Assembly: GCF_029961185.1 (NCBI RefSeq)
Contig: NZ_JASBQQ010000011.1
Location: 1 to 64,000 of the forward strand
Direction: 5' to 3'
Length of the DNA stretch: 64,000 nucleotides
Source: Albidovulum aestuarii
GTDB taxonomy: Bacteria; Pseudomonadota; Alphaproteobacteria; Rhodobacterales; Rhodobacteraceae
The position numbers were made by a program, and so were the translations under genes. The notes beneath the pieces were generated by a model. It saw only the letters and a program-made list of their open reading frames with translations, did no database searches and was not told the DNA's origin. This document shows, piece after piece, positions 1 to 64,000 of the stretch. Positions within the stretch are counted from its first letter, which is position 1. The number at the start of each line of letters is the position of its first letter.

Positions 1-509
1 GCCGAACCCTTGATGATCGGAATGTCGTCGCCCGGATATTCGTAGGACGACAGAAGCTCGCGCACTTCCATCTCGACCAGTTCCAGAAGCTCTTCGTCAT
101 CCACCTGGTCGACCTTGTTGAGGTAGACGACCATGTAGGGGATGCCGACCTGACGGCCGAGAAGGATGTGCTCGCGCGTCTGCGGCATCGGGCCGTCAGC
201 GGCGTTCACCACGAGGATCGCGCCGTCCATCTGCGCCGCACCGGTGATCATGTTCTTCACATAGTCGGCGTGGCCCGGGCAGTCGACGTGGGCATAGTGA
301 CGGTTCGCAGTTTCATATTCCACGTGAGCGGTCGAGATCGTGATCCCCCGCGCCTTCTCTTCCGGCGCCGCGTCAATCTGGTCATAGGCCTTGAAATCGC
401 CGAAATACTTCGTGATCGCAGCCGTCAGCGTCGTCTTGCCGTGGTCAACGTGGCCGATCGTGCCAATGTTCACGTGCGGTTTGTTACGTTCAAACTTTGC
501 CTTTGCCAT
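1..509 (-). CDS. tuf: Elongation factor Tu, N-terminal part (cut by window edge)
   Basis: EF-Tu is the GTPase that delivers aminoacyl-tRNA to the ribosome. About 169 codons are visible, reading leftward; the rest of the gene lies outside the window. The protein starts [14 protein letters not shown] and carries the P-loop GHVDHGKT (about residues 19-26), the switch element GITIS, DCPGH and the guanine-specificity motif NKVD, so identity is certain. Two ATG codons are in tandem; the second (ending at 509) lies five bases from a strong AGGAGG and matches the family start. It is the last gene of the str operon after fusA, with an 81-base gap that holds hairpins. A second tuf copy is common in this group, so this may be tufA or tufB. 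Confidence 0.97.
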
Positions 510-544
510 CATGGCCTCCTGTTCTGGGTTCGGTGCGCTTCCTA

Positions 545-584
545 GCGCCCTACGGGGTGGTAGGGTGCGCCGCGATGGCGCACC
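545..584 (-). other. Two overlapping hairpins between fusA and tuf
   Basis: Positions 548-553 pair with 560-565, with possible extension outward, and 564-571 pair perfectly with 577-584 (8 bp, 5-base loop). The two stems share bases 564-565 and therefore cannot both form fully. No U-run follows on the minus strand, so this is not an ordinary terminator. It may be a processing or stability element that lets tuf be expressed differently from fusA. The structure is seen; the role is inferred. Confidence 0.45.
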
Positions 585-590
585 GAGTTA

Positions 591-2714
591 TCAAGCGTAT
601 TTCTTCTGGATCTCGTCCGAGATGTTCTGCGGCACGGCCTCGTAATGGTCGAACTGCATCGTGAACACCGCGCGGCCCGAAGACATCGAGCGCAGGTTGT
701 TGATGTAGCCGAACATGTTGGCCAGGGGCACCATGCAGTTGATCACGTTGGCATTGCCGCGCGTGTCCTGACCCTGCACCATGCCGCGACGCGACGTGAG
801 ATCGCCGATGATGCCACCGGTATATTCCTCCGGCGTCACGACCTCGACCTTCATGATCGGTTCGAGAAGCTTCGCACCGGCCTTCTTCAGACCTTCGCGC
901 ATCCCGGCACGCGCCGCGATTTCGAAGGCGAGGACCGACGAGTCGACGTCGTGGAACGCTCCGTCAACAAGTGCCACCTTGAAGTCGATGACCGGGAAGC
1001 CCGCGAGCGGACCCGAGTCCATGACCGACTTGATGCCCTTTTCGACGCCCGGAATGTATTCCTTCGGCACCGCACCACCGACGATCCGGCTTTCGAAGGA
1101 ATAGCCCTCGCCCGGTTCGGTCGGCGAGATGATCATCTTCACCCGCGCGAACTGACCGGTACCGCCGGACTGCTTCTTGTGGGTGTAGTCGATCTCGGCC
1201 TCATGGCCGATGGTTTCACGATAAGCCACCTGCGGCGCACCGATATTCGCCTCGACCTTGAATTCCCGCTTCATGCGGTCAACGAGGATGTCGAGGTGAA
1301 GTTCGCCCATACCCTTCATGATGGTCTGACCGGACTCAAAGTCGGTCTCGACGCGGAAGGAGGGGTCTTCGGCGGCCAGACGGGCGAGAGCGATGCCCAT
1401 CTTTTCCTGGTCAGCCTTGGTTTTCGGCTCGACCGCGATCTCGATCACCGGCTCGGGGAAGGTCATGGTTTCCAGAACCACCTGCTTCTGGGCATCCGAC
1501 AGGGTGTCACCCGTGGTGGTTTCTTTCAGACCCGCCAGCGCGATGATGTCGCCTGCAAAGGCTTCTTCGATTTCCTCGCGGTTGATCGAGTGCATCATCA
1601 TCATGCGGCCGATACGCTCGCGCTTGCCCTTCGTCGTATTGACGATCTGGTCGCCCTTCTTGAGGACGCCGGAATAGATACGGGTGAAGGTGAGCGAGCC
1701 GACAAACGGGTCGTTCATGATCTTGAACGCCAGCGCCGAGAACGGCTGCGCGTCGTCAGCCGAACGGGCCTGATCGCGGGTTTCCGTCTCATCGCCCGGT
1801 TTGAAGCCCATATAGGCCGGAACGTCGAGCGGCGACGGCAGGAAGTCGATGACCGAGTTCAGAAGCGGCTGAACGCCCTTGTTCTTGAACGCGGAGCCTG
1901 CGGTCACCGGAACGAAGGACAAGGACAGCGTGCCCTTGCGGATCAGCTTGCGCAGGGTCGCCTCATCCGGCTCTTCGCCTTCGAGGTAAGCCATCATCGC
2001 GTCGTCGTCCATTTCGACGGCGACTTCGATCAGCTTGCCGCGCCATTCTTCGGCGAGTTCCTGAAGATCGGCGCGGATCGGCTTGCGAACCCAGCTTGCG
2101 CCGAGGTCTTCACCTTCCCAGACCCATTCTTCCATCTTGATCAGATCGACGATGCCTTCGAGCTTGTCCTCGGCGCCGATTGGCAGGGCGATCGGGGCGG
2201 GGGTCGCACCGGTGCGGTCCTTGATCATCGTCACGCATTTGAAGAAGTCCGCGCCGATCTTGTCCATCTTGTTGACGAAGACGATCCGCGGAACCTTGTA
2301 GCGGTCGGCCTGACGCCAGACGGTTTCGGTCTGCGGCTCGACGCCCGCGTTGGCGTCCAGAAGACAGATCGCACCGTCGAGCACCGCCAGCGAACGCTCG
2401 ACTTCGATGGTGAAGTCGACGTGGCCCGGGGTGTCGATGATGTTGAACCGGTACTTGGTGTCCGAGGTGCCTTCGGCGGTCGGGTCTTCCTGACGCTGCC
2501 AGAACGTGGTGGTCGCAGCCGAGGTGATCGTGATGCCACGCTCCTGCTCCTGCTCCATCCAGTCCATGGTCGCGGCGCCGTCATGGACTTCGCCGATCTT
2601 GTGGGACTTGCCGGTATAGAAAAGGATCCGCTCGGTCGTCGTGGTTTTACCCGCGTCGATATGAGCCATGATACCGATGTTGCGGTATCGCTGAAGAGGG
2701 TAGTCGCGTGCCAT
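591..2714 (-). CDS. fusA: Elongation factor G
   Basis: EF-G is the GTPase that drives translocation of tRNA and mRNA on the ribosome. The 707-residue product has the normal family length. It begins [25 protein letters not shown], with the P-loop AHIDAGKT near residues 18-25, switch motif RGITI, DTPGH and NKMD, followed by the usual domain II to V sequence. The start at 2714 is preceded by GGAAGGCGAAAG. It lies 18 bases downstream of rpsG and upstream of tuf in the str operon, in the usual order. Nothing is missing or unusual. Confidence 0.98.
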
Positions 2715-2732
2715 CTTTCGCCTTCCTTCCGC

Positions 2733-3215
<483 letters not shown>

Positions 3216-3587
3216 TTATTTCGGACGCTTCGCGCCGTATTTCGAGCGGCGCTGACGACGATCTTTAACACCCTGGGTATCGAGGACACCGCGCAGGATG
3301 TGGTAACGGACGCCCGGAAGGTCTTTCACCCGGCCGCCGCGGATCAGGACAACGGAGTGTTCCTGAAGGTTGTGCTTTTCGCCGGGGATATAGCTGATCA
3401 CCTCGTAGCCGTTGGTCAGGCGGACCTTGGCCACCTTACGCATAGCCGAGTTCGGCTTCTTCGGCGTCGTGGTGTAGACGCGGGTGCAGACACCGCGCTT
3501 CTGCGGGCAGGATTCCAGGTGCTGGGACTTGGACTTCTGCGGCTTTGCTTCCCGGGGCTTCCGGATCAGCTGTTGGATCGTCGGCAT
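3216..3587 (-). CDS. rpsL: 30S ribosomal protein S12
   Basis: S12 sits at the decoding centre and controls accuracy. The 123-residue product begins [13 protein letters not shown] and carries the conserved TTPKKPNSA loop and [10 protein letters not shown] loop, where streptomycin-resistance changes normally arise. Both loops read as wild type, so a streptomycin-sensitive allele is expected. It is the first gene of the str operon (rpsL-rpsG-fusA-tuf) with a leader of roughly 220 bases from the predicted promoter at 3818-3846. The leader is long enough to hold regulatory structure, though I could not define one. Confidence 0.98.
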
Positions 3588-3817
3588 TAACTCTCGCCTT
3601 TGTTTGCAGCCCGATCAACGATCGCCCGTCAGCGACGTTTCCGGGGGCTTTTCTCACAAGTCGTGCCCTGCGCGTCCGCAAAACACCAAAACCGCAATCG
3701 TCCCTTCGCGGGGCGACGCGGTGGAATTCCAGAGGATCGGGGCTATGCGGCCCGGATCATGACCACTTCAGTTCTGATACACGCCCACGCGCAGTACACC
3801 CGTGGCCGAGTGGGCGC

Positions 3818-3846
3818 CGTATAGGGGGAGTCGCGGGGGTTGTCAA
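3818..3846 (-). promoter_or_regulatory. Predicted sigma70-type promoter of the str operon
   Basis: On the minus strand a perfect TTGACA (3841-3846) is followed after exactly 17 bases by TATACG (3818-3823). It lies immediately downstream of the phosphatase stop codon at 3857 and points at rpsL. The expected transcript start is near 3811. A consensus -35 with optimal spacing fits a strong ribosomal-protein promoter. Promoter activity itself is inferred. Confidence 0.75.
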
Positions 3847-3856
3847 CAAGGGGCGC

Positions 3857-4552
3857 TCAGCGTCGTTCCGTCAAAAGCCAGCGGTGCAGTCCCAAAGCAA
3901 TGGCGAGCACAAAAAGCACGGCAAAGACGGTGTCGGACAGGAAATGCCGCCCGGTCATGACGCGCAGCGCGAGGCCCGCTGCGGGCAGAAATACCGCCAC
4001 TGCTACACAAGCACGGAACAGGAGGTCGGACAGCACGCGCCGCAGAAGCGGTACGAGGAGCAGGAAGGTGATCGCGAGTGCGACCGCCGCCGACCCTTCG
4101 CCGGACACGAAAGAGCAATTGGATGCGCATTGATCTGACGGCAGCCAGGGGGGCGTGAACGTGAGTGTCCCGCCGAACTCCGTCGTATCGGCCGGCCGCG
4201 CCCGGCCCCAGTGGTTCTTCAGCACCGCGTTTACCAAAAGTACGGGGCCGAGTAGATAAAGCAGGAAGACGAACCCCGCCGGGCGCGCGCCGAAGCCGGG
4301 CAGCGGCCGCCGGATCGCGGCGAGGCCGAGAGCGGCGAGCGACAGCAGAACGGCAGCGATCGACAGGTTCCAGATGAAGTGCCGCAGCGCCTGAACAGAG
4401 TCCAGCCGACCCAGCCAGAATCCCTCGCCTTCGCGGTAGAACGCCGCCGACACTGCAAGGTCGAGCCCCGGCCAGATGGCAAAGACAGCGACCGCCACGA
4501 GGAAGGCGACGGCAAGCCGGATGGCTGCCTTGCGGTGATCAATTCCCGGCAT
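3857..4552 (-). CDS. PAP2-family membrane phosphatase (lipid A phosphatase-like)
   Basis: This 231-residue membrane protein belongs to the PAP2 phosphatases, which remove phosphate from lipids such as lipid A or polyprenyl diphosphate at the outer face of the inner membrane. The signature is visible: K112-x6-RP (119-120), then SGE at 150-152 where most members have SGH, then R197-x5-H203-x3-D207 with the nucleophile His and partner Asp kept. Hydrophobic segments lie near residues 12-36, 62-80, 92-111, 155-172 and 180-197. I chose the ATG at 4552 over the longer frame to 4750 because it overlaps the upstream glycosyltransferase by 14 bases, as in coupled genes. It is the last gene of the four-gene unit 7005-3857. 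The neighbours suggest a lipid A substrate (LpxE/LpxF-like role), but the exact phosphate removed is unknown. Confidence 0.75.
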   Translation of the reverse strand: MPGIDHRKAAIRLAVAFLVAVAVFAIWPGLDLAVSAAFYREGEGFWLGRLDSVQALRHFIWNLSIAAVLLSLAALGLAAIRRPLPGFGARPAGFVFLLYLLGPVLLVNAVLKNHWGRARPADTTEFGGTLTFTPPWLPSDQCASNCSFVSGEGSAAVALAITFLLLVPLLRRVLSDLLFRACVAVAVFLPAAGLALRVMTGRHFLSDTVFAVLFVLAIALGLHRWLLTERR

Positions 4553-5969
4553 CTCGGCACCCTTTGGGCAGAAGCCAGGCCCGCAGCGCAAGCCCCGCAT
4601 GGGCCCCGTTTCCGGTGTCGAACTCCGCCACAGGCGCACCTGCGCAGGCAGGCGCGTCGCCCGCGACCAGAAGCACCCCGGCCGCGTCTGCGGGCAAGGG
4701 GAAGGTCTGCTCATAGTAGCTGCGCGGGCGGTCCTTCGGCGTGGGAGCATAGAAGGTCAGCCCTGAACCTTTCCCGGTATGAAAGAGGTCCGCAAGGATG
4801 TCGCGGTCGCCTGCAACGATAGATGTGGCCCCCGCCACACCCGCTGCGTCGATGATCTGACGGCTCAGATCGACACGGCCCAGATAGCGGGCCAGCAGCG
4901 GCTCGCCTCCGCGTTCGGGGACGGGCGCGATCACCGTCAGGACCGGCAACAGCACCGACAGCGCACCGTTGATGGCGAGCGACCACGGCAAGAGGCGCGG
5001 CGCACGATCCAGAAGCACCGCCACGGCGAGAACCGTACCGGCGAAATAGGCGGCGACGCCCCAATTGGCATAGGCTTGTGCAAGGAAGGCCTGAACGCAG
5101 ACGATTACCACCACGGGCAGCGAGAAAAGGGCGAGCCCCCGGCCCTCAACCGATCCGGGGCGGACATAGCCGAACAGCAGTGCCGCAAAGATAACCGGAC
5201 CGACAACCGCGAACTGGCTGAAAAAGAACTCGGCCAGACCGGAGGGATTGAGATTGGCGAACCATGACGCATGCTGCACCCAGCCTGCATTATCCACCGT
5301 ATGCGCAACGGTCGTAAGGTCGTTCGACAGGTTCCAGAGCACATTCGGCAGGATCGCAACGACGAAAGCGATCAACATCGTGGCCCAGACCCGCAAGCCC
5401 GGGCGCAACGCCGGAACGAAAACCGCCGCCAGCGCCACACCGATCAGGAAATAGACCGCCGCGTATTTGGCCAGAAATGCAAGGCCGAGGCAAAACCCCG
5501 CCACTGCTGCGAACACTACCCGTCCCGTTTCGGCCGCCCGGATATGGAACAGCAGTGCTGTCGCGAAGAATGGCGCCATGATCGTATCGGTCGAGATGAG
5601 CACGCTGCCGAGCGCCACCATCGGCAGTGTCGCATAGGTGATCGCGGTCCAGAACGCCGCGCGCCCCGAGAAGAGGCGCGCCGAGACCGCCCCGAGGATC
5701 AGCGCCGTCGCCCCGTGGAAGATCGCGCCGGGCAGGCGCACCCAGAACGGTGCATCGCTGCCTGCGAGTTCCGTCACGGCCCGGATCACCCAGGCGATCA
5801 GCGGCGGCTTGGAGTAATAGCCGAAATCCAGCCGTTCACCCCAGAGCCAGTACTGGCTTTCATCGACGAACAGGTCGGTCTTGTTGAACCACAGCGCCAC
5901 GAGCCGCGCGAGCGTGACCGCGCCGACCACGAGGGCCGCGCGCGGCAACCAGTCCGCGCGATCAGCCAT
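4539..5969 (-). CDS. GT39/ArnT-like membrane glycosyltransferase
   Basis: A 476-residue polytopic protein of the GT-C fold family (GT39, ArnT/RgtA-like). Such enzymes move a sugar from a polyprenyl-phosphate carrier to a lipid or protein acceptor on the periplasmic side. After the first membrane segment the acidic pair DE (residues 36-37, in LFVDESQYWLWG) is the typical metal/catalytic motif of the first periplasmic loop, followed by YYSKPP (51-56); about ten further hydrophobic segments follow. The start at 5969 overlaps the stop of the LABN gene as ATGGCTGA (8 bases), so it is preferred to the longer frame from 6023. Its neighbours, a GT2 synthase, a LABN protein and a PAP2 phosphatase, point to lipid A or core decoration. 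The sugar cannot be told from the sequence. Confidence 0.8.
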   Translation of the reverse strand: MADRADWLPRAALVVGAVTLARLVALWFNKTDLFVDESQYWLWGERLDFGYYSKPPLIAWVIRAVTELAGSDAPFWVRLPGAIFHGATALILGAVSARLFSGRAAFWTAITYATLPMVALGSVLISTDTIMAPFFATALLFHIRAAETGRVVFAAVAGFCLGLAFLAKYAAVYFLIGVALAAVFVPALRPGLRVWATMLIAFVVAILPNVLWNLSNDLTTVAHTVDNAGWVQHASWFANLNPSGLAEFFFSQFAVVGPVIFAALLFGYVRPGSVEGRGLALFSLPVVVIVCVQAFLAQAYANWGVAAYFAGTVLAVAVLLDRAPRLLPWSLAINGALSVLLPVLTVIAPVPERGGEPLLARYLGRVDLSRQIIDAAGVAGATSIVAGDRDILADLFHTGKGSGLTFYAPTPKDRPRSYYEQTFPLPADAAGVLLVAGDAPACAGAPVAEFDTGNGAHAGLALRAWLLPKGCRDAGN

Positions 5970-6267
5970 TGGCCCGACGGTCTTTGTAGATAAGTCGGAG
6001 GTTGCGGGCATAGATGAAGACACCCGTTGACTGACCGAGGATGAAGACGACGTCGCGACGGTAAATCGCGTAAGTCAGCAGGATCAGCCCACCCGCCATC
6101 GACAGGTACCAGAAGGACAAGGGCACGACGGATTTCCTCGCCCGTTCCGACGCGATCCACTGGACAAGGAACCGACCGGTGAACATCAGTTGGCCGAAAA
6201 GCCCGAAGGCCACCCACCAGAACTCAAGCCAGCCGTCGACATGGAGGACGGCGAACACCTTGTCCAT
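5962..6267 (-). CDS. LABN-domain small membrane protein
   Basis: This 101-residue protein matches the lipid A biosynthesis N-terminal (LABN) domain that also occurs at the N terminus of some LpxB proteins. It has three hydrophobic segments (about residues 13-32, 48-66 and 71-90) and the typical GRFLVQWIASERARKSVVP and PLSFWYLSM stretches. Free-standing copies are commonly paired with ArnC/GT2 synthases and GT39 transferases and are proposed to act in flipping or handling the polyprenyl-linked sugar. Here it sits exactly between such genes, 3 bases after the GT2 gene and overlapping the GT39 gene by 8 bases. The flippase-like role is inference from context. Confidence 0.8.
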   Translation of the reverse strand: MDKVFAVLHVDGWLEFWWVAFGLFGQLMFTGRFLVQWIASERARKSVVPLSFWYLSMAGGLILLTYAIYRRDVVFILGQSTGVFIYARNLRLIYKDRRANG

Positions 6268-6270
6268 GCC

Positions 6271-7005
6271 TCAGCCCTTCTTCGCCCCGGGCTCGGTCGG
6301 GCGCGACTGTTTGCGGCGACGCAAAAGCCACATCACGCCGACGAGGTCGATCATGCCGACAAAACCGCGCTGGAGATTGGAATAGTTCGACCGCCCTGCC
6401 CCACGCGGGCGATGCGAAACATCGACATGCGCGACCTGCCAGCCGTCACGTGTAAAGAGCGCCGGAAGGTAGCGGTGCATGTGGTTGAAGAACGGCAGAC
6501 GCAGGAAACCGTCGCGACGGAATGCCTTGAGCCCGCAGCCGGTATCGCGGGTACCGTCCTTCAGCGCCCAGGACCGGATTGCATTGGCAAAACGCGAGGC
6601 CAGTTTCTTTGACATCGTATCCTGCCGCCCGACCCGCTGTCCGGCCACGATACCGATCGCCTCGGACCCCTCGGCCAGAAGCGGCGCGAAAAGTTTCGGC
6701 AGTTCCTCGGGCGGGTTCTGTCCGTCGCCGTCGAGCGTACAGACAATCGACCCGCTGGCCGCGAGAACGCCGCTGTGGACCGCAGCACTCTGCCCACCCG
6801 ACCGGTCATGGCGAAGCAGCCGGAGATTCGGATGGCTGTCCATGCGGCGGGTCACGACCCCGGCGGTGTCATCCTCGGACCCGTCATCGACGACGATGAC
6901 TTCGTAGTCCCCATGCGCCGCACAGGCCGCGTCGATCCCGTCGAGCAGCGTCTCGATATTCTCCGCCTCGTTCTTCGCGGGAATGACGATGGAAACCGTA
7001 ACCAT
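6271..7005 (-). CDS. Family 2 glycosyltransferase (polyprenyl-phosphate-sugar synthase type)
   Basis: A 244-residue GT2 enzyme of the dolichol-phosphate mannosyltransferase / ArnC / RgtE type. The nucleotide-sugar fold is clear: VIPAKNEAENI (8-17), VVDDGSEDDT (38-47) and the metal-binding DGD at 92-94 in TLDGDGQNPP. The SNYSN stretch and the basic C terminus are usual for this group. It has no C-terminal membrane anchor, unlike DpmI-III types. As the first gene of the 7005-3857 unit it probably makes the polyprenyl-phosphate sugar that the GT39 enzyme uses. The start at 7005 is the first ATG of the frame, 97 bases after the exporter gene. Confidence 0.82.
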   Translation of the reverse strand: MVTVSIVIPAKNEAENIETLLDGIDAACAAHGDYEVIVVDDGSEDDTAGVVTRRMDSHPNLRLLRHDRSGGQSAAVHSGVLAASGSIVCTLDGDGQNPPEELPKLFAPLLAEGSEAIGIVAGQRVGRQDTMSKKLASRFANAIRSWALKDGTRDTGCGLKAFRRDGFLRLPFFNHMHRYLPALFTRDGWQVAHVDVSHRPRGAGRSNYSNLQRGFVGMIDLVGVMWLLRRRKQSRPTEPGAKKG

Positions 7006-7102
7006 GAGCGCCCCGGAAGTCGGCTTGTGTCAATGTATCTGGTCTGCGTCTGGCGGTCGTACTGCACCGGGCCGCGATTGTAAATGTGCGCGCGGGATAC
7101 GG

Positions 7103-8011
7103 TCAGCGCAGCCGCAGGGGTGGCGTTGCGGGTGTCGCGACCACCTGACCAAGTCGGCGTTCGCGGTGGAAGGTGTAGATGCCGGTGGCAATGATGATGC
7201 CCGCACCCACAAGGGTGAGCATGTCCGGCAGTTCACCGAACGCGGCCCAACCCAGCGTGATCGCGAAGACCAGCGCGGTGTAGCGGAACGGCGCGACGAC
7301 CGCGACCTCCCCAACCCGCATCGCCATCACGATGAGCAGATATCCCAGGATCAGGAACGCAGCGGCCGTGCCGATGAGCACCGCGATGCCCGGCCGGACC
7401 GGTGCCCAGCCGGCGAACGGCAGGAGACAGGCGGCCGCAACGGTGACCGAGGCGCCGGCAAGGAAGGCGACGCTGATCGATGGCACCTCCGCCGACAGGC
7501 GGCGGGTGGAGAGGTCGCGTATGACGACAAATCCGACCGAAGCCAGCCCGACAAGCGCCCAGCGGTCAAATCCTTCGGTGCCGGGCCGTACGATCAACAA
7601 GACCCCGGCAAAGCCGATGCCGATCGCGGCCATCCGGCGCCAGCCAACCGGCGCCCTCAACGCAACGGCGGCGGCCAGAGTGACGGCCAGCGGCAGCGCC
7701 TGCATGATGGCCGAGAGATTAGCCAGCGGCATATGCCTGAGCGCGGCCAGAAAAGTCAGCGTCGCCGCCACCTCGGCGAAAGATCGCATGATCAGCAGTC
7801 GGCCGTCCCCCGGCGGGAACCGAAATCGCAACCGACCCTGCCGCATACCGATCACGACAAGCGCCAGAACCGCGAGCGCGCCGCGCAAAACGATCGCCTG
7901 CGCCAGCGGCAGTTCCGCCGTCACCGCCTTCATGCAGCTGTCGTTGATCGTGAAGGCCGCCATGGCGAGGCTCATATAGAGCGCCCCGCGCAGGTTTTCG
8001 TTCGCGATCAT
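7103..8011 (-). CDS. EamA-type DMT-superfamily transporter
   Basis: A 302-residue inner-membrane protein with ten hydrophobic segments and the internal repeat of two EamA domains typical of the drug/metabolite transporter superfamily (RhaT/RarD-like). It begins MIANENLRGALYMSLAMAAFTINDSCMK, a common start for this Rhodobacterales group. Substrates in this family range from amino acids to S-adenosylmethionine and cannot be predicted here. Its start codon overlaps the stop of the upstream rhamnosyltransferase-like gene by four bases (ATGA at 8008-8011), so the two are co-transcribed. The envelope context allows export of a precursor, but that is a guess. Confidence 0.8.
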   Translation of the reverse strand: MIANENLRGALYMSLAMAAFTINDSCMKAVTAELPLAQAIVLRGALAVLALVVIGMRQGRLRFRFPPGDGRLLIMRSFAEVAATLTFLAALRHMPLANLSAIMQALPLAVTLAAAVALRAPVGWRRMAAIGIGFAGVLLIVRPGTEGFDRWALVGLASVGFVVIRDLSTRRLSAEVPSISVAFLAGASVTVAAACLLPFAGWAPVRPGIAVLIGTAAAFLILGYLLIVMAMRVGEVAVVAPFRYTALVFAITLGWAAFGELPDMLTLVGAGIIIATGIYTFHRERRLGQVVATPATPPLRLR

Positions 8012-8850
8012 GCCTGCCCCTGATCCCGCGCGGCCATTGATGCCACCTTCAGCGCTCCTGCAAGTCTGTCGGGCTCAATGCCGAAACGGCGGCGCAGGGT
8101 ATAGCGCGCCGGGCCGGGTTCCATCGGGTCAGCGAAGTTTCGACTGGTCACGGTGCTGTCGTTCCACCCGTGAACGCCGCGCACGAACATGATCTGATCC
8201 TGAAGGCTGAGCGTTGTCATGTGGCGATAGACCAGATGATGCGGGTAATCGAAAACCGATTTATCGTGATCCGGCGGCATGAAAAGTGTCAGCGCCGGGG
8301 TCCAGCAGGACGCCGTCACCTTATGCACGCTGACCTCTTCGCCGGTTCCGTTCAGCGCCAGCCCCTTGCAGTGATCGAGCGCGACGAGCGGCTGAAAGGC
8401 AAAGGCAGGTGCGGCGAGGGCCTCGAAATCCGACCGCACGCGCCGGACGTAATCGGTGGCGACGGCGTCGTCATCGTCGAGCCTGAACTGGGCGACGATA
8501 TCGGCGCTCTTGTCGATCCGGTCCAGCATCACCTGGCGCGAAACCTCGCGCAGGCGCCCGGGCGGCAGGAACAGAAGCTCGAACTGCGGCACATCCGCGA
8601 CAATCTGTTGCAGATGACCGCGCCATGGCTCGGGGTAATCCTCACCCGTTGCGACCACGAGGTGAAAGTCAGGATCGCTCTGCGCCCGGATCGACGGCAT
8701 GAACACATGTTCGAACCATGCCATCCGGGTCGTCAGGCGCAGCGGATCGTAAAGCTCGCGTCGGCGCTCTTCGAAATCCTGCGACGGCTTCTGAAACCCG
8801 TTGGTCACGAGAAGCGAAAAGCGGCACATTCCAAGGACCTGAATTCGCAA
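8008..8850 (-). CDS. Putative rhamnosyltransferase-family glycosyltransferase
   Basis: This 280-residue soluble protein matches the family called putative rhamnosyl transferase (Pfam Rhamno_transf), found mostly in Rhodobacterales. Visible features are the early segment MCRFSLLV, the acidic metal-binding run RLDDDDAV (D125-D128) expected of a GT-A fold, and the central segment HLVVATGEDYP. It lies just after the rpoC terminator and overlaps the DMT transporter gene by four bases. A role in surface polysaccharide or LPS assembly is likely from the family and neighbours. Donor and acceptor are unknown. Confidence 0.72.
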   Translation of the reverse strand: MRIQVLGMCRFSLLVTNGFQKPSQDFEERRRELYDPLRLTTRMAWFEHVFMPSIRAQSDPDFHLVVATGEDYPEPWRGHLQQIVADVPQFELLFLPPGRLREVSRQVMLDRIDKSADIVAQFRLDDDDAVATDYVRRVRSDFEALAAPAFAFQPLVALDHCKGLALNGTGEEVSVHKVTASCWTPALTLFMPPDHDKSVFDYPHHLVYRHMTTLSLQDQIMFVRGVHGWNDSTVTSRNFADPMEPGPARYTLRRRFGIEPDRLAGALKVASMAARDQGQA

Positions 8851-8938
8851 GGTTTACCTTTCCGTGCCGGGTCTTCCGCCGAGGTAGGTTCCGGCGGGGG
8901 CAGGATGTGGTTGCCCTACCTGGTTGTCAATCGCCCAC

Positions 8939-8974
8939 AAAAAAGCCCCCCGCCAATGGCGGAGGGCCGTTTTT
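8939..8974 (-). terminator. rho-independent terminator after rpoC
   Basis: A 10-bp stem (8945-8954 with 8958-8967, one G-U pair, three-base loop) is flanked by six A on the left and five T on the right, so it can stop transcription in both directions. On the minus strand it lies 20 bases after the rpoC stop and gives a run of six U. It separates the rplJ-rpoC operon from the envelope genes. Confidence 0.9.
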
Positions 8975-8993
8975 CAGTCAGGCACGCAGACCG

Positions 8994-13247
<4,254 letters not shown>

Positions 13248-13295
13248 CTTGCGTCCTTCATATCAGGGGATGGGTAAGCGGGGGCGCGAACGCCC

Positions 13296-17429
<4,134 letters not shown>

Positions 17430-17564
17430 GCTCGTCGTCACCTTTCGTCTCTTCGCGGGTGCGGTACCGTCGGGGACACGGGACCACGCCGCTTGCGAAT
17501 GAAGGGGGCCGGTTCAATTCATGCCCTCCGTCCCACCGGAAAGCTCCCGAACCGTTAACCTCGC

Positions 17565-17651
17565 CTTGGAAGGGGCATCCTTTACCTCAGGGCAACGAAA
17601 GCCCCTTCCAAGACAGGTTCGGCTGGGCCCGGGGAATGCCCGGACCCAGCC
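17565..17651 (-). other. Hairpin pair in the rplL-rpoB intergenic region
   Basis: Two stems lie between rplL and rpoB. A perfect 12-bp stem joins 17565-17576 and 17601-17612 across a 24-base loop. Nearer rplL, 17621-17627 pairs with 17645-17651, with further inner G-C pairs. Neither has a U-run on the minus strand. In E. coli this same gap holds an attenuator and an RNase III site that lower rpoBC expression relative to L7/L12. A similar processing role is likely here by position, not proven. Confidence 0.6.
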
Positions 17652-17684
17652 ATATTCTCACGTCGGGACCGAAGCCCCGGACGA

Positions 17685-18059
17685 TTACTTGAGCTCGACC
17701 TTGGCGCCAGCCTCTTCGAGCTTCTTCTTGATCTCTTCGGCTTCGGCCTTCGCCGCGCCTTCTTTGACCTTGCCGCCGGCCTCAACGAGGTCCTTGGCTT
17801 CTTTCAGGCCGAGACCGGTGATCGCGCGCACTTCCTTGATCACGTTGATCTTCTGCGCACCGGCGTCGGTCAGGACGACGTCGAATTCGGTCTTTTCTTC
17901 CGCGGCTTCAGCAGCGGCAGCCGGACCAGCGGCCATCATGACGGCGCCACCGGCTGCCGGCTCGATGCCGTATTCGTCCTTCAGGATGGTCTTGAGTTCC
18001 TGCGCTTCGAGAAGCGTCAGGCCCACGATTTGTTCGGCGAGTTTCTTCAGATCAGCCAT
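17685..18059 (-). CDS. rplL: 50S ribosomal protein L7/L12
   Basis: L7/L12 forms the flexible stalk of the large subunit that recruits and activates translational GTPases. The 124-residue product has the N-terminal dimerisation part ([22 protein letters not shown]), an Ala/Gly-rich hinge (about 34-52) and the globular C-terminal domain with [17 protein letters not shown] and [12 protein letters not shown]. It follows rplJ with a 66-base gap, as expected because four or more copies of L7/L12 bind each L10. The terminal residues KVELK match the family. Confidence 0.98.
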
Positions 18060-18125
18060 TTCTCTGTTCCGTTCCTAAGTATGTGTTCCAACGACGGGTT
18101 TCACCCCACGAAGGCACTAGATTGC

Positions 18126-18641
18126 TCACGCGGCTTGCCGCTCTTCCAAAGTTGAAAGGATGCCCGCGATATTCGAAGCAGGTGCGCCAATGGCCCCGGC
18201 GATGTTCGAAGCGGGGGCGCCGATGCAGCCGACGATGGAAGCGATAAGCTCCTCGCGCGACGGCATGGCGGCCACGGCTTTGACACCGGCCTGGTCCAGA
18301 GCCGTATCGCCCATTGCGCCGCCAAGAATCTCGAACTTCTCGTTCTTCTTGGCATAGGCGTCCGCGACCTTCGCAGCAGCGACAGGGTCCTCGGAATAGG
18401 CGAGTACGGTCATACCCGTGAGAAGCTGGCCGATGCTTGCGCAGGGCTTTCCCTCAAGGGCGATCTTGGCGAGCCTGTTCTTGGCGACGCGGACGGACCC
18501 ACCCGCTTCACGCATGGATGCGCGCAGGTCCTGCATCTGAGCAACTGTCATGCCTTCGTAGTGGGCAACCACCACGACGCCAGAGCTTTCAAAGATCTGG
18601 CCGAGTTCCTCGACCACTTTCTCTTTCTGGGCTCTATCCAC
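18126..18641 (-). CDS. rplJ: 50S ribosomal protein L10
   Basis: L10 anchors L7/L12 dimers to 23S rRNA and represses translation of its own operon in many bacteria. The ATG-started frame to 18728 is too long. I choose the GTG at 18641 ([21 protein letters not shown], 171 residues), which has GGAG upstream and fits family length. The C terminus carries a near-perfect 11-residue tandem duplication, [11 protein letters not shown] then [11 protein letters not shown] (residues 140-161), within the helix region that binds L7/L12. It is the first gene of the rplJ-rplL-rpoB-rpoC operon. Confidence 0.96.
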
Positions 18642-18838
18642 AGTTACGCTCCAAGTATGGGGGTTTCCCCCCGGCTCTAGTCTACCGGATCGCTCCGGCG
18701 GTTTGGTCCGCGTTAACGGAACCAGCACCGCCCGGGCGCTCGACGGTATCGAGCACTAGGAATAATGACTGATCCCGCCTCGGGCAGGAATTACCGGGGT
18801 TTTGAGCCCCAACCCACCGTCTCGGACGAAAGCACAAA

Positions 18839-18860
18839 AGCGTGCGACGAATCGCACGCT
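18839..18860 (-). other. Hairpin near the 5' end of the rplJ leader
   Basis: A perfect 9-bp stem (18839-18847 with 18852-18860) closes a four-base loop and is followed on the minus strand by four U. It begins about ten bases after the predicted rplJ transcript start, leaving a leader of roughly 200 bases before the GTG start codon. It could be an early attenuator, a protective 5' hairpin, or part of an L10-binding leader. The stem is seen; the function is open. Confidence 0.55.
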
Positions 18861-18875
18861 CCTCATGCAGGCGCG

Positions 18876-18904
18876 TTGATAGCTGCACGCACCGAAATTG
18901 CCAA
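18876..18904 (-). promoter_or_regulatory. Predicted promoter of rplJ-rplL-rpoBC
   Basis: On the minus strand TTGGCA (18899-18904) and TATCAA (18876-18881) are separated by exactly 17 bases, a good sigma70-type match. Transcription would start near 18869, giving a leader of about 228 bases before rplJ. An own promoter is needed here because rplA ends at a terminator at 20526-20553 and an opposing gene lies between. Confidence 0.65.
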
Positions 18905-19305
18905 CCCCACTTCTGGTGCTGCCATTCGGTCGTGCGGCCCCCACGGATAGCTCTTGAATCAATACATGGGAACGATGACTTTCCAGATGTCGAGCCGGTT
19001 TGGGCTGATTGCTCGGATGAGCGCCCCTAACCTCTCGCCCCCCGGGTAGCTAACTCATTGCAGGATGATACACCATCAGCCGCTTCCTGTAGTCGGGTAC
19101 TCGGTCTATGGCGTCCACTGACACTGTCTGATGCAATCATCGCTGCCCATCTGAAACATGGTTGCGGGTGGTTCAGCCATATCTCGCTAGGCCACAACCC
19201 GCTTGTCCAACGCCGGGCATTCGCTACGATCACAACGGTGCCTCGGCCCGATATTGCCATCGTGTACATAAGGCGGTCGAATGGGCAGCTGGCAGGGATC
19301 TCGAA
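18905..19305 (+). other. Unassigned region upstream of the inserted glycosyltransferase gene
   Basis: About 400 bases without a gene I can support. Short open frames on both strands show no recognisable motifs, membrane pattern or good ribosome binding site. It lies between the rplJ promoter and the start of the rightward membrane protein at 19306 and presumably holds that gene's promoter, but I could not pick convincing -35/-10 elements. Base composition looks less GC-rich than the flanking ribosomal genes. Confidence 0.5.
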
Positions 19306-20562
19306 TTGAGTGATCGGAACATAGCAGGGCATTTAGGACGGATCTTGGCGAGGATAGAAGCCGTCTCGCCCGGTTCCGTCATCCTGTTCATGACCATTTG
19401 TCCGCCGATTGCCCTGTCCATCTGGCTGTCCGAGGCATTTGTGTCGCCCGATGGCTGGGCTGCGTTGAGGCTCGGCACCGACTTTGTCCCGATGTGGTTA
19501 AGCGGCGATCTCTACCGCGACGGCAGGGCGGCGATGCTGTTCGATTCTGCTGCGATGGCAGAACGGCAGGCGGCTTACACCTCGGCGGATGGCGTCTTGT
19601 TGTGGCACTATCCACCAACTTATTTTCTGCTTGTTCAACCGCTCCATCTATTGCCGTTTCACGCGGCACTGGCCGTTTTTTCGGCTTTCTCCGTCGTCAT
19701 TTGGGTCGTTGTATCGGCCTTCTACAGACCGGTGAGGGGGTGGATCGGCATCCTGTTTCTCTACGCGTCACCCGTAGTGGCCGTCTGCCTTCTGCAGGGT
19801 CAGAATGGATTGATGACTGCGGGACTTCTCGGTGCGGCGCTGCTCGCCCGTGCAGCAGGCAGAAGATGGCTCGCGGCACTCATGATCGCGTTGCTGCTGA
19901 CGAAGCCACATCTTGGTCTGGCCGTTTCCATCGTATTGATCGCGGCACGTGACTACCGTTTCATCGGTTCGATTGCGATGTTTGGGTTGGCATTCATCGG
20001 CATCACATTCGTGACCTTTGGGACTGACCTCTGGCTTGCCTTTTTTCGGAATGGTGAAACCATCAGAGTCGCCATGACCTCTGGGGATCTGTGGAGCCAG
20101 CAGCCTAGCATCTATGCGCTCCTGTCGCTGCTCGGGGCAGAGCACAACTTGTCGCTGACAGGTCAGGCGGTGATATCGCTTGCGGCAGCGACATGGTTGT
20201 GGCGCGTCTGGCGCAGTGCCTGCCCGGCGACACTGCGCGGTTCCGCCTTGCTGAGCGCTACGCTGCTGCTGACGCCATTCTGTTTCCGATATGACATGGG
20301 CGTTAGTCTTCTCGGCCTGGCCTTGCTCACACGTCACCTGGCCGACCAGGGTTGGCTGCGTGGGGACCGGGTTGTTCTCGCGGGCCTCTGGATTGCGCCG
20401 GCGATCATGCCGGCCATTGCCGATGCGACATCGATCCAGATCGGTACCGTCGCCCTGCTTGTTCAGTCATTGCTGATCCAGCGCGAAATCACACGACATG
20501 GTGCTGCCGCCGACGGTTCAAACGAAAAGGGCGGAGCCTGCGACCCGCCCTTTCCACAATAA
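19306..20562 (+). CDS. DUF2029/GT87-like polytopic membrane glycosyltransferase
   Basis: A protein of about 418 residues with roughly ten hydrophobic segments. It resembles the DUF2029 (glycosyltransferase family 87) proteins, GT-C type enzymes related to polyprenol-phosphate-mannose-dependent mannosyltransferases. Supporting features are the early FVPMWLSGDLYRDGR segment after the first membrane helix, the WHYPPTYFLLVQPL stretch and the LLLTKPHLGLA segment, all typical of that family. The start is uncertain: TTG at 19306 has AGGGA ahead of it, while ATG at 19390 is an alternative inside the first helix. The last residues (KGGACDPPFPQ) lie over the rplA terminator and are probably not conserved. 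It is the only rightward gene inside the leftward secE-rpoC cluster and appears inserted there. Acceptor and pathway unknown. Confidence 0.68.
   Translation: MSDRNIAGHLGRILARIEAVSPGSVILFMTICPPIALSIWLSEAFVSPDGWAALRLGTDFVPMWLSGDLYRDGRAAMLFDSAAMAERQAAYTSADGVLLWHYPPTYFLLVQPLHLLPFHAALAVFSAFSVVIWVVVSAFYRPVRGWIGILFLYASPVVAVCLLQGQNGLMTAGLLGAALLARAAGRRWLAALMIALLLTKPHLGLAVSIVLIAARDYRFIGSIAMFGLAFIGITFVTFGTDLWLAFFRNGETIRVAMTSGDLWSQQPSIYALLSLLGAEHNLSLTGQAVISLAAATWLWRVWRSACPATLRGSALLSATLLLTPFCFRYDMGVSLLGLALLTRHLADQGWLRGDRVVLAGLWIAPAIMPAIADATSIQIGTVALLVQSLLIQREITRHGAAADGSNEKGGACDPPFPQ
20526..20553 (-). terminator. Terminator of the secE/nusG-rplK-rplA transcript
   Basis: A 9-bp stem (20526-20534 with 20545-20553, 10-base loop) lies 22 bases after the rplA stop on the minus strand and is followed by U residues. 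It overlaps the last codons of the convergent membrane-protein gene. It marks the end of the rplKA unit and explains why rplJ needs its own promoter. Confidence 0.7.
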
Positions 20563-20574
20563 CAGTCAGATTGA

Positions 20575-21270
20575 TCAGGCACCCGTCGACGCGAGGTCGA
20601 CCGACACGCCCGGGCCCATGGTCGAGGACAGCGACACCTTCTTGAGGTAGGTGCCCTTCGCGCCCGTGGGCTTAGCCTTGGAGACCGCGTCGATGAAGGC
20701 GCGGACGTTTTCCGCCAGCTTGCCCTCGTCGAACGAGACCTTGCCGATACCGGCATGGATCACACCGGCCTTTTCGACCTTGAACTGGACTTCGCCGCCC
20801 TTCGCCGCTTCGACGGCCGCTTTCACGTCCATCGTCACGGTGCCGACCTTCGGGTTCGGCATCAGGTTGCGCGGGCCGAGGATCTTACCCAGACGGCCGA
20901 CGACCGGCATCATGTCCGGGGTCGCGATGCAGCGATCGAACTCGATCTTGCCCGACTGGATCGTCTCCATCAGGTCTTCGGCGCCGACGATATCGGCACC
21001 CGCCGCGGTGGCCTCATCAGCCTTGGCGCCGCGGGCAAAGACCGCAACGCGCACCGTCTTGCCAGTGCCGTTCGGGAGCGTCACCACACCGCGGACCATC
21101 TGGTCGGCGTGACGGGGATCGACACCCAAATTCATCGCGATTTCCAGCGTCTCGTCGAACTTGGCCGACGCGGCACCCTTGATCAGCTTGACGGCATCCT
21201 CGACCGAAAGGTTCGACTTGCCTTCGAAAGCGGCCTTCGCGGCCGTTGTGCGTTTTCCGAGCTTGGCCAT
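20575..21270 (-). CDS. rplA: 50S ribosomal protein L1
   Basis: L1 forms the mobile L1 stalk at the ribosomal E site and acts as translational repressor of rplKA in many bacteria. The 231-residue product has the family start [17 protein letters not shown], the segment [18 protein letters not shown] and the [15 protein letters not shown] signature. Its start lies three bases after the rplK stop. A terminator follows, so the usual rplA-rplJ continuity is broken in this genome. Confidence 0.98.
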
Positions 21271-21273
21271 GAC

Positions 21274-21726
21274 TTACCCTTTCACCTCGATACCGATCGA
21301 ACGGGCGGAGCCGAGGATGATCTGCATCGCGGCTTCGACGTCGTTCGCGGAAAGGTCCTTCATCTTGGCTTCGGCGATTTCGCGCACCTGGGCCACGGTC
21401 ACGTAGCCAGCCGTTTCACGGCCCGGCTTTTCCGAACCCTTCGGACGGTTACGCTTGCCGACCGGCTTCAGGCCAGCCGCCTTCTTGAGGTAGAAGGACG
21501 CCGGCGGCGTCTTCGTCTCAAAGCTGAACGACTTGTCGGCATAGTAGGTGATCACGGTCGGAACCGGGGCGCCCTGCTCCATCTCCTGCGTCTTGGCGTT
21601 GAACGCCTTGCAGAATTCCATGATGTTGATACCGCGCTGACCCAGAGCCGGACCAACGGGGGGCGACGGGTTTGCGGCACCCGCCTTGATTTGCAGCTTG
21701 AGCTGCCCAACCACTTTCTTGGCCAT
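21274..21726 (-). CDS. rplK: 50S ribosomal protein L11
   Basis: L11 binds the GTPase-associated centre of 23S rRNA and is needed for the stringent response through RelA-type enzymes. The 150-residue product carries the proline-rich N-terminal motif [19 protein letters not shown] and the C-terminal RNA-binding domain. The start has AAGGAGAGGCCTG upstream. It sits between nusG (90-base gap) and rplA (3-base gap) in the standard order. Confidence 0.98.
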
Positions 21727-21815
21727 CAGGCCTCTCCTTCATCACTGGCACCCAATCGGGGTGCAGTTTAGTGGTTCGGTCCGGGCCGTAGCCCTCGCCT
21801 CCCACGGCTCACACG

Positions 21816-22349
21816 TCAGGCGACTTTCTGCACCTGCGTGAATTCCAGCTCGACCGGCGTCGGCCGGCCAAAGATCGACACCGTCACCTTCAGGCGGCTG
21901 GCATCTTCGTCCACTTCCTCAACCATGCCCGAGAAGCCGTCGAACGGCCCGTCGGTCACCTTCACCTGTTCGCCGATCTCGAAGCGGATCAGGTTGCGCG
22001 GCGCGGCCTCGCCTTCCTCAACGCGGTTCAGGATCGCGTTGACTTCGGCGTCCCGCATCGGCATCGGCTTGCCCTGAGGGCCAAGAAAGCCGGTGACGCG
22101 GTTGATCGAGGTGATCAGGTGGTAGCCCCGGTCGGTCATTTCCATGTGCACAAGCACATAGCCCGGCATGAAGCGGCGCTCAGACGTCACCTTTTTGCCG
22201 CGGCGGATCTCCAGCACTTCCTCGGTCGGCACGAGAACCTCGTCGATCTCGTCCTCGAGGCCCTTCTCGGCAACCGAATGCTTGATTTGTTCGGCGATCT
22301 TCTTCTCGAAATTCGAGAGAACGCTCACCGAATACCACCGCTTCGCCAT
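21816..22349 (-). CDS. nusG: Transcription termination/antitermination factor NusG
   Basis: NusG binds RNA polymerase through its N-terminal domain and links it to Rho or ribosomal protein S10 through a C-terminal KOW domain. The 177-residue product begins MAKRWYSVSVLSNFEKKIAEQI and shows MPGYVLVHMEMTD, GFLGPQGKPMPM and the KOW segment VKVTDGPFDGFSGMVEEVD. Length and order (secE-nusG-rplK) are normal. A terminator-like hairpin lies in the gap between secE and nusG. Confidence 0.98.
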   Translation of the reverse strand: MAKRWYSVSVLSNFEKKIAEQIKHSVAEKGLEDEIDEVLVPTEEVLEIRRGKKVTSERRFMPGYVLVHMEMTDRGYHLITSINRVTGFLGPQGKPMPMRDAEVNAILNRVEEGEAAPRNLIRFEIGEQVKVTDGPFDGFSGMVEEVDEDASRLKVTVSIFGRPTPVELEFTQVQKVA

Positions 22350-22430
22350 CTGCCTTCGACCCCGCTCGACCGGTGATACGTCACCGGATTATTCCAGAAT
22401 TCCAATGGGTTGCCCCAGCTTCGCCCGAAC

Positions 22431-22463
22431 AAAAAACAGCGCGCATACCGAATCGTTGCGCGC
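22431..22463 (-). terminator. Terminator-like hairpin between secE and nusG
   Basis: On the minus strand a perfect 7-bp G/C-rich stem (22457-22463 with 22439-22445, 11-base loop) is followed by UGUUUUUUG. This is a good intrinsic terminator by shape. It lies 68 bases after the secE stop and 82 bases before nusG, so it should reduce read-through from the secE promoter, or act as an attenuator. Confidence 0.7.
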
Positions 22464-22530
22464 CGGAGCCGGGAAAGTTGGCCTCACCTACAAGCCTTGG
22501 CCCTGAATTTCAAGGCCGAATGACCCGCGA

Positions 22531-22725
22531 TCAGCCGCCAAGCCCCAGCACCGCCAGAAGCCCGAACTGGATGATCCTGTCGACGAGGAAGAAGAAAAGA
22601 GAAGTGATGGCCGCCATGATGAAGACCATGATCGTGGTCGTCACAACTTCCTTGCGGGTCGGCCAGTGAACCTTTGCGGTCTCCGAGCGGACCTGCTGGA
22701 GGAACTGGAGCGGATTGGTGGCCAT
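22531..22725 (-). CDS. secE: Preprotein translocase subunit SecE
   Basis: SecE is the small essential subunit that clamps SecY in the protein-export channel. The true start is the ATG at 22725, giving 64 residues (MATNPLQFLQQVRSETAKVHWPTRKE). The longer frame to 22809 has no similarity. The conserved KVHWPTRKEV amphipathic helix is followed by one membrane segment (about residues 33-58), as in the short single-span SecE of alphaproteobacteria. It lies upstream of nusG in the usual order and has its own predicted promoter. Confidence 0.95.
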   Translation of the reverse strand: MATNPLQFLQQVRSETAKVHWPTRKEVVTTTIMVFIMAAITSLFFFLVDRIIQFGLLAVLGLGG

Positions 22726-22761
22726 GGTCGTGTTCGCCTTCGGTCTCGTTGCAACGGACGG

Positions 22762-22790
22762 GAGATACGCGGCCCGGCGCGCAAATTCAA
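22762..22790 (-). promoter_or_regulatory. Predicted promoter of secE
   Basis: On the minus strand TTGAAT (22785-22790) and TATCTC (22762-22767) are spaced by 17 bases. The predicted start lies about 30 bases ahead of the secE ATG at 22725. The match is moderate, but it is the best candidate in the short gap to the yceI-like gene. Confidence 0.5.
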
Positions 22791-22817
22791 GCCTGTCCGG
22801 CCGTTTCATCCGGGGGC

Positions 22818-22840
22818 GGTGGGTTGAAACCCCACCTTAC
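22818..22840 (-). repeat. Palindromic repeat element, copy 1
   Basis: A short palindrome reading GTAAGGTGGGG, TTTC, AACCCACC on the minus strand. A close relative occurs at 31183-31208. It overlaps the last codon and supplies the stop codon of the yceI-like gene at 22837. The arms can form a hairpin. This looks like a dispersed intergenic repeat that may also help end transcription. Confidence 0.6.
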
Positions 22841-23514
22841 GGGCCAAGCTGCGGACCGGAAACATCAGGATTGATGAACTCTGCCTCGATCCGGATCGCA
22901 ACCTCATCACCTATGCCCAGCGTGGTGCCCGGGGCCGGGATGCCGAATCCGATCCCGAAATCCGACCGCCAGATAGTGCCCGTCGCGGAAAAGCCGATCC
23001 GCGCCCCGCCGGGGTCGAGCGGGTGTCCGGCATAGCCACCGTTGAAGATCACACTGAGCGTAATGGTTCGGGTGACCCCATGCAGGGTCAGGCCGCCCGT
23101 GACGGCTGCCCGGTCAGGCGCGGTCAGGTGGATCGTGCGGCTTTCGAAAGACATCGCCGGATAGGCCTTCGCATCGAGAAAGCTCTCCCCCGCGATCACC
23201 CCGTCGAAATCTACCGAAGGATCGGGGAACAGCGTCGTGACCGAGGCCGGGTCGATCCGCACGACAAGGCGCATCGCCTTAGGTCTCACCGGATCGAAAT
23301 CCAGCTCGGCCTCGACCCCGGTGAAAAACGCCGTGTAGTTGGAAAAGCCAAGGTGGCTGACGGAAAACATCAGCCGGGTGTGACCGGCGTCCAGTATATA
23401 ATGTCCTGCCGGTGCTTCGGTCGGCTTCGGCGTGATGGCAGGGCTTTCCCCCGCCACGCTGGCGGTGCCGGAACTGACTGTCAAAAGGGCGGCATAGAGC
23501 GCGGACCGAAACAT
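22837..23514 (-). CDS. YceI-family periplasmic lipid-binding protein
   Basis: YceI proteins are secreted lipocalin-like barrels that bind polyprenoid or other amphipathic ligands. I take the ATG at 23514 (MFRSALYAALLTV), giving 225 residues, because AGGG lies at correct spacing; the much longer frame to 23907 is non-coding upstream. A signal peptide covers about residues 1-23 (ending near ASVAG). The YceI domain begins APAGHYILDAGHTRLMFSVSHLGFSNY and contains FDGVIAGESFLDAKAYPAMSFESR and LTLHGVTRTITLSV, both typical. The stop codon lies in a palindromic repeat. It is divergent from the flavin oxidase gene. Confidence 0.88.
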   Translation of the reverse strand: MFRSALYAALLTVSSGTASVAGESPAITPKPTEAPAGHYILDAGHTRLMFSVSHLGFSNYTAFFTGVEAELDFDPVRPKAMRLVVRIDPASVTTLFPDPSVDFDGVIAGESFLDAKAYPAMSFESRTIHLTAPDRAAVTGGLTLHGVTRTITLSVIFNGGYAGHPLDPGGARIGFSATGTIWRSDFGIGFGIPAPGTTLGIGDEVAIRIEAEFINPDVSGPQLGP

Positions 23515-23676
23515 TACCATGACCCTCATGACCTCGTGCACCACGATCCGACCCATGCCGGGCGAAGTCAACACGGGCAGCCGTCTCCGCACACCGATCG
23601 GCACAGCGCCGCCGCTGACAATCCGCTGGCATTCTCCCGGCGGCCTGCTCAAAGTGGCGCCGGAACGGAGACCATG

Positions 23677-25095
23677 ATGAGCCTGACCGCACGCCTCGCC
23701 GATCTTCTCGGATCGGCCCATGTCCTGACCGGAGCCGACGCCGACCGCTATGGTCGCGACTGGACAGGGAAGTATGACAGCCACCCTCTTGCTGTCTTGC
23801 GTCCGGCGAATACCGGTGAGGTCGCCGCCATCCTGCGTCTGGCTCAGGCCGAATCCATACCGGTCGTGCCTGCCGGGGGGCGAACCGGCCTGACCGGCGG
23901 GACGCATGCCGAAGGCGTTCTGATGCTCTCGCTCGAACGGATGAACCAGATCCGGGACATCCGGCCCGACGCCCGCGTCGCGGTGGTCGAGGCGGGCGTG
24001 ATCCTGTCGTCACTGCATGACGCGGCTGCGACACAGGGCCTCTATTTCCCGCTCTGGTTCGGGGCACGCGGGTCCGCCACGATCGGCGGGGTTCTGTCGA
24101 CAAATGCGGGCGGGTCAAACGTTCTGCGCTACGGTTCCACCCGCGCGCTGTGCCTCGGGCTGGAGGTGGTGCTGGCCGATGGCAGGGTGATGAACCTCAT
24201 GTCGGAACTGCACAAGGACAATTCAGGCTACGACCTGAAAGACCTCTTCATCGGCGCCGAGGGAACGCTCGGCATCATCACTGCGGCAGTGATGAAACTC
24301 GTCCCCTCCCCCCGCGCCCATGCGACCGCAATGCTGGCCGTTTCGTCGCTCGACGCGGCGCTGACGCTTCTCAACCGCTTGCAGGAGGCGACCGGCGGCC
24401 TAGTCGAAGCCTTTGAATTCATGCCGCGCGATTATATGGAACAACTCCGGGACCGCCGCCCCGACCTCGGCCAGCCCTTCACCGAAATCCATGATGTGAC
24501 GATCCTTGTCGAGCTTGGCGCAACCGCCCCGCGTGACACGACGCCCGGACCAGACGGTGCCGTTCCCCTGACGGCCCTTCTCGAAGACACGCTTGGCGCG
24601 ATGCTGGAAGAGGGGCTGATCCTCGACGCCGTCATTGCATCCTCCGAGGCCCAGCGCGCGGCGATCTGGGCACGGCGTGAGGCGGCGGCCGAGATCGCGA
24701 CCGGTGTCGGCCATAGCGTCGATTTCGACGTGGCCCTGCCGCTCGACCGGGTAGAGATGTTTCTGAGCCGCATGCAGCAGGCGCTGCAAATACTCGACCC
24801 CGGCGCATGGACCAATACCGTCGGCCATCTCGGTGACGGAAATATCCACCTTGCCATCTTCCCCACGCGCGAGGACGCGGCACTCGACGACCGTCTGACC
24901 GAAGACCTTGAGGAAATCGTCCGCGAACTCGGCGGCTCTTTCTCGGCCGAACACGGGATCGGCCTGTCGAAACTTCCCTCAATGCGGCGGCGGAAGGACC
25001 CCGTGGCACTCGACATGATGCGGGCGGTGAAGGCCGCATTCGACCCGAAGAAGATTCTGAACCCCGGAAAAACCTTGCCCGACGCGACGTCCTGA
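23677..25095 (+). CDS. FAD-binding oxidase, GlcD / D-2-hydroxyacid dehydrogenase family
   Basis: A 472-residue flavoprotein of the VAO/PCMH family that oxidises D-2-hydroxy acids such as D-lactate, glycolate or D-2-hydroxyglutarate. The FAD-binding parts are clear: VVPAGGRTGLTGG near residues 65-77, the segment around GGVLSTNAGGSN, and GAEGTLGIITAAVMKL. The C-terminal cap shows HLGDGNIHLAIFP, SAEHGIGLSK and FDPKKILNPGK. The second of two tandem ATGs (23677) has GGAG six bases ahead. It stands alone, without glcE/glcF or an electron-transfer partner nearby, which fits a stand-alone dehydrogenase. The exact substrate is not predictable. Confidence 0.88.
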   Translation: MSLTARLADLLGSAHVLTGADADRYGRDWTGKYDSHPLAVLRPANTGEVAAILRLAQAESIPVVPAGGRTGLTGGTHAEGVLMLSLERMNQIRDIRPDARVAVVEAGVILSSLHDAAATQGLYFPLWFGARGSATIGGVLSTNAGGSNVLRYGSTRALCLGLEVVLADGRVMNLMSELHKDNSGYDLKDLFIGAEGTLGIITAAVMKLVPSPRAHATAMLAVSSLDAALTLLNRLQEATGGLVEAFEFMPRDYMEQLRDRRPDLGQPFTEIHDVTILVELGATAPRDTTPGPDGAVPLTALLEDTLGAMLEEGLILDAVIASSEAQRAAIWARREAAAEIATGVGHSVDFDVALPLDRVEMFLSRMQQALQILDPGAWTNTVGHLGDGNIHLAIFPTREDAALDDRLTEDLEEIVRELGGSFSAEHGIGLSKLPSMRRRKDPVALDMMRAVKAAFDPKKILNPGKTLPDATS

Positions 25096-25171
25096 CCTCC
25101 AGGCCCCGGCGTCAGGCTTGACCTGACCCAGCCAACGACGGACTCTGGCGCCGCTTTGACAGGAGGGGCAC

Positions 25172-25897
25172 ATGGAACGACTGGCGCTGATGTTCAGACA
25201 CCGCTCGATCCTCGGCGTTGCCGCCGCGATCATGATCGGCATCGGTATCGTCGCCGGTTCCGGCATCTGGTGGCTCTGGGCGCTGGCGCTCCTCGGTATC
25301 CCGGCGCAGATGCTGAACGAATACAACATGCACCGGTTCGTCTTCCACCTGCCGCCACCCGAACGGCAATGGCAGTTCGACCTTCTCTACCGCGCGCATT
25401 ACGGGCATCACGACTTTCCGACGAACCGGGAGCTTTTTTTCGCGCCCGATTTCGTGGTCTTCCCGGCCCTTGCCCTCAACTTCGTGCTGGTCTTGGGTAT
25501 TCTCGCCCTGTTTGGTGCCGCATGGGCCATTCCCGGCGCAGCGGCCATTGTCCTGATCGGCGGCGGCACGACCTTCCTTGCCTATGAATGGTTCCATTCC
25601 ACGGCCCATCTGCCGGTGAGGAAGACGGCTGTCGAACGCCATGTGACGACGCTGCACAACCAGCACCATTTCCGCGACTTTTCGAAATGGTTCCACGTCA
25701 CAGCAGGGGGCGAGATCATCGACCGGGCGATGGGGACGGCGATCGACAAGGATGCGCTGAAATCCCAGCAAAGGATCGATTTCATCCGCACACTCGGTAT
25801 GCGCCCCGACGATCCCCGCCTCGTCGCGGCGCGACACCGCTTTGCCGGTCGCTACGGGTTGACCGAGGACGAGATCACCCGCGCCGCCCGCGCCTGA
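25172..25897 (+). CDS. Fatty acid hydroxylase / sterol desaturase family protein
   Basis: A 241-residue membrane di-iron enzyme of the fatty acid hydroxylase superfamily. The histidine clusters that bind iron are visible: H54-x4-H59 (HRFVFH), HYGHH (H76, H79, H80), HSTAH (142-146) and HNQHH (162-166), between four hydrophobic segments. A strong AGGAGG precedes the ATG at 25172. Members hydroxylate or desaturate fatty acids, sterols or carotenoids (CrtZ-like enzymes have similar clusters). The substrate is not evident from neighbours. It is convergent with hemC across 42 bases. Confidence 0.85.
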   Translation: MERLALMFRHRSILGVAAAIMIGIGIVAGSGIWWLWALALLGIPAQMLNEYNMHRFVFHLPPPERQWQFDLLYRAHYGHHDFPTNRELFFAPDFVVFPALALNFVLVLGILALFGAAWAIPGAAAIVLIGGGTTFLAYEWFHSTAHLPVRKTAVERHVTTLHNQHHFRDFSKWFHVTAGGEIIDRAMGTAIDKDALKSQQRIDFIRTLGMRPDDPRLVAARHRFAGRYGLTEDEITRAARA

Positions 25898-25939
25898 AAT
25901 TCAGTTCCTGGGAAACACTCCGGCTGACGCTCGGCCCCC

Positions 25940-26890
25940 TCAACGCCAGTCGAAAAAGTCCGACGGCGCTTGCGACAGAAGCTCCCGCGCCAGATCGGAC
26001 CCGGCCTCGGCCGCATCGGAGGCGGCAAACCGCCGTTCGCCCCGGATCACCTCGGACCCGTCAGGACGCAGGATTTCGCCGCGCAGCCACAATCCCGCGC
26101 CGTCATGCACGGCAAGCCCGGCAATCGGCGTTTCGCACGACCCGTCGAGCGTCGCGAGGAACGCGCGTTCGGCGGTCAGCCGTTCCGCGGTCGGGGCATC
26201 GTGGATCGCCGCCAGCAATTCGCGCGCGCGCTCACAGCTTTCCCGCCGTTCGATCCCGATTGCGCCCTGCGCAACGGCGGGCAGCATCTCGTCAACCTCG
26301 ATCGCGCCTTTCGCGACATAGCCCATGCCCAGACGATTGAGCCCGGCCATCGCAAGGAACGTCGCCGTGGCCGCGCCATCCTCTAGCTTTCTCAGTCGTG
26401 TCTGCACATTGCCCCGGAACTCCACCAGCTTCAGGTCCGGCCGCCGGTTGGCAAGCTGTGCGCGACGACGCAGCGAGGACGAACCGACCACCGCCCCTTC
26501 GGGCAGATCGGCAAGCGAGGCGACCTTGGGAGAGACGAAAGCATCACGCACGTCTTCACGCGGCAGATAGCAATCAAGCACCAGCCCAGCAGGCTGTTCG
26601 ACCGGCATGTCCTTCATCGAATGGACCGCGATATCGATGGTGCCAGCCAGCAGTGCCTCTTCTATCTCTTTGGTGAAAAGCCCCTTGCCGCCGATCTCCT
26701 TCAGGGGACGATCCGCCGCAATCAGCGCGCGGTCGTCACCAGTGGTCTTGATGATGACGATCTCGCAGCAATCCTCGGTCAGCCCGTGGGCCTCCATCAG
26801 CCGCGTGCGGGTCTCAAAGGCTTGCGCCAGCGCCAGCGGAGAGCCGCGGGTGCCGATCTTCAATGGTTTCTGAGCACTAGGTTTGATCAT
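25940..26890 (-). CDS. hemC: Hydroxymethylbilane synthase (porphobilinogen deaminase)
   Basis: HemC joins four porphobilinogen units into hydroxymethylbilane in tetrapyrrole synthesis. The 316-residue product has the family start KIGTRGSPLALAQA, the GSSSLRRRAQL and EFRGNVQTRLRKL segments, and LDGSCETPIAG, whose Cys carries the dipyrromethane cofactor. It is transcribed divergently from hemE across a 103-base gap, an arrangement familiar from Rhodobacter-type genomes. The pathway would feed haem, sirohaem and, if present, bacteriochlorophyll. Confidence 0.97.
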   Translation of the reverse strand: MIKPSAQKPLKIGTRGSPLALAQAFETRTRLMEAHGLTEDCCEIVIIKTTGDDRALIAADRPLKEIGGKGLFTKEIEEALLAGTIDIAVHSMKDMPVEQPAGLVLDCYLPREDVRDAFVSPKVASLADLPEGAVVGSSSLRRRAQLANRRPDLKLVEFRGNVQTRLRKLEDGAATATFLAMAGLNRLGMGYVAKGAIEVDEMLPAVAQGAIGIERRESCERARELLAAIHDAPTAERLTAERAFLATLDGSCETPIAGLAVHDGAGLWLRGEILRPDGSEVIRGERRFAASDAAEAGSDLARELLSQAPSDFFDWR

Positions 26891-26993
26891 GCCCCCGGCA
26901 TAGCCGCGACAGATTGCCCGCGCAATGGGCCCAGCCCCGGGATCGCCTTGACATCCCGTCGCAGGGCGGGGTCAAAGAGGCGACGGAGGCATC

Positions 26994-28019
26994 ATGACCA
27001 AGAAAATCCTGCGCGCCCTTGCCGGTGAAACCCTGCCCACCCCGCCCATCTGGATGATGCGGCAGGCGGGCCGCTATCTGCCTGAATATAAGGCAACAAG
27101 GGCCGAGGCAGGGGATTTTCTGTCGCTGTGCTATAACCCTGATCTCGCGGCAGAGGTCACGTTGCAGCCGATCCGCCGCTATGGTTTCGACGCGGCAATC
27201 CTGTTTGCAGATATTTTGTTGGTGCCGCAGGCACTTGGTTGCGATCTCTGGTTCGAAACCGGCGAAGGGCCGCGATTGTCTACGATCGGGAATCCGGGCG
27301 ACCTTGCGCGCCTGAAGGATCGCGACGGCATTCACACAACACTTGGGCCAGTCTACGAAACCGTTCGTATCCTCAGGCGGGAACTGCCGCCGGAAGTGAC
27401 GCTGATCGGTTTTGCCGGTGCGCCCTGGACCGTGGCCACCTACATGATCGCCGGGTGCGGCACCCCCGATCAGGGACCGGCCCACGCGCTGAAGGCAAGC
27501 GACCGGGCGACCTTCACCGCGCTGATCGACCTGCTGACCGGCGCGACCATCGACTATCTCTCGGCCCAGATCGAGGCTGGGGCAGAGGTGGTGAAACTTT
27601 TCGACAGCTGGGCCGGATCGCTTAAGGGGCAGGATTTCGATGATTTCGCGCTGGCCCCGGCCAAACGCATCATCGCGGAACTGAAATCCCGCCATCCCGG
27701 CCTGCCGATCATCGCCTTCCCTCGGGAAGCGGGCGACCGCTACGAGGGCTTCGCGAAAGCCACCGGCGCCGATTGCGTCGCGCTCGACAATTCGGTGGCG
27801 GCGGAATGGGCGGCGGCGCATGTGCAGAAGGATGGCTGCGTTCAGGGCAACCTCGACCCTTCGCTGCTGGTGACCGGCGGCGACAGGCTGGTGAGCGAAA
27901 CGAAGCGGATCGTAGCAGCCTTTTCAAAAGGCCCACATGTCTTCAATCTCGGCCACGGGATCACCCCCGATGCCGATCCCGAGAACGTGCACCGGATGAT
28001 CGAAGCCGTGCGCGGCTGA
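26994..28019 (+). CDS. hemE: Uroporphyrinogen decarboxylase
   Basis: HemE decarboxylates the four acetate side chains of uroporphyrinogen III to give coproporphyrinogen III. The 341-residue product shows the N-terminal signature [18 protein letters not shown], the second signature [16 protein letters not shown] and the C-terminal [22 protein letters not shown] stands seven bases before the ATG. It is divergent from hemC and convergent with the Asp/Glu racemase-fold gene, whose stop lies five bases away. Confidence 0.97.
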
Positions 28020-28023
28020 GCGC

Positions 28024-28770
28024 CTAAAGACCCCGCGAAAAGAGCGATACCCCGGGGGCAACGCCCATCGGCAACCCGGCCAGTGCACGCATGTGCCAGG
28101 CAAGCGCGATGTTCGAGGAAATCACCGGGCGGCCGATACGTCGTTCCGCCTCGGCTGCAATCCCAGCCACGCGCAGATTCGTACAGGAAACAAAGACAGC
28201 GTCACATTCGGCCTGCCCGGCCACCGTTTCGATGGAGGCAAGAATGCTTTCAGGCGATATCCGCGCCACGACCCTGTCGTCGCCCTCCTCAAAGGACGCA
28301 AAGGCAGTGATCTCAAGCCCGTACGCGACAAGAAGGGCCCGCATCGCGGCCGACACGCTTTCGACATAGGGCGTCACGAAACCCAGACGCCGGACGCCCA
28401 GCGCATTGCAGGCTGCAAGCGTGGCGCTGATCGGATCGGTTACCTCTGCCTCGGGATGCACCTCCCGCACACGCTGCCGTACTCCCTCGGGACCGATCAC
28501 GGTCGCGCCAGAGGTGCAGCCATAGCCGATCACATCCAGCGACCTTTCGGGCAGCATCGCGACCGCCGCAGGCAGGGCGTCAGCCATGCTCGCCAGCGTC
28601 TCGGTCGTGACCTCGGGCGGCATCACGATGCGGGTGTGGTAAAGCGCCACGTCCGGTTCCGGAACAAGGAACCGCATCTCGGTTTCAAGGGTTTCGTCTG
28701 CCGGCAACACGACGAGGCCCAATGCGGCCCGCGTGCCCATTCCCGCGTCGATGTCAAACGGCAACTTCAT
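28024..28770 (-). CDS. Asp/Glu racemase-superfamily protein (maleate isomerase-like)
   Basis: A protein of 248 residues from the ATG at 28770, which has GGGGGA ahead of it; the longer frame to 28815 lacks a ribosome binding site. It resembles maleate cis-trans isomerases and arylmalonate decarboxylases of the Asp/Glu racemase superfamily. The two active-site segments with cysteines are present: IGYGCTSGA and VFVSCTNLR. Two catalytic Cys suggest an isomerase or racemase rather than a one-Cys decarboxylase. It is divergent from the Lrp regulator and adenine deaminase, so it may act on an intermediate of the same nutrient, but no substrate is certain. Confidence 0.7.
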   Translation of the reverse strand: MKLPFDIDAGMGTRAALGLVVLPADETLETEMRFLVPEPDVALYHTRIVMPPEVTTETLASMADALPAAVAMLPERSLDVIGYGCTSGATVIGPEGVRQRVREVHPEAEVTDPISATLAACNALGVRRLGFVTPYVESVSAAMRALLVAYGLEITAFASFEEGDDRVVARISPESILASIETVAGQAECDAVFVSCTNLRVAGIAAEAERRIGRPVISSNIALAWHMRALAGLPMGVAPGVSLFSRGL

Positions 28771-28892
28771 CGCTTCCCCCGAACGGGCGGCGCCAATCGC
28801 CTCCATCCTTGTCATTTAGCGCAAATTCAGGGCGAAGTTTGCCCTATGATCCGCCATAGCAATCCGAAATTAGTATCAAACTGCATTTTGTG

Positions 28893-28922
28893 TGATGCAT
28901 TTCCACCTTGCTGCCTGCATCA
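28893..28922. promoter_or_regulatory. Inverted repeat, candidate operator before the Lrp-type gene
   Basis: TGATGCA at 28893-28899 and its exact reverse complement TGCATCA at 28916-28922 are 23 bases apart centre to centre, about two helical turns. They lie in the divergent promoter region between the racemase-fold gene and the Lrp-family gene. This fits binding by a regulator with several dimers such as Lrp/AsnC. The repeat is seen; the binding is inferred. Confidence 0.5.
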
Positions 28923-28957
28923 TACATCAACCGCAGCAGGATCGTCCCAACACCGCC

Positions 28958-29428
28958 ATGTCCTATTCCCTCGACAAATTCGATCTCAAGCTTCTCGAAC
29001 TTCTTCAGCAAAACTGCCGCCAGACCGCAGATGTCCTGAGCGAGCATCTTGGCCTGTCGCCTGCCGCTGTACAGAAACGGCTGAAAAAACTGCGCGATAC
29101 CGGCGTGGTTGAGGCAGAGATCGCCATGATCAGCCCGCGCGCGGTCGGGCGTAGCATGACCATCATCGTCGAAGTGTCGATGGAGCGGGAAAACACCAGC
29201 GTGTTGGAAAGCTTCAAACGCCGGATGCGGGTCGAGCCGTTGGTCCAGCAATGCTACTACACGACGGGAGAGGCCGATTTCATGCTGATCCTCGTGGTGC
29301 GGGATATCGAGGAGTATCAGCGGTTCACGCAGGAGAACTTTTTCGGCTCGCCTGAGGTCAGCAAGTTCACCACCTCTATCGTCATGGACCGGGTCAAGGT
29401 CGGGCTGGCTGTCAGCCTCGACGACTGA
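28958..29428 (+). CDS. Lrp/AsnC-family transcriptional regulator
   Basis: A 156-residue regulator starting MSYSLDKFDLKLLELLQQN, with the N-terminal winged helix-turn-helix (ADVLSEHLGLSPAAVQKRLKKLRDTGVV) and the C-terminal RAM/AsnC ligand-binding domain (SMTIIVEVSMERE, TTGEADFMLILVVRDIEEYQRF). I choose the ATG at 28958 because the extra 22 residues of the longer frame are not family-like. It is 50 bases upstream of ade in the same direction and likely controls itself, ade and the divergent racemase-fold gene. Such regulators usually sense an amino acid or related metabolite. Confidence 0.88.
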   Translation: MSYSLDKFDLKLLELLQQNCRQTADVLSEHLGLSPAAVQKRLKKLRDTGVVEAEIAMISPRAVGRSMTIIVEVSMERENTSVLESFKRRMRVEPLVQQCYYTTGEADFMLILVVRDIEEYQRFTQENFFGSPEVSKFTTSIVMDRVKVGLAVSLDD

Positions 29429-29477
29429 TGCACTGTCCGACGGCCGACGCGACCGGTGAAAGAAAGGCAGCACGAGG

Positions 29478-31175
29478 ATGACTGAGCTTGAACTCCGGAT
29501 CGCGGTGGGGCGCGGCGATGAACCGGCGGATATCGTTCTGAGGGGCGGGCAGATCCTTGATGTCGTGACCGGCGCGCTCGTCGGCGGGGATGTCGCGGTC
29601 TGTGGCGATACCATTGTCGGGATCGGGGCGGATTATGAAGGGCGCGAGGTGATCGACGTCACCGGTCTGACGCTGGTGCCCGGTTTCATCGACACCCATC
29701 TGCATATCGAAAGTTCGCTCGTCACGCCTTTTGAGTTCGACCGCTGCGTTGCCCCACGCGGTGTGACGACCGCGATCTGCGACCCGCATGAGATCGCCAA
29801 TGTGATCGGCGTCGATGGCATCCGCTATTTTCAGGAGGCAAGCCGCCACACGCTGATGGACATCAAAGTACAACTGTCCTCCTGCGTGCCCTCCACGCAT
29901 ATGGAGACGGCGGGCGCGCGGATCGACGCGGCGGATCTTGCGCCCTTGATGAACCATCCCTCAGGCATCGGTCTGGCCGAATTCATGAACTATCCCGGCG
30001 TCATCCACCGTGACCCGGGGGCGATGGCAAAACTCGCGCTCTTCCAAGGCGGTCATATTGACGGCCATTGCCCGCAGCTTTCGGGCCGCGACCTCAACGC
30101 CTATATCGCCGCCGGCATCCGGACCGAGCATGAGGCGACGACGGCCGAAGAGGCGCTGGAGAAGCTTTCGAAGGGGATGCGGGTGCTGATCCGCGAAGGG
30201 TCGGTATCGAAGGATCTTGAGGCGCTGGCACCTGTCCTGACCGAGGCGACCTCGGCCTATCTCTGCCTTTGCACCGACGACCGCAATCCCTTGGATATCG
30301 GCGAACATGGCCATCTCGACTACATGATCCGTCGGCTGATCGAAAAGGGCGCGTCGCCTCTTGCCGTCTACCGCGCGGCGTCCCTTTCGGCGGCCGAGGC
30401 CTTCGGGCTGAAGGATCGCGGCCAGATCGCGCCGGGCAGGCGTGCCGACATTGTCGCGGTCGACAGTCTTGAGGGCTGCCATGCCCAGCTTGTGCTATGT
30501 GGCGGACGGGTAGTGAACGATGCCGCCTTCGCCACGCGGCAGACGATCCCCCCGGTCGGGCGCGGCTCGGTCAGGGCTCCGCTTGTACGACCTGAGAATT
30601 TCCGTGCCCGCGCCAACCGGGTTGAAACCGACGTGATCGGCATCATCGAAGGCAAGATCATCACCGAACACCTGCGCGAGGAGATCGCGATCACCGATGG
30701 CGACAAGCGGCCCGATCCCGCACGCGACCTGATCCGTATCGCGGTGGTGGAGCGGCATGGCAAGAACGGCAACATCGCCACGGGATTCGTGAAAGGCTTC
30801 GGGCTAAAGACCGGCGCCATCGCCTCGACCGTCTGCCACGATCACCACAACATCGCTGTCGTCGGCGCTGACTATGCCGATATGGCGCTGGCCGCGAACC
30901 GGCTGTCGGAGATTGAGGGCGGCTTTGTAGTGACGCAGGGTGGCAACGTTCTGGCCGAGCTGGCACTTCCGGTGGCTGGGCTGATGAGTCTCGATCCCTT
31001 CGAAGCGGTCCGCGACCGGCTGGTGGCCCTGCGCGCGGCGGCGCGGGATCTGGGCGTGACACTGGAGGAACCCTTCATACAGCTCGCCTTCCTCGCGTTG
31101 CCGGTGATCCCCGCGCTGAAGATCACCGACCGGGGCATGGTGGACGTGACGAAGTTCGAGATCATTCCGGGATAA
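29478..31175 (+). CDS. ade: Adenine deaminase
   Basis: Adenine deaminase converts adenine to hypoxanthine and ammonia in purine salvage or catabolism. The 565-residue product is of normal length. It shows the amidohydrolase metal-binding [42 protein letters not shown] and the CTDDRNP segment with the catalytic Asp. The C-terminal ade-specific domain ([17 protein letters not shown]) is complete. It lies just downstream of an Lrp-type regulator. The product hypoxanthine would be a substrate for xanthine dehydrogenase-type enzymes, but the molybdenum hydroxylase at 56768-60346 is far away and not clearly a xanthine dehydrogenase. Confidence 0.95.
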
Positions 31176-31182
31176 TCAAAAC

Positions 31183-31208
31183 GTAAGGTGGGATTAAACC
31201 CACATTAC
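31183..31208. repeat. Palindromic repeat element, copy 2
   Basis: A palindrome reading GTAAGGTGGG, ATTA, AACCCACATTAC between the convergent ade and tupA genes. It is closely related to the element at 22818-22840. A hairpin in this convergent gap may help terminate both genes. It looks like a dispersed short repeat of this genome. Confidence 0.6.
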
Positions 31209-31216
31209 TTGACTGT

Positions 31217-32020
31217 TCACATGGCTTCCGCGTTGAAGTGGAAGAGTTGCTGGCCACCGATCTGGTAGCCTTCGATCAGGCCCTTGGCCTTGTCGCTGAC
31301 CAGCCAGTCCTCCAGCGCCTTGGCGGCATCGGCCTTCACATGCGCATGCTTCTCGGGATTGACCGGCAGATAGGCGTATTGGTTGAAGAGCGCCGGATCA
31401 CCTTCAAAGAGCAAATCCAAGCCCGCCTTGTTGTCGAAGTTGAGCCAGCTTGCCCGGTCGGCGAAGATATAGGCATCCATTCCGGCCGCCGTGTTCAGCG
31501 CCGCGCCCATGCCCTGACCGACGGCCTTGTACCAGTCGCCCGCAGGCTCGATCCCGGCCGAGGCCCAGATCTTCAGTTCGGCCTTGTGCGTGCCGCTGTC
31601 ATCGCCCCGGCTGACAAAGGGGGCCTGCGCTTCTTCGATTAGCGCGAAAGCCTCGGATGCCGAGCCTGCGGCCTTCGCACCGGCAGGGTCGCCCGCAGGT
31701 CCAACGACGATAAAGTCGTTGTACATGATCTCGCGCCGGTGAGTGGCGTGCCCTGCCTCCACGAAGGCTTCCTCGGCGGCCTTGGCGTGTACCAGAACCG
31801 CATCCACGTCGCCGGCTTCGCCGAGCTTCAGCGCCTGCCCGGTGCCGACGACCAGCAGCTGCACCTCGATCCCGGTATCCTTCTGAATCTCAGGCAAAAG
31901 CACCTCGGCCAGCCCGGAATTGGCAAACGAGGTCGTCACGGCCATCTTCAGTTCCTCGGCCCCGGCCGCAGTCGCAAGCCAGAGCGCCGACAGGGCGGCA
32001 AAGGCGGTCTTGAACATCAT
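31217..32020 (-). CDS. tupA: Tungstate ABC transporter, substrate-binding protein
   Basis: A 267-residue periplasmic binding protein of the TupA type, which binds tungstate with very high affinity. A signal peptide covers about residues 1-21 (ending ATAAGA). The mature protein starts EELKMAVTTSFANSGL, with the TTS anion-binding motif, followed by LLVVGTGQALKLGEAGDVDAVLVHA and FVSRGDDSGTHKAELKIW, both characteristic of TupA rather than ModA. Its start overlaps the tupC stop (ATGA at 32017-32020), so it is the last gene of the operon. Tungstate would serve tungsten or molybdenum enzymes such as formate dehydrogenase. Confidence 0.88.
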   Translation of the reverse strand: MMFKTAFAALSALWLATAAGAEELKMAVTTSFANSGLAEVLLPEIQKDTGIEVQLLVVGTGQALKLGEAGDVDAVLVHAKAAEEAFVEAGHATHRREIMYNDFIVVGPAGDPAGAKAAGSASEAFALIEEAQAPFVSRGDDSGTHKAELKIWASAGIEPAGDWYKAVGQGMGAALNTAAGMDAYIFADRASWLNFDNKAGLDLLFEGDPALFNQYAYLPVNPEKHAHVKADAAKALEDWLVSDKAKGLIEGYQIGGQQLFHFNAEAM

Positions 32021-32733
32021 GGTAAAAGGTCTCCGTTGATATGGGCCATGGCTTCCGGCGTTTCCGGCCCGGCAAAGAACGCATCCCCGCTGCCGGTCTC
32101 GATCAACCGGCCATCGAAGAGGAAGAGGATATCGTCGGCAAGGCGGCGGGCCTGGCCGACATTGTGGGTCGACATGACGATGCGCGTACCCCGGTCGCGG
32201 GCAGCGATCAGCACACGCTCGATCTCGGCGGTCGAATGCAGATCGAGATTGGCGCAGGGCTCATCAAGTAACAGAACCTCGGGGGCGCGGATCAGCGCGC
32301 GGGCCAAAGCCATCTTCTGCCGCTCGCCGCCCGACAGAACGCTGGCGGGGGCGGTGAGTGTCACATCAAGGCCAACCTGACTGGCGGCCGTCTCGGCGCG
32401 CGCGCGCGCCATCTTCCGCTCCACACCGTCAAGGATCAGCGGATAGGCGATGCAGTCCAGAACGCTGCGCCGCATGAGGACCGGGGTCTGGAACACAAAG
32501 GCCTGCCGGGCACGCACCTCCTCGGCCCCGCCCTGCCAGACCGCGCGGCCCCTGTTGATCCGTTCCAGCCCATGCATGGCCCTCAGAAGCGAGGTCTTGC
32601 CCGCCCCGTTCGGCCCCATGACGACCGTGATCCCCTCACCTTCAAGCGTCAGCGAGACCGGGCCGAGGATACGCTTGCCCTGTCGGCGCAGTTCGACGTC
32701 TTCGAGGACAAGGGGCAGGATCGCACTTACCAT
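32017..32733 (-). CDS. tupC: Tungstate ABC transporter, ATP-binding protein
   Basis: A 238-residue ATPase starting MVSAILPLVLEDVELRRQGKR; the longer frame to 32985 is a shadow over tupB. It has Walker A MGPNGAGKTS, the signature LSGGERQKMALARAL and Walker B VLLLDEPCANLD, followed by the switch His in STHN. The start lies seven bases inside the tupB stop region and the stop overlaps tupA by four bases, so tupB, tupC and tupA are translationally coupled. Confidence 0.88.
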   Translation of the reverse strand: MVSAILPLVLEDVELRRQGKRILGPVSLTLEGEGITVVMGPNGAGKTSLLRAMHGLERINRGRAVWQGGAEEVRARQAFVFQTPVLMRRSVLDCIAYPLILDGVERKMARARAETAASQVGLDVTLTAPASVLSGGERQKMALARALIRAPEVLLLDEPCANLDLHSTAEIERVLIAARDRGTRIVMSTHNVGQARRLADDILFLFDGRLIETGSGDAFFAGPETPEAMAHINGDLLP

Positions 32734-33431
32734 CGGCTGCCCCTTTCGGTGCCCGAGAGCATGTGCAAAGCGAGGTTCACCGCGATGGCGAGCGCGATCA
32801 GGACGAAGCCCAGCGCCAGCGCCAACCCGAAATCGCCCTTGCCCGTCTCCAGCGCGATCGCCGTCGTCAGCACCCGTGTCGCATGGTCGATATTCCCGCC
32901 GACGATCATGATCGCGCCAACCTCGCCGATCGCCCGGCCGAACCCGGCCAGTGCGGCGGTCATCAGCGCCCGCCGCCCGTCCCAAAGCAGCGTTTTGATC
33001 CGCTGCGCCCGCGTTGCATGGAGCGAGATCAGCAGGTCATGGTAATCGGCCCAGAGCTCGCGGATCGCCTGATGCGAGATCGAGGCGATGATGGGCGTGA
33101 TGATGATCACCTGCGCGATGATCATCGCCGTGGGCGTGAACAGGAGCCCGAAGACCCCGAACGGCCCCGAGCGCGACAGCAGAACATAGACGATCAGCCC
33201 GACCACAACCGGCGGCAATCCCATCAGCGCGTTCAGGATTGCAATGGCGAAGCGGCGCAGGCGGAACCGGTTGACCGCGATCCAGGCGCCCATGGGCAAC
33301 CCGAGAACCGAGGCGATCACCGTCGCCGTCAGCGTAACCTGCAAGGATCGCAGGGTAATCTCGGCCAACCCGGGGTCGAGCGTGATGACCAGCCTTGCGG
33401 CTTGCCAGAGCCCCTCGACGATATCGTTCAT
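32727..33431 (-). CDS. tupB: Tungstate ABC transporter, permease
   Basis: A 234-residue inner-membrane permease starting MNDIVEGLWQAARLVITLDPGLAEITLRSLQVTLTA. It has five or six hydrophobic segments and the EAA-type coupling loop near LISLHATRAQRIKTLLWDGRRALMTAALAGFGRAIGEVGAIMIVGGN, which is very typical of TupB/ModB-type permeases. It is the first transporter gene after a 126-base gap with repeated operator-like sites. The gene order B-C-A with the binding protein last is less common than A-B-C. Confidence 0.88.
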   Translation of the reverse strand: MNDIVEGLWQAARLVITLDPGLAEITLRSLQVTLTATVIASVLGLPMGAWIAVNRFRLRRFAIAILNALMGLPPVVVGLIVYVLLSRSGPFGVFGLLFTPTAMIIAQVIIITPIIASISHQAIRELWADYHDLLISLHATRAQRIKTLLWDGRRALMTAALAGFGRAIGEVGAIMIVGGNIDHATRVLTTAIALETGKGDFGLALALGFVLIALAIAVNLALHMLSGTERGSRW

Positions 33432-33472
33432 GCCTCAGCCGCCCCGCCGGTTGCGAATCTCCCTTCCTCCAT

Positions 33473-33531
33473 AGAGGGACATTATGGGGCTGAAAACGGA
33501 CAAGGTGACGTTTCAGAGGGACATTTTGTCC
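33473..33531 (-). promoter_or_regulatory. Direct repeats and palindrome upstream of tupB
   Basis: The 11-base word AATGTCCCTCT (minus strand) occurs twice, at 33473-33483 and 33515-33525, exactly 42 bases (four helical turns) apart. The second copy overlaps a perfect 13-base palindrome of GGACA and TGTCC arms at 33519-33531. The first copy has a degenerate form of the same palindrome. Position just ahead of tupB suggests the operator of a tungstate/molybdate-responsive regulator; no such regulator gene is in the window. Confidence 0.6.
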
Positions 33532-33557
33532 ACTTTGGCCGGTCGGGCCTAGAGTGC

Positions 33558-34064
33558 TTATTCCACCGCGCGGTGGCACCAGTCCAGAATGGCATCGAAA
33601 TCCAGCGGCAGGGATTCGGCCAGCCCATGGGCGAAGGCCTCGAACCCCGGCAGGTTGGCGCTGTTGACCGCCGTCAGGACTGGTACACCCGCCGTCAGCG
33701 CCCGGCCGATAACGGGGCGGAAGCCGCGCCCGTCGATTTCCTGCTTGCCGAACTTGTTGACGATCAAAAGGCGCGGCCCGGGCTTTGCGTCCAGCGCCGC
33801 CTCGACCATGCCGACGGCCTGTTCCAGGCCGGACGGGTCGAGCCTACATCCCTTGGCGAGCGACCCGAGGTTCTGCGATATCCGCACGATCCGGTCAGCA
33901 GCCAGCACATGCAGGTCCATGTCGCAGGGATGCATCTCTCCGCGTTCGGAATTGACCTGAACGGCGCCCGCAAGCGGCCAACCTTCGTCATGCAGGCGCC
34001 GGGCCAATTCGGCCAGCACCCGGTCCGCCGCGCCGCGTCCTTCCGCGATGACATAGCCGAGCAT
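33558..34064 (-). CDS. DUF2478 protein (molybdenum-associated, unknown function)
   Basis: This 168-residue protein belongs to DUF2478, a small family often found beside molybdenum or tungsten transport and cofactor genes. It begins MLGYVIAEGRGAADRVLAEL, where a glycine-rich turn follows a beta strand, and it contains LLIVNKFGKQEIDGRGFRPVIGRAL, resembling a nucleotide-binding fold of the nucleoside-triphosphatase type. Enzyme activity is unproven. I take the ATG at 34064 with AAGGGG nine bases ahead. It lies upstream of tupB in the same direction and is divergent from fdhD, so it sits between tungstate uptake and cofactor insertion. Confidence 0.7.
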   Translation of the reverse strand: MLGYVIAEGRGAADRVLAELARRLHDEGWPLAGAVQVNSERGEMHPCDMDLHVLAADRIVRISQNLGSLAKGCRLDPSGLEQAVGMVEAALDAKPGPRLLIVNKFGKQEIDGRGFRPVIGRALTAGVPVLTAVNSANLPGFEAFAHGLAESLPLDFDAILDWCHRAVE

Positions 34065-34131
34065 CAACCGCATCCCCTTGAAACCCCTTCCGCCGAAATA
34101 CAAGATGCAGGCCGAAACGGAAAGTCACCCG

Positions 34132-35001
34132 ATGCCCCCTGCCCTGCCGATCCTTCCCGACCCCGCAGATCCGCGCCTGACGCGCGGCGTCACCGGTACC
34201 GACCAGACCGGTGCGGCGACCGAAATCGCGGTGGTGGAGGAGCGACCGTTGACGATCTTCCTAAACAGTCAGGAGATTGTGACGGCCATGACCATCGGCG
34301 ACTATCCCGACTATCTGGCGCTCGGCTTCCTGCGCAATCAGGGGATGCTAAAGGCCGACGATGTGGTGACCGGGGTCGATTACGACGAGGAGATCGAAAC
34401 GGTCGTCGTGCGCACAAAGCGCGCCACCTCCTACGAGGAAAAAGTGAAGAAGAAGACCCGCACCAGCGGCTGCGCCGTCGGCACGGTCTTTGGCGACATG
34501 ATGGAGGGGCTGGAGGGGCTGGTGCTGCCAGATGCCGAGGTCCGCACCAGCTGGCTTTACAAGCTGGCGAAAGAGATCAACACCACGCCCTCGCTCTATC
34601 TCGAAGCCGGGGCTATCCATGGGACCGTGCTCTGCCAGGAAGACAGGCCCTTGGTCTACATGGAGGATGTCGGCCGCCACAACGCGGTGGACAAGATCGC
34701 GGGGTTCATGTTCCGCCACAACGTCTCGCCGGGCGACAAGATCCTCTACACGACCGGACGGCTGACCTCGGAAATGGTGATCAAGACTGCCCAGATGGGC
34801 ATCCCCGTCCTCGCCTCGCGGTCGGGCTTCACTGCCTGGGGGGTGGAGATCGCGCGGCAGGTGGGGCTGACCCTGATCGGCCGGATGCGCGGACAAAGGT
34901 TCGTCTGCCTCTCCGGCGAGAACCGGTTGATCCGCGACGCCGCGCTGACCGGCGAGGATGAGGATCGCAAACACCGGCGCAAGGGGGCTGTCGATGACTA
35001 G
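34132..35001 (+). CDS. fdhD: Formate dehydrogenase accessory sulfurtransferase FdhD
   Basis: FdhD passes sulfur from a cysteine desulfurase to the molybdenum/tungsten cofactor so that formate dehydrogenase becomes active. I take the ATG at 34132 (MPPALPILPDPADPRLTRG, 289 residues) with GGAAAG ahead. Family segments include VEERPLTIFLNSQEIVTAMT, the catalytic loop RTSGCAVGT with Cys114, YMEDVGRHNAVDKIAGFM and GRLTSEMVIKTAQMGIPVLASRS. Only one Cys is present in the loop where E. coli FdhD has two. It starts the operon fdhD-mobA-mobB-moeA and overlaps mobA by eight bases (ATGACTAG). The fds operon at the right edge is a likely client. Confidence 0.93.
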   Translation: MPPALPILPDPADPRLTRGVTGTDQTGAATEIAVVEERPLTIFLNSQEIVTAMTIGDYPDYLALGFLRNQGMLKADDVVTGVDYDEEIETVVVRTKRATSYEEKVKKKTRTSGCAVGTVFGDMMEGLEGLVLPDAEVRTSWLYKLAKEINTTPSLYLEAGAIHGTVLCQEDRPLVYMEDVGRHNAVDKIAGFMFRHNVSPGDKILYTTGRLTSEMVIKTAQMGIPVLASRSGFTAWGVEIARQVGLTLIGRMRGQRFVCLSGENRLIRDAALTGEDEDRKHRRKGAVDD

Positions 35002-35599
35002 TACTCCCGGCGTCATCCTCGCCGGTGGCAAGGCGACCCGCATGGGCGGCGGCGACAAGGGGCTGAAATCCGTGGCGGGCGAGCGGCTTATCGACCGGGT
35101 GATCGGCCGACTTCACCCGCAATGCGCACCCCTTGCGATCAACGCCAATGGCGATCCGGCGCGGTTTGGCGAGTTTGGCCTGCCCGTCCTGCCCGACAGC
35201 CTGCCCGACCATCCCGGCCCGCTGGCCGGTGTCCTTGCCGGCCTCGACTGGGCGGCGGGGCTTGGGGCCGATTCCATCGTTACGGTCGCCGCCGACACGC
35301 CGTTCTTTCCCGCCGATCTGGTCGCCCGGCTTAAGGCCGCAGCTGGCCCAACGGGCCTCGCGCTGGCCGCCAGCAGGGACGATACCGGCAAGCTCTGGCA
35401 GCACCCGACCTTCGGCCTCTGGCCGGTCGCGCTGCGCGATGATCTGCGCGTCGCACTTAAAGGAGGGCTTAGGAAGATCGTCCTCTGGACCGACCGCCAC
35501 CAAGCGGGCATTGCCGAGTTTCCTTCGGACCCGTTCGACCCGTTCTTCAACATCAACACCCCCGAGGATATCGCCGAAGCCGAAAGGCTGACCCTATGA
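34994..35599 (+). CDS. mobA: Molybdenum cofactor guanylyltransferase
   Basis: MobA attaches GMP to molybdopterin to make the guanine dinucleotide form of the cofactor. The product of 201 residues starts MTSTPGVILAGGKATRMGGGDKGL, which contains the nucleotide-binding LAGG-x3-RMGG-x-DK signature. The middle has ADTPFFPADL and the end PFFNINTPEDIAEAERL, both typical. The start at 34994 overlaps fdhD by eight bases, and the stop overlaps mobB by four. A guanine dinucleotide is needed by formate dehydrogenases and DMSO-reductase family enzymes, while CoxL/xanthine-oxidase types generally use the cytosine or simple form. Confidence 0.95.
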   Translation: MTSTPGVILAGGKATRMGGGDKGLKSVAGERLIDRVIGRLHPQCAPLAINANGDPARFGEFGLPVLPDSLPDHPGPLAGVLAGLDWAAGLGADSIVTVAADTPFFPADLVARLKAAAGPTGLALAASRDDTGKLWQHPTFGLWPVALRDDLRVALKGGLRKIVLWTDRHQAGIAEFPSDPFDPFFNINTPEDIAEAERLTL

Positions 35600-36090
35600 A
35601 GGTCTACGGTGTCACCGGCTGGAAGAACTCCGGCAAGACCACGCTGATGGAACGCTTGGTGGAAGAGATCACCGGGCGGGGCTTCAGCGTCTCGACCGTC
35701 AAGCATGCCCATCACGCGACCGAGATCGACCATGAGGGCCGCGACAGTTTCCGTCACCGTCAGGCGGGCGCGTGCGAAGTACTGGTCGCCTCGCCCGTCC
35801 GCTGGGCACTGATGCATGAACTGCGCGGCGAGGCTGAGCCGCCTCTGGCCGAGCTTCTGACAAAACTCTCCCCGGTCGATCTGGTGCTGATCGAGGGCTA
35901 CAAACGCGAAAGCCATCCGAAGGTTGAAGCCCATCGTGCCGAAACCGGCCGCCCCCTGCTTGCGCCCGACAATCCGACGGTGCGGGCAGTGGCCTCAGAT
36001 ACTGTGCCCACGGGTCTGGCTGTGCCGGTCTTCGATCTGAATGACATCACCGCGATCGCGGATTTCATCCTGAAGGAGGTCGGGCTGTGA
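35596..36090 (+). CDS. mobB: Molybdopterin-guanine dinucleotide biosynthesis protein B
   Basis: MobB is a GTP-binding protein that improves cofactor maturation together with MobA. The 164-residue product begins MKVYGVTGWKNSGKTTLMERLV with an intact P-loop, has the STVKHAHH segment and ends with a DLVLIEGYKRESHPKVE stretch characteristic of MobB. It overlaps mobA (ATGA at 35596-35599) and moeA (GTGA at 36087-36090), so it sits in the middle of a tightly coupled operon. Confidence 0.95.
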   Translation: MKVYGVTGWKNSGKTTLMERLVEEITGRGFSVSTVKHAHHATEIDHEGRDSFRHRQAGACEVLVASPVRWALMHELRGEAEPPLAELLTKLSPVDLVLIEGYKRESHPKVEAHRAETGRPLLAPDNPTVRAVASDTVPTGLAVPVFDLNDITAIADFILKEVGL

Positions 36091-37355
36091 GCAATCTGAT
36101 CCCACCCCGCCTTCGAGATGATTGCTTTGCCATGCCGCAGGGCGTGGAATGGGTGCCGGTGGATGACGCGCTTGAACGGCTGCGCGCGGCCCTCGCCCCG
36201 ATCGCGCAAACCGAAACCCTGCCCGTGTCGCAAGCGTCCGGCCGGGTTCTGGCCGCCGATTGCATCGCGCGGCGGTCGAACCCGCCACGGCCCAATTCCG
36301 CCGTCGACGGCTATGGCTTTGCCCATGCCGCGACCGGTACGGGCGTCCAGCGCCTGCCGCTGGTTGCGGGCCGAGCCGCCGCCGGGCAGCCCTTTGACGG
36401 GGCCGTGCCACAGGGGCAGGCGATTCGCATCCTGACCGGGGCGATCTTGCCCGAAGGCGTCGATACGGTGGTGCTGGAGGAGGATTGCGCGACCGACGGC
36501 GCAATGGTCGCCTTCGACGGTCCGGTGAAACCCCGCGCCAATACCCGAAAGGCGGGCGAGGATGTGACCGAGGGCGCGGTGGCACTGACCGCCGGGCACC
36601 GGCTGCGCGCGTCGGACCTTGCCCTGCTATCCGCCCTTGGCATCTCGACTGTCGAAGTTTTTCGGCCGCTCCGCGTCGGCGTACTGTCAACCGGGGACGA
36701 GATTGTCGGCAGCCCGGCGGACCAGGCCGAACCCCACCAGATCTATGACGCCAACCGGCCGATGCTTCTGGCCATGGCGGCCGCGTGGGACACGGTGCCG
36801 GTCGATCTCGGCCATGTCCGCGACGACCCGACTTTGATCGCCGCCGCGCTCGACCGCGGGGCGGCGGAGGCGGACGTGATCCTGATCTCGGGCGGGGCGT
36901 CGGCGGGGGATGAGGATCACGTCTCTGCCCTCCTGCAGTCCCGCGGCCACCTGACAAGCTGGCGCATCGCGATGAAACCCGGGCGGCCCCTGGCGCTTGC
37001 GCTCTGGTCCGGGGTGCCGGTCTTCGGCCTGCCGGGCAATCCCGTCGCCGCCTTCGTCTGCGCGGCAATCTTTGCGCGCCCCGCCATCAGTCTCATGTCC
37101 GGCGCTGGCTGGGCCGAGCCCTTGGCCATGACCCTGCAAGCCGGGTTCTCCAAATCCAAGAAGGCCGGCCGCCGCGAATATCTCCGCGCGCGGATCGGCG
37201 CGGATGGGCGGGCAGAGGTCTTCGCCTCGGAAGGCTCGGGCCGGATCAGCGGCTTAAGCTGGGCCACCGGCCTCGTCGAACTGCCAGACGAGGCGCTGAC
37301 CATCCAGCCCGGCGATCCGGTACGGTTCCTGCCCTATCAGGGATTCGGGCTCTAA
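36087..37355 (+). CDS. moeA: Molybdopterin molybdenumtransferase MoeA
   Basis: MoeA inserts molybdate into adenylylated molybdopterin. The 422-residue product starts with GTG at 36087, which overlaps the mobB stop and follows a strong AAGGAGGT. It has the MoeA domain order: NSAVDGYGFAHA near residues 70-81, the central GVLSTGDEIV with ISGGASAGDEDH, KPGRPLALALWSGVPVFGLPGNPVAAF, and the C-terminal beta domain. It ends the operon. The moaA/B/C/E genes are not in this window, so earlier cofactor steps are encoded elsewhere. Confidence 0.95.
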   Translation: MSNLIPPRLRDDCFAMPQGVEWVPVDDALERLRAALAPIAQTETLPVSQASGRVLAADCIARRSNPPRPNSAVDGYGFAHAATGTGVQRLPLVAGRAAAGQPFDGAVPQGQAIRILTGAILPEGVDTVVLEEDCATDGAMVAFDGPVKPRANTRKAGEDVTEGAVALTAGHRLRASDLALLSALGISTVEVFRPLRVGVLSTGDEIVGSPADQAEPHQIYDANRPMLLAMAAAWDTVPVDLGHVRDDPTLIAAALDRGAAEADVILISGGASAGDEDHVSALLQSRGHLTSWRIAMKPGRPLALALWSGVPVFGLPGNPVAAFVCAAIFARPAISLMSGAGWAEPLAMTLQAGFSKSKKAGRREYLRARIGADGRAEVFASEGSGRISGLSWATGLVELPDEALTIQPGDPVRFLPYQGFGL

Positions 37356-37508
37356 GCTTCAGGCATGTCTATCATCTGCGTGAGCCGACAGGCCGACGAG
37401 AAAGAGCGGAGAACGGTCCGGCCAGGAACCAGCCGACCAGAGGGACCGCCGACAACACCATTGTCACGACGGCATCGAAACCGGTGCCAGCTATGTACGG
37501 TCAAAACG

Positions 37509-37532
37509 AAAAAGCCCGCAATGCGGGCCTTT
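37509..37532 (-). terminator. Terminator after the small membrane protein gene
   Basis: A 6-bp G/C stem (37514-37519 with 37523-37528, loop AAT) is followed on the minus strand by UUUUUCGUUUU. It lies 43 bases after the stop of the leftward gene at 37576 and can also catch read-through from moeA. The rest of the gap 37356-37575 shows nothing I can name. Confidence 0.8.
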
Positions 37533-37575
37533 CGTACCGATCTTCACCGCACCAACCTGCGGCAAGACTGGTCGT

Positions 37576-37818
37576 TCAATCTGCAATCTGCTGCGGGGTC
37601 CGATTGCCCAAGGTCTCACGGCGCTCTGATGCCCGGACCAAAGGCTGATCCGTGAAGAAGACGAAGAAAACGTCCACAACCGAAATTATCCCGCGGGTCA
37701 GCGGCCAGATCGTCAGCGCCGCGATCGACGCTTCGGGTTGCTGCAGCAGCAGCAGCGTCGAAGATGAACCGATCGCCGTTACAAGGGCGAGACGGTCAAT
37801 GATCCAATACAGTGGCAT
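37576..37818 (-). CDS. Small membrane protein of unknown function
   Basis: An 80-residue protein starting MPLYWIIDRLALVTAIGSSS at the ATG at 37818, which has a strong AAGGGGAA eight bases ahead. Two hydrophobic segments are visible (about residues 5-24 and 37-52), and the C-terminal part is hydrophilic with QPLVRASERRETLGNRTPQQ. I do not recognise a family. A good ribosome binding site, a following terminator and the AT-rich upstream region (37863-37900) support a real gene. It is oriented as a separate unit between moeA and the Gly/Asn-rich protein gene. Confidence 0.5.
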   Translation of the reverse strand: MPLYWIIDRLALVTAIGSSSTLLLLQQPEASIAALTIWPLTRGIISVVDVFFVFFTDQPLVRASERRETLGNRTPQQIAD

Positions 37819-37901
37819 ATCGTACTTCCCCTTCTTCATCAGCACGAAGTCTGCACTGCCCTTCCTCACAAGTATATTATTGTTTTTTATAGTTTTTATC
37901 A

Positions 37902-37927
37902 GCCCCCGGACCGTTGAAACCGGGGGC
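37902..37927 (-). other. Strong hairpin after the Gly/Asn-rich protein gene
   Basis: An 8-bp G/C stem (37902-37909 with 37920-37927, 10-base loop) lies 20 bases after the stop of the leftward gene at 37947. The sequence after it on the minus strand is AU-rich (UGAUAAAAAC) rather than a pure U-run, so it is a weak terminator or 3' stabiliser. The AT-rich stretch also probably holds the promoter of the small membrane protein gene. Confidence 0.5.
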
Positions 37928-37946
37928 CGTTCTTACCTCGGGGCGG

Positions 37947-38816
37947 TTACTCTGCCACGGGTTCTTCTGCCGGTGCCTCCTCCTCTTCGACCGGAAGCGC
38001 GCGGGTGACACCGAGGGCCGAAGCCAGCTCATCGAGAAGATCCTCGGTGCGCTCGGGCGAGAGTTCCTTGTTGGATTCATCGACGATCCGCGCCTCGGAA
38101 TCCGAGAGAAGATCGTCCAGTGCGGCCTGATCAGCCTCATCCTGAGCGCTTTCGGCCGCCGCGTCGGCAATGCTTTGTGCCGCCTCGACATCGGCGTCGT
38201 CGCAGTTTGCGCTGCACGACACCACGCCGCCCTCGACCGAATATTCCGGATCACCCTCGACCGTATCCGAATTCAGCATATCCTCGAGTTCCTGATCCGA
38301 CACTTCCACCGGCTCACGCTCGCCCAGAAGCGAGTCGAGCGCGGCCTGTTCGTCCTCGGTCAGTTCCTCGCCCGCGGCAGCCTTTGCGGCCAACTGGTAT
38401 TGCGACAGCGCACCGATCGTGCCGTTGAAGTTCTGGTTGCGGATATGCGCATCAAGTGCCGCCTGGTTCGCATTCTTGGCGTTCCACTTGCCCAACTCGC
38501 TCGGATGCAGCGGCTCACCCGGAACGGCGGAGGCAGCGGTCGTCTTCTTTACAATCTTGGTGGATTTGGCGGCAGTCTTGCGCTTTGCACTCTTCTTCGC
38601 ACTACCGCCTTTGCCGCCAGCTTTGCCGACACTCTTGCCGTTGCCACCTTTGTCGGCGCTTTTGCCGCCTCCCTTTCCACCGCCGTTGCCACCACCATTG
38701 CCGTTCTTGGCATAGGCTGCATCGGGCATCGCCATTGCGGTTACGAATGCCACCGCCCCGAGCGAGGCGACGGTGAAACAGGCGACTTTGAGCAGTTTCG
38801 CAGGTGTGAATGTCAT
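37947..38816 (-). CDS. Exported Gly/Asn/Lys-rich protein with acidic C-terminal half, unknown
   Basis: A 289-residue protein from the ATG at 38816, which has GAGG six bases ahead. A long signal peptide (about residues 1-36, ending DAAYA) is followed by a low-complexity tract of NGGG and KGGG units and then a strongly basic Lys/Ala stretch (to about residue 95). The rest is acidic, helical and Ala/Glu/Asp-rich, with repeated EEL/DEL patches such as LTEDEQAALDSLLGE and DEADQAALDDLLSD. One segment has two Cys (VSCSANCDD). No family is recognised. It is divergent, across 180 bases, from a PepSY-like protein with the same NGGG repeats, next to a two-component system, so shared regulation is likely. 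Confidence 0.7.
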   Translation of the reverse strand: MTFTPAKLLKVACFTVASLGAVAFVTAMAMPDAAYAKNGNGGGNGGGKGGGKSADKGGNGKSVGKAGGKGGSAKKSAKRKTAAKSTKIVKKTTAASAVPGEPLHPSELGKWNAKNANQAALDAHIRNQNFNGTIGALSQYQLAAKAAAGEELTEDEQAALDSLLGEREPVEVSDQELEDMLNSDTVEGDPEYSVEGGVVSCSANCDDADVEAAQSIADAAAESAQDEADQAALDDLLSDSEARIVDESNKELSPERTEDLLDELASALGVTRALPVEEEEAPAEEPVAE

Positions 38817-38996
38817 TGGTGTCCTCATTACATTGCATTCGCCAAAGAGTGGGTTCAGAAACCCCAGCTTCGCAATTCGGCGACAACGGCTGACGAATCG
38901 GATCATCGTTGCCCAAAAGAGGACCACATTGGCATTGAACCGGATGACAACACCCTATTCATGCCCCATTCACTGCGTATTTGTTACGGGATGAAC

Positions 38997-39533
38997 ATGA
39001 AACAACGCATGCTTGCAGTGGGTCTTATTGCCCTGACTCTGACGCCCCTTCCGGCGCAGACTGCTGGTGTGCGCGAACTCAGCCAGGCAGAGCTGCGTCA
39101 AAGTGTGCAGGCCGGACAGAGCCAAAGCCTGAAGAACATTCTGCGATCTGTTGCAAGAACCGTCTCCGGCGAACCTGTGGATGTAAGGGCATTTGAATCC
39201 GACGGTGTCTACTATCATGTTTTGGTGATGCAGCCGAACGGCAAACTTGCCAGCGTTGTCGTCAATGCCGCGACGGGTCAGACCCTGCCCGGCGCATCCG
39301 CCAGCGCCAAGGCAGTGCGCCAGGCCGCGCGCACGAATCCGGGTGGTAAATCGAAGACCGGCGTGGGCAATTCCGGCAAGGCCAATCCGGGTCACGGCAA
39401 TTCCGGCAACGGAAACGGAAACAGCGGCGGAAACAACAGCGGTGGAAACGGCGGTGGAAACGGCGGCGGCAACGGTGGTGGGAATGGCGGCGGCAATGGT
39501 GGTGGTAACGGTGGCGGTAACGGCAATAAGTAG
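38997..39533 (+). CDS. Exported PepSY-like protein with Gly/Asn repeat tail
   Basis: A 178-residue protein from the ATG at 38997. A signal peptide spans about residues 1-23 (MKQRMLAVGLIALTLTPLPA). Residues about 45-100 (SLKNILRSVARTVSGEPVDVRAF and VYYHVLVMQPNGKLASVVV followed by NAATGQ) resemble a PepSY domain, a periplasmic fold that often inhibits proteases or modulates sensors. The tail from about residue 125 is almost entirely Gly and Asn, with a run of seven GGGN-type units. It lies 43 bases upstream of an OmpR-type regulator and histidine kinase in the same direction. By analogy with the FeuN/FeuQ pair of rhizobia it may tune the sensor, which is inference. Confidence 0.75.
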   Translation: MKQRMLAVGLIALTLTPLPAQTAGVRELSQAELRQSVQAGQSQSLKNILRSVARTVSGEPVDVRAFESDGVYYHVLVMQPNGKLASVVVNAATGQTLPGASASAKAVRQAARTNPGGKSKTGVGNSGKANPGHGNSGNGNGNSGGNNSGGNGGGNGGGNGGGNGGGNGGGNGGGNGNK

Positions 39534-39576
39534 TGTATCAATACCGCACTGATCTCAGACCTCGCCGGGACAAGCC

Positions 39577-40236
39577 ATGCGTATACTGATTGCCGAAGAC
39601 GAAACGGTTCTTTGCGACCAAATCAAACGGGCTCTGACCGCCGAGGGACAGGTTGTCGACGTTGTGCATGATGGCGAGGAGGCCGTCTTTCGCGGGTCCA
39701 ACGAACCTTACGACGTGATCATTCTTGATATTGGCCTGCCCAAGAAAGACGGGCTGTCCGTGCTCAAGGAATGGCGTACCTTCAACGTGAACACGCCCGT
39801 TCTGATCCTGACCGCCCGGGATGGCTGGACCGACAGGGTGGATGGGCTTGATGCCGGTGCAGACGACTATCTGTCAAAACCGTTCCATATGGCGGAATTG
39901 TCGGCCCGCATCCGCGCCTTGCTGCGTCGCAAGTCCGGCGTCTCCAACCCTGTCTTCCGCAAGGACGACGTGGAGTTCGACACCCGCAACGGACGGGTCG
40001 CCAAGAGCGGCTTTCCCGTCGAACTGACCGCGCAGGAAAACGCCGTACTGTCCTACCTTTTTCACAATGCCGGGCGGCTGGTTTCCCGAACCGAGCTGTC
40101 GGACCACATCTATGAATATGACGGCGACCGTGATTCCAATACGATCGCGGTATTCATCACAAGGCTCAGAAAGAAACTTGGCGGCGACTTCATTCAGACG
40201 GTTCGCGGCCGCGGCTACATGATCGATACCGATTGA
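39577..40236 (+). CDS. OmpR-family response regulator
   Basis: A 219-residue regulator with an N-terminal receiver domain (MRILIAEDETVLCDQI, phosphorylation site D51 in IILDIGLPKKDG, conserved Lys in YLSKPF) and a C-terminal winged-helix DNA-binding domain (about 125-219, with LTAQENAVLSYLFHNAGRLVSRTEL and SNTIAVFITRLRKKL). It follows the PepSY-like gene and overlaps the kinase start by one base. The group resembles PhoP/FeuP regulators. It may control the divergent Gly/Asn-rich protein gene as well as its own operon. Confidence 0.93.
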   Translation: MRILIAEDETVLCDQIKRALTAEGQVVDVVHDGEEAVFRGSNEPYDVIILDIGLPKKDGLSVLKEWRTFNVNTPVLILTARDGWTDRVDGLDAGADDYLSKPFHMAELSARIRALLRRKSGVSNPVFRKDDVEFDTRNGRVAKSGFPVELTAQENAVLSYLFHNAGRLVSRTELSDHIYEYDGDRDSNTIAVFITRLRKKLGGDFIQTVRGRGYMIDTD

Positions 40237-41591
40237 TGCGCTCACTACGGCAGCGCGCGATCATCGGCGGACTGCTCTGGGCCGGTTTGATCGTCGCCAT
40301 CGGCGGCGTTGCGCTCTTTTACTTCTTCGATGCCTTGACCCTGCGGCGTTTTGATACGGCGTTGCGGGAACGCTATCTTCAGGTCGTGTCGGCCCTTGGC
40401 AACAGCGGCGGCGATTCCGATCTTATGAACGAACTGCTGACGGATCCGGCCTATCAACGCACCTATTCTGGGCGCTACTGGCAGGTCATTGCGGCCGACG
40501 GTACCGCTGTCGTTTCGCGGTCGCTGTTCGATGCGTTGCTCGACCATCCTCCGGCGGCGACCGAAGAACCCGGATATTGGATCGGGCCGGGTCCCGAGAG
40601 TAATCTTCGTGGAATTTCCAGCATGGTCGAACTTGACGACGGCTCTGTGTGGACCGTCGCGGTGGCCGAGTCGCTCGAGGCGCTGAATTCCGAGCGGAAC
40701 CAGATCCGGCAAAGCCTGCTGACCACCTTTGCGTTCATAGGTGCCCTCGGTGTTGTCGGCGCAATGTTGCAGATGTCGGCCGTAATCCGTCCCCTCAACA
40801 AGCTGCGCAACGATGTGGCGCACCGCTGGGACAGCAACGATACTCTGGACCCGGCCGATTACCCCGAGGAAGTCGCGCCGCTTGTCACCGATATCAACAC
40901 GCTCCTGCACCGCAACCGCGAGATCGTAGAACGCGGCCGCAGGCAGGCGGCGGACCTCGCGCATGCACTCAGAACCCCCACGGCGATCCTGCGCAATGAA
41001 CTCGACGCGCTGACCAGTCAGGGGCGTGATCTTGACCGCGCAAAGGAAGCGCTCGACCGCGTGGATGCGCAATTGCAGCGCTCGCTTGCCCGCATCCGCG
41101 CCGAGAATACCGGTGCGACGACAAAGACGCATACCCGGCTCTCCAAATCAGTGGATCGCCTGGCGCGCCTCTTCCGCTCGATGCCCAACGCAAGGAACAA
41201 GTCCCTGAAAGTTGACCTCTCGGACCGCATCCATATCCCCATGGATGCGCAGGACCTCGAAGAAATTCTCGGCAACACGCTGGAGAATGCGTTCAAATGG
41301 GCACGAAAAGCGGTTCGCGTCATCGGCGGCGAGTCGCCCGATGACATATGGTTCGCGATCGAGGATGACGGCCCCGGCATCCCCGAGGAAAGCCGGCGCG
41401 AAGCGCTGCGTTCGGGCGGACGTCTCGATACCTCGATGCCGGGTACGGGGCTCGGCCTCGCCATCGCTGCCGACCTGATGCACGCCTATGGCGGCCGCAT
41501 CGCGCTGTCGCAGTCCGAAGATCTGGGCGGCCTGCGGGTCACATTCTCGGTCCCCGCCCGCCGCGGTCTTGGCGCGTCCGAAGCCGAGTAA
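40236..41591 (+). CDS. Sensor histidine kinase (PhoQ/FeuQ-like)
   Basis: A 451-residue membrane kinase starting at ATG 40236, in a TGATG stop/start overlap with the response regulator. Two membrane segments (about residues 9-34 and 160-183) enclose a periplasmic sensor domain of about 125 residues. A HAMP-like linker follows, then the phospho-acceptor H243 in ADLAHALRTP, the N box NTLENAFKWA, the G1 box DDGPGIPEES and the G2 box GTGLGLAIAADL. It forms an operon with the PepSY-like protein and regulator. The acidic, PhoQ-like periplasmic domain and the PepSY partner suggest sensing of envelope or ionic state. Confidence 0.92.
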   Translation: MRSLRQRAIIGGLLWAGLIVAIGGVALFYFFDALTLRRFDTALRERYLQVVSALGNSGGDSDLMNELLTDPAYQRTYSGRYWQVIAADGTAVVSRSLFDALLDHPPAATEEPGYWIGPGPESNLRGISSMVELDDGSVWTVAVAESLEALNSERNQIRQSLLTTFAFIGALGVVGAMLQMSAVIRPLNKLRNDVAHRWDSNDTLDPADYPEEVAPLVTDINTLLHRNREIVERGRRQAADLAHALRTPTAILRNELDALTSQGRDLDRAKEALDRVDAQLQRSLARIRAENTGATTKTHTRLSKSVDRLARLFRSMPNARNKSLKVDLSDRIHIPMDAQDLEEILGNTLENAFKWARKAVRVIGGESPDDIWFAIEDDGPGIPEESRREALRSGGRLDTSMPGTGLGLAIAADLMHAYGGRIALSQSEDLGGLRVTFSVPARRGLGASEAE

Positions 41592-41649
41592 TCCGTCAGT
41601 ATCAGAACCATCTGCCCGCAGTGGTCTGCAATCTAAGTATAGTACCATT

Positions 41650-41739
41650 TGGCGGAAGCGGTGGGATTCGAACCCACGAACGAGTCTCCCCGTCGCTGGT
41701 TTTCAAGACCAGTGCCTTCAACCACTCGGCCACGCTTCC
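41650..41739 (-). tRNA. tRNA-Ser (anticodon UGA)
   Basis: Reading the minus strand, the acceptor stem GGAAGCG (from 41739) pairs with CGCTTCC, and the 3' CCA is encoded (41650-41652). The anticodon stem CTGGT/ACCAG encloses a CTTGAAA loop, giving anticodon TGA. A long variable arm and the T loop GGGTTCGAATCCC are present, as expected for a class II serine tRNA. Length is 90 bases including CCA. Upstream bases 41740-41982 show no clear -35/-10 pair. Confidence 0.97.
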
Positions 41740-41982
41740 GGCAAACTGGCCTTATCCTGCCGATCGCGATTCTGAAAGACGTACATGGCTGATTTCCGCA
41801 ACAAGGCCCGGCGCAGCCTTTTCTTGAAGGTGCCGAACCGCTACAATAAACAATCAGGCGCGGAACACCGCATGTTCTTGGGGTAATACGACCGATTTGA
41901 TCCGAGTCAGGGGGTCGGTTGCCGTACAAAAAAATTAGGCAGACAAGCACGACACACAGCGCGTGCAAAATCGGGGGCGAGC

Positions 41983-43029
41983 ATGAATAGGCAGGGATTG
42001 GCGTGGCTCGGGGCGGCGTTGCTTTCGCTTGCGCTTGGCGGGTGCCAGCAGACCGGATCATCGGCGCAATCCTCCGGACCAGCAACCGGGCAGCCGGCCG
42101 GTGGGGCGATTGCCGTCGGTGCCGAGGTAGAAGCCCCCGATGTCTTCCAACTGACGGCCAAGGGCCTCTGGGACGGACGCCCCTCGCTTGGCGGGGTCTG
42201 GGTTGCCCATGCCGATGTTACCGATCCGGAACGTGTCGTCATTCGCAACGCGGCGAACGGCAAATCTATCACCGGCGCGCTGTTCCGGCGTGAACGCGAC
42301 AATCCGGGCCCCAGCATTCAGGTTTCCTCGGATGCGGCGGGTGAACTTGGCATGTTGGCGGGCCAGCCCGCCGAACTCAGCATAGTGGCCCTGCGGCGCA
42401 AAGAGGTAGAGCTGCCGCCTCCGCCCGAAGCCGAACAATCAGGCGAACCGGAAGCCGAGGTCCAGGCCGCCACTGTCGATTCCGCCCCGGAAACTGCGCC
42501 TGCCGCAGCCCCGGCAGCGGCCGCTCCGGCGGCCGAACTCGCTGCCGAAACCCCGTCCGAACCCGCCACTGAAGCCCCCGTGGCCGAGCCCGCACCGAAG
42601 AAGAAGTCGGGTGGCCTCTTCGGGTTCCTGCGCAAGAAACCGAAAGCCGATCCCGCGCTCGACGCACCGGTGACCGGCGGCATTACCTCCGGCCAGATCG
42701 AACAGGCCCCGCTCGACCCGATCGCGGGCGCGGCAGCCGCCATCGACCGCGCCGAGGCGGGCGAACCGCTCAGCGCCACCGCCCCGGCGGCGACGCTGAA
42801 ACGTTCCTACATCCAGATCGCCACCTTCACCGCCGAGGCCAATGCCAACAAGGCGGCGGACAAGGCGAAGGCCGCCGGTCTGACGGCCACGATCATCCGT
42901 GAACAGGGCAACGAAAAACCCTATTGGCGCGTTCTCATCGGCCCCGCAGCCTCGGTGGCCGAACGCGACGCGCTGCTCGCCCGGGTCAAGGAAGCCGGCT
43001 TTGCCGACGCCTATCCCGTGACGCAATAA
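41983..43029 (+). CDS. SPOR-domain lipoprotein, RlpA-like
   Basis: A 348-residue lipoprotein. The signal peptide ends in the lipobox LALGGC with Cys21. Residues about 50-140 (KGLWDGRPSLGGVWVAHADVTDPERVVIRNAANG and QVSSDAAGELGMLAGQPAELSIVAL) resemble the last part of the double-psi barrel of RlpA. A Pro/Ala/Glu-rich linker with a basic patch (PKKKSGGLFGFLRKKPK) follows, and residues about 270-348 (RSYIQIATFTAEANANKAADKAKAAG, PYWRVLIGP) form a SPOR domain that binds denuded peptidoglycan at the septum. It precedes the D-Ala-D-Ala carboxypeptidase gene by 20 bases, so both likely act on the cell wall. Confidence 0.88.
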   Translation: MNRQGLAWLGAALLSLALGGCQQTGSSAQSSGPATGQPAGGAIAVGAEVEAPDVFQLTAKGLWDGRPSLGGVWVAHADVTDPERVVIRNAANGKSITGALFRRERDNPGPSIQVSSDAAGELGMLAGQPAELSIVALRRKEVELPPPPEAEQSGEPEAEVQAATVDSAPETAPAAAPAAAAPAAELAAETPSEPATEAPVAEPAPKKKSGGLFGFLRKKPKADPALDAPVTGGITSGQIEQAPLDPIAGAAAAIDRAEAGEPLSATAPAATLKRSYIQIATFTAEANANKAADKAKAAGLTATIIREQGNEKPYWRVLIGPAASVAERDALLARVKEAGFADAYPVTQ

Positions 43030-43049
43030 GCAAAGTACTGAGGTCTCAG

Positions 43050-44219
43050 ATGTTCCGCCACCTCGCCGCGCTCCTCCTCGGGCTCGTTATCGCCATTCCG
43101 GCCCATGCGTTCGACACCCGCGCGCAGGCAGCCTGGGTCTATGACATGACGACCGGAACGGTTCTCCTGGAAAAGAACGCGGACGCCCCCCTGCCGCCCG
43201 CTTCGATGTCAAAACTGATGACGCTGAACATGCTCTTTGAGGCGCTCAAGGACGGACGGGCCAGAATGGACACGACATTCTCCGTCTCGACCAAGGCCTG
43301 GCAGATGGGCGGGTCGAAGATGTTCGTGAAACCGGATGACCGTCCCACCGTCGAAGAGCTGATCCACGGCATCATCATCAACTCGGGCAACGACGCCTGC
43401 GTCGTGGTCGCGGAAGGCCTCGCCGGTTCCGAGGAAAACTTCGCCAAGCTGATGACTCAACGCGCCAAGGATCTTGGCATGACCCAGTCGACCTTTGCGA
43501 ATGCGTCGGGCTGGCCTGATCCCAGTCAGCGCATGAGCCCGCGCGACCTCGGCTTCATAGCCACGCGCCTGATCACCGAGTTTCCCGATTTCTATCCGTA
43601 TTTCGCGATGACGGACTACAACTACAAGGATCGGGTTCCCGCCAATTCGCGCAACCGCAACCCGCTGTTGCGCACCAGCGGCAGCGGCGACTGGACGGCG
43701 GACGGGCTCAAGACCGGCCATACGTCCGAGGCGGGCTATGGCCTCGTCGGCTCGGCCGTACATCAGAACGGCCGTCGCATCGTCTTCGTCCTCACCGGCA
43801 TGGCAAGCGAGGCCGAGCGTGCGCAGGAGGCCGAGGCGATCGCCAACTGGGCCTTTCGCGAATTCGTTCAGAAGACCGTCGCCCAGAAAGGCACCCGCAT
43901 CGCCGAGGCCGATGTCTGGTTGGGTGAGGCGACGAAAGTCGGTCTTGTCGTCAGCGATGATGTCGAATTGCTGCTGCCGTCGCTCGCACAGGAAACGCTG
44001 AAAGCGAATGTGATTTTTTCCAGCCCGATCGAGGCGCCGATCGAGGACGGCCAGAAGCTGGCCGAGATGCAGATCGACATCCCGGGCATTCCGATGGTGA
44101 CCGTTCCGCTTGTGGCGGAGCAGGCCGTACCGAAGGGCGGCTTCACCAGCCGGTTGCGCACCGCCTTCGGCATCCTTGCCAAGCGCGTGATGGCCGAAGT
44201 CGCAGAGATGCAAAGCTGA
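43050..44219 (+). CDS. D-alanyl-D-alanine carboxypeptidase (PBP5/6 type)
   Basis: A 389-residue low-molecular-weight penicillin-binding protein that removes the terminal D-Ala of peptidoglycan pentapeptides. From the ATG at 43050 (GAGG six bases ahead) the signal peptide covers residues 1-20 (ending PAHA). All three active-site motifs are present: S52-x2-K55 (SMSK), S112-G-N114 and K221-T-G223. The C-terminal PBP5-type beta domain and a final amphipathic helix (LRTAFGILAKRVMAEVAEM) that could anchor it to the membrane are visible. It is in one run with the SPOR lipoprotein and tmk. Confidence 0.95.
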   Translation: MFRHLAALLLGLVIAIPAHAFDTRAQAAWVYDMTTGTVLLEKNADAPLPPASMSKLMTLNMLFEALKDGRARMDTTFSVSTKAWQMGGSKMFVKPDDRPTVEELIHGIIINSGNDACVVVAEGLAGSEENFAKLMTQRAKDLGMTQSTFANASGWPDPSQRMSPRDLGFIATRLITEFPDFYPYFAMTDYNYKDRVPANSRNRNPLLRTSGSGDWTADGLKTGHTSEAGYGLVGSAVHQNGRRIVFVLTGMASEAERAQEAEAIANWAFREFVQKTVAQKGTRIAEADVWLGEATKVGLVVSDDVELLLPSLAQETLKANVIFSSPIEAPIEDGQKLAEMQIDIPGIPMVTVPLVAEQAVPKGGFTSRLRTAFGILAKRVMAEVAEMQS

Positions 44220-44227
44220 CCGGCGGC

Positions 44228-44839
44228 ATGTTCATCACCTTTGAAGGGATCGACGGGTCCGGCAAATCGACCCAGGCGCGGATGCTGGCCGATCACCTGC
44301 GGTCAGCCGGTCGTGATGTCGTCCTGACCCGCGAACCGGGCGGCTCTCCCGGTGCCGAAGAAATCCGGCGTCTGGTGCTGGAGGGTGACCCCGACCGCTG
44401 GTCGGCCGAGACGGAAATCCTCCTTTTCACCGCCGCCCGCCGCGACCATCTGGAGCGGGTGATCGAGCCTGCGCTGAAGGCGGGCAAGGTCGTCATCTCC
44501 GATCGCTTTGCCGACAGCACCCGCATGTATCAGGGTCTCTCGCGCGGCGATCTGCGCGGCACGGTGGACCGGCTGCACCAGATGATGATCGGCCGCGAAC
44601 CCGATCTGACCTTCATCATCGACATGGACCCCGAGGTCGGCCTCGCCCGCGCCAAGGGCCGCAACGGAACCGAAGAACGGTTCGAGGATTTCGGTGCTGA
44701 CCTGCAGACCCGTATGCGCGAAGGGTTCCTGTCGCTTGCGGCCGAATTCCCCTTCCGCTGCCGCGTTATCGACGGCAACCGCCCGCCAGAAACCGTCGCC
44801 GGGGAGGTCGCCGCCATCGCCGAAAGGGCGCTGGCATGA
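44228..44839 (+). CDS. tmk: Thymidylate kinase
   Basis: Tmk phosphorylates dTMP to dTDP for DNA synthesis. The 203-residue product begins MFITFEGIDGSGKSTQARML with an intact P-loop (GIDGSGKST), the DR-x motif in ISDRFADSTRMYQG and the LID region RAKGRNGTEERFEDFG. It is eight bases after the carboxypeptidase and overlaps holB by four bases (ATGA), the common tmk-holB pair. Confidence 0.97.
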   Translation: MFITFEGIDGSGKSTQARMLADHLRSAGRDVVLTREPGGSPGAEEIRRLVLEGDPDRWSAETEILLFTAARRDHLERVIEPALKAGKVVISDRFADSTRMYQGLSRGDLRGTVDRLHQMMIGREPDLTFIIDMDPEVGLARAKGRNGTEERFEDFGADLQTRMREGFLSLAAEFPFRCRVIDGNRPPETVAGEVAAIAERALA

Positions 44840-45966
44840 GCGACGAGGGCTATCCAGAACCCGACCGGGTCGAAGGTGCACCGCATCCGCGCGACACGGC
44901 CCGGCTGATCGGGCAGGACACCGCCCAAGCCACCTTTCTGGACGCATACGACTCGGGCAGGCTCCACCACGCCTGGCTCCTGACCGGCCCGCGTGGGGTC
45001 GGCAAGGCGACACTCGCCTGGCGCATCGCCCGTTTCCTTCTGGCCACGCCAGAAGACGACGGCGGCGGCCTTTTCGGCGACCCGACCCCGGCGCCGGCAT
45101 CGCTCGACATCGCCTCCGACCACCCGGTCGCCCGCCGCATCCATGCCGGTTCCGAACCACGGCTCTTTCCACTTCGCCGTGCCTGGGACGACGACAAGAA
45201 GCGGCTCAAGACCGTCATCACTGTGGACGAAGTCCGGCGGATGAAAAGCTTCCTGCACCTCTCCGCCACCGATGGCGGCCGCCGCGCCGTCATCGTCGAT
45301 CCGGCGGATGAGATGAACACCGCCGCAGCCAATGCACTTCTGAAGATGCTGGAAGAACCGCCCCACGGCGTCACCTTCCTGCTGATCTCGCACCAGCCGT
45401 CGCGCCTTCTGCCGACGATCCGCTCGCGCTGCCGCGAACTGCGGCTCACCACGCTCAACCCCGACGCCCTCACCGAAGCCATGACCGCCGCCGGGGCCGA
45501 TGCGGGCAACGGCGCGGCCCTTGCAACCCTTGCCGGCGGCTCCGTCGGCGAGGCGATACGGCTGACCAATCTCGACGGGCTCGACACCTACGCCGCCATC
45601 GTCCGGCTATTCTCGACGCTTCCGCGCCTCGACCGGCCGCAGGCCCTGAAACTCGCCGACAGCGCCGCGCAACGCGGGGCCGAGGAAAAGCTCTCGCTCC
45701 TCCTCGACCTCATGGACCTCTTCCTCGCCCGCCTCGCCCGCACGGGCGCAACCGGCACGACCGGGCTAGAGGCCGCGCCCGGCGAAGCCCAGCTTCTGTC
45801 CCTCCTCGCCCCCCATGCCGCAGCAGGCCGTCGCTGGGCTGAGCTCAGCCAAAGCCTCGGCGCGCGGGCCCGCCACGGCCGCGCCGTCAATCTCGACCCC
45901 GCCGCGTTGATCCTCGACATGGTGCTGAAGATCGACGAGGCCGCGCGCGATACCCTCTCCGCTTAG
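44836..45966 (+). CDS. holB: DNA polymerase III delta' subunit
   Basis: The delta' subunit is part of the clamp loader that places the beta sliding clamp on DNA. The 376-residue AAA+ protein has the Walker A-like LLTGPRGVGKATLAWRIA, the sensor segment NAANALLKMLEEPP and the arginine-finger motif TIRSRCREL. The zinc-binding Cys cluster found in enterobacterial delta' is absent, as is common in alphaproteobacteria. It overlaps tmk and is followed by a G/C hairpin repeat and tatD. Confidence 0.93.
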   Translation: MSDEGYPEPDRVEGAPHPRDTARLIGQDTAQATFLDAYDSGRLHHAWLLTGPRGVGKATLAWRIARFLLATPEDDGGGLFGDPTPAPASLDIASDHPVARRIHAGSEPRLFPLRRAWDDDKKRLKTVITVDEVRRMKSFLHLSATDGGRRAVIVDPADEMNTAAANALLKMLEEPPHGVTFLLISHQPSRLLPTIRSRCRELRLTTLNPDALTEAMTAAGADAGNGAALATLAGGSVGEAIRLTNLDGLDTYAAIVRLFSTLPRLDRPQALKLADSAAQRGAEEKLSLLLDLMDLFLARLARTGATGTTGLEAAPGEAQLLSLLAPHAAAGRRWAELSQSLGARARHGRAVNLDPAALILDMVLKIDEAARDTLSA

Positions 45967-45990
45967 GCCAAACACCGACCCGGAGCGCCT

Positions 45991-46013
45991 CCCCTCCCCC
46001 TCGTGGGGAGGGG
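45991..46013. repeat. Intergenic CCCCTCCCC/GGGGAGGGG hairpin
   Basis: A perfect 9-bp stem of pure C/T and G/A arms (45991-45999 with 46005-46013, loop CTCGT) lies in the 127-base gap between holB and tatD, followed by more G-rich sequence to 46025. There is no U-run. It looks like one copy of a short dispersed intergenic repeat, although no second copy is in this window. Confidence 0.5.
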
Positions 46014-46093
46014 ATGGGGGTGGGGGCACCCGCCCTACCATTTCCGCACGTCCCCGCATTCCCCTCGGCTGAAAAACGCGCTAAAGGCAGGCC

Positions 46094-46900
46094 ATGACCA
46101 GACCCGCGCTCATCACCGACAGCCACTGCCATCTCGACTTCCCCGATTTCGCCGGGGAACTGCACGATATCATCGCCCGCGCCAACGCGGCAGGCGTCCA
46201 TCGCATGGTGACGATATGCACGCGGCTGAAGAACGAACCGCAGGTCCGCGCCATTGCGGAAACCCATGCCAATGTCTTCTATGCGGCAGGCACCCATCCG
46301 ATGAGCGCGGCGGAAGAACCGATGGCCACGGTGGATGACCTTGTCGCGCTGGCCCGTCACCCGAAATTCGTCGGTATCGGCGAAACCGGGCTCGACTACC
46401 ACTACACCGCCGACAGCGCCGAGGTGCAGCAGCAGTCACTCCGCATCCATATCGCGGCCGCGCGTGAAACCGGCCTGCCGCTCATCATCCATGCCCGCGC
46501 GGCGGATGAGAATATGGCCCGCATCCTGACCGAGGAATACCGGAACGGTGCTTACGCTTGCGTCATGCACTGCTATTCCTCGGGCCCCGATCTGGCCCGC
46601 GCGGCGCTGGACCTCGGCTTTTACCTCTCCATGTCCGGTATCGCTGCCTTCCCGAAAAGCCAGGAACTGCGCGACATCTTCGCGAACGCCCCAGTCGACC
46701 GCATCCTTGTCGAAACAGACGCGCCCTACCTGGCCCCGCCACCGCATCGCGGGCGGCGCAACGAACCGGCCTATACCGCCCATACGGCCAAAGTGGGCGC
46801 GGAGATCTTCGGCCTCAGCTATGAGGACTTCGCGGCCCGGACCGAGGCCAATTTCGACCGGCTCTTTACCAAGGCGGCGGCTGCCGCAAAGGCGGCCTGA
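46094..46900 (+). CDS. TatD-family metal-dependent hydrolase (DNase)
   Basis: A 268-residue TIM-barrel hydrolase of the TatD family, enzymes with 3'-5' exonuclease activity on DNA/RNA. It shows the N-terminal metal site DSHCHLDFPDF, the GIGETGLDYHY segment, LPLIIHARAADENM, MHCYSSG and LVETDAPYLAP. The gene order tmk-holB-tatD-MBL hydrolase is common in alphaproteobacteria. The next gene starts two bases after its stop. Confidence 0.94.
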   Translation: MTRPALITDSHCHLDFPDFAGELHDIIARANAAGVHRMVTICTRLKNEPQVRAIAETHANVFYAAGTHPMSAAEEPMATVDDLVALARHPKFVGIGETGLDYHYTADSAEVQQQSLRIHIAAARETGLPLIIHARAADENMARILTEEYRNGAYACVMHCYSSGPDLARAALDLGFYLSMSGIAAFPKSQELRDIFANAPVDRILVETDAPYLAPPPHRGRRNEPAYTAHTAKVGAEIFGLSYEDFAARTEANFDRLFTKAAAAAKAA

Positions 46901-46901
46901 C

Positions 46902-47702
46902 ATGGCGCTCATGCGCTTCACCATCCTTGGCTGCGGGTCGTCCGGCGGCGTGCCGCGCATCGGCGGGCTCTGGGGCGATTGCGACCCTGAAAACCCGAAG
47001 AACCGGCGGACCCGCTGTTCCATGCTGGTTGAACGGATCGGAGAAGAGGGCATCACCCGCGTCCTCATCGACACCTCGCCCGACATGCGCGAGCAGCTTC
47101 TGAAGACGGAGATCGACCATCTCGACGCCGTCCTCTACACCCATTCCCATGCAGATCATGTGAATGGGCTCGATGACCTGCGCCAGCTCGTCTTCCTCAA
47201 CCGCCGCAAAGTTCCGGTCTGGGCGGACGCGCCGACGCAAGAGGCGCTGATGTCGCGCTTCGCGTACGCGTTCGTGCAGCCCGAGGGCTCCTCCTATCCG
47301 CCGATCTGCGATCTGCACACGATAAGGGGCGTGGTCCATATCGACGGGCCCGGCGGGCGGATCACATTCGACCCGTTCGAGGTCGATCACGGCGATATCG
47401 ACGCTTTGGGTTTCCGCATCGGCTGCCTTGTCTATCTACCCGATGTTCTGACGATCCCGGACCCGGTCTGGGACAGTCACTTGAAGAACCTCGACTGTTT
47501 CATCGTGGACGCGCTCCGGCGCAAGCCGCACCCGACCCATGCCCATCTGGCCCTCACGCTGGAATGGCTGGCGCGCGCCCGGCCGAAACACGGCGTCCTG
47601 ACGAACATGCATATTGACCTCGACCACGCCACGGTGGAGACCGAGACCCCCGACCATATCAGCGCCGCCTATGACGGGATGGTGCTGGAATACGAGGTTT
47701 AG
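46902..47702 (+). CDS. Metallo-beta-lactamase-fold hydrolase, PhnP-like
   Basis: A 266-residue hydrolase starting MALMRFTILGCGSSGGVPRIGG at 46902; the longer frame back to 46548 overlaps tatD and is a shadow. The metal-binding THSHADHVNGLDDL (HxHxDH) is intact, with further ligands near VDHGDID and HIDLDH. The N-terminal GCGSSGGVPRIGGLWGDCDP pattern resembles PhnP-type cyclic phosphodiesterases. Because no phn genes are near and it always follows tatD in related genomes, its role is probably general nucleotide or phosphodiester turnover. Confidence 0.86.
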   Translation: MALMRFTILGCGSSGGVPRIGGLWGDCDPENPKNRRTRCSMLVERIGEEGITRVLIDTSPDMREQLLKTEIDHLDAVLYTHSHADHVNGLDDLRQLVFLNRRKVPVWADAPTQEALMSRFAYAFVQPEGSSYPPICDLHTIRGVVHIDGPGGRITFDPFEVDHGDIDALGFRIGCLVYLPDVLTIPDPVWDSHLKNLDCFIVDALRRKPHPTHAHLALTLEWLARARPKHGVLTNMHIDLDHATVETETPDHISAAYDGMVLEYEV

Positions 47703-47708
47703 GTCCCG

Positions 47709-48653
47709 GTGCCCGGCCTGCCGATCCAGACACTTCTGGAAGTCACGCTGCCGGTCTTTCTGGTCATCGGGTTCGGCTATCTCGCCGTCAGGTTCAGGAC
47801 CTTCAGCGATGCGGGCGTGGATGGGTTGATGAAGTTCACCCAGAACTTCGCGATCCCCTGCCTTCTCTTCCGCGCCATCTCGACGCTTGACCTCGACCAG
47901 ACCTTTCAGTGGCCCCTGCTGGTATCGTTCTACACCGGCGCCACGACGGGCTTCTTCGTCGGTCTTCTGGGCGCAAGGTTCCTTTTCGGCCGCCCATGGA
48001 CCGACGCGGTGGCCATCGGCTTCTGCTGTCTCTTCTCCAACTCGCTACTCTTGGGCCTGCCGATCACCGAACGCGCCTATGGGTCGGATGCGCTGGCCGC
48101 GAACTATGCGATCATCGCCCTGCACTCACCCTTCTGCTACGCGCTCGGCATCACCGCGATGGAGATCGCCCGGCATGGCGGCGCCGGGGTCATTACCACC
48201 GTCAAGGCCGTGGTCGCCGCGATGGTCAAGAACGCGCTGGTGATCGGCATCGCGCTCGGCTTCGCGGTCAACCTGTCCGGCACCACCCTGCCCGGTGTCC
48301 TGACCGAGGCCATCGACCTGATGATCCGCGCCGCCCTGCCCGCCGCCTTGTTCGGGCTTGGCGGGGTGCTGGTGCGTTACCGGCCCGAGGGCGACCTTTT
48401 GACCGTTCTCTTCGTCTGCGCCGTGGGTCTGGTCCTGCACCCGACGATCACCTGGACACTGGGACAATCGCTCGGCCTCGCGCAGGCTCCGTTCCGCTCG
48501 GCCGTTGTCACGGCCGCGATGGCGCCCGGGGTCAACGCCTATGTCTTCGCCAATATGTACGGCGTCGGCAAACGGGTGGCAGCAACGGCCGTCCTCTTCG
48601 CCACCGCGCTTTCGGTCGTGACCGTCTCGGTCTGGCTCAGCCTGCTCGGCTGA
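47709..48653 (+). CDS. AEC-family transporter (auxin efflux carrier superfamily)
   Basis: A 314-residue inner-membrane protein with about ten hydrophobic segments, starting with GTG at 47709 (MPGLPIQTLLEVTLPVFLVIGFGYLAVRF). The N-terminal segment, the NFAIPCLLFRAI stretch and the C-terminal GVNAYVFANMYGVGKRVAATAVLFATALS pattern are characteristic of the auxin efflux carrier family. Bacterial members export or exchange organic acids such as malate or malonate. The start lies six bases after the upstream stop, so it is probably co-transcribed. The substrate is unknown. Confidence 0.88.
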   Translation: MPGLPIQTLLEVTLPVFLVIGFGYLAVRFRTFSDAGVDGLMKFTQNFAIPCLLFRAISTLDLDQTFQWPLLVSFYTGATTGFFVGLLGARFLFGRPWTDAVAIGFCCLFSNSLLLGLPITERAYGSDALAANYAIIALHSPFCYALGITAMEIARHGGAGVITTVKAVVAAMVKNALVIGIALGFAVNLSGTTLPGVLTEAIDLMIRAALPAALFGLGGVLVRYRPEGDLLTVLFVCAVGLVLHPTITWTLGQSLGLAQAPFRSAVVTAAMAPGVNAYVFANMYGVGKRVAATAVLFATALSVVTVSVWLSLLG

Positions 48654-48714
48654 CCCGATGTCGGATCTGAGCCCGGAGCAGACGTCCGGGCAAAAAGAGG
48701 AATGACCAGGTCAG

Positions 48715-50211
48715 CTACCTGAGGCCGGCCATCTTGAGCCCCTGAAACAGCAACTCTCGGTCCTTAGGCCCTTCAAAGCGTGTATCGCGCGCAAATCGCG
48801 CAATTGTCAGGCCGGGATTGAGCGTCAGGAGTTCCTTGGCGATCCGGCGCGATTCCTTCTCACGCCCGATGTGCGCAAGGGAGGCCGCCAGAACGCGATG
48901 ACAGACCGAATATTCAGGCGCGACCGCATGGGCCCGGTAGCCATCGCGGACAGCACCTTCGAAATCGCGCTGATAAAGCAACGCGAAGGCGCGCCCGGTG
49001 CGCATGCGGAAAGAGAACTCATCGATCGGACAGAGCGTGAGCGCCCGGTCGAAATGCTCCAACGCCTCGGCAGAGCGGCCGGTATACAGCAAGAGCCATG
49101 CAAGGTGATCATGGGCACGAGCCGAACTTGGGTTGATGGCCAGTGCGCGGCGAACATAGTCTATGCCTGTGTCCGGATGCCGGTCGAAGTAACCGAGAGC
49201 ATATCCACCCATCGCAAGCGCGTCACAATCGAAGGCGCCCTCGGTCACGGCCATCCGGCTTCGCTGCAGTTCCACCCGAGGGTCTACGCGCTGACCCTGA
49301 GGCAGGAGGAGTGTAGCGATCCATGCCCGCATGCCATACGCCGCACCGTAGCTAGGATATGCCGAAATCGCCTTATCGAGTTCGATGCAGGCTGCGCGCA
49401 TAGAAGGCAGATCCATCACCCTTAAGAGATCCTGCGCGCGCAGATAATGGTCGAAGGCCGTGAGGTTTCCATGTCGCGCTTCGCTTCGCTGGAGCTCCAC
49501 GCTTCTGAGACGCGGCTCGACTTCCCCAAGAATGATTTCTGCCATGCTATCCTGCAGACCAAAGATATCACCTCGCGGGGCATCGAATCTGCCTGACCAC
49601 ATCTGACGGCTTGCGTCCGAACTGATCAAACGAAGGTCGAGTCTGAGGTGCTCAGCAGTGGCGTGCAGCGTCCCGAGCACGAGATAGCCGACCTTGAGCC
49701 GCGCCGCGACGTCCTTGGGTGCGAGACCGGCGAGCGCCGATGCGAAGGAGGCAGTCGTGTCGCAAACGTCGAACCAGCCGGCCTGGCCGAGCGATGCTGC
49801 AAGTTGCTCGGCCAAGCCTCGCGCAAGATGTTCACTCGCCCCTTCTCCATTGGTCAGAAGGAACGGCAGGACGGCTAGGGCAGGCCGGCCGGAGGTGTCG
49901 CCCTCGATCGTCACATCGCCCACGAACTTGAAGCCTTGCCGCGAATGCGTGGCGATGAAGGACTGACGCCGACCGTCATCACCGAGGGCCTTTCGGGCTG
50001 CATTGATACGTGAAGCGATTGTCGCATCGGACACGATCCTTCCCTTCCAAACCCGCGCGATCAACTCGTCCTTGCCGACGACGCGACTGCGGTTCTCGAC
50101 CAGATAAAGAATGAGGTCGAAGACCTGTGGCTCGACGTGGAGCTCTTCGCTGCCCAGCGAGAGGCTGCGCGCCCCAACTTCAAGTGCCCCGTTCTGGAAC
50201 AGATACTTCAT
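48715..50211 (-). CDS. CadC-like winged-helix regulator with TPR repeats
   Basis: A 498-residue protein from the ATG at 50211. Residues about 1-95 form an OmpR-type winged helix (VEPQVFDLILYLVENRSRVVGKDELIARVWKGRIVSDATIASRINAARKAL). Then a segment typical of adenylate-cyclase/ToxR-associated regulators (LAVLPFLLTNGEGASEHLARGLAEQL) and several TPR repeats (about 270-460, e.g. LAWLLLYTGRSAEALEHFDRALTLCP) follow. No membrane span is seen, unlike CadC itself. It is divergent from a secreted protein gene, and the shared promoter has tandem direct repeats, so that gene is its likely target. The signal sensed is unknown. Confidence 0.82.
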   Translation of the reverse strand: MKYLFQNGALEVGARSLSLGSEELHVEPQVFDLILYLVENRSRVVGKDELIARVWKGRIVSDATIASRINAARKALGDDGRRQSFIATHSRQGFKFVGDVTIEGDTSGRPALAVLPFLLTNGEGASEHLARGLAEQLAASLGQAGWFDVCDTTASFASALAGLAPKDVAARLKVGYLVLGTLHATAEHLRLDLRLISSDASRQMWSGRFDAPRGDIFGLQDSMAEIILGEVEPRLRSVELQRSEARHGNLTAFDHYLRAQDLLRVMDLPSMRAACIELDKAISAYPSYGAAYGMRAWIATLLLPQGQRVDPRVELQRSRMAVTEGAFDCDALAMGGYALGYFDRHPDTGIDYVRRALAINPSSARAHDHLAWLLLYTGRSAEALEHFDRALTLCPIDEFSFRMRTGRAFALLYQRDFEGAVRDGYRAHAVAPEYSVCHRVLAASLAHIGREKESRRIAKELLTLNPGLTIARFARDTRFEGPKDRELLFQGLKMAGLR

Positions 50212-50255
50212 CGCAAGCGCGTCTTTGCAATCATCACGCAAGAGAGAAGCACGAA

Positions 50256-50277
50256 TCTAAAGAAATTCTAAATGAAA
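50256..50277. promoter_or_regulatory. Tandem direct repeats in the CadC-like/secreted-protein promoter region
   Basis: TCTAAAGAAA (50256-50265) is repeated as TCTAAATGAAA (50267-50277) with an 11-base period, one helical turn. Winged-helix regulators of the OmpR class bind such tandem repeats as head-to-tail dimers. The site lies 45 bases ahead of the regulator's ATG and about 85 ahead of the secreted protein's ATG. Binding is inferred. Confidence 0.5.
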
Positions 50278-50361
50278 ACTCCAAGTATTCGAGGCGGCAC
50301 TCATCAGACTGAAATCTGGAGGGCAGCCGGATTGTCCGGCCCCGCAGACCTGGAGGTCACC

Positions 50362-50823
50362 ATGTTTCGGAAAAATTCCACACCGCTTTCCCTCGCCGCC
50401 ATTTCCATTCTTGTCCTGCCGCAGGTTGCTCTGGCGGAATGCCGTCCAGTGGCTGGAACGATCGACGCCACCGTCGTCGGGGGCGAACCTGTCAATGTGC
50501 TCGGCAATGTCAGCGGCGATCTAGCCGGATCCACGCGGGCGGTGCTGACCGGTCAGTCGGAAGACGATGATGGGAAGATCAACCTGACGCTCGCGCATGA
50601 TTTTGTCACCCATGGGCGCAGTTCACTTAAGACGAGCGACGCCGCAGTTTGGACGCCTATTCCCGGGCAGAACGGCGTCTTCCATATGGCGACCAATTAT
50701 ACGATCGAAGGCGGCACAGGCACATTCGCCGGCGCCACGGGCTCGCTGAAGAATGACGGTGTGGCTGACGCCAACACAGGCCTGGTCACCCTTCGCTATT
50801 ACGGAGAAATCTGCAGGGACTGA
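50362..50823 (+). CDS. Secreted protein of unknown function
   Basis: A 153-residue protein from the ATG at 50362, with GGAGG five bases ahead. The signal peptide covers residues 1-25 (ending QVALA). The mature protein is short and beta-rich and ends with a glycine-rich motif GTGTFAGATGSLKNDG that recalls small beta-barrel proteins such as the allene-oxide-cyclase or dirigent-like group. Two Cys, C27 and C151, at opposite ends could form a disulfide in the periplasm. It is divergent from the CadC-like regulator and followed by a good terminator, so it forms a single-gene unit. Confidence 0.65.
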   Translation: MFRKNSTPLSLAAISILVLPQVALAECRPVAGTIDATVVGGEPVNVLGNVSGDLAGSTRAVLTGQSEDDDGKINLTLAHDFVTHGRSSLKTSDAAVWTPIPGQNGVFHMATNYTIEGGTGTFAGATGSLKNDGVADANTGLVTLRYYGEICRD

Positions 50824-50965
50824 GCCACTTCGTTACAAAGCACGGTCGCAGTCCAGAGGATTGCAAACAAGAAATCCCGTGGCGCAGCTGTCGCCACGGG
50901 CACTTTTTGCATAGGCCCAGCGGGGCCCGAGTGTCTGCTTCGTCCGCAAAGTGAACTTTGCGCAT
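50786..50965 (-). CDS. Possible 59-residue protein (doubtful)
   Basis: A frame starting MRKVHFADEADTRAPLGLCKKCPW with GGAG eight bases before the ATG at 50965. It contains a CxxC pair and further Cys, but no family is recognised. It runs through the terminator hairpin at 50876-50907 and overlaps the end of the secreted-protein gene by 38 bases, which argues against it. Listed only because of the ribosome binding site. Confidence 0.2.
   Translation of the reverse strand: MRKVHFADEADTRAPLGLCKKCPWRQLRHGISCLQSSGLRPCFVTKWLSPCRFLRNSEG
50876..50907 (+). terminator. Terminator after the secreted protein gene
   Basis: A perfect 9-bp stem (50876-50884 with 50892-50900, 7-base loop) is followed by CACTTTTTG on the plus strand. 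On the minus strand a T-rich stretch also follows, so it can act both ways. It lies 52 bases after the stop at 50823. Confidence 0.85.
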
Positions 50966-51004
50966 GATGTGATCTCCATCCAACACACTCCGCCCGAAAC
51001 GATA

Positions 51005-51027
51005 CACGCCGGGGTTAACCCGGCGTG
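51005..51027 (-). terminator. Terminator-like hairpin after the polyamine-type ABC operon
   Basis: A perfect 9-bp stem (51005-51013 with 51019-51027, loop GTTAA) lies 62 bases after the last permease gene on the minus strand. It is followed by UAUCGUUUC, a weak U-tract. It is the best candidate end of the leftward transporter operon. Confidence 0.6.
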
Positions 51028-51089
51028 CGCTCTTGCCATACGTTTTGCCGACGGAAGGCCGACGCCCCGCCGACCTGGGTCAGACGGCA

Positions 51090-52307
51090 TCAGGTCGGGC
51101 TCATCCCCCTCAGCCGTTCCGACCGGCGGCGCAGCAGTTCGACCGTGGTCAGAAGGATGATCGAGAAGGTCACAAGCACCGTGGCGACCGCGAGGATCGT
51201 GGGCGAGATCTGTTCGCGGAGCCCCGTGAACATCTGCCAGGGCAGCGTCTTCTGGCTCGCCGAACCGACGAAAAGCACTACCACAACCTCGTCAAACGAA
51301 GTGATGAAGGCAAAGAGGCCGCCCGAGATGACGCCCGGCAGGATGAGCGGCATCTGCACCTTGAAGAAGGTGCGGACCGGTCCCGCCCCCATATTCGCCG
51401 CAGCCCGCGTCAGCGAGCGGTCAAAGCCCACGAGCGTCGCCGTTACCGTGATGATGACAAAGGGAATACCCAGCACTGCATGGGCAAGGACCACCTTCAC
51501 ATAACCGATGAAATCCTGGCTCAGGCCCAAATTGCCTTCCATCCAGTTGCCGAGCTTGGAGTAGAAGAAGAACATGCCGGTGGCCGAGATGATCAGCGGC
51601 ACGATCATCGGCGAAATCAGGATCGCCATGATCGCCCGGCGGCCCGGCACATGGCTCTGGGAAAGGCCGATCGCGGCCAGCGTTCCCAGCGACACCGAGA
51701 TGATCGTGGCCAGCGGCGCGATGATGAACGAGTTTTTCAGCGGCCGGGTCCAGTCAGGATTGTTAAAGAAATCGCGGTAGTGTTTCAGCGAATAGCCCTC
51801 GGGGTCGAAGGCCAGCATCTCGGGCGTGAAGGTAAAGAAGTCCTGCGCGTTGAAGCTCAGCGGCAATACCACAACGATTGGAGCGATCAGGAAGAAGAAG
51901 ATCAGCCCGCAGATCAGCTTGAACGTATTGTGCCACAGCACATCGCCCGCCGTCGCATAGACCGGAACGGTGCTGCGGTAATCGCCGGTGGAAAGCCAAT
52001 AGGCGAACCAGCTTACGATCAGGCCGATGATCACGCCCACTACCGCGCCGGAGACACCCGCCATGAGAAGCCCTGCAATCGCGGCCACAGCGGCGGTACC
52101 GAGCCGGCCGACGCGGCGGTCCGGCACGAAACTGGCCAAGACATAGCCGAGCGCCGCCGCAACGGCCGCCCCGGCGATCAGTCCCAGCAGGGGCTGACCG
52201 TTTGCGGTGCCGACGACATATCCCAGACACAGCCCGGCAACGGCCATGAGCGGAAGGGTAAAGCCAGTGAGGCTCGGCTTCGGAATTTCGGGATGACCGA
52301 TGCTCAT
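51090..52307 (-). CDS. ABC transporter permease, PotC-type with N-terminal membrane extension
   Basis: A 405-residue permease. The C-terminal 280 residues match PotC-type permeases of polyamine/2-aminoethylphosphonate importers: a first helix near 129-150, the PLSFNAQ stretch, and the coupling loop FDRSLTRAAANMGAGPVRTFFKVQMPLILPG. Ahead of it lies an extra N-terminal region of about 120 residues with four further hydrophobic segments (about 16-34, 41-60, 69-85, 87-105), which ordinary PotC proteins lack. It is the last gene of the operon, five bases after the other permease. The substrate class (polyamine, quaternary amine or similar) is inferred from the family. Confidence 0.83.
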   Translation of the reverse strand: MSIGHPEIPKPSLTGFTLPLMAVAGLCLGYVVGTANGQPLLGLIAGAAVAAALGYVLASFVPDRRVGRLGTAAVAAIAGLLMAGVSGAVVGVIIGLIVSWFAYWLSTGDYRSTVPVYATAGDVLWHNTFKLICGLIFFFLIAPIVVVLPLSFNAQDFFTFTPEMLAFDPEGYSLKHYRDFFNNPDWTRPLKNSFIIAPLATIISVSLGTLAAIGLSQSHVPGRRAIMAILISPMIVPLIISATGMFFFYSKLGNWMEGNLGLSQDFIGYVKVVLAHAVLGIPFVIITVTATLVGFDRSLTRAAANMGAGPVRTFFKVQMPLILPGVISGGLFAFITSFDEVVVVLFVGSASQKTLPWQMFTGLREQISPTILAVATVLVTFSIILLTTVELLRRRSERLRGMSPT

Positions 52308-52312
52308 ATCTC

Positions 52313-53950
52313 TTACCCCAGCTTCACGTTATCGATGCCGACGATCTTGTCGTAGACGTAGTAGAGCAGCAGCACCGCCCCGAGCAGGATCGACCCCAAG
52401 GCCGCCGCCAGACCCCAGTTCAGCGAGGACGAGATGTGGAAGGCGATCCGGTTCGAGATGAAGACACCCTGCGTACCACCAACGAGTTCCGGCGTGATGT
52501 AGTAGCCGATCGCGAGGATGTAGCACAGGATCGACCCCGCGCCGATGCCCGGCACCGATTGCGGGAAATAGACCCGCCAGAACGCGGTCCAGTTCGTCGC
52601 GCCAAGCGATTTTGCCGCGCGCAGATAGGTCGGTGGGATCGTCTTCATCACCGAGTAAAGCGGCAGGATCATGAAGGGCAGCAGAATATGCGTCATCGCC
52701 ACGATCGTGCCGAACTGGTTGTTGATCAGAACCAATCGGCTGCCGTCATCGACGAGGCCAAGCCAGACGAGGATGTCGTTGATCACACCCTGTTGCTGCA
52801 ACATCACCTTCCAGGCTGAGGTCCGAACCAGAAGCGAGGTCCAGAAGGGCAGGAGGACGAGGATCATCAGCACGTTCGCGGTCGAGGCGCGCAGGTTGGC
52901 GAGGATCCACGCCACCGGATAGCCGAGAACGAGACAGCAGAAGGTGATCAGCATCGACATCCAGATCGTGCGCCAGAAAAGCATCAGGTAGATCTGCTGC
53001 TGCTCCGGTCGTTGCTGAATGCCCTCGGGGCTCTTTTCGAGATCGACAGCGTTCAGGAAGTAACCCGGTGTGTAGCGCGCGGCATAGGATTGAATCGTCT
53101 GCCAGCTGTCGACTTCGCTCCATCCCTTGTCGATGTCGATGAAGGCATCCTTGTACGAAATCGGCTCAAAACCCGGAACCGCGGCGCCTGCCGCTTGCAG
53201 CAGCCCGGCTGACGCGCCGTTCACCGCAGACAGCGATTCGGGGGATGCGGTAGCAAGGTCCTGTTCCAGCGCGGTGTAGAGGACTGGCCAAGGCTTGGTC
53301 TCAACCGCGCTTTTCTTGTTTTCAGTCCGTGCGACCCTTGCGAAGGCCGTGTAGACATCGGAAGTCATCGGCAACGCAGAAGCAGCCTCGGCGCGGGGCG
53401 AGAAGCGCGGCTGGCGGCCATCGTCCTTCGACCATTCCGCCATATCGGCCAGCCAATCATCCGACCCCAGAAGTGCGGCCCAGGTCGCGCCGTCCTTCCA
53501 GGCCGGGTCAAGGTCGGTGAACCGTTTTGTTGACGCCTTGCCGATATCGTCGGCACCGCGTCCGGTCTTGCGGAACATCGAGGAGAGCCCCGGATTTTCG
53601 TAGTTCAGACGGGTGCCAAGCTTGGTATGGTTCTTTTCCTCGCTCGCGGCCTGAAAATCGACCGCCAGCGCGGCATAGACCGGCTCATCCGGCGTTTCTC
53701 CGGTTGAGGAATCCCAACTGGACAGCAGCCGGACGGTATGCGGAAGTGTATCCGAGACGATCTGGTTTTCCACCGACCGGAACAGCATGTCTGCGATCGG
53801 CACCACGAAGGTGACCAGCACGAAGATCAGGAGAGGCGCGATCAGCGCCAGTGCCCTGAGCTTCTGCCGCCTGAGTGCGCGGGCGAGGCTTTTCTTCAGC
53901 GGCGTGCCGTCGGCGGCCCGCATCGGACCCGTATCGGTAGTGTCGCTCAT
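52313..53950 (-). CDS. ABC transporter permease, PotB-type with large periplasmic insert
   Basis: A 545-residue permease, nearly twice the usual PotB length. After the first membrane segment (about 33-60) there is an insert of about 260 residues (61-320), hydrophilic and predicted periplasmic, before the second segment at about 323. The rest is standard: TWMS-type helices, the coupling loop TYLRAAKSLGATNWTAFWRVYFPQSVPG and a C-terminal helix. The start has GGGGGAG three bases ahead of the ATG. It follows the binding-protein gene and a strong hairpin. The insert could be a second ligand-binding or docking domain; no family is recognised for it. Confidence 0.83.
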   Translation of the reverse strand: MSDTTDTGPMRAADGTPLKKSLARALRRQKLRALALIAPLLIFVLVTFVVPIADMLFRSVENQIVSDTLPHTVRLLSSWDSSTGETPDEPVYAALAVDFQAASEEKNHTKLGTRLNYENPGLSSMFRKTGRGADDIGKASTKRFTDLDPAWKDGATWAALLGSDDWLADMAEWSKDDGRQPRFSPRAEAASALPMTSDVYTAFARVARTENKKSAVETKPWPVLYTALEQDLATASPESLSAVNGASAGLLQAAGAAVPGFEPISYKDAFIDIDKGWSEVDSWQTIQSYAARYTPGYFLNAVDLEKSPEGIQQRPEQQQIYLMLFWRTIWMSMLITFCCLVLGYPVAWILANLRASTANVLMILVLLPFWTSLLVRTSAWKVMLQQQGVINDILVWLGLVDDGSRLVLINNQFGTIVAMTHILLPFMILPLYSVMKTIPPTYLRAAKSLGATNWTAFWRVYFPQSVPGIGAGSILCYILAIGYYITPELVGGTQGVFISNRIAFHISSSLNWGLAAALGSILLGAVLLLYYVYDKIVGIDNVKLG

Positions 53951-54000
53951 GTCTCCCCCGTCAGAGATTATTGGTCTTCAAAGTCACAAACGAATGGGGT

Positions 54001-54024
54001 GGAAGGGGCCCTGAGGCCCCTTCC
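54001..54024 (-). other. Stabilising hairpin between binding-protein and permease genes
   Basis: A perfect 10-bp G/C-rich stem (54001-54010 with 54015-54024, loop CTGA) lies 12 bases after the stop of the binding-protein gene. No U-run follows on the minus strand. Hairpins at this place in ABC operons usually protect the upstream mRNA from 3' decay, so that more binding protein than permease is made. The role here is inferred from position. Confidence 0.7.
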
Positions 54025-54035
54025 GAAAGTGAAGC

Positions 54036-55130
54036 TTAGCCAGCGAGCCAAGCCTGGAACTTCGCGTCGATATCGTCGCGATAGTCAGCCCAGAACTCGA
54101 AGTTGTAGTAGAACACGTTCTGCGCGTTGGCCGGGTCGGTCGGCATGTGCGGTGCCATGTCGATGCCGAGGTCAGCATGCTGACCGACGAGCGGAGCAGA
54201 CGAGGCACGGGCCGGGCCGTACGAGATGTACTTGGCCTGATCCGCCAGACGCTGGGTGTCGGTCGCGAAGAACAGGAAGTCCTTGACGACAGCCAGACGA
54301 TCCTCCGGAAGACCGGTCGGGATAACCCAGCCGTCAAAGCTGAACACCTGCGCGTCCCAGAGCATGCCGATCGGCTGATTCTGTTCGGCAATGGCCGAGA
54401 AGAGACGACCGTTATAGGTCGAGCCCATGACGACCTCGCCATCAGCCAGAAGCTGCGGCGTATCGGCGCCAGCCGACCACCAGATCACCTGATCCTTGAT
54501 CGTGCCGAGCTTGGCGAGCGCCTGCTGCTGGCCTTCGTCGGTCGCCAGAACGTCATAGATGTCTTCCTTGGCGACGCCGTCACACAGGAGAGCCCATTCC
54601 ATGTTGTTGATCGGGCGCTTTTCCAGCGAACGCTTGCCGGGATAGGCTTCCAGATCGAAGACGTCGCAGATGTTCGACGGCGGCGTGTCACCGACTAGAT
54701 CGGTGCGGTAGCCGAAGGTCGTCGAATAGACGATCTGCGGAATGTAGCAGGCATTCACGATCTGGGCGCCGAAGTCCTCGGAAGCCGAGGTGCCGTCATC
54801 CGCCGGGGCCAGCAGTTCGTCCGGATCGTATTCCATCGCCAGACCTTCGTCGCAGAGACGGAAGCTGTCCGCCGCGTCCACATCGACCAGATCCCAGGTC
54901 AGGTTGCCGGCCTCGTTCATCGCGCGGAGTTTTGCCACGGCTTCGGCCGAACTTTCGTCCCAGATGATGTTCACGTCCGGATGCGCTTCCATGTACGGCT
55001 TGGCATAGGCTTCGAGCTGCGACTTCTGATAGGCGCCGCCCCAGGACACGAACGTCAGGTCGATGGCCGAGGCAGCCCCGGCGGACATCACCAACGCGGA
55101 TGTCGCAAGAAGAGTTTTCGTCAGTTTCAT
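54036..55130 (-). CDS. ABC transporter substrate-binding protein, PotD/PotF-type
   Basis: A 364-residue periplasmic protein with a signal peptide of 22 residues (MKLTKTLLATSALVMSAGAASA). The mature start IDLTFVSWGGAYQKSQLEAYAKPYMEAHPDV is typical of the family that includes polyamine, quaternary-amine and similar binding proteins. Later segments NLTWDLVDVDAADSFRLCDEGL and EVVMGSTYNGRLFSAIAEQNQPI support this. A hairpin follows the gene. It is the second gene of the operon after the ATPase. Ligand identity cannot be read safely. Confidence 0.87.
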   Translation of the reverse strand: MKLTKTLLATSALVMSAGAASAIDLTFVSWGGAYQKSQLEAYAKPYMEAHPDVNIIWDESSAEAVAKLRAMNEAGNLTWDLVDVDAADSFRLCDEGLAMEYDPDELLAPADDGTSASEDFGAQIVNACYIPQIVYSTTFGYRTDLVGDTPPSNICDVFDLEAYPGKRSLEKRPINNMEWALLCDGVAKEDIYDVLATDEGQQQALAKLGTIKDQVIWWSAGADTPQLLADGEVVMGSTYNGRLFSAIAEQNQPIGMLWDAQVFSFDGWVIPTGLPEDRLAVVKDFLFFATDTQRLADQAKYISYGPARASSAPLVGQHADLGIDMAPHMPTDPANAQNVFYYNFEFWADYRDDIDAKFQAWLAG

Positions 55131-55213
55131 TGCTTACTCCCTATAAGCTCCCGTCTTGATCTTGTTGGTCCACACCCCGGGATAGGTATCCGGACCAAAT
55201 TCACTTGTTTTGT

Positions 55214-56320
55214 TTAGGCGTCGAGCGCGCGGCAATCCTGCGGCAGCCAGCCGATCTCGATCTGCGCTCCCGGCTGAAGCCGGACCTGATCTGGCGCGTT
55301 GCGGGTCTTGACGACGAATTCGTCATTGCCGGCGACGCGCAGACGGGTGCGGAAGATGTCACCCATATAGATGAATTCAAGCACCTCGGCCTTGAGCGTA
55401 TGGGCGCCGGGCTGAAGCCGGGCCTTGTTGAACTCCACGCGCTCGGGCCGGATCGACACCCGGGTGCGCTCACCGGGCTTGGAGACGTTGACCGGCTTGC
55501 AGTCGATCAGTTCACCATCGTCCAGTTCCACGACGGCGATATCGCCCTTGATCTCTTTCACAGCACCAAGAAGCGTGTTGTTTTCGCCGATGAACTGGGC
55601 GACGAAGCTGTTGGCCGGTTCTTCATAAAGAACATCGGGCGGGGCAAGCTGCTGGATGCGACCGTCATCAAAGACAGCGACATTGTCCGACATCGTCAGC
55701 GCCTCGGTCTGGTCGTGGGTGACGTAGACCGTCGTGATGCCAAGGTCATGCGCCAGGCGGGTGATCTCGAACTGCATGTGTTCGCGCAACTGCTTGTCGA
55801 GCGCGCCAAGTGGTTCGTCCATCAGCACCAGTTCGGGTTCGAAGACGAGCGCGCGCGCCAAGGCGACACGCTGCTGCTGACCGCCTGACATCTGTGCCGG
55901 ACGGCGTCCACCGAACTTGCCCATCTGCACCATGTCGAGCGCGCGCTTTACCTTCGCCTCGCGATCGGACTTGCTCATGCCGCGCACTTCCAGCGGAAAG
56001 GCGAGGTTTTCAGCCACAGTCATGTGCGGAAAGAGGGCGTAGTTCTGGAACACCATGCCGATGCCGCGCTTGTGTGGCGGGATATTGTTGATCGGCTTGC
56101 CGCCCAACCGGATGTCGCCATGGGTCGCTGTCTCGAACCCTGCCAGCATCATCAGGCACGTGGTCTTGCCCGAACCGGACGGCCCGAGCATCGTCAGGAA
56201 CTCGCCCTTGGCGATGGTGAGATTCAGGTCTTTGACGACCAGTGTTTCCCCATCATAACTTTTCTGAACGTGTTCAAATTCGACGAATGCGGCGTCGCCG
56301 CCGGTTTTGGCATTGGTCAA
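55214..56320 (-). CDS. ABC transporter ATP-binding protein, PotA-type
   Basis: A 368-residue ATPase with Walker A LGPSGSGKTT, signature MSGGQQQRVALARAL, Walker B LVLMDEPLGALD and a C-terminal TOBE-type domain (about 270-368). The long ATG frame to 56497 crosses the predicted promoter, so I take the TTG at 56320 (MTNAKTGGDAAFVEF), which has GGGGAG seven bases ahead and gives the normal family length. It is the first gene of the ATPase / binding protein / permease / permease operon. Confidence 0.85.
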   Translation of the reverse strand: MTNAKTGGDAAFVEFEHVQKSYDGETLVVKDLNLTIAKGEFLTMLGPSGSGKTTCLMMLAGFETATHGDIRLGGKPINNIPPHKRGIGMVFQNYALFPHMTVAENLAFPLEVRGMSKSDREAKVKRALDMVQMGKFGGRRPAQMSGGQQQRVALARALVFEPELVLMDEPLGALDKQLREHMQFEITRLAHDLGITTVYVTHDQTEALTMSDNVAVFDDGRIQQLAPPDVLYEEPANSFVAQFIGENNTLLGAVKEIKGDIAVVELDDGELIDCKPVNVSKPGERTRVSIRPERVEFNKARLQPGAHTLKAEVLEFIYMGDIFRTRLRVAGNDEFVVKTRNAPDQVRLQPGAQIEIGWLPQDCRALDA

Positions 56321-56371
56321 ATTCGGGCTCCCCGTGTTGCTTTTTGTGAGTCTTTCCAGACCCTTTACCCG

Positions 56372-56400
56372 ACTAAATCGGAACACCGCGCGGTTTTCAA
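56372..56400 (-). promoter_or_regulatory. Predicted promoter of the polyamine-type ABC operon
   Basis: On the minus strand TTGAAA (56395-56400) and TTTAGT (56372-56377) are 17 bases apart. The transcript would start near 56365, about 45 bases ahead of the TTG start codon at 56320. It lies in the 202-base gap after the MoaD-like gene, so the transporter can be expressed separately from the hydroxylase genes. Confidence 0.55.
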
Positions 56401-56522
56401 CCCGTTCGGCAAGAACGACTCCTTTCATACGAAATGCGTCAAATCCCGCAAGAGCTTTGACGAAATTACGACAGATCCAAAACAAAAACGACCGCAACGC
56501 TGAAAATCAACGCCAACGCCCG

Positions 56523-56768
56523 CTATCCACCGGTCATGTATGGCATCAGCACAACCTCGCTATCCGGCGGAATCTCGGTGAACCACGCCTCGCGGTAGAT
56601 CACACCGTTCAACGACATCGATACGCCGCGCTTAATCTGCGGTTGCAAACCTGGATAGGCCTCGCCCAGCCGGTCGAGGAGTTGCTTGAAATTCGTCGCC
56701 TCGATCTCGACCTCGGTCAGCCCGTCCGTGGCCTGCCTGAGCGAACCCCAGAGCAGGACCTTGACCAT
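56523..56768 (-). CDS. MoaD/ThiS-family sulfur-carrier-like protein
   Basis: An 81-residue ubiquitin-fold protein starting MVKVLLWGSLRQATDGLTEVEIEA and ending in the diglycine MTGG, the tail that is thiocarboxylated in MoaD and ThiS. It overlaps the hydroxylase large-subunit stop by one base (TGATG), so it is part of the same operon. It is not beside moaE or other cofactor genes, which suggests a dedicated copy that serves this hydroxylase, or sulfuration of its cofactor. That role is inference; the fold and tail are visible. Confidence 0.8.
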   Translation of the reverse strand: MVKVLLWGSLRQATDGLTEVEIEATNFKQLLDRLGEAYPGLQPQIKRGVSMSLNGVIYREAWFTEIPPDSEVVLMPYMTGG

Positions 56769-59008
56769 CAGGTGCCCCCGATGGCCTTCAGGACCCGAGG
56801 CGGAGACATCGGCAGTTCGGTCATCCGCACACCCGTCGCATGCGACACGGCGTTCGAGAGCGCTGCGAGCGGTGGCACGATCCCGGTTTCGCCCACGCCG
56901 CGCACACCGTATGGGTGGCCGGGATTGGGAATCTCAAGGATCACCGTCTCGATCATCGGCAGGTCCGAGGCGACCGGCACGCGGTAGTCGAGGAATGTCG
57001 GGTTCTGAAGCCGACCGTCCGGACCATAGATATATTCCTCGTTCAGCGCCCAGCCGATGCCCTGCACCGCTCCGCCCTGCATCTGTCCCTCGACATAGTC
57101 GGGATGGACGGCCTTGCCCGCATCCTGGAAGACGGTGTAGCGCAGCACCTTGGTCGCGCCGGTCTCACGGTCGACCTCGACATCGCAGAGATGGACGCCA
57201 AAGCTGACGCCCGCGCCATCGGCATTGACCTCATAGTGCCCGGCGATGGGCCCCCCCGTCTCGGCCGAAACGGCAGCGATCTCGGCCAGCGACATCGGCG
57301 GGAACTTCCCGGCATTGGGGCCGGCAGGGACTGCAGCGCCGTCTTTCCATTCCACGGCCTCAGGGTCGATGCCCCAGATTTTCGCGGCGCGGGCGCTCAT
57401 CTTTTTGATCGCATCGCGGGCGGCCTTGATCGTGGCCAGCCCCACCGCGAAGGTCACGCGGCTGCCATCGGTCACGTCGTTGTACCCCAAGGACGAGGTG
57501 TCGGCGACGATGGTGCGGATACGTTCATAGGGAATGCCCAGTTCCTCTGCCGCCATCAGGCTGATGGAGGCGCGCGAGCCGCCGATATCCGGATTGCCTT
57601 CGGTGATGCCGACCGTACCGTCGGTGTTCACGTTGAGCGACACACAGGTATTGCCGCCGAAGTTGAACCAGAAGCCGCAGGAGAGGCCGCGACCCTGACC
57701 GGGCTTCAGCGGGGCCTTGTAATGCGGATGGGCCTTTGCCGCCTCCAGCGTCGCCACCAGCCCGATATCGGGGAAGGTCGGCCCGTAAGAGGATTTCGTG
57801 CCCTTGCGCGCGGCGTTTTTCAGGCGGGTTTCCAGGGGGTCGAGTCCCAGTTCGAGGCACAACTCATCAACCACGCTTTCCACCGCATAGACCGCCATCG
57901 GCGCACCGGGCGCGCGATAGGCCGCTTCCTTCGGGCGGTTGGTGAGGACTGACCAGCCGTAGGTGCGCACGGCTTCCAGATCATAGGCCGCGAACGCGGC
58001 CGAACAGCCGAATTCGGTCGTGCCGCAGGGAAACGCACCGCCCTGATAGCGCAAGGTCGCCTCTCCTGCCGTGATCCGACCATCCTTGGTCATGCCGATC
58101 TTGACGTCGGAGGATGATGACACGGTCGGCCCCGTTGCACGGAAAACCTCGTCCCGGCTCATCACGATCTTGACCGGCCGGCCCGCCTTTTTCGACAGCA
58201 TCAGGGCCACAGGTTCGATGAAGACCGTCGTCTTGCCGCCAAAACCGCCGCCGATTTCGGAGGCGGTGACGCGCAACTGGCTCGCCTCCATCCCCATGAT
58301 CGAGGAGCAAAGCGTGCGGACATAGAACTGACCTTGGGTGCAGCACCAGAGATCGGCCTTGCCGTCCGAGGTGACCGAGGCGAGGCAGGCATGGGGTTCG
58401 ATATAGCCCTGATGGGTGGCCGCCGTTTTAAACGACCGCTCGATGATCTTGTCGGCCTTGGCGAACCCGGCCTCCATATCGCCGTGACCGAATTCGAAAT
58501 GCGCGGTGACGTTTTCCGAATATCCCTTAGGCACGTTTTCCTGCACCCGACCCGCCTGCACAACAGGCGCGCCCGGCTTCATCGCCTCATCGACATCGGT
58601 CACATGGGGCAGCACCTCGTAGTCGATCTTGATCGCCTTGAGCGCGGCTTTCGCCGCTGCCGCATCGGTTGCGGCGACGGCTGCCACGGCATGACCATCG
58701 TAAAGCGCCTTGCCGCGCGCCATGCAGTTTTCCTGCACATCGCGGATGAAATCATCCTCAGGCACGGCGAAATCATCGCCGGTGATCACGGCCTTCACGC
58801 CCTTCAGAGCCAGTGCGGCCGAAACGTCGATGCTCTTGATCCGGGCATGGGCATGGGGGCAGCGCAGGATGCGCCCGGTCAGCATGCCGGGTGCCGTGGC
58901 ATCGGCCCCATACATCGCCCGGCCCGTGACCTTGTCCACCCCGTCGGGGCGGCGCACACGGGTGCCGACCTGCTTGAACTCGCGGCGGGTATATTCGTCC
59001 AAGGACAT
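56768..59008 (-). CDS. Molybdenum hydroxylase large subunit (xanthine dehydrogenase family)
   Basis: A 746-residue molybdopterin-binding subunit of the xanthine oxidase family. It starts MSLDEYTRREFKQVGTRVRRPDGVDKVTGRAMYGAD. Cofactor-binding motifs are visible: GGGFGGKT, AYRAPGAP (no Cys in the loop, so not a carbon monoxide dehydrogenase), and near the C terminus GVRGVGETG, which holds the catalytic Glu. It starts two bases after the 2Fe-2S subunit stop and overlaps the MoaD-like gene. Such enzymes hydroxylate aldehydes or N-heterocycles with water as oxygen source. The substrate is unknown, but the flavin oxidoreductase upstream suggests a nitrogenous ring or N-methyl compound. Confidence 0.9.
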   Translation of the reverse strand: MSLDEYTRREFKQVGTRVRRPDGVDKVTGRAMYGADATAPGMLTGRILRCPHAHARIKSIDVSAALALKGVKAVITGDDFAVPEDDFIRDVQENCMARGKALYDGHAVAAVAATDAAAAKAALKAIKIDYEVLPHVTDVDEAMKPGAPVVQAGRVQENVPKGYSENVTAHFEFGHGDMEAGFAKADKIIERSFKTAATHQGYIEPHACLASVTSDGKADLWCCTQGQFYVRTLCSSIMGMEASQLRVTASEIGGGFGGKTTVFIEPVALMLSKKAGRPVKIVMSRDEVFRATGPTVSSSSDVKIGMTKDGRITAGEATLRYQGGAFPCGTTEFGCSAAFAAYDLEAVRTYGWSVLTNRPKEAAYRAPGAPMAVYAVESVVDELCLELGLDPLETRLKNAARKGTKSSYGPTFPDIGLVATLEAAKAHPHYKAPLKPGQGRGLSCGFWFNFGGNTCVSLNVNTDGTVGITEGNPDIGGSRASISLMAAEELGIPYERIRTIVADTSSLGYNDVTDGSRVTFAVGLATIKAARDAIKKMSARAAKIWGIDPEAVEWKDGAAVPAGPNAGKFPPMSLAEIAAVSAETGGPIAGHYEVNADGAGVSFGVHLCDVEVDRETGATKVLRYTVFQDAGKAVHPDYVEGQMQGGAVQGIGWALNEEYIYGPDGRLQNPTFLDYRVPVASDLPMIETVILEIPNPGHPYGVRGVGETGIVPPLAALSNAVSHATGVRMTELPMSPPRVLKAIGGT

Positions 59009-59009
59009 G

Positions 59010-59486
59010 TCAGGCCCCCCTCATTTCGGCCGCCGCCGCCTGAACGGCGCGGATGATTTTGTCGTAACCCGTGCAGCGGCAGAGATTGCCGGCCAGCCAA
59101 TAGCGCAGCTCCTCATCGCTCGGGTCCGGGTTCTTTTCCAGAAGCGCCTTGGCGGCGACGAGAATGCCCGGCGTACAGACCCCGCACTGAAGCGCCGCGC
59201 CGTCGATGAAATGGCGTTGCAGCGGGTGGAGTTCGTCGCCGTCGGCCATTCCCTCGATGGTCGTGACCTCGGCCCCCTCGGCCTCGGCCCCCAGCACGAG
59301 GCAGGAACAGACAAGGCGGCCATTGACGGTCACCGAACAGGCCCCGCAATCACCGGTGCCGCAGCCTTCCTTAGCGCCGGTCAGGCCAAGCCGGTTCCTA
59401 AGCACGTCGAGCAAGGTCTCATCCGGTGCGCAGAGAAACTCAAAAGGATCGCCGTTGATCGTTGTGGAGACATGCAGCTTGGTCAT
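59010..59486 (-). CDS. Molybdenum hydroxylase 2Fe-2S subunit
   Basis: A 158-residue electron-transfer subunit with two [2Fe-2S] domains. The plant-type N-terminal cluster reads [22 protein letters not shown], and the C-terminal helical cluster has QCGVCTPG and NLCRCTGY. All expected Cys are present. Its ATG overlaps the FAD subunit stop by four bases (59483-59486), and the large subunit starts two bases after its stop. Confidence 0.95.
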
Positions 59487-60346
59487 TTCGATCCTCCGGC
59501 GCGGGCATAGGCGATAAGGGCGGCGCGTTTGGCCAATGTTCCGGCCATTTTCGTGCGGTATTCGATCGTGCCGCGCTTGTCGTCGATCGGGTTGCAGACC
59601 GCTTCGCAGGCCTTGGCCATTGCCGCGAGCGCGCCGTCATCAAGGTTCGTACCGACCAGCGCCTTGCCCGCATCGTCGGCCACGACGACCGTCGGCGCGA
59701 CGGCACCCAGCACGATCCGGGCCGCTTTCACAGTACCGTCCGCGTTAAGTTCCAGCGAAACACCGGCCGAGGCTACGGCGATGTCCATTTCTGTTCTCGG
59801 GATGAAGCGCAGATAGGCGTCAGAGGCACGATCCGGCCGCGCGGGCAGGAAGATCGAAGTGATGATCTCGCCCTTCTTCAGCGTCGTCTTGCCGGGGCCT
59901 GCCGGAATGTCTGCCACGGGACAATCGCGTTCGCCATCGGGACCCGCGATCCGGGCGACCGCGTTGGCGGCGACCAGCGAGGGCACCGCGTCACCGGCGG
60001 GCGAGGCATTGCAGAGATTGCCGACCATGGTGCAGCGGCCCTGTACCTGCGTCGAGCCGATCAACTGCACACCCTCGGCCACACCGGGCCATGCGGCGCA
60101 GAGCGCGGCGTGCTCACCGATCTCGGCACCCGATACAGCCGCCCCGATGCGGAAACCGCCGCTCTCCGCGACGATCCCGCGAATGCCTGGGATCTTCTTG
60201 ATGTCGACGATCAGGTCGGGCTCGACCATGCCGGACCGAAGCTGCACGAGCACATCCGTGCCCCCCGCCAGAATCCGGGTCAGACCCTTTTCAGCAGCCA
60301 AGGCTCCTGCCGCCTCGGCAGCCGTTTTCGCAGCCAGATATCTCAT
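59483..60346 (-). CDS. Molybdenum hydroxylase FAD subunit
   Basis: A 287-residue flavoprotein subunit (CoxM/XdhB type) from the ATG at 60346, which has GGAGGAAAGG ahead; the longer frame to 60418 is not family-like. It shows the FAD motif [15 protein letters not shown] (about 27-41) and the second flavin segment [15 protein letters not shown]. It takes electrons from the 2Fe-2S subunit. It is the first of the three hydroxylase genes, 100 bases after the flavin oxidoreductase gene. Confidence 0.92.
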
Positions 60347-60376
60347 CTTTCGCCTTTCCTCCCGACCGTCGCTTGC

Positions 60377-60414
60377 GGTGGCTCTCCCGGTCTGATTGCC
60401 GGATTCGAGCCACC
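60377..60414 (-). other. Hairpin between the oxidoreductase and FAD-subunit genes
   Basis: An 8-bp stem (60377-60384 with 60407-60414) encloses an inner four-base CCGG stem. It lies in the 100-base intra-operon gap, without a U-run. It may stabilise the upstream message or separate expression of the oxidoreductase from the hydroxylase. Confidence 0.45.
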
Positions 60415-60446
60415 ACAATAACGAACGGAGACGAAAGCGAAAGACG

Positions 60447-62489
60447 TCAGATATCTTTCACCAGCCGAAGCGCATCATAGATCGCCGCATGCGTGTTCCG
60501 CGCCGAAACCGCGTCGCCGATGCGGAAAAGCTGAAACCGGCCTTCGGGGTTGGTGCGCAACTCCTGCGGCCGACCGTCGATCAGTGCGGCATGGTCGACT
60601 TCGCCACGGTTGACCGACTGCTCCTTGAGGTCGAAGTAGAGGTCGGCATTCGGCATCGTGCCGCAGTTCACGACGATCTGGTCGTAGTCCTTGTCCTTCG
60701 TGAATTTGGAGTAATCCGTCCCGAGTGTCGCCATCAGCCGGTTGCCCGCCTTGCGTACCGCCTTGAGAAGCCAGGTCACGGTGAAAGTGACGTCCTTTTC
60801 CTGCAAACTCCGCATGTAGGGGACAAGGTTCATCGCCATGACATCAGGCGAGAAGCTGCGGTCTCGGGTCATGATCTCGACCTTCGCGCCGCTCGCGGCA
60901 AGCACGTCGGCCGCCTGAAGCGCCGAATGATCGCCGGCCTCGTCGTATATCAGGACGTCACGGCCGGGCTTGGCATCTCCCGACAGGATATCCCAGGCCG
61001 AAACCGTGAGGTCGTCACCGGAGGAAAGGATGTCCGTGTGCGGCAGGCCGCCCGTCGCGACGATCACGACATCGGGATTGAGGGCCATCACATCGTCGGC
61101 CTCGGCCCAGGTGTTGAAACGGAACTCGACGTCGCGCGCAGCACATTGCGCCATGCGCCAGTCGATGATCCCGATCATCTCGGACCGGCGCTTCGTCTGC
61201 GCGGTCAGCCGAACCTGCCCGCCGGGCTGGTCGGCGGCCTCGAACACGGTGACATGGTGGCCGCGTTCGGCGGCGACCCGCGCCGCCTCGAGCCCGGCCG
61301 GACCAGCGCCCGCGATCACGATCCGCTTCGGCTGATCCGCGCGCGCGATCTTGTGCGGCATCGTCAGTTCGCGGCCCGTCGCCGCGTTGTGGATGCAAAG
61401 CGCCTCGCCCGCGCCGTAGATCCGGTCGAGACAGTATGTCGCGCCGACGCAGGGCCGGATGTCGTCCTCGCGGCCCTCCCGGATCTTCTGGACGATATAG
61501 GGGTCGGCCATGTGGGCGCGGGTCATGCCCACCATGTCGAGTTGCCCTGTCACGACTGCGTGCCGCGCCGTTGCCACGTCAGGAATACGCGCGGCGTGGA
61601 AGGTCGGCAGGCCGACTTCGGCTCGGACCCTTCCGGCGAGATCGAGATGCGGAGCCGACCGCGCGCCCTGGATCGGGATCATGTCGGTCATCGCCGGGTC
61701 GGTGTGGATGCGGCCGCGGTTGATGTTGAGATAGTCGACCTGTCCGCTCGCCTTGAACATATGCGCGATCTCGAGACCCATTTCTTCGGTGATGCCGCCC
61801 TCTTCGGCCTCGTCGGGCGCAAACCGCGTGCCGACAATAAAATCGTCTCCGACACGGCGGCGCACCGCGTTAATGATGTCGAGCGTCAGGCGCATCCTCG
61901 TGGCGAGGCTTTCCTTGCCGTAGGGCCCGTCGAGTTCGTTGGTGAGCGGCGAGATGAACTGGTCGAGGAGATGACCGTGGGTCATAATCTCAACCCCATC
62001 GAGGCCCGCCTGTTTCATCCGCTCGGCGGCATCGGCGAAATCGCCGATGATCCGTGCGATGTCCCAATCCTCGGCGAGCTTGGGGAAGCGGCGATGCGCC
62101 GGTTCGCGGTCGCGGGTAGAGCTGACAGAGGGCAGCCAGGCGCCCTTGTCCCAACCGGTCCGTCGACCGAGATGGGTAAGCTGGATCATCACCGCGCAGC
62201 CTTGATCGTGGCATTCGTCGGCGAGCTTTTTCATCCAGCCGACGACTTCGTCCTTCCAGACGAGCACGTTGTTGAAGACCGGAGGGCTGTCGCGGCTGAC
62301 CGAGGCAGACCCCGCCGTCATCGTCATCGCGACCCCGGCCTTTGCGCGCTCCACATGATAGGCGCGGTAGCGGTCCTTCGGCATGCCATCTTCGGGATAG
62401 GCGGGTTCATGGCTCGTCGTCATGATCCGGTTTTTCAGCGTCAGATGCTTGAGCTGATAGGGCTGCAACAGCGGGTCGTTCGAAGCCAT
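60447..62489 (-). CDS. FMN/Fe-S NADH:flavin oxidoreductase, N-demethylase-like
   Basis: A 680-residue enzyme from the ATG at 62489 (AGGA eight bases ahead). The N-terminal half is an Old-Yellow-Enzyme barrel (MASNDPLLQPYQLKHLTLKNRIM, TSHEPAYPEDGMP, VMIQLTHLGRRT, MTHGHLLDQFISPLTN), and the C-terminal half is a pyridine-nucleotide-disulfide type domain (IVIAGAGPAGLEAARVAAERG). This layout matches trimethylamine/histamine dehydrogenase, dienoyl-CoA reductase and N-methylproline demethylases; TSHEPAYPEDGMP is closest to the demethylase type. The Fe-S motif has C347, C353 and C365 but Ala350 where the second Cys is expected. It opens the leftward operon with the molybdenum hydroxylase and is divergent from a TetR gene. 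Confidence 0.82.
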   Translation of the reverse strand: MASNDPLLQPYQLKHLTLKNRIMTTSHEPAYPEDGMPKDRYRAYHVERAKAGVAMTMTAGSASVSRDSPPVFNNVLVWKDEVVGWMKKLADECHDQGCAVMIQLTHLGRRTGWDKGAWLPSVSSTRDREPAHRRFPKLAEDWDIARIIGDFADAAERMKQAGLDGVEIMTHGHLLDQFISPLTNELDGPYGKESLATRMRLTLDIINAVRRRVGDDFIVGTRFAPDEAEEGGITEEMGLEIAHMFKASGQVDYLNINRGRIHTDPAMTDMIPIQGARSAPHLDLAGRVRAEVGLPTFHAARIPDVATARHAVVTGQLDMVGMTRAHMADPYIVQKIREGREDDIRPCVGATYCLDRIYGAGEALCIHNAATGRELTMPHKIARADQPKRIVIAGAGPAGLEAARVAAERGHHVTVFEAADQPGGQVRLTAQTKRRSEMIGIIDWRMAQCAARDVEFRFNTWAEADDVMALNPDVVIVATGGLPHTDILSSGDDLTVSAWDILSGDAKPGRDVLIYDEAGDHSALQAADVLAASGAKVEIMTRDRSFSPDVMAMNLVPYMRSLQEKDVTFTVTWLLKAVRKAGNRLMATLGTDYSKFTKDKDYDQIVVNCGTMPNADLYFDLKEQSVNRGEVDHAALIDGRPQELRTNPEGRFQLFRIGDAVSARNTHAAIYDALRLVKDI

Positions 62490-62579
62490 GGCACATGTCC
62501 TGTCGAATTGCCCGGGCCTGTCCCGGGCGGTTGTGGAATCGCTTTTAGAGCGGTTTTGGATCCTCAGAATGGCAAAAAC

Positions 62580-62593
62580 CGACACATGTGTCG
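62580..62593. promoter_or_regulatory. Perfect palindrome, candidate TetR operator
   Basis: CGACACATGTGTCG (62580-62593) is a perfect 14-base palindrome, flanked by A5 and T6 tracts that extend the symmetry except for one mismatched pair. It lies between the divergent oxidoreductase and TetR genes, about 45 bases ahead of the TetR ATG and 90 ahead of the oxidoreductase ATG. TetR regulators usually bind such sites in shared promoters. The palindrome is seen; the binding is inferred. Confidence 0.65.
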
Positions 62594-62637
62594 ATTTTTT
62601 ACGCCCGCATCCCCCAATTACGCGGTAAGCGGGTAGT

Positions 62638-63282
62638 ATGGACGACTTGGAACCCCTTGGACGCGGTTGGCGCGGCACGGAAAGCGGCTGGATCGAGGCC
62701 GCTTACGCGATGCTGATCGAAGGCGGGGTGGAGGCGGTAAAGATCCTGCCTCTGGCCAAGCGGCTACGTCTGTCGCGAACCAGCTTCTACTGGCACTTTC
62801 CCGACCGAGAGGCATTGCTGGCGGCGCTGATCACCCGCTGGCAGGAGAAAAACACTGGCAACCTGGTCCGCCAGACTGAGCTCGTCGCCCCGACAATCAA
62901 TGCCGCCGTTCTTAATCTCTTCGACTGCTGGATCACCCCCGAACTCTTCGACGCGGCGCTTGACCACGCGATGCGAAACTGGGCGCGGACGGATACCGCC
63001 CTGAAAGCCGCTTTCGACGCGGCCGACGCAGCCCGAATTGCCGCAATACGCGCGATGTTTCAACGTCACGGCTATGTTGCGGAAGAGGCCGACATCCGCG
63101 CCAATGCGATCTACCTGACGCAGGTGGGCTACATCGCACTCGGGACAACCGAAACGCTGGAGGCGCGTCTTGGGCGCATTCCGACCTATCTGGAAACCTT
63201 CACCGGTCGCCCGGCCTCAGATGAGGAACTGCAGTTCTTTCTGGCCCGCCACCGCAACGGCGCGGTCAGCGGCGGCGGATGA
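62638..63282 (+). CDS. TetR/AcrR-family transcriptional regulator
   Basis: A 214-residue regulator with an N-terminal helix-turn-helix (ESGWIEAAYAMLIEGGVEAVKILPLAKRLRLSRTSFYWHF, typical of TetR with the SFYWHFPDREALLAAL ending) and a helical C-terminal ligand-binding domain. The divergent arrangement with the oxidoreductase and the palindrome at 62580-62593 make it the likely repressor of the oxidoreductase/molybdenum hydroxylase genes and itself. Its 3' end overlaps the convergent TusA-like gene by 17 bases. Confidence 0.92.
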   Translation: MDDLEPLGRGWRGTESGWIEAAYAMLIEGGVEAVKILPLAKRLRLSRTSFYWHFPDREALLAALITRWQEKNTGNLVRQTELVAPTINAAVLNLFDCWITPELFDAALDHAMRNWARTDTALKAAFDAADAARIAAIRAMFQRHGYVAEEADIRANAIYLTQVGYIALGTTETLEARLGRIPTYLETFTGRPASDEELQFFLARHRNGAVSGGG

Positions 63283-63493
63283 GGTAGATCTGCGCCGCGC
63301 CATCCTCGACCGTGGAGATCAGGTCGTGCCCCGCCTCGGCGCAGAAATGCGGCACGTCGATCACCGCCGCTGGATCGGTGGCGACCAGCCGCAACACGGC
63401 ACCGGGTTCCATGCCCGATAGACGCTTGCGCGCCTTAAGAACCGGCAAAGGGCACAAAAGCCCGGTCGCGTCGATTTCCTGATCCCACATCAT
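63266..63493 (-). CDS. TusA/SirA-like sulfurtransferase
   Basis: A 75-residue protein from the ATG at 63493 (MMWDQEIDATGLLCPLPVLKARK). The catalytic Cys14 lies in the CPxP motif (CPLP) that defines the TusA family of persulfide carriers. Partners in this family deliver sulfur to tRNA modification, molybdenum cofactor or sulfur oxidation. It is convergent with the TetR gene and divergent from fdsG. Proximity to formate dehydrogenase makes sulfur delivery to a molybdenum enzyme plausible but not shown. Confidence 0.85.
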   Translation of the reverse strand: MMWDQEIDATGLLCPLPVLKARKRLSGMEPGAVLRLVATDPAAVIDVPHFCAEAGHDLISTVEDGAAQIYLIRRR

Positions 63494-63557
63494 GACGCCC
63501 GGGATACGCAAGGTGGCGGATTCTGTCCATCACTCTTCAAACGGGTATGAGAAAATA

Positions 63558-63598
63558 CGTCACTGGAAAGTGACGCTTTCGATAGAGATCTTCTATCG
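63558..63598 (+). promoter_or_regulatory. Two inverted repeats ahead of fdsG, including a LysR-type box
   Basis: CGTCACT (63558-63564) and AGTGACG (63569-63575) form one inverted repeat. CGATAGA (63580-63586) and TCTATCG (63592-63598) form another with a five-base centre. The second contains T-N11-A (T63583 to A63595) within dyad symmetry, the classic LysR-type regulator box. They lie about 85-125 bases ahead of the fdsG ATG. A LysR regulator controls fds operons in related bacteria, but no such gene is in this window. Confidence 0.6.
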
Positions 63599-63680
63599 GT
63601 CCACGAGATTGCGAAATTGATCCGATGGGACCGGTTTGACAGAAGCGGCACCTGAACTGTGTACGACGGGATACGTAGCC

Positions 63681-64000
63681 ATGGCACTCGACGACAAGGG
63701 CGGCGTCTGGAAATCCGGACGGGGCAAGGGACGCAAGACGCCGAAGGGGCGGCAGCTGGAGGATCAGGCCTGGGCCGAGGTCCGCGCGCTTCTGGGCGAC
63801 GGTCCGCGCCGCCGTGATCTGCTGATCGAGTATCTGCACCTGATCCAGGACAAGTATGGCTGCCTCTCGGCCCCGCATCTGCGGGCGCTGGCCGAGGAAC
63901 TCGGCACCGGCATGGCCGAGATCTGGGAGGTCGCGACCTTCTACGCCCATTTCGATCCGGTGAAAGAGGGCGAGGCCCCGCCCCCCGACCTGACGATCCG
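63681..64000 (+). CDS. fdsG: NADH-dependent formate dehydrogenase gamma subunit, N-terminal part
   Basis: About 106 residues are visible before the window ends. The product starts MALDDKGGVWKSGRGKGRKTPKGRQL and then shows the NuoE-like helical domain (LLIEYLHLIQDKYGCLSAPHLRALAEELGTGMAEIWEVATFYAHF) of the 24-kDa [2Fe-2S] subunit. The extended basic N terminus before that domain fits FdsG of soluble NAD-dependent formate dehydrogenase rather than NuoE of complex I. The Cys ligands lie beyond the window. The nearby fdhD-mobA-mobB-moeA and tup genes support this. NuoE remains a weaker alternative. Confidence 0.8.
   Translation, partial: MALDDKGGVWKSGRGKGRKTPKGRQLEDQAWAEVRALLGDGPRRRDLLIEYLHLIQDKYGCLSAPHLRALAEELGTGMAEIWEVATFYAHFDPVKEGEAPPPDLTI

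Follow-up and report, generated by a model that had tools for sequence, protein, structure and literature searches.

The window, a stretch of 64,000 nts from Albidovulum aestuarii (contig NZ_JASBQQ010000011.1), carries a leftward series of genes encoding an OYE/TMADH-type flavoprotein, the three subunits of a molybdenum hydroxylase and a small MoaD/ThiS-fold protein, headed by a divergent TetR gene (Table 1). We tentatively read this locus as a composite of two units, one formed by TetR and the flavoprotein and the other by a coxM-coxS-coxL-moaD cassette. All the genes given by the initial annotation are present, in the places and of the families described, with small corrections only. The flavoprotein gene exists with corrected boundaries, its ATG being placed at 62489 from the sequence. 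The overlaps of 1 base (moaD/coxL) and 4 bases (coxS/coxM) stand, whereas the 2-base gap reported earlier is a gap of 1 base between coxL and coxS. The flavoprotein gene and coxM are 100 nts apart. On the other side of the cassette, an importer of the polyamine/GABA type (51090-56320) runs in the same direction, with its ATPase gene 202 nts after moaD. The closest solved relatives of its binding protein are GABA-sensor and polyamine-binding proteins of Pot/GABA-type importers (8jv1, spermidine/putrescine-binding; a GABA sensor precursor; 4eq7). The importer is a candidate member of the locus; since its binding protein is found in 19 of the 22 genomes of the genus, whether or not beside the other units, it may be unrelated.

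Table 1. Features of the locus and its flanks, with positions in the window
Feature	Position	Strand	Remarks
TetR-family regulator, 214 aa	62638..63282	+	Pfam TetR_N, E 1.1e-11; travels with the flavoprotein rather than the cassette
Perfect palindrome CGACACATGTGTCG, 14 bp, presumed TetR operator	62580..62593		Between the TetR and flavoprotein genes
HpbA/StcD-like flavoprotein of the OYE/TMADH type, 680 aa; putative demethylase of N-methyl (cyclic) amino acids	60447..62489	-	Pfam Oxidored_FMN
CoxM-like FAD subunit of the Mo hydroxylase, 287 aa	59483..60346	-	Pfam FAD_binding_5, CO_deh_flav_C
2Fe-2S subunit (CoxS-like), 158 aa	59010..59486	-	Pfam Fer2, Fer2_2
Molybdenum subunit (CoxL-like), 746 aa	56768..59008	-	Pfam Ald_Xan_dh_C, MoCoBD_1, MoCoBD_2
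MoaD/ThiS-fold protein, 81 aa, diglycine tail (MTGG end)	56523..56768	-	Pfam ThiS, 30.7 bits vs cut-off 22.5
PotA-like ABC ATPase of the co-directional importer	55214..56320	-	TIGR01187, 373.4 bits, above cut-off 355.6
Importer solute-binding protein	54036..55130	-	SBP_bac_8
ABC permease of the importer	52313..53950	-	BPD_transp_1
Second ABC permease of the importer	51090..52307	-	BPD_transp_1
TusA gene	63266-63493		Opposite flank from the importer
Formate dehydrogenase	63681 onward		Same flank as the TusA gene

The palindrome that had been noted at the head of the locus was confirmed and is conserved in seven relatives, exactly in four and with 1-2 mismatches in three more. Allowing up to 1 mismatch, CGACACATGTGTCG has a single site in the 4.24-Mb genome and the reversed control pattern has none. 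A weaker control, confined to the window and allowing up to 2 mismatches, gave 0.31 expected sites, with at least one site in 26 of 100 shuffles. Six linked loci lacking a TetR neighbour showed 5-7 mismatches to it. Hence a conserved palindrome lies in the divergent promoter, as a predicted operator only. Within the locus it is found only 5′ of the flavoprotein gene and not before coxM, where the 100-nt gap could hold another promoter.

The flavoprotein shares 68.6-70.6% identity over 99-100% of the query with the listed proteins annotated as HpbA, a name given by annotation and not by activity, and 68.5-75.0% across 40 plasmid rows among the matches listed. This likeness agrees with the N-demethylase kind first proposed, and the enzyme probably removes methyl groups from small nitrogen compounds. 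HpbA and StcD are N-methyl-L-proline demethylases that act in the catabolism of proline betaine (stachydrine); the likeness reported here is to proteins annotated as HpbA. In the iron-sulfur cluster motif of the window protein the second cysteine is an alanine (CVGATYC), so that the four-cysteine [4Fe-4S] set of TMADH and dienoyl-CoA reductase, which have one cluster cysteine more, is incomplete. The HpbA-annotated row of Paracoccus has the same three-cysteine motif, and of the 37 tree rows, which include the window, all but one have the alanine; the exception, the outgroup from the same genome, keeps all four cysteines. Some relatives also share the divergent TetR gene, which was seen at three of the five plasmid neighbourhoods viewed. 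A Rieske oxygenase and a reductase adjoin the relative in Roseivivax and in one genome of the genus (G010), a Rieske gene stands beside it in another (G015), a proline racemase gene adjoins some relatives and a P5C-reductase-type gene is near one. Unlike in HpbA/StcD loci, in the window the flavoprotein gene is followed by the molybdenum hydroxylase cassette, and the Rieske gene lies elsewhere in the genome. Quaternary-amine or proline genes accompany several relatives; none adjoins the flavoprotein gene in the window.

The hydroxylase belongs to the xanthine-oxidase superfamily in the broad sense, as its subunits carry the Ald_Xan_dh_C, MoCoBD_1/2, Fer2/Fer2_2 and FAD_binding_5 domains and the active-site glutamate of the GE motif, present in 132 of 132 family members. 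These subunits and domains are those of 4-hydroxybenzoyl-CoA reductase, XdhABC, CO dehydrogenase and the aldehyde oxidoreductases; however, CoxL matched 13 NCBIfam families and passes the curated cut-off of none. The alpha subunit of 4-hydroxybenzoyl-CoA reductase is its nearest profile and nearest solved structure, yet CoxL reaches less than half of that profile's cut-off (464.9 of 994.55 bits); the matches to the beta and gamma profiles reach 114 of 404.55 and 162.2 of 257.8 bits. The active-site cysteine loop of aerobic CO dehydrogenase is AYRCSFR; the cassette has AYRAPGA at this place and scores 301.8 bits against a cut-off of 991.15. Its pocket reads KT / RAPGAP / DIGGSR / GVGETG, and the GQG glutamine, retained by the three other molybdenum hydroxylases of the genome, is absent from all of the 132 aligned family members. 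The cassette thus differs from the known three-subunit enzymes in lacking the CO dehydrogenase loop, the KE of xanthine dehydrogenases and the GQG glutamine, and in having a moaD gene of its own, while no XdhC-type gene was found near it. Judged by its sequence, it is best explained as a three-subunit molybdenum hydroxylase of an uncharacterised subfamily; a literature search by terms, part of which was poorly informative, listed no publication on this CoxL type.

Identification as xanthine dehydrogenase was rejected. Two XdhA-type models do match CoxL, with 432 and 417 bits, as generic superfamily matches whose cut-offs are 780 and 916 bits, and the KE and GQG motifs are missing from the pocket. 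The true xanthine dehydrogenase is encoded on another contig (C21; 1216.7 bits vs cut-off 849.5) with XdhC adjacent. In the same way, dienoyl-CoA reductase 1ps9 matches the flavoprotein with 195 bits, again a generic superfamily match, while the protein is about 70% identical to, and far nearer, those annotated as HpbA. That the locus pairs an ordinary xanthine dehydrogenase with a dienoyl-CoA-reductase-type flavoprotein, the identities that the initial annotation had set against its own proposal, is therefore barely credible.

The product of the last cassette gene combines a beta-grasp fold, in a structure model of pLDDT 91.6, with a C-terminal GG, as MoaD/ThiS sulfur carriers do. Its best Foldseek folds are CysO (query TM 0.78-0.81), MoaD (0.80 for that of E. 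coli) and SAMP1. Of 110 close loci, 108 have a GG-tailed protein of the MoaD/CysO fold behind CoxL. Among 40 distant loci the count is 32, all of them within the 35 that share at least 58% identity, and the five below that value have none. The tails are mostly PYMxGG but also ARLKGG and others. The canonical moaD-moaE pair lies on contig C21; the cassette moaD follows the hydroxylase instead. This protein was initially described as private to the pathway, a description that has to be abandoned since it is present behind the hydroxylase whether the flavoprotein is there or not; it belongs to the hydroxylase and not to the flavoprotein pathway.

The cassette is independent of the flavoprotein unit. 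Its CoxL type occurs in 74 of 385 sampled genomes of Alphaproteobacteria; most of the loci seen have no flavoprotein gene beside it, and its surroundings are near-random, no family recurring more than three times among the 46 upstream neighbours scanned. Within the genus the two units are nevertheless adjacent in 13 of 22 genomes, in the same order, on the same strand and with short gaps of 51-221 nts, and separate in seven. Hence, the single pathway proposed initially is only partly supported: flavoprotein and hydroxylase are linked, but not as a fixed six-gene unit, and the order is scattered in some close relatives and kept in others. Of the outcomes that the initial annotation had named as fatal to its proposal, scattering of the genes is seen in part, whereas the two alternative enzyme identities fell away. 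In the flavoprotein tree the linked label is clustered (none of 500 shuffles was as low) and requires five changes, of which well-supported branches force at least three, one linked-labelled row being mislabelled. A fork with 14 linked proteins among 17 rows has a support of 84/94, and the tree does not show the cassette-linked flavoproteins as one clade.

These observations bear on a somewhat unlikely account in which the genes are mere neighbours, the importer flank serving as a parking place where demethylase and cassette share a promoter region and not a pathway. The flavoprotein and importer occupy the site without the cassette in one genome (G020), and the cassette and importer without the flavoprotein in two (G011 and G018; likewise in G006, where the contig ends in coxM). 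The near-random surroundings of the cassette elsewhere and the wide occurrence of the importer binding protein point the same way, against which stand the kept order, strand and short gap in the 13 genomes and the clustered label. Kept order and a clustered label are also expected from one insertion followed by descent.

The explanation that we favour, with rather less than even confidence, is a regulated demethylation of N-methylproline-like compounds together with a hydroxylase that would oxidize an aldehyde or cyclic imine. An inducer would release TetR from the palindrome and derepress the flavoprotein, which would oxidatively take the N-methyl group off N-methylproline or a closely similar cyclic N-methyl amino acid, with the secondary amine and formaldehyde as products. 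The mono-methyl compound may be supplied by the Rieske oxygenase encoded elsewhere in the genome, which resembles the flavoprotein's neighbour in G010. Such a Rieske gene is found in nine of the 22 genomes, all of which have the flavoprotein, and in six of the 13 linked ones; these six have no flavoprotein above 50% identity other than the linked copy. In G013, the Rieske and reductase genes lie beside glycogen genes, as in G010, with the flavoprotein and TetR at the cassette instead. The cassette would have come to lie directly downstream of the first unit in the genus, perhaps under its control, and the Pot/GABA-type importer may bring in the amine or amino acid. The hydroxylase would most likely convert an aldehyde or cyclic imine from amine breakdown into an acid or lactam, its molybdenum cofactor being served by the dedicated MoaD-type carrier. 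Hand-picked cassette neighbours include aminotransferase and amine-oxidase-type genes (L085), a diol dehydratase (L185), a DAO-GCV_T protein (L243, and L233 with an opposite-strand gene between) and 5-oxoprolinase-type genes (L171); because no upstream family recurs in more than three of the 46, this aldehyde/imine theme is a post hoc choice.

Molybdenum hydroxylases of this superfamily also hydroxylate N-heterocycles, and the pathway proposed initially could be one in which both enzymes act in succession on a single N-methylated N-heterocycle such as homarine or trigonelline, the molybdenum enzyme hydroxylating the ring. The PDB matches of CoxL include quinoline oxidoreductase, nicotinate dehydrogenase and 6-hydroxypseudooxynicotine dehydrogenase, and by homology the flavoprotein would act on cyclic N-methyl amino acids. 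This succession is nonetheless quite doubtful, given that the cassette mostly stands apart from the flavoprotein, whose recurring partners across five plasmid neighbourhoods and the genomes surveyed in the genus and family are Rieske and proline-type genes; no pyridine genes were seen among the annotated neighbours there.

A line from methyl group to CO2, in which formaldehyde released by the flavoprotein is taken to formate by the hydroxylase and onward by the formate dehydrogenase encoded next door, is quite unlikely. Formate dehydrogenase genes do stand beside the flavoprotein in the window genome and in G001, G002 and G005, and near a relative in Roseinatronobacter. Outside the genus, the cassette of Mesorhizobium AR07 adjoins formate dehydrogenase, TusA, FdhD and MobA genes, and an FdsA-like gene (64%) is a few kb from that of L250. 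However, these four are the only ones of the 22 genus genomes with this neighbour in the stretches examined, some on short contigs, and a formate dehydrogenase gene above 45% identity was found in only four of 178 CoxL loci (L089, L162, L163 and L250; overlaps counted, window excluded). In addition, the related molybdenum aldehyde oxidase PceSML is reported to be inert on formaldehyde (PMC5131310).

About one fifth of the sampled alphaproteobacterial genomes have this CoxL type, and most of the loci read have their own moaD gene. The cassette could conceivably, though this is unlikely, define a new subfamily in which DIGGSR replaces the GQG glutamine and KT the KE, no XdhC-type chaperone is used, and the terminal thiocarboxylate of a MoaD/CysO-like carrier would supply the cofactor sulfur, e.g., the Mo=S ligand. 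The genus offers natural variants at one site, with the flavoprotein but not the cassette or the reverse, allowing the roles of the two units to be separated. The pocket signature and the MoaD partner raise the testable question of whether a MoaD-type carrier replaces the XdhC route in the maturation of molybdenum hydroxylases.

The TetR gene, the divergent flavoprotein gene and the coxM-coxS-coxL-moaD cassette at the right end of the window form a real, probably regulated composite locus. Its flavoprotein half is a further member of the known HpbA-type demethylases, and its cassette half is a widespread, uncharacterised molybdenum hydroxylase variant. From coxM to moaD, successive cassette genes are joined by a 4-nt overlap, a 1-nt gap and a 1-nt overlap, and the flavoprotein gene lies 100 nt upstream of coxM.

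Layout of the composite locus and its neighbours in the window
Feature	Coordinates	Orientation or position	Remarks
TetR gene		Divergent from flavoprotein	
OYE/TMADH-type flavoprotein	60447-62489	Leftward	680 aa, ATG at 62489
FAD, 2Fe-2S and molybdenum subunits (coxM, coxS, coxL)		Leftward, in that order after flavoprotein	Xanthine-oxidase-superfamily enzyme
ThiS/MoaD protein (moaD)		Leftward, after molybdenum subunit	81 aa, GG C-terminus
Importer		Co-directional, starts 202 nt past moaD	PotA-like ATPase, binding protein, two permeases
TusA gene	63266-63493	Far side of locus from importer	
Formate dehydrogenase	63681-64000	Continues in fetched locus L090	Fused NuoE/NuoF-type (FdsGB) and FdhF-type (FdsA)

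Among 22 genomes of the genus (G000 to G021), the flavoprotein (at least 56% identity) and CoxL were each found in 21. The two units are adjacent in 13 genomes (G000-G004, G007-G009, G012, G013, G016, G017 and G019) and separate in seven (G010, G011, G014, G015, G018, G020 and G021), and the remaining two are undecidable, since in G005 the contig ends and CoxL was not found, and in G006 the flavoprotein was not found and coxM lies at a contig end. In G020, the corresponding locus lacks the cassette and the flavoprotein stands 352 nt from the importer, while in G011 and G018 it lacks the flavoprotein and TetR genes. Both units also occur in one further record, L017, but there the flavoprotein is on the opposite strand with an intervening gene. 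The locus of G012 is flanked by heme-synthesis genes on one side and by a membrane-transport and lactamase-type pair on the other; the window retains this pair (46548-48653) and has TusA and formate dehydrogenase in the place of the heme-synthesis genes. TusA and formate dehydrogenase likewise adjoin the locus in G001, G002 and G005. Past the formate dehydrogenase, genes for an amidohydrolase/deaminase and a purine nucleoside phosphorylase were observed (L090, 9906-12046).

The importer's binding protein was matched in 19 of the 22 genomes; closest to it are a spermidine/putrescine-binding protein of solved structure and GABA-sensor proteins. As for the three others, G007 has a diverged copy (46%) in place, and the contigs of G003 and G008 end just past moaD. 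Membership of the importer in either unit is unproven, because its binding protein also occurs with the cassette about 14 kb distant.

The TetR gene accompanies the flavoprotein: in G011 and G018, no TetR gene stands beside the cassette, and the flavoprotein, located elsewhere, has its own TetR with it. The presumed operator, the perfect palindrome CGACACATGTGTCG, ends 90 nt upstream of the flavoprotein ATG and is the single such site genome-wide, even at up to one mismatch. Ten members of the linked clade bear a TetR gene (the window, L101, L102, L104-L108, L115 and L116), and eight of them carry the palindrome with zero to two mismatches: it is exact in five (G000, G001, G005, G012 and G016), has one mismatch in G007 and two in G008 and G020. 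As for the other two, L102 shows four mismatches, and in L107 the promoter was covered over only 52 nt, the called gene start being too far upstream. Where linked loci have no TetR neighbour (six cases: L017, L103, L109, L111, L112 and L125), five to seven mismatches are found, and TetR-bearing relatives outside the linked clade show four to seven; TM1040 has a different perfect palindrome of similar form.

Plasmid records gave 383 flavoprotein matches, with identities of 68.5-75.0% among the 40 matches listed, and the annotator-named ones among those listed (Paracoccus, Rhodobacter) are N-methyl-L-proline N-demethylase HpbA. PMC12239276 describes the S. meliloti protein StcD as an N-methylproline demethylase. 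The next best paralogue in the window's genome reaches 33% identity, and identity levels rule out a dienoyl-CoA reductase. Some relatives of the flavoprotein are adjoined by a divergent TetR gene, some by proline racemase genes and some by a Rieske oxygenase and its reductase; one has glycine-betaine-type ABC and P5C-reductase-type genes in its neighbourhood, and one a trimethylamine-methyltransferase-family gene with a formate dehydrogenase nearby. A Rieske gene like that of G010 is present in nine of the 22 genomes, including that of the window (69%). There, the Rieske oxygenase gene lies away from the locus (L281, 8701-11015) together with a 357-aa gene that matches G010's reductase in size; the two are next to an Orn/Lys/Arg-decarboxylase gene and a carbon-nitrogen hydrolase gene.

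In G010, glycogen-type genes adjoin the Rieske, reductase, flavoprotein and TetR genes together; in G013, the Rieske and reductase genes lie by the glycogen genes, and the flavoprotein and TetR are at the cassette instead (the glycogen annotation comes from G013, to which G010 was matched by gene order and size). In the flavoprotein tree, the G010 copy groups with the Paracoccus HpbA row and the G013 copy with the linked rows. Because the tree positions of the two copies differ, their arrangement does not represent one recent move. The plasmid row L159 is not cassette-linked, its 'cox' label having come from a 43% CoxS-like neighbour, and the truly linked rows are therefore 14 rather than 15. 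The cluster motif of the window's flavoprotein (residues about 346-365) reads CVGATYC...C. At the second cluster position, where TMADH and dienoyl-CoA reductase have a cysteine, 36 of 37 tree rows, the window's own included, have alanine; the sole row with all four cysteines is the own-genome outgroup. Hence, judging from these residues, HpbA-type flavoproteins probably hold a different cluster or none, because one of the four cluster cysteines is alanine.

At least 581 stretches encoding a CoxL relative were found by scanning genome contigs, of which 80 were kept, and all 80 have a MoaD-like stretch behind CoxL (tblastn). It ends in GG in 78; L014 differs at the C-terminus, and in L046 the gene extends beyond the contig. 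A further 30 loci from plasmid records and fetched genomes, partly overlapping the 80, all carry the tail, so that, counted by homology, a GG-tailed MoaD lies behind CoxL in 108 of 110 close loci. CoxL was found in 74 of 385 sampled alphaproteobacterial genomes (E 1e-150 or better), and among 40 distant loci picked for spread from these matches, 32 have a GG-tailed small ORF past coxL: 32 of 35 at 58% CoxL identity or more (the exceptions being L251, L259 and L262) and none of five at 57% or less. In the distant locus L268, a weak MoaD match (33%) is without a GG tail by the rule used. The structure model of the MoaD (mean pLDDT 91.6) is nearest to CysO, MoaD and SAMP1, and the one other ThiS-family match in the window's genome lies beside MoaE on contig C21. 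On a Mesorhizobium AR07 plasmid (L089), the cassette has genes for formate dehydrogenase, TusA, Glp, FdhD and MobA as neighbours.

The alignment of the CoxL family comprised 132 sequences (130 distinct), including distant members without a GG-tailed MoaD. Of these, 130 have a threonine after GGGFGGK and 127 have D[I/V]GGSR; the RAP loop and the GE glutamate occur in all 132. In bovine xanthine oxidase, the GQG glutamine contacts the cofactor. This glutamine is absent from all 132 sequences; GQG is retained by the three other molybdenum hydroxylases of the window's genome, and KE is present in its xanthine dehydrogenase. The window's CoxL scores far under every curated profile cut-off. Cut-offs and motifs rule out a CO dehydrogenase as well as a xanthine dehydrogenase, the true one being elsewhere in the genome, and cut-offs rule out a 4-hydroxybenzoyl-CoA reductase. 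Two XdhC-family genes of the window's genome exceed the cut-off, one adjoining the xanthine dehydrogenase (C21) and one about 4 kb from the hydroxylase on contig C12; none was found near the cassette in this genome, and the hydroxylase on contig C17 is likewise without one.

We infer the substrates of the flavoprotein and of the hydroxylase. For the latter, the genes upstream of the cassette were surveyed with a codon-scored gene caller at 122 loci, 59 of which have, no more than 300 nt upstream, a gene in the same direction. Pfam was scanned for 46 of these, leaving out five that belong to the same genus as the window (L006, L007, L008, L010 and L016), six close repeats of retained loci (L012, L015, L058, L060, L080 and L083) and two short pieces (L020 and L200). 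The neighbours are near-random, and because the most frequent family accounts for at most three of the 46 genes, the idea of an aldehyde or imine substrate rests on hand-picked cases. Flagellar, sulfotransferase, acyl-CoA ligase, methionine sulfoxide reductase and sugar-phosphate mutase genes do not fit it. A line in which the cassette hydroxylase would oxidise formaldehyde to formate, for the formate dehydrogenase to oxidise further, is kept as a rival only. PxpABC-type 5-oxoprolinase genes (LamB_YcsF, CT_A_B and CT_C_D) stand directly upstream of the cassette in L171 (13014-15547), and L178 and L187 have genes matching this set in size and order. In G020 (L185, 4624-7301), one or more B12-type diol/glycerol dehydratase genes lie upstream of a diverged cassette.

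Term searches, limited as such searches are, found no literature on the CoxL-type cassette, and it is this half that makes the locus interesting.
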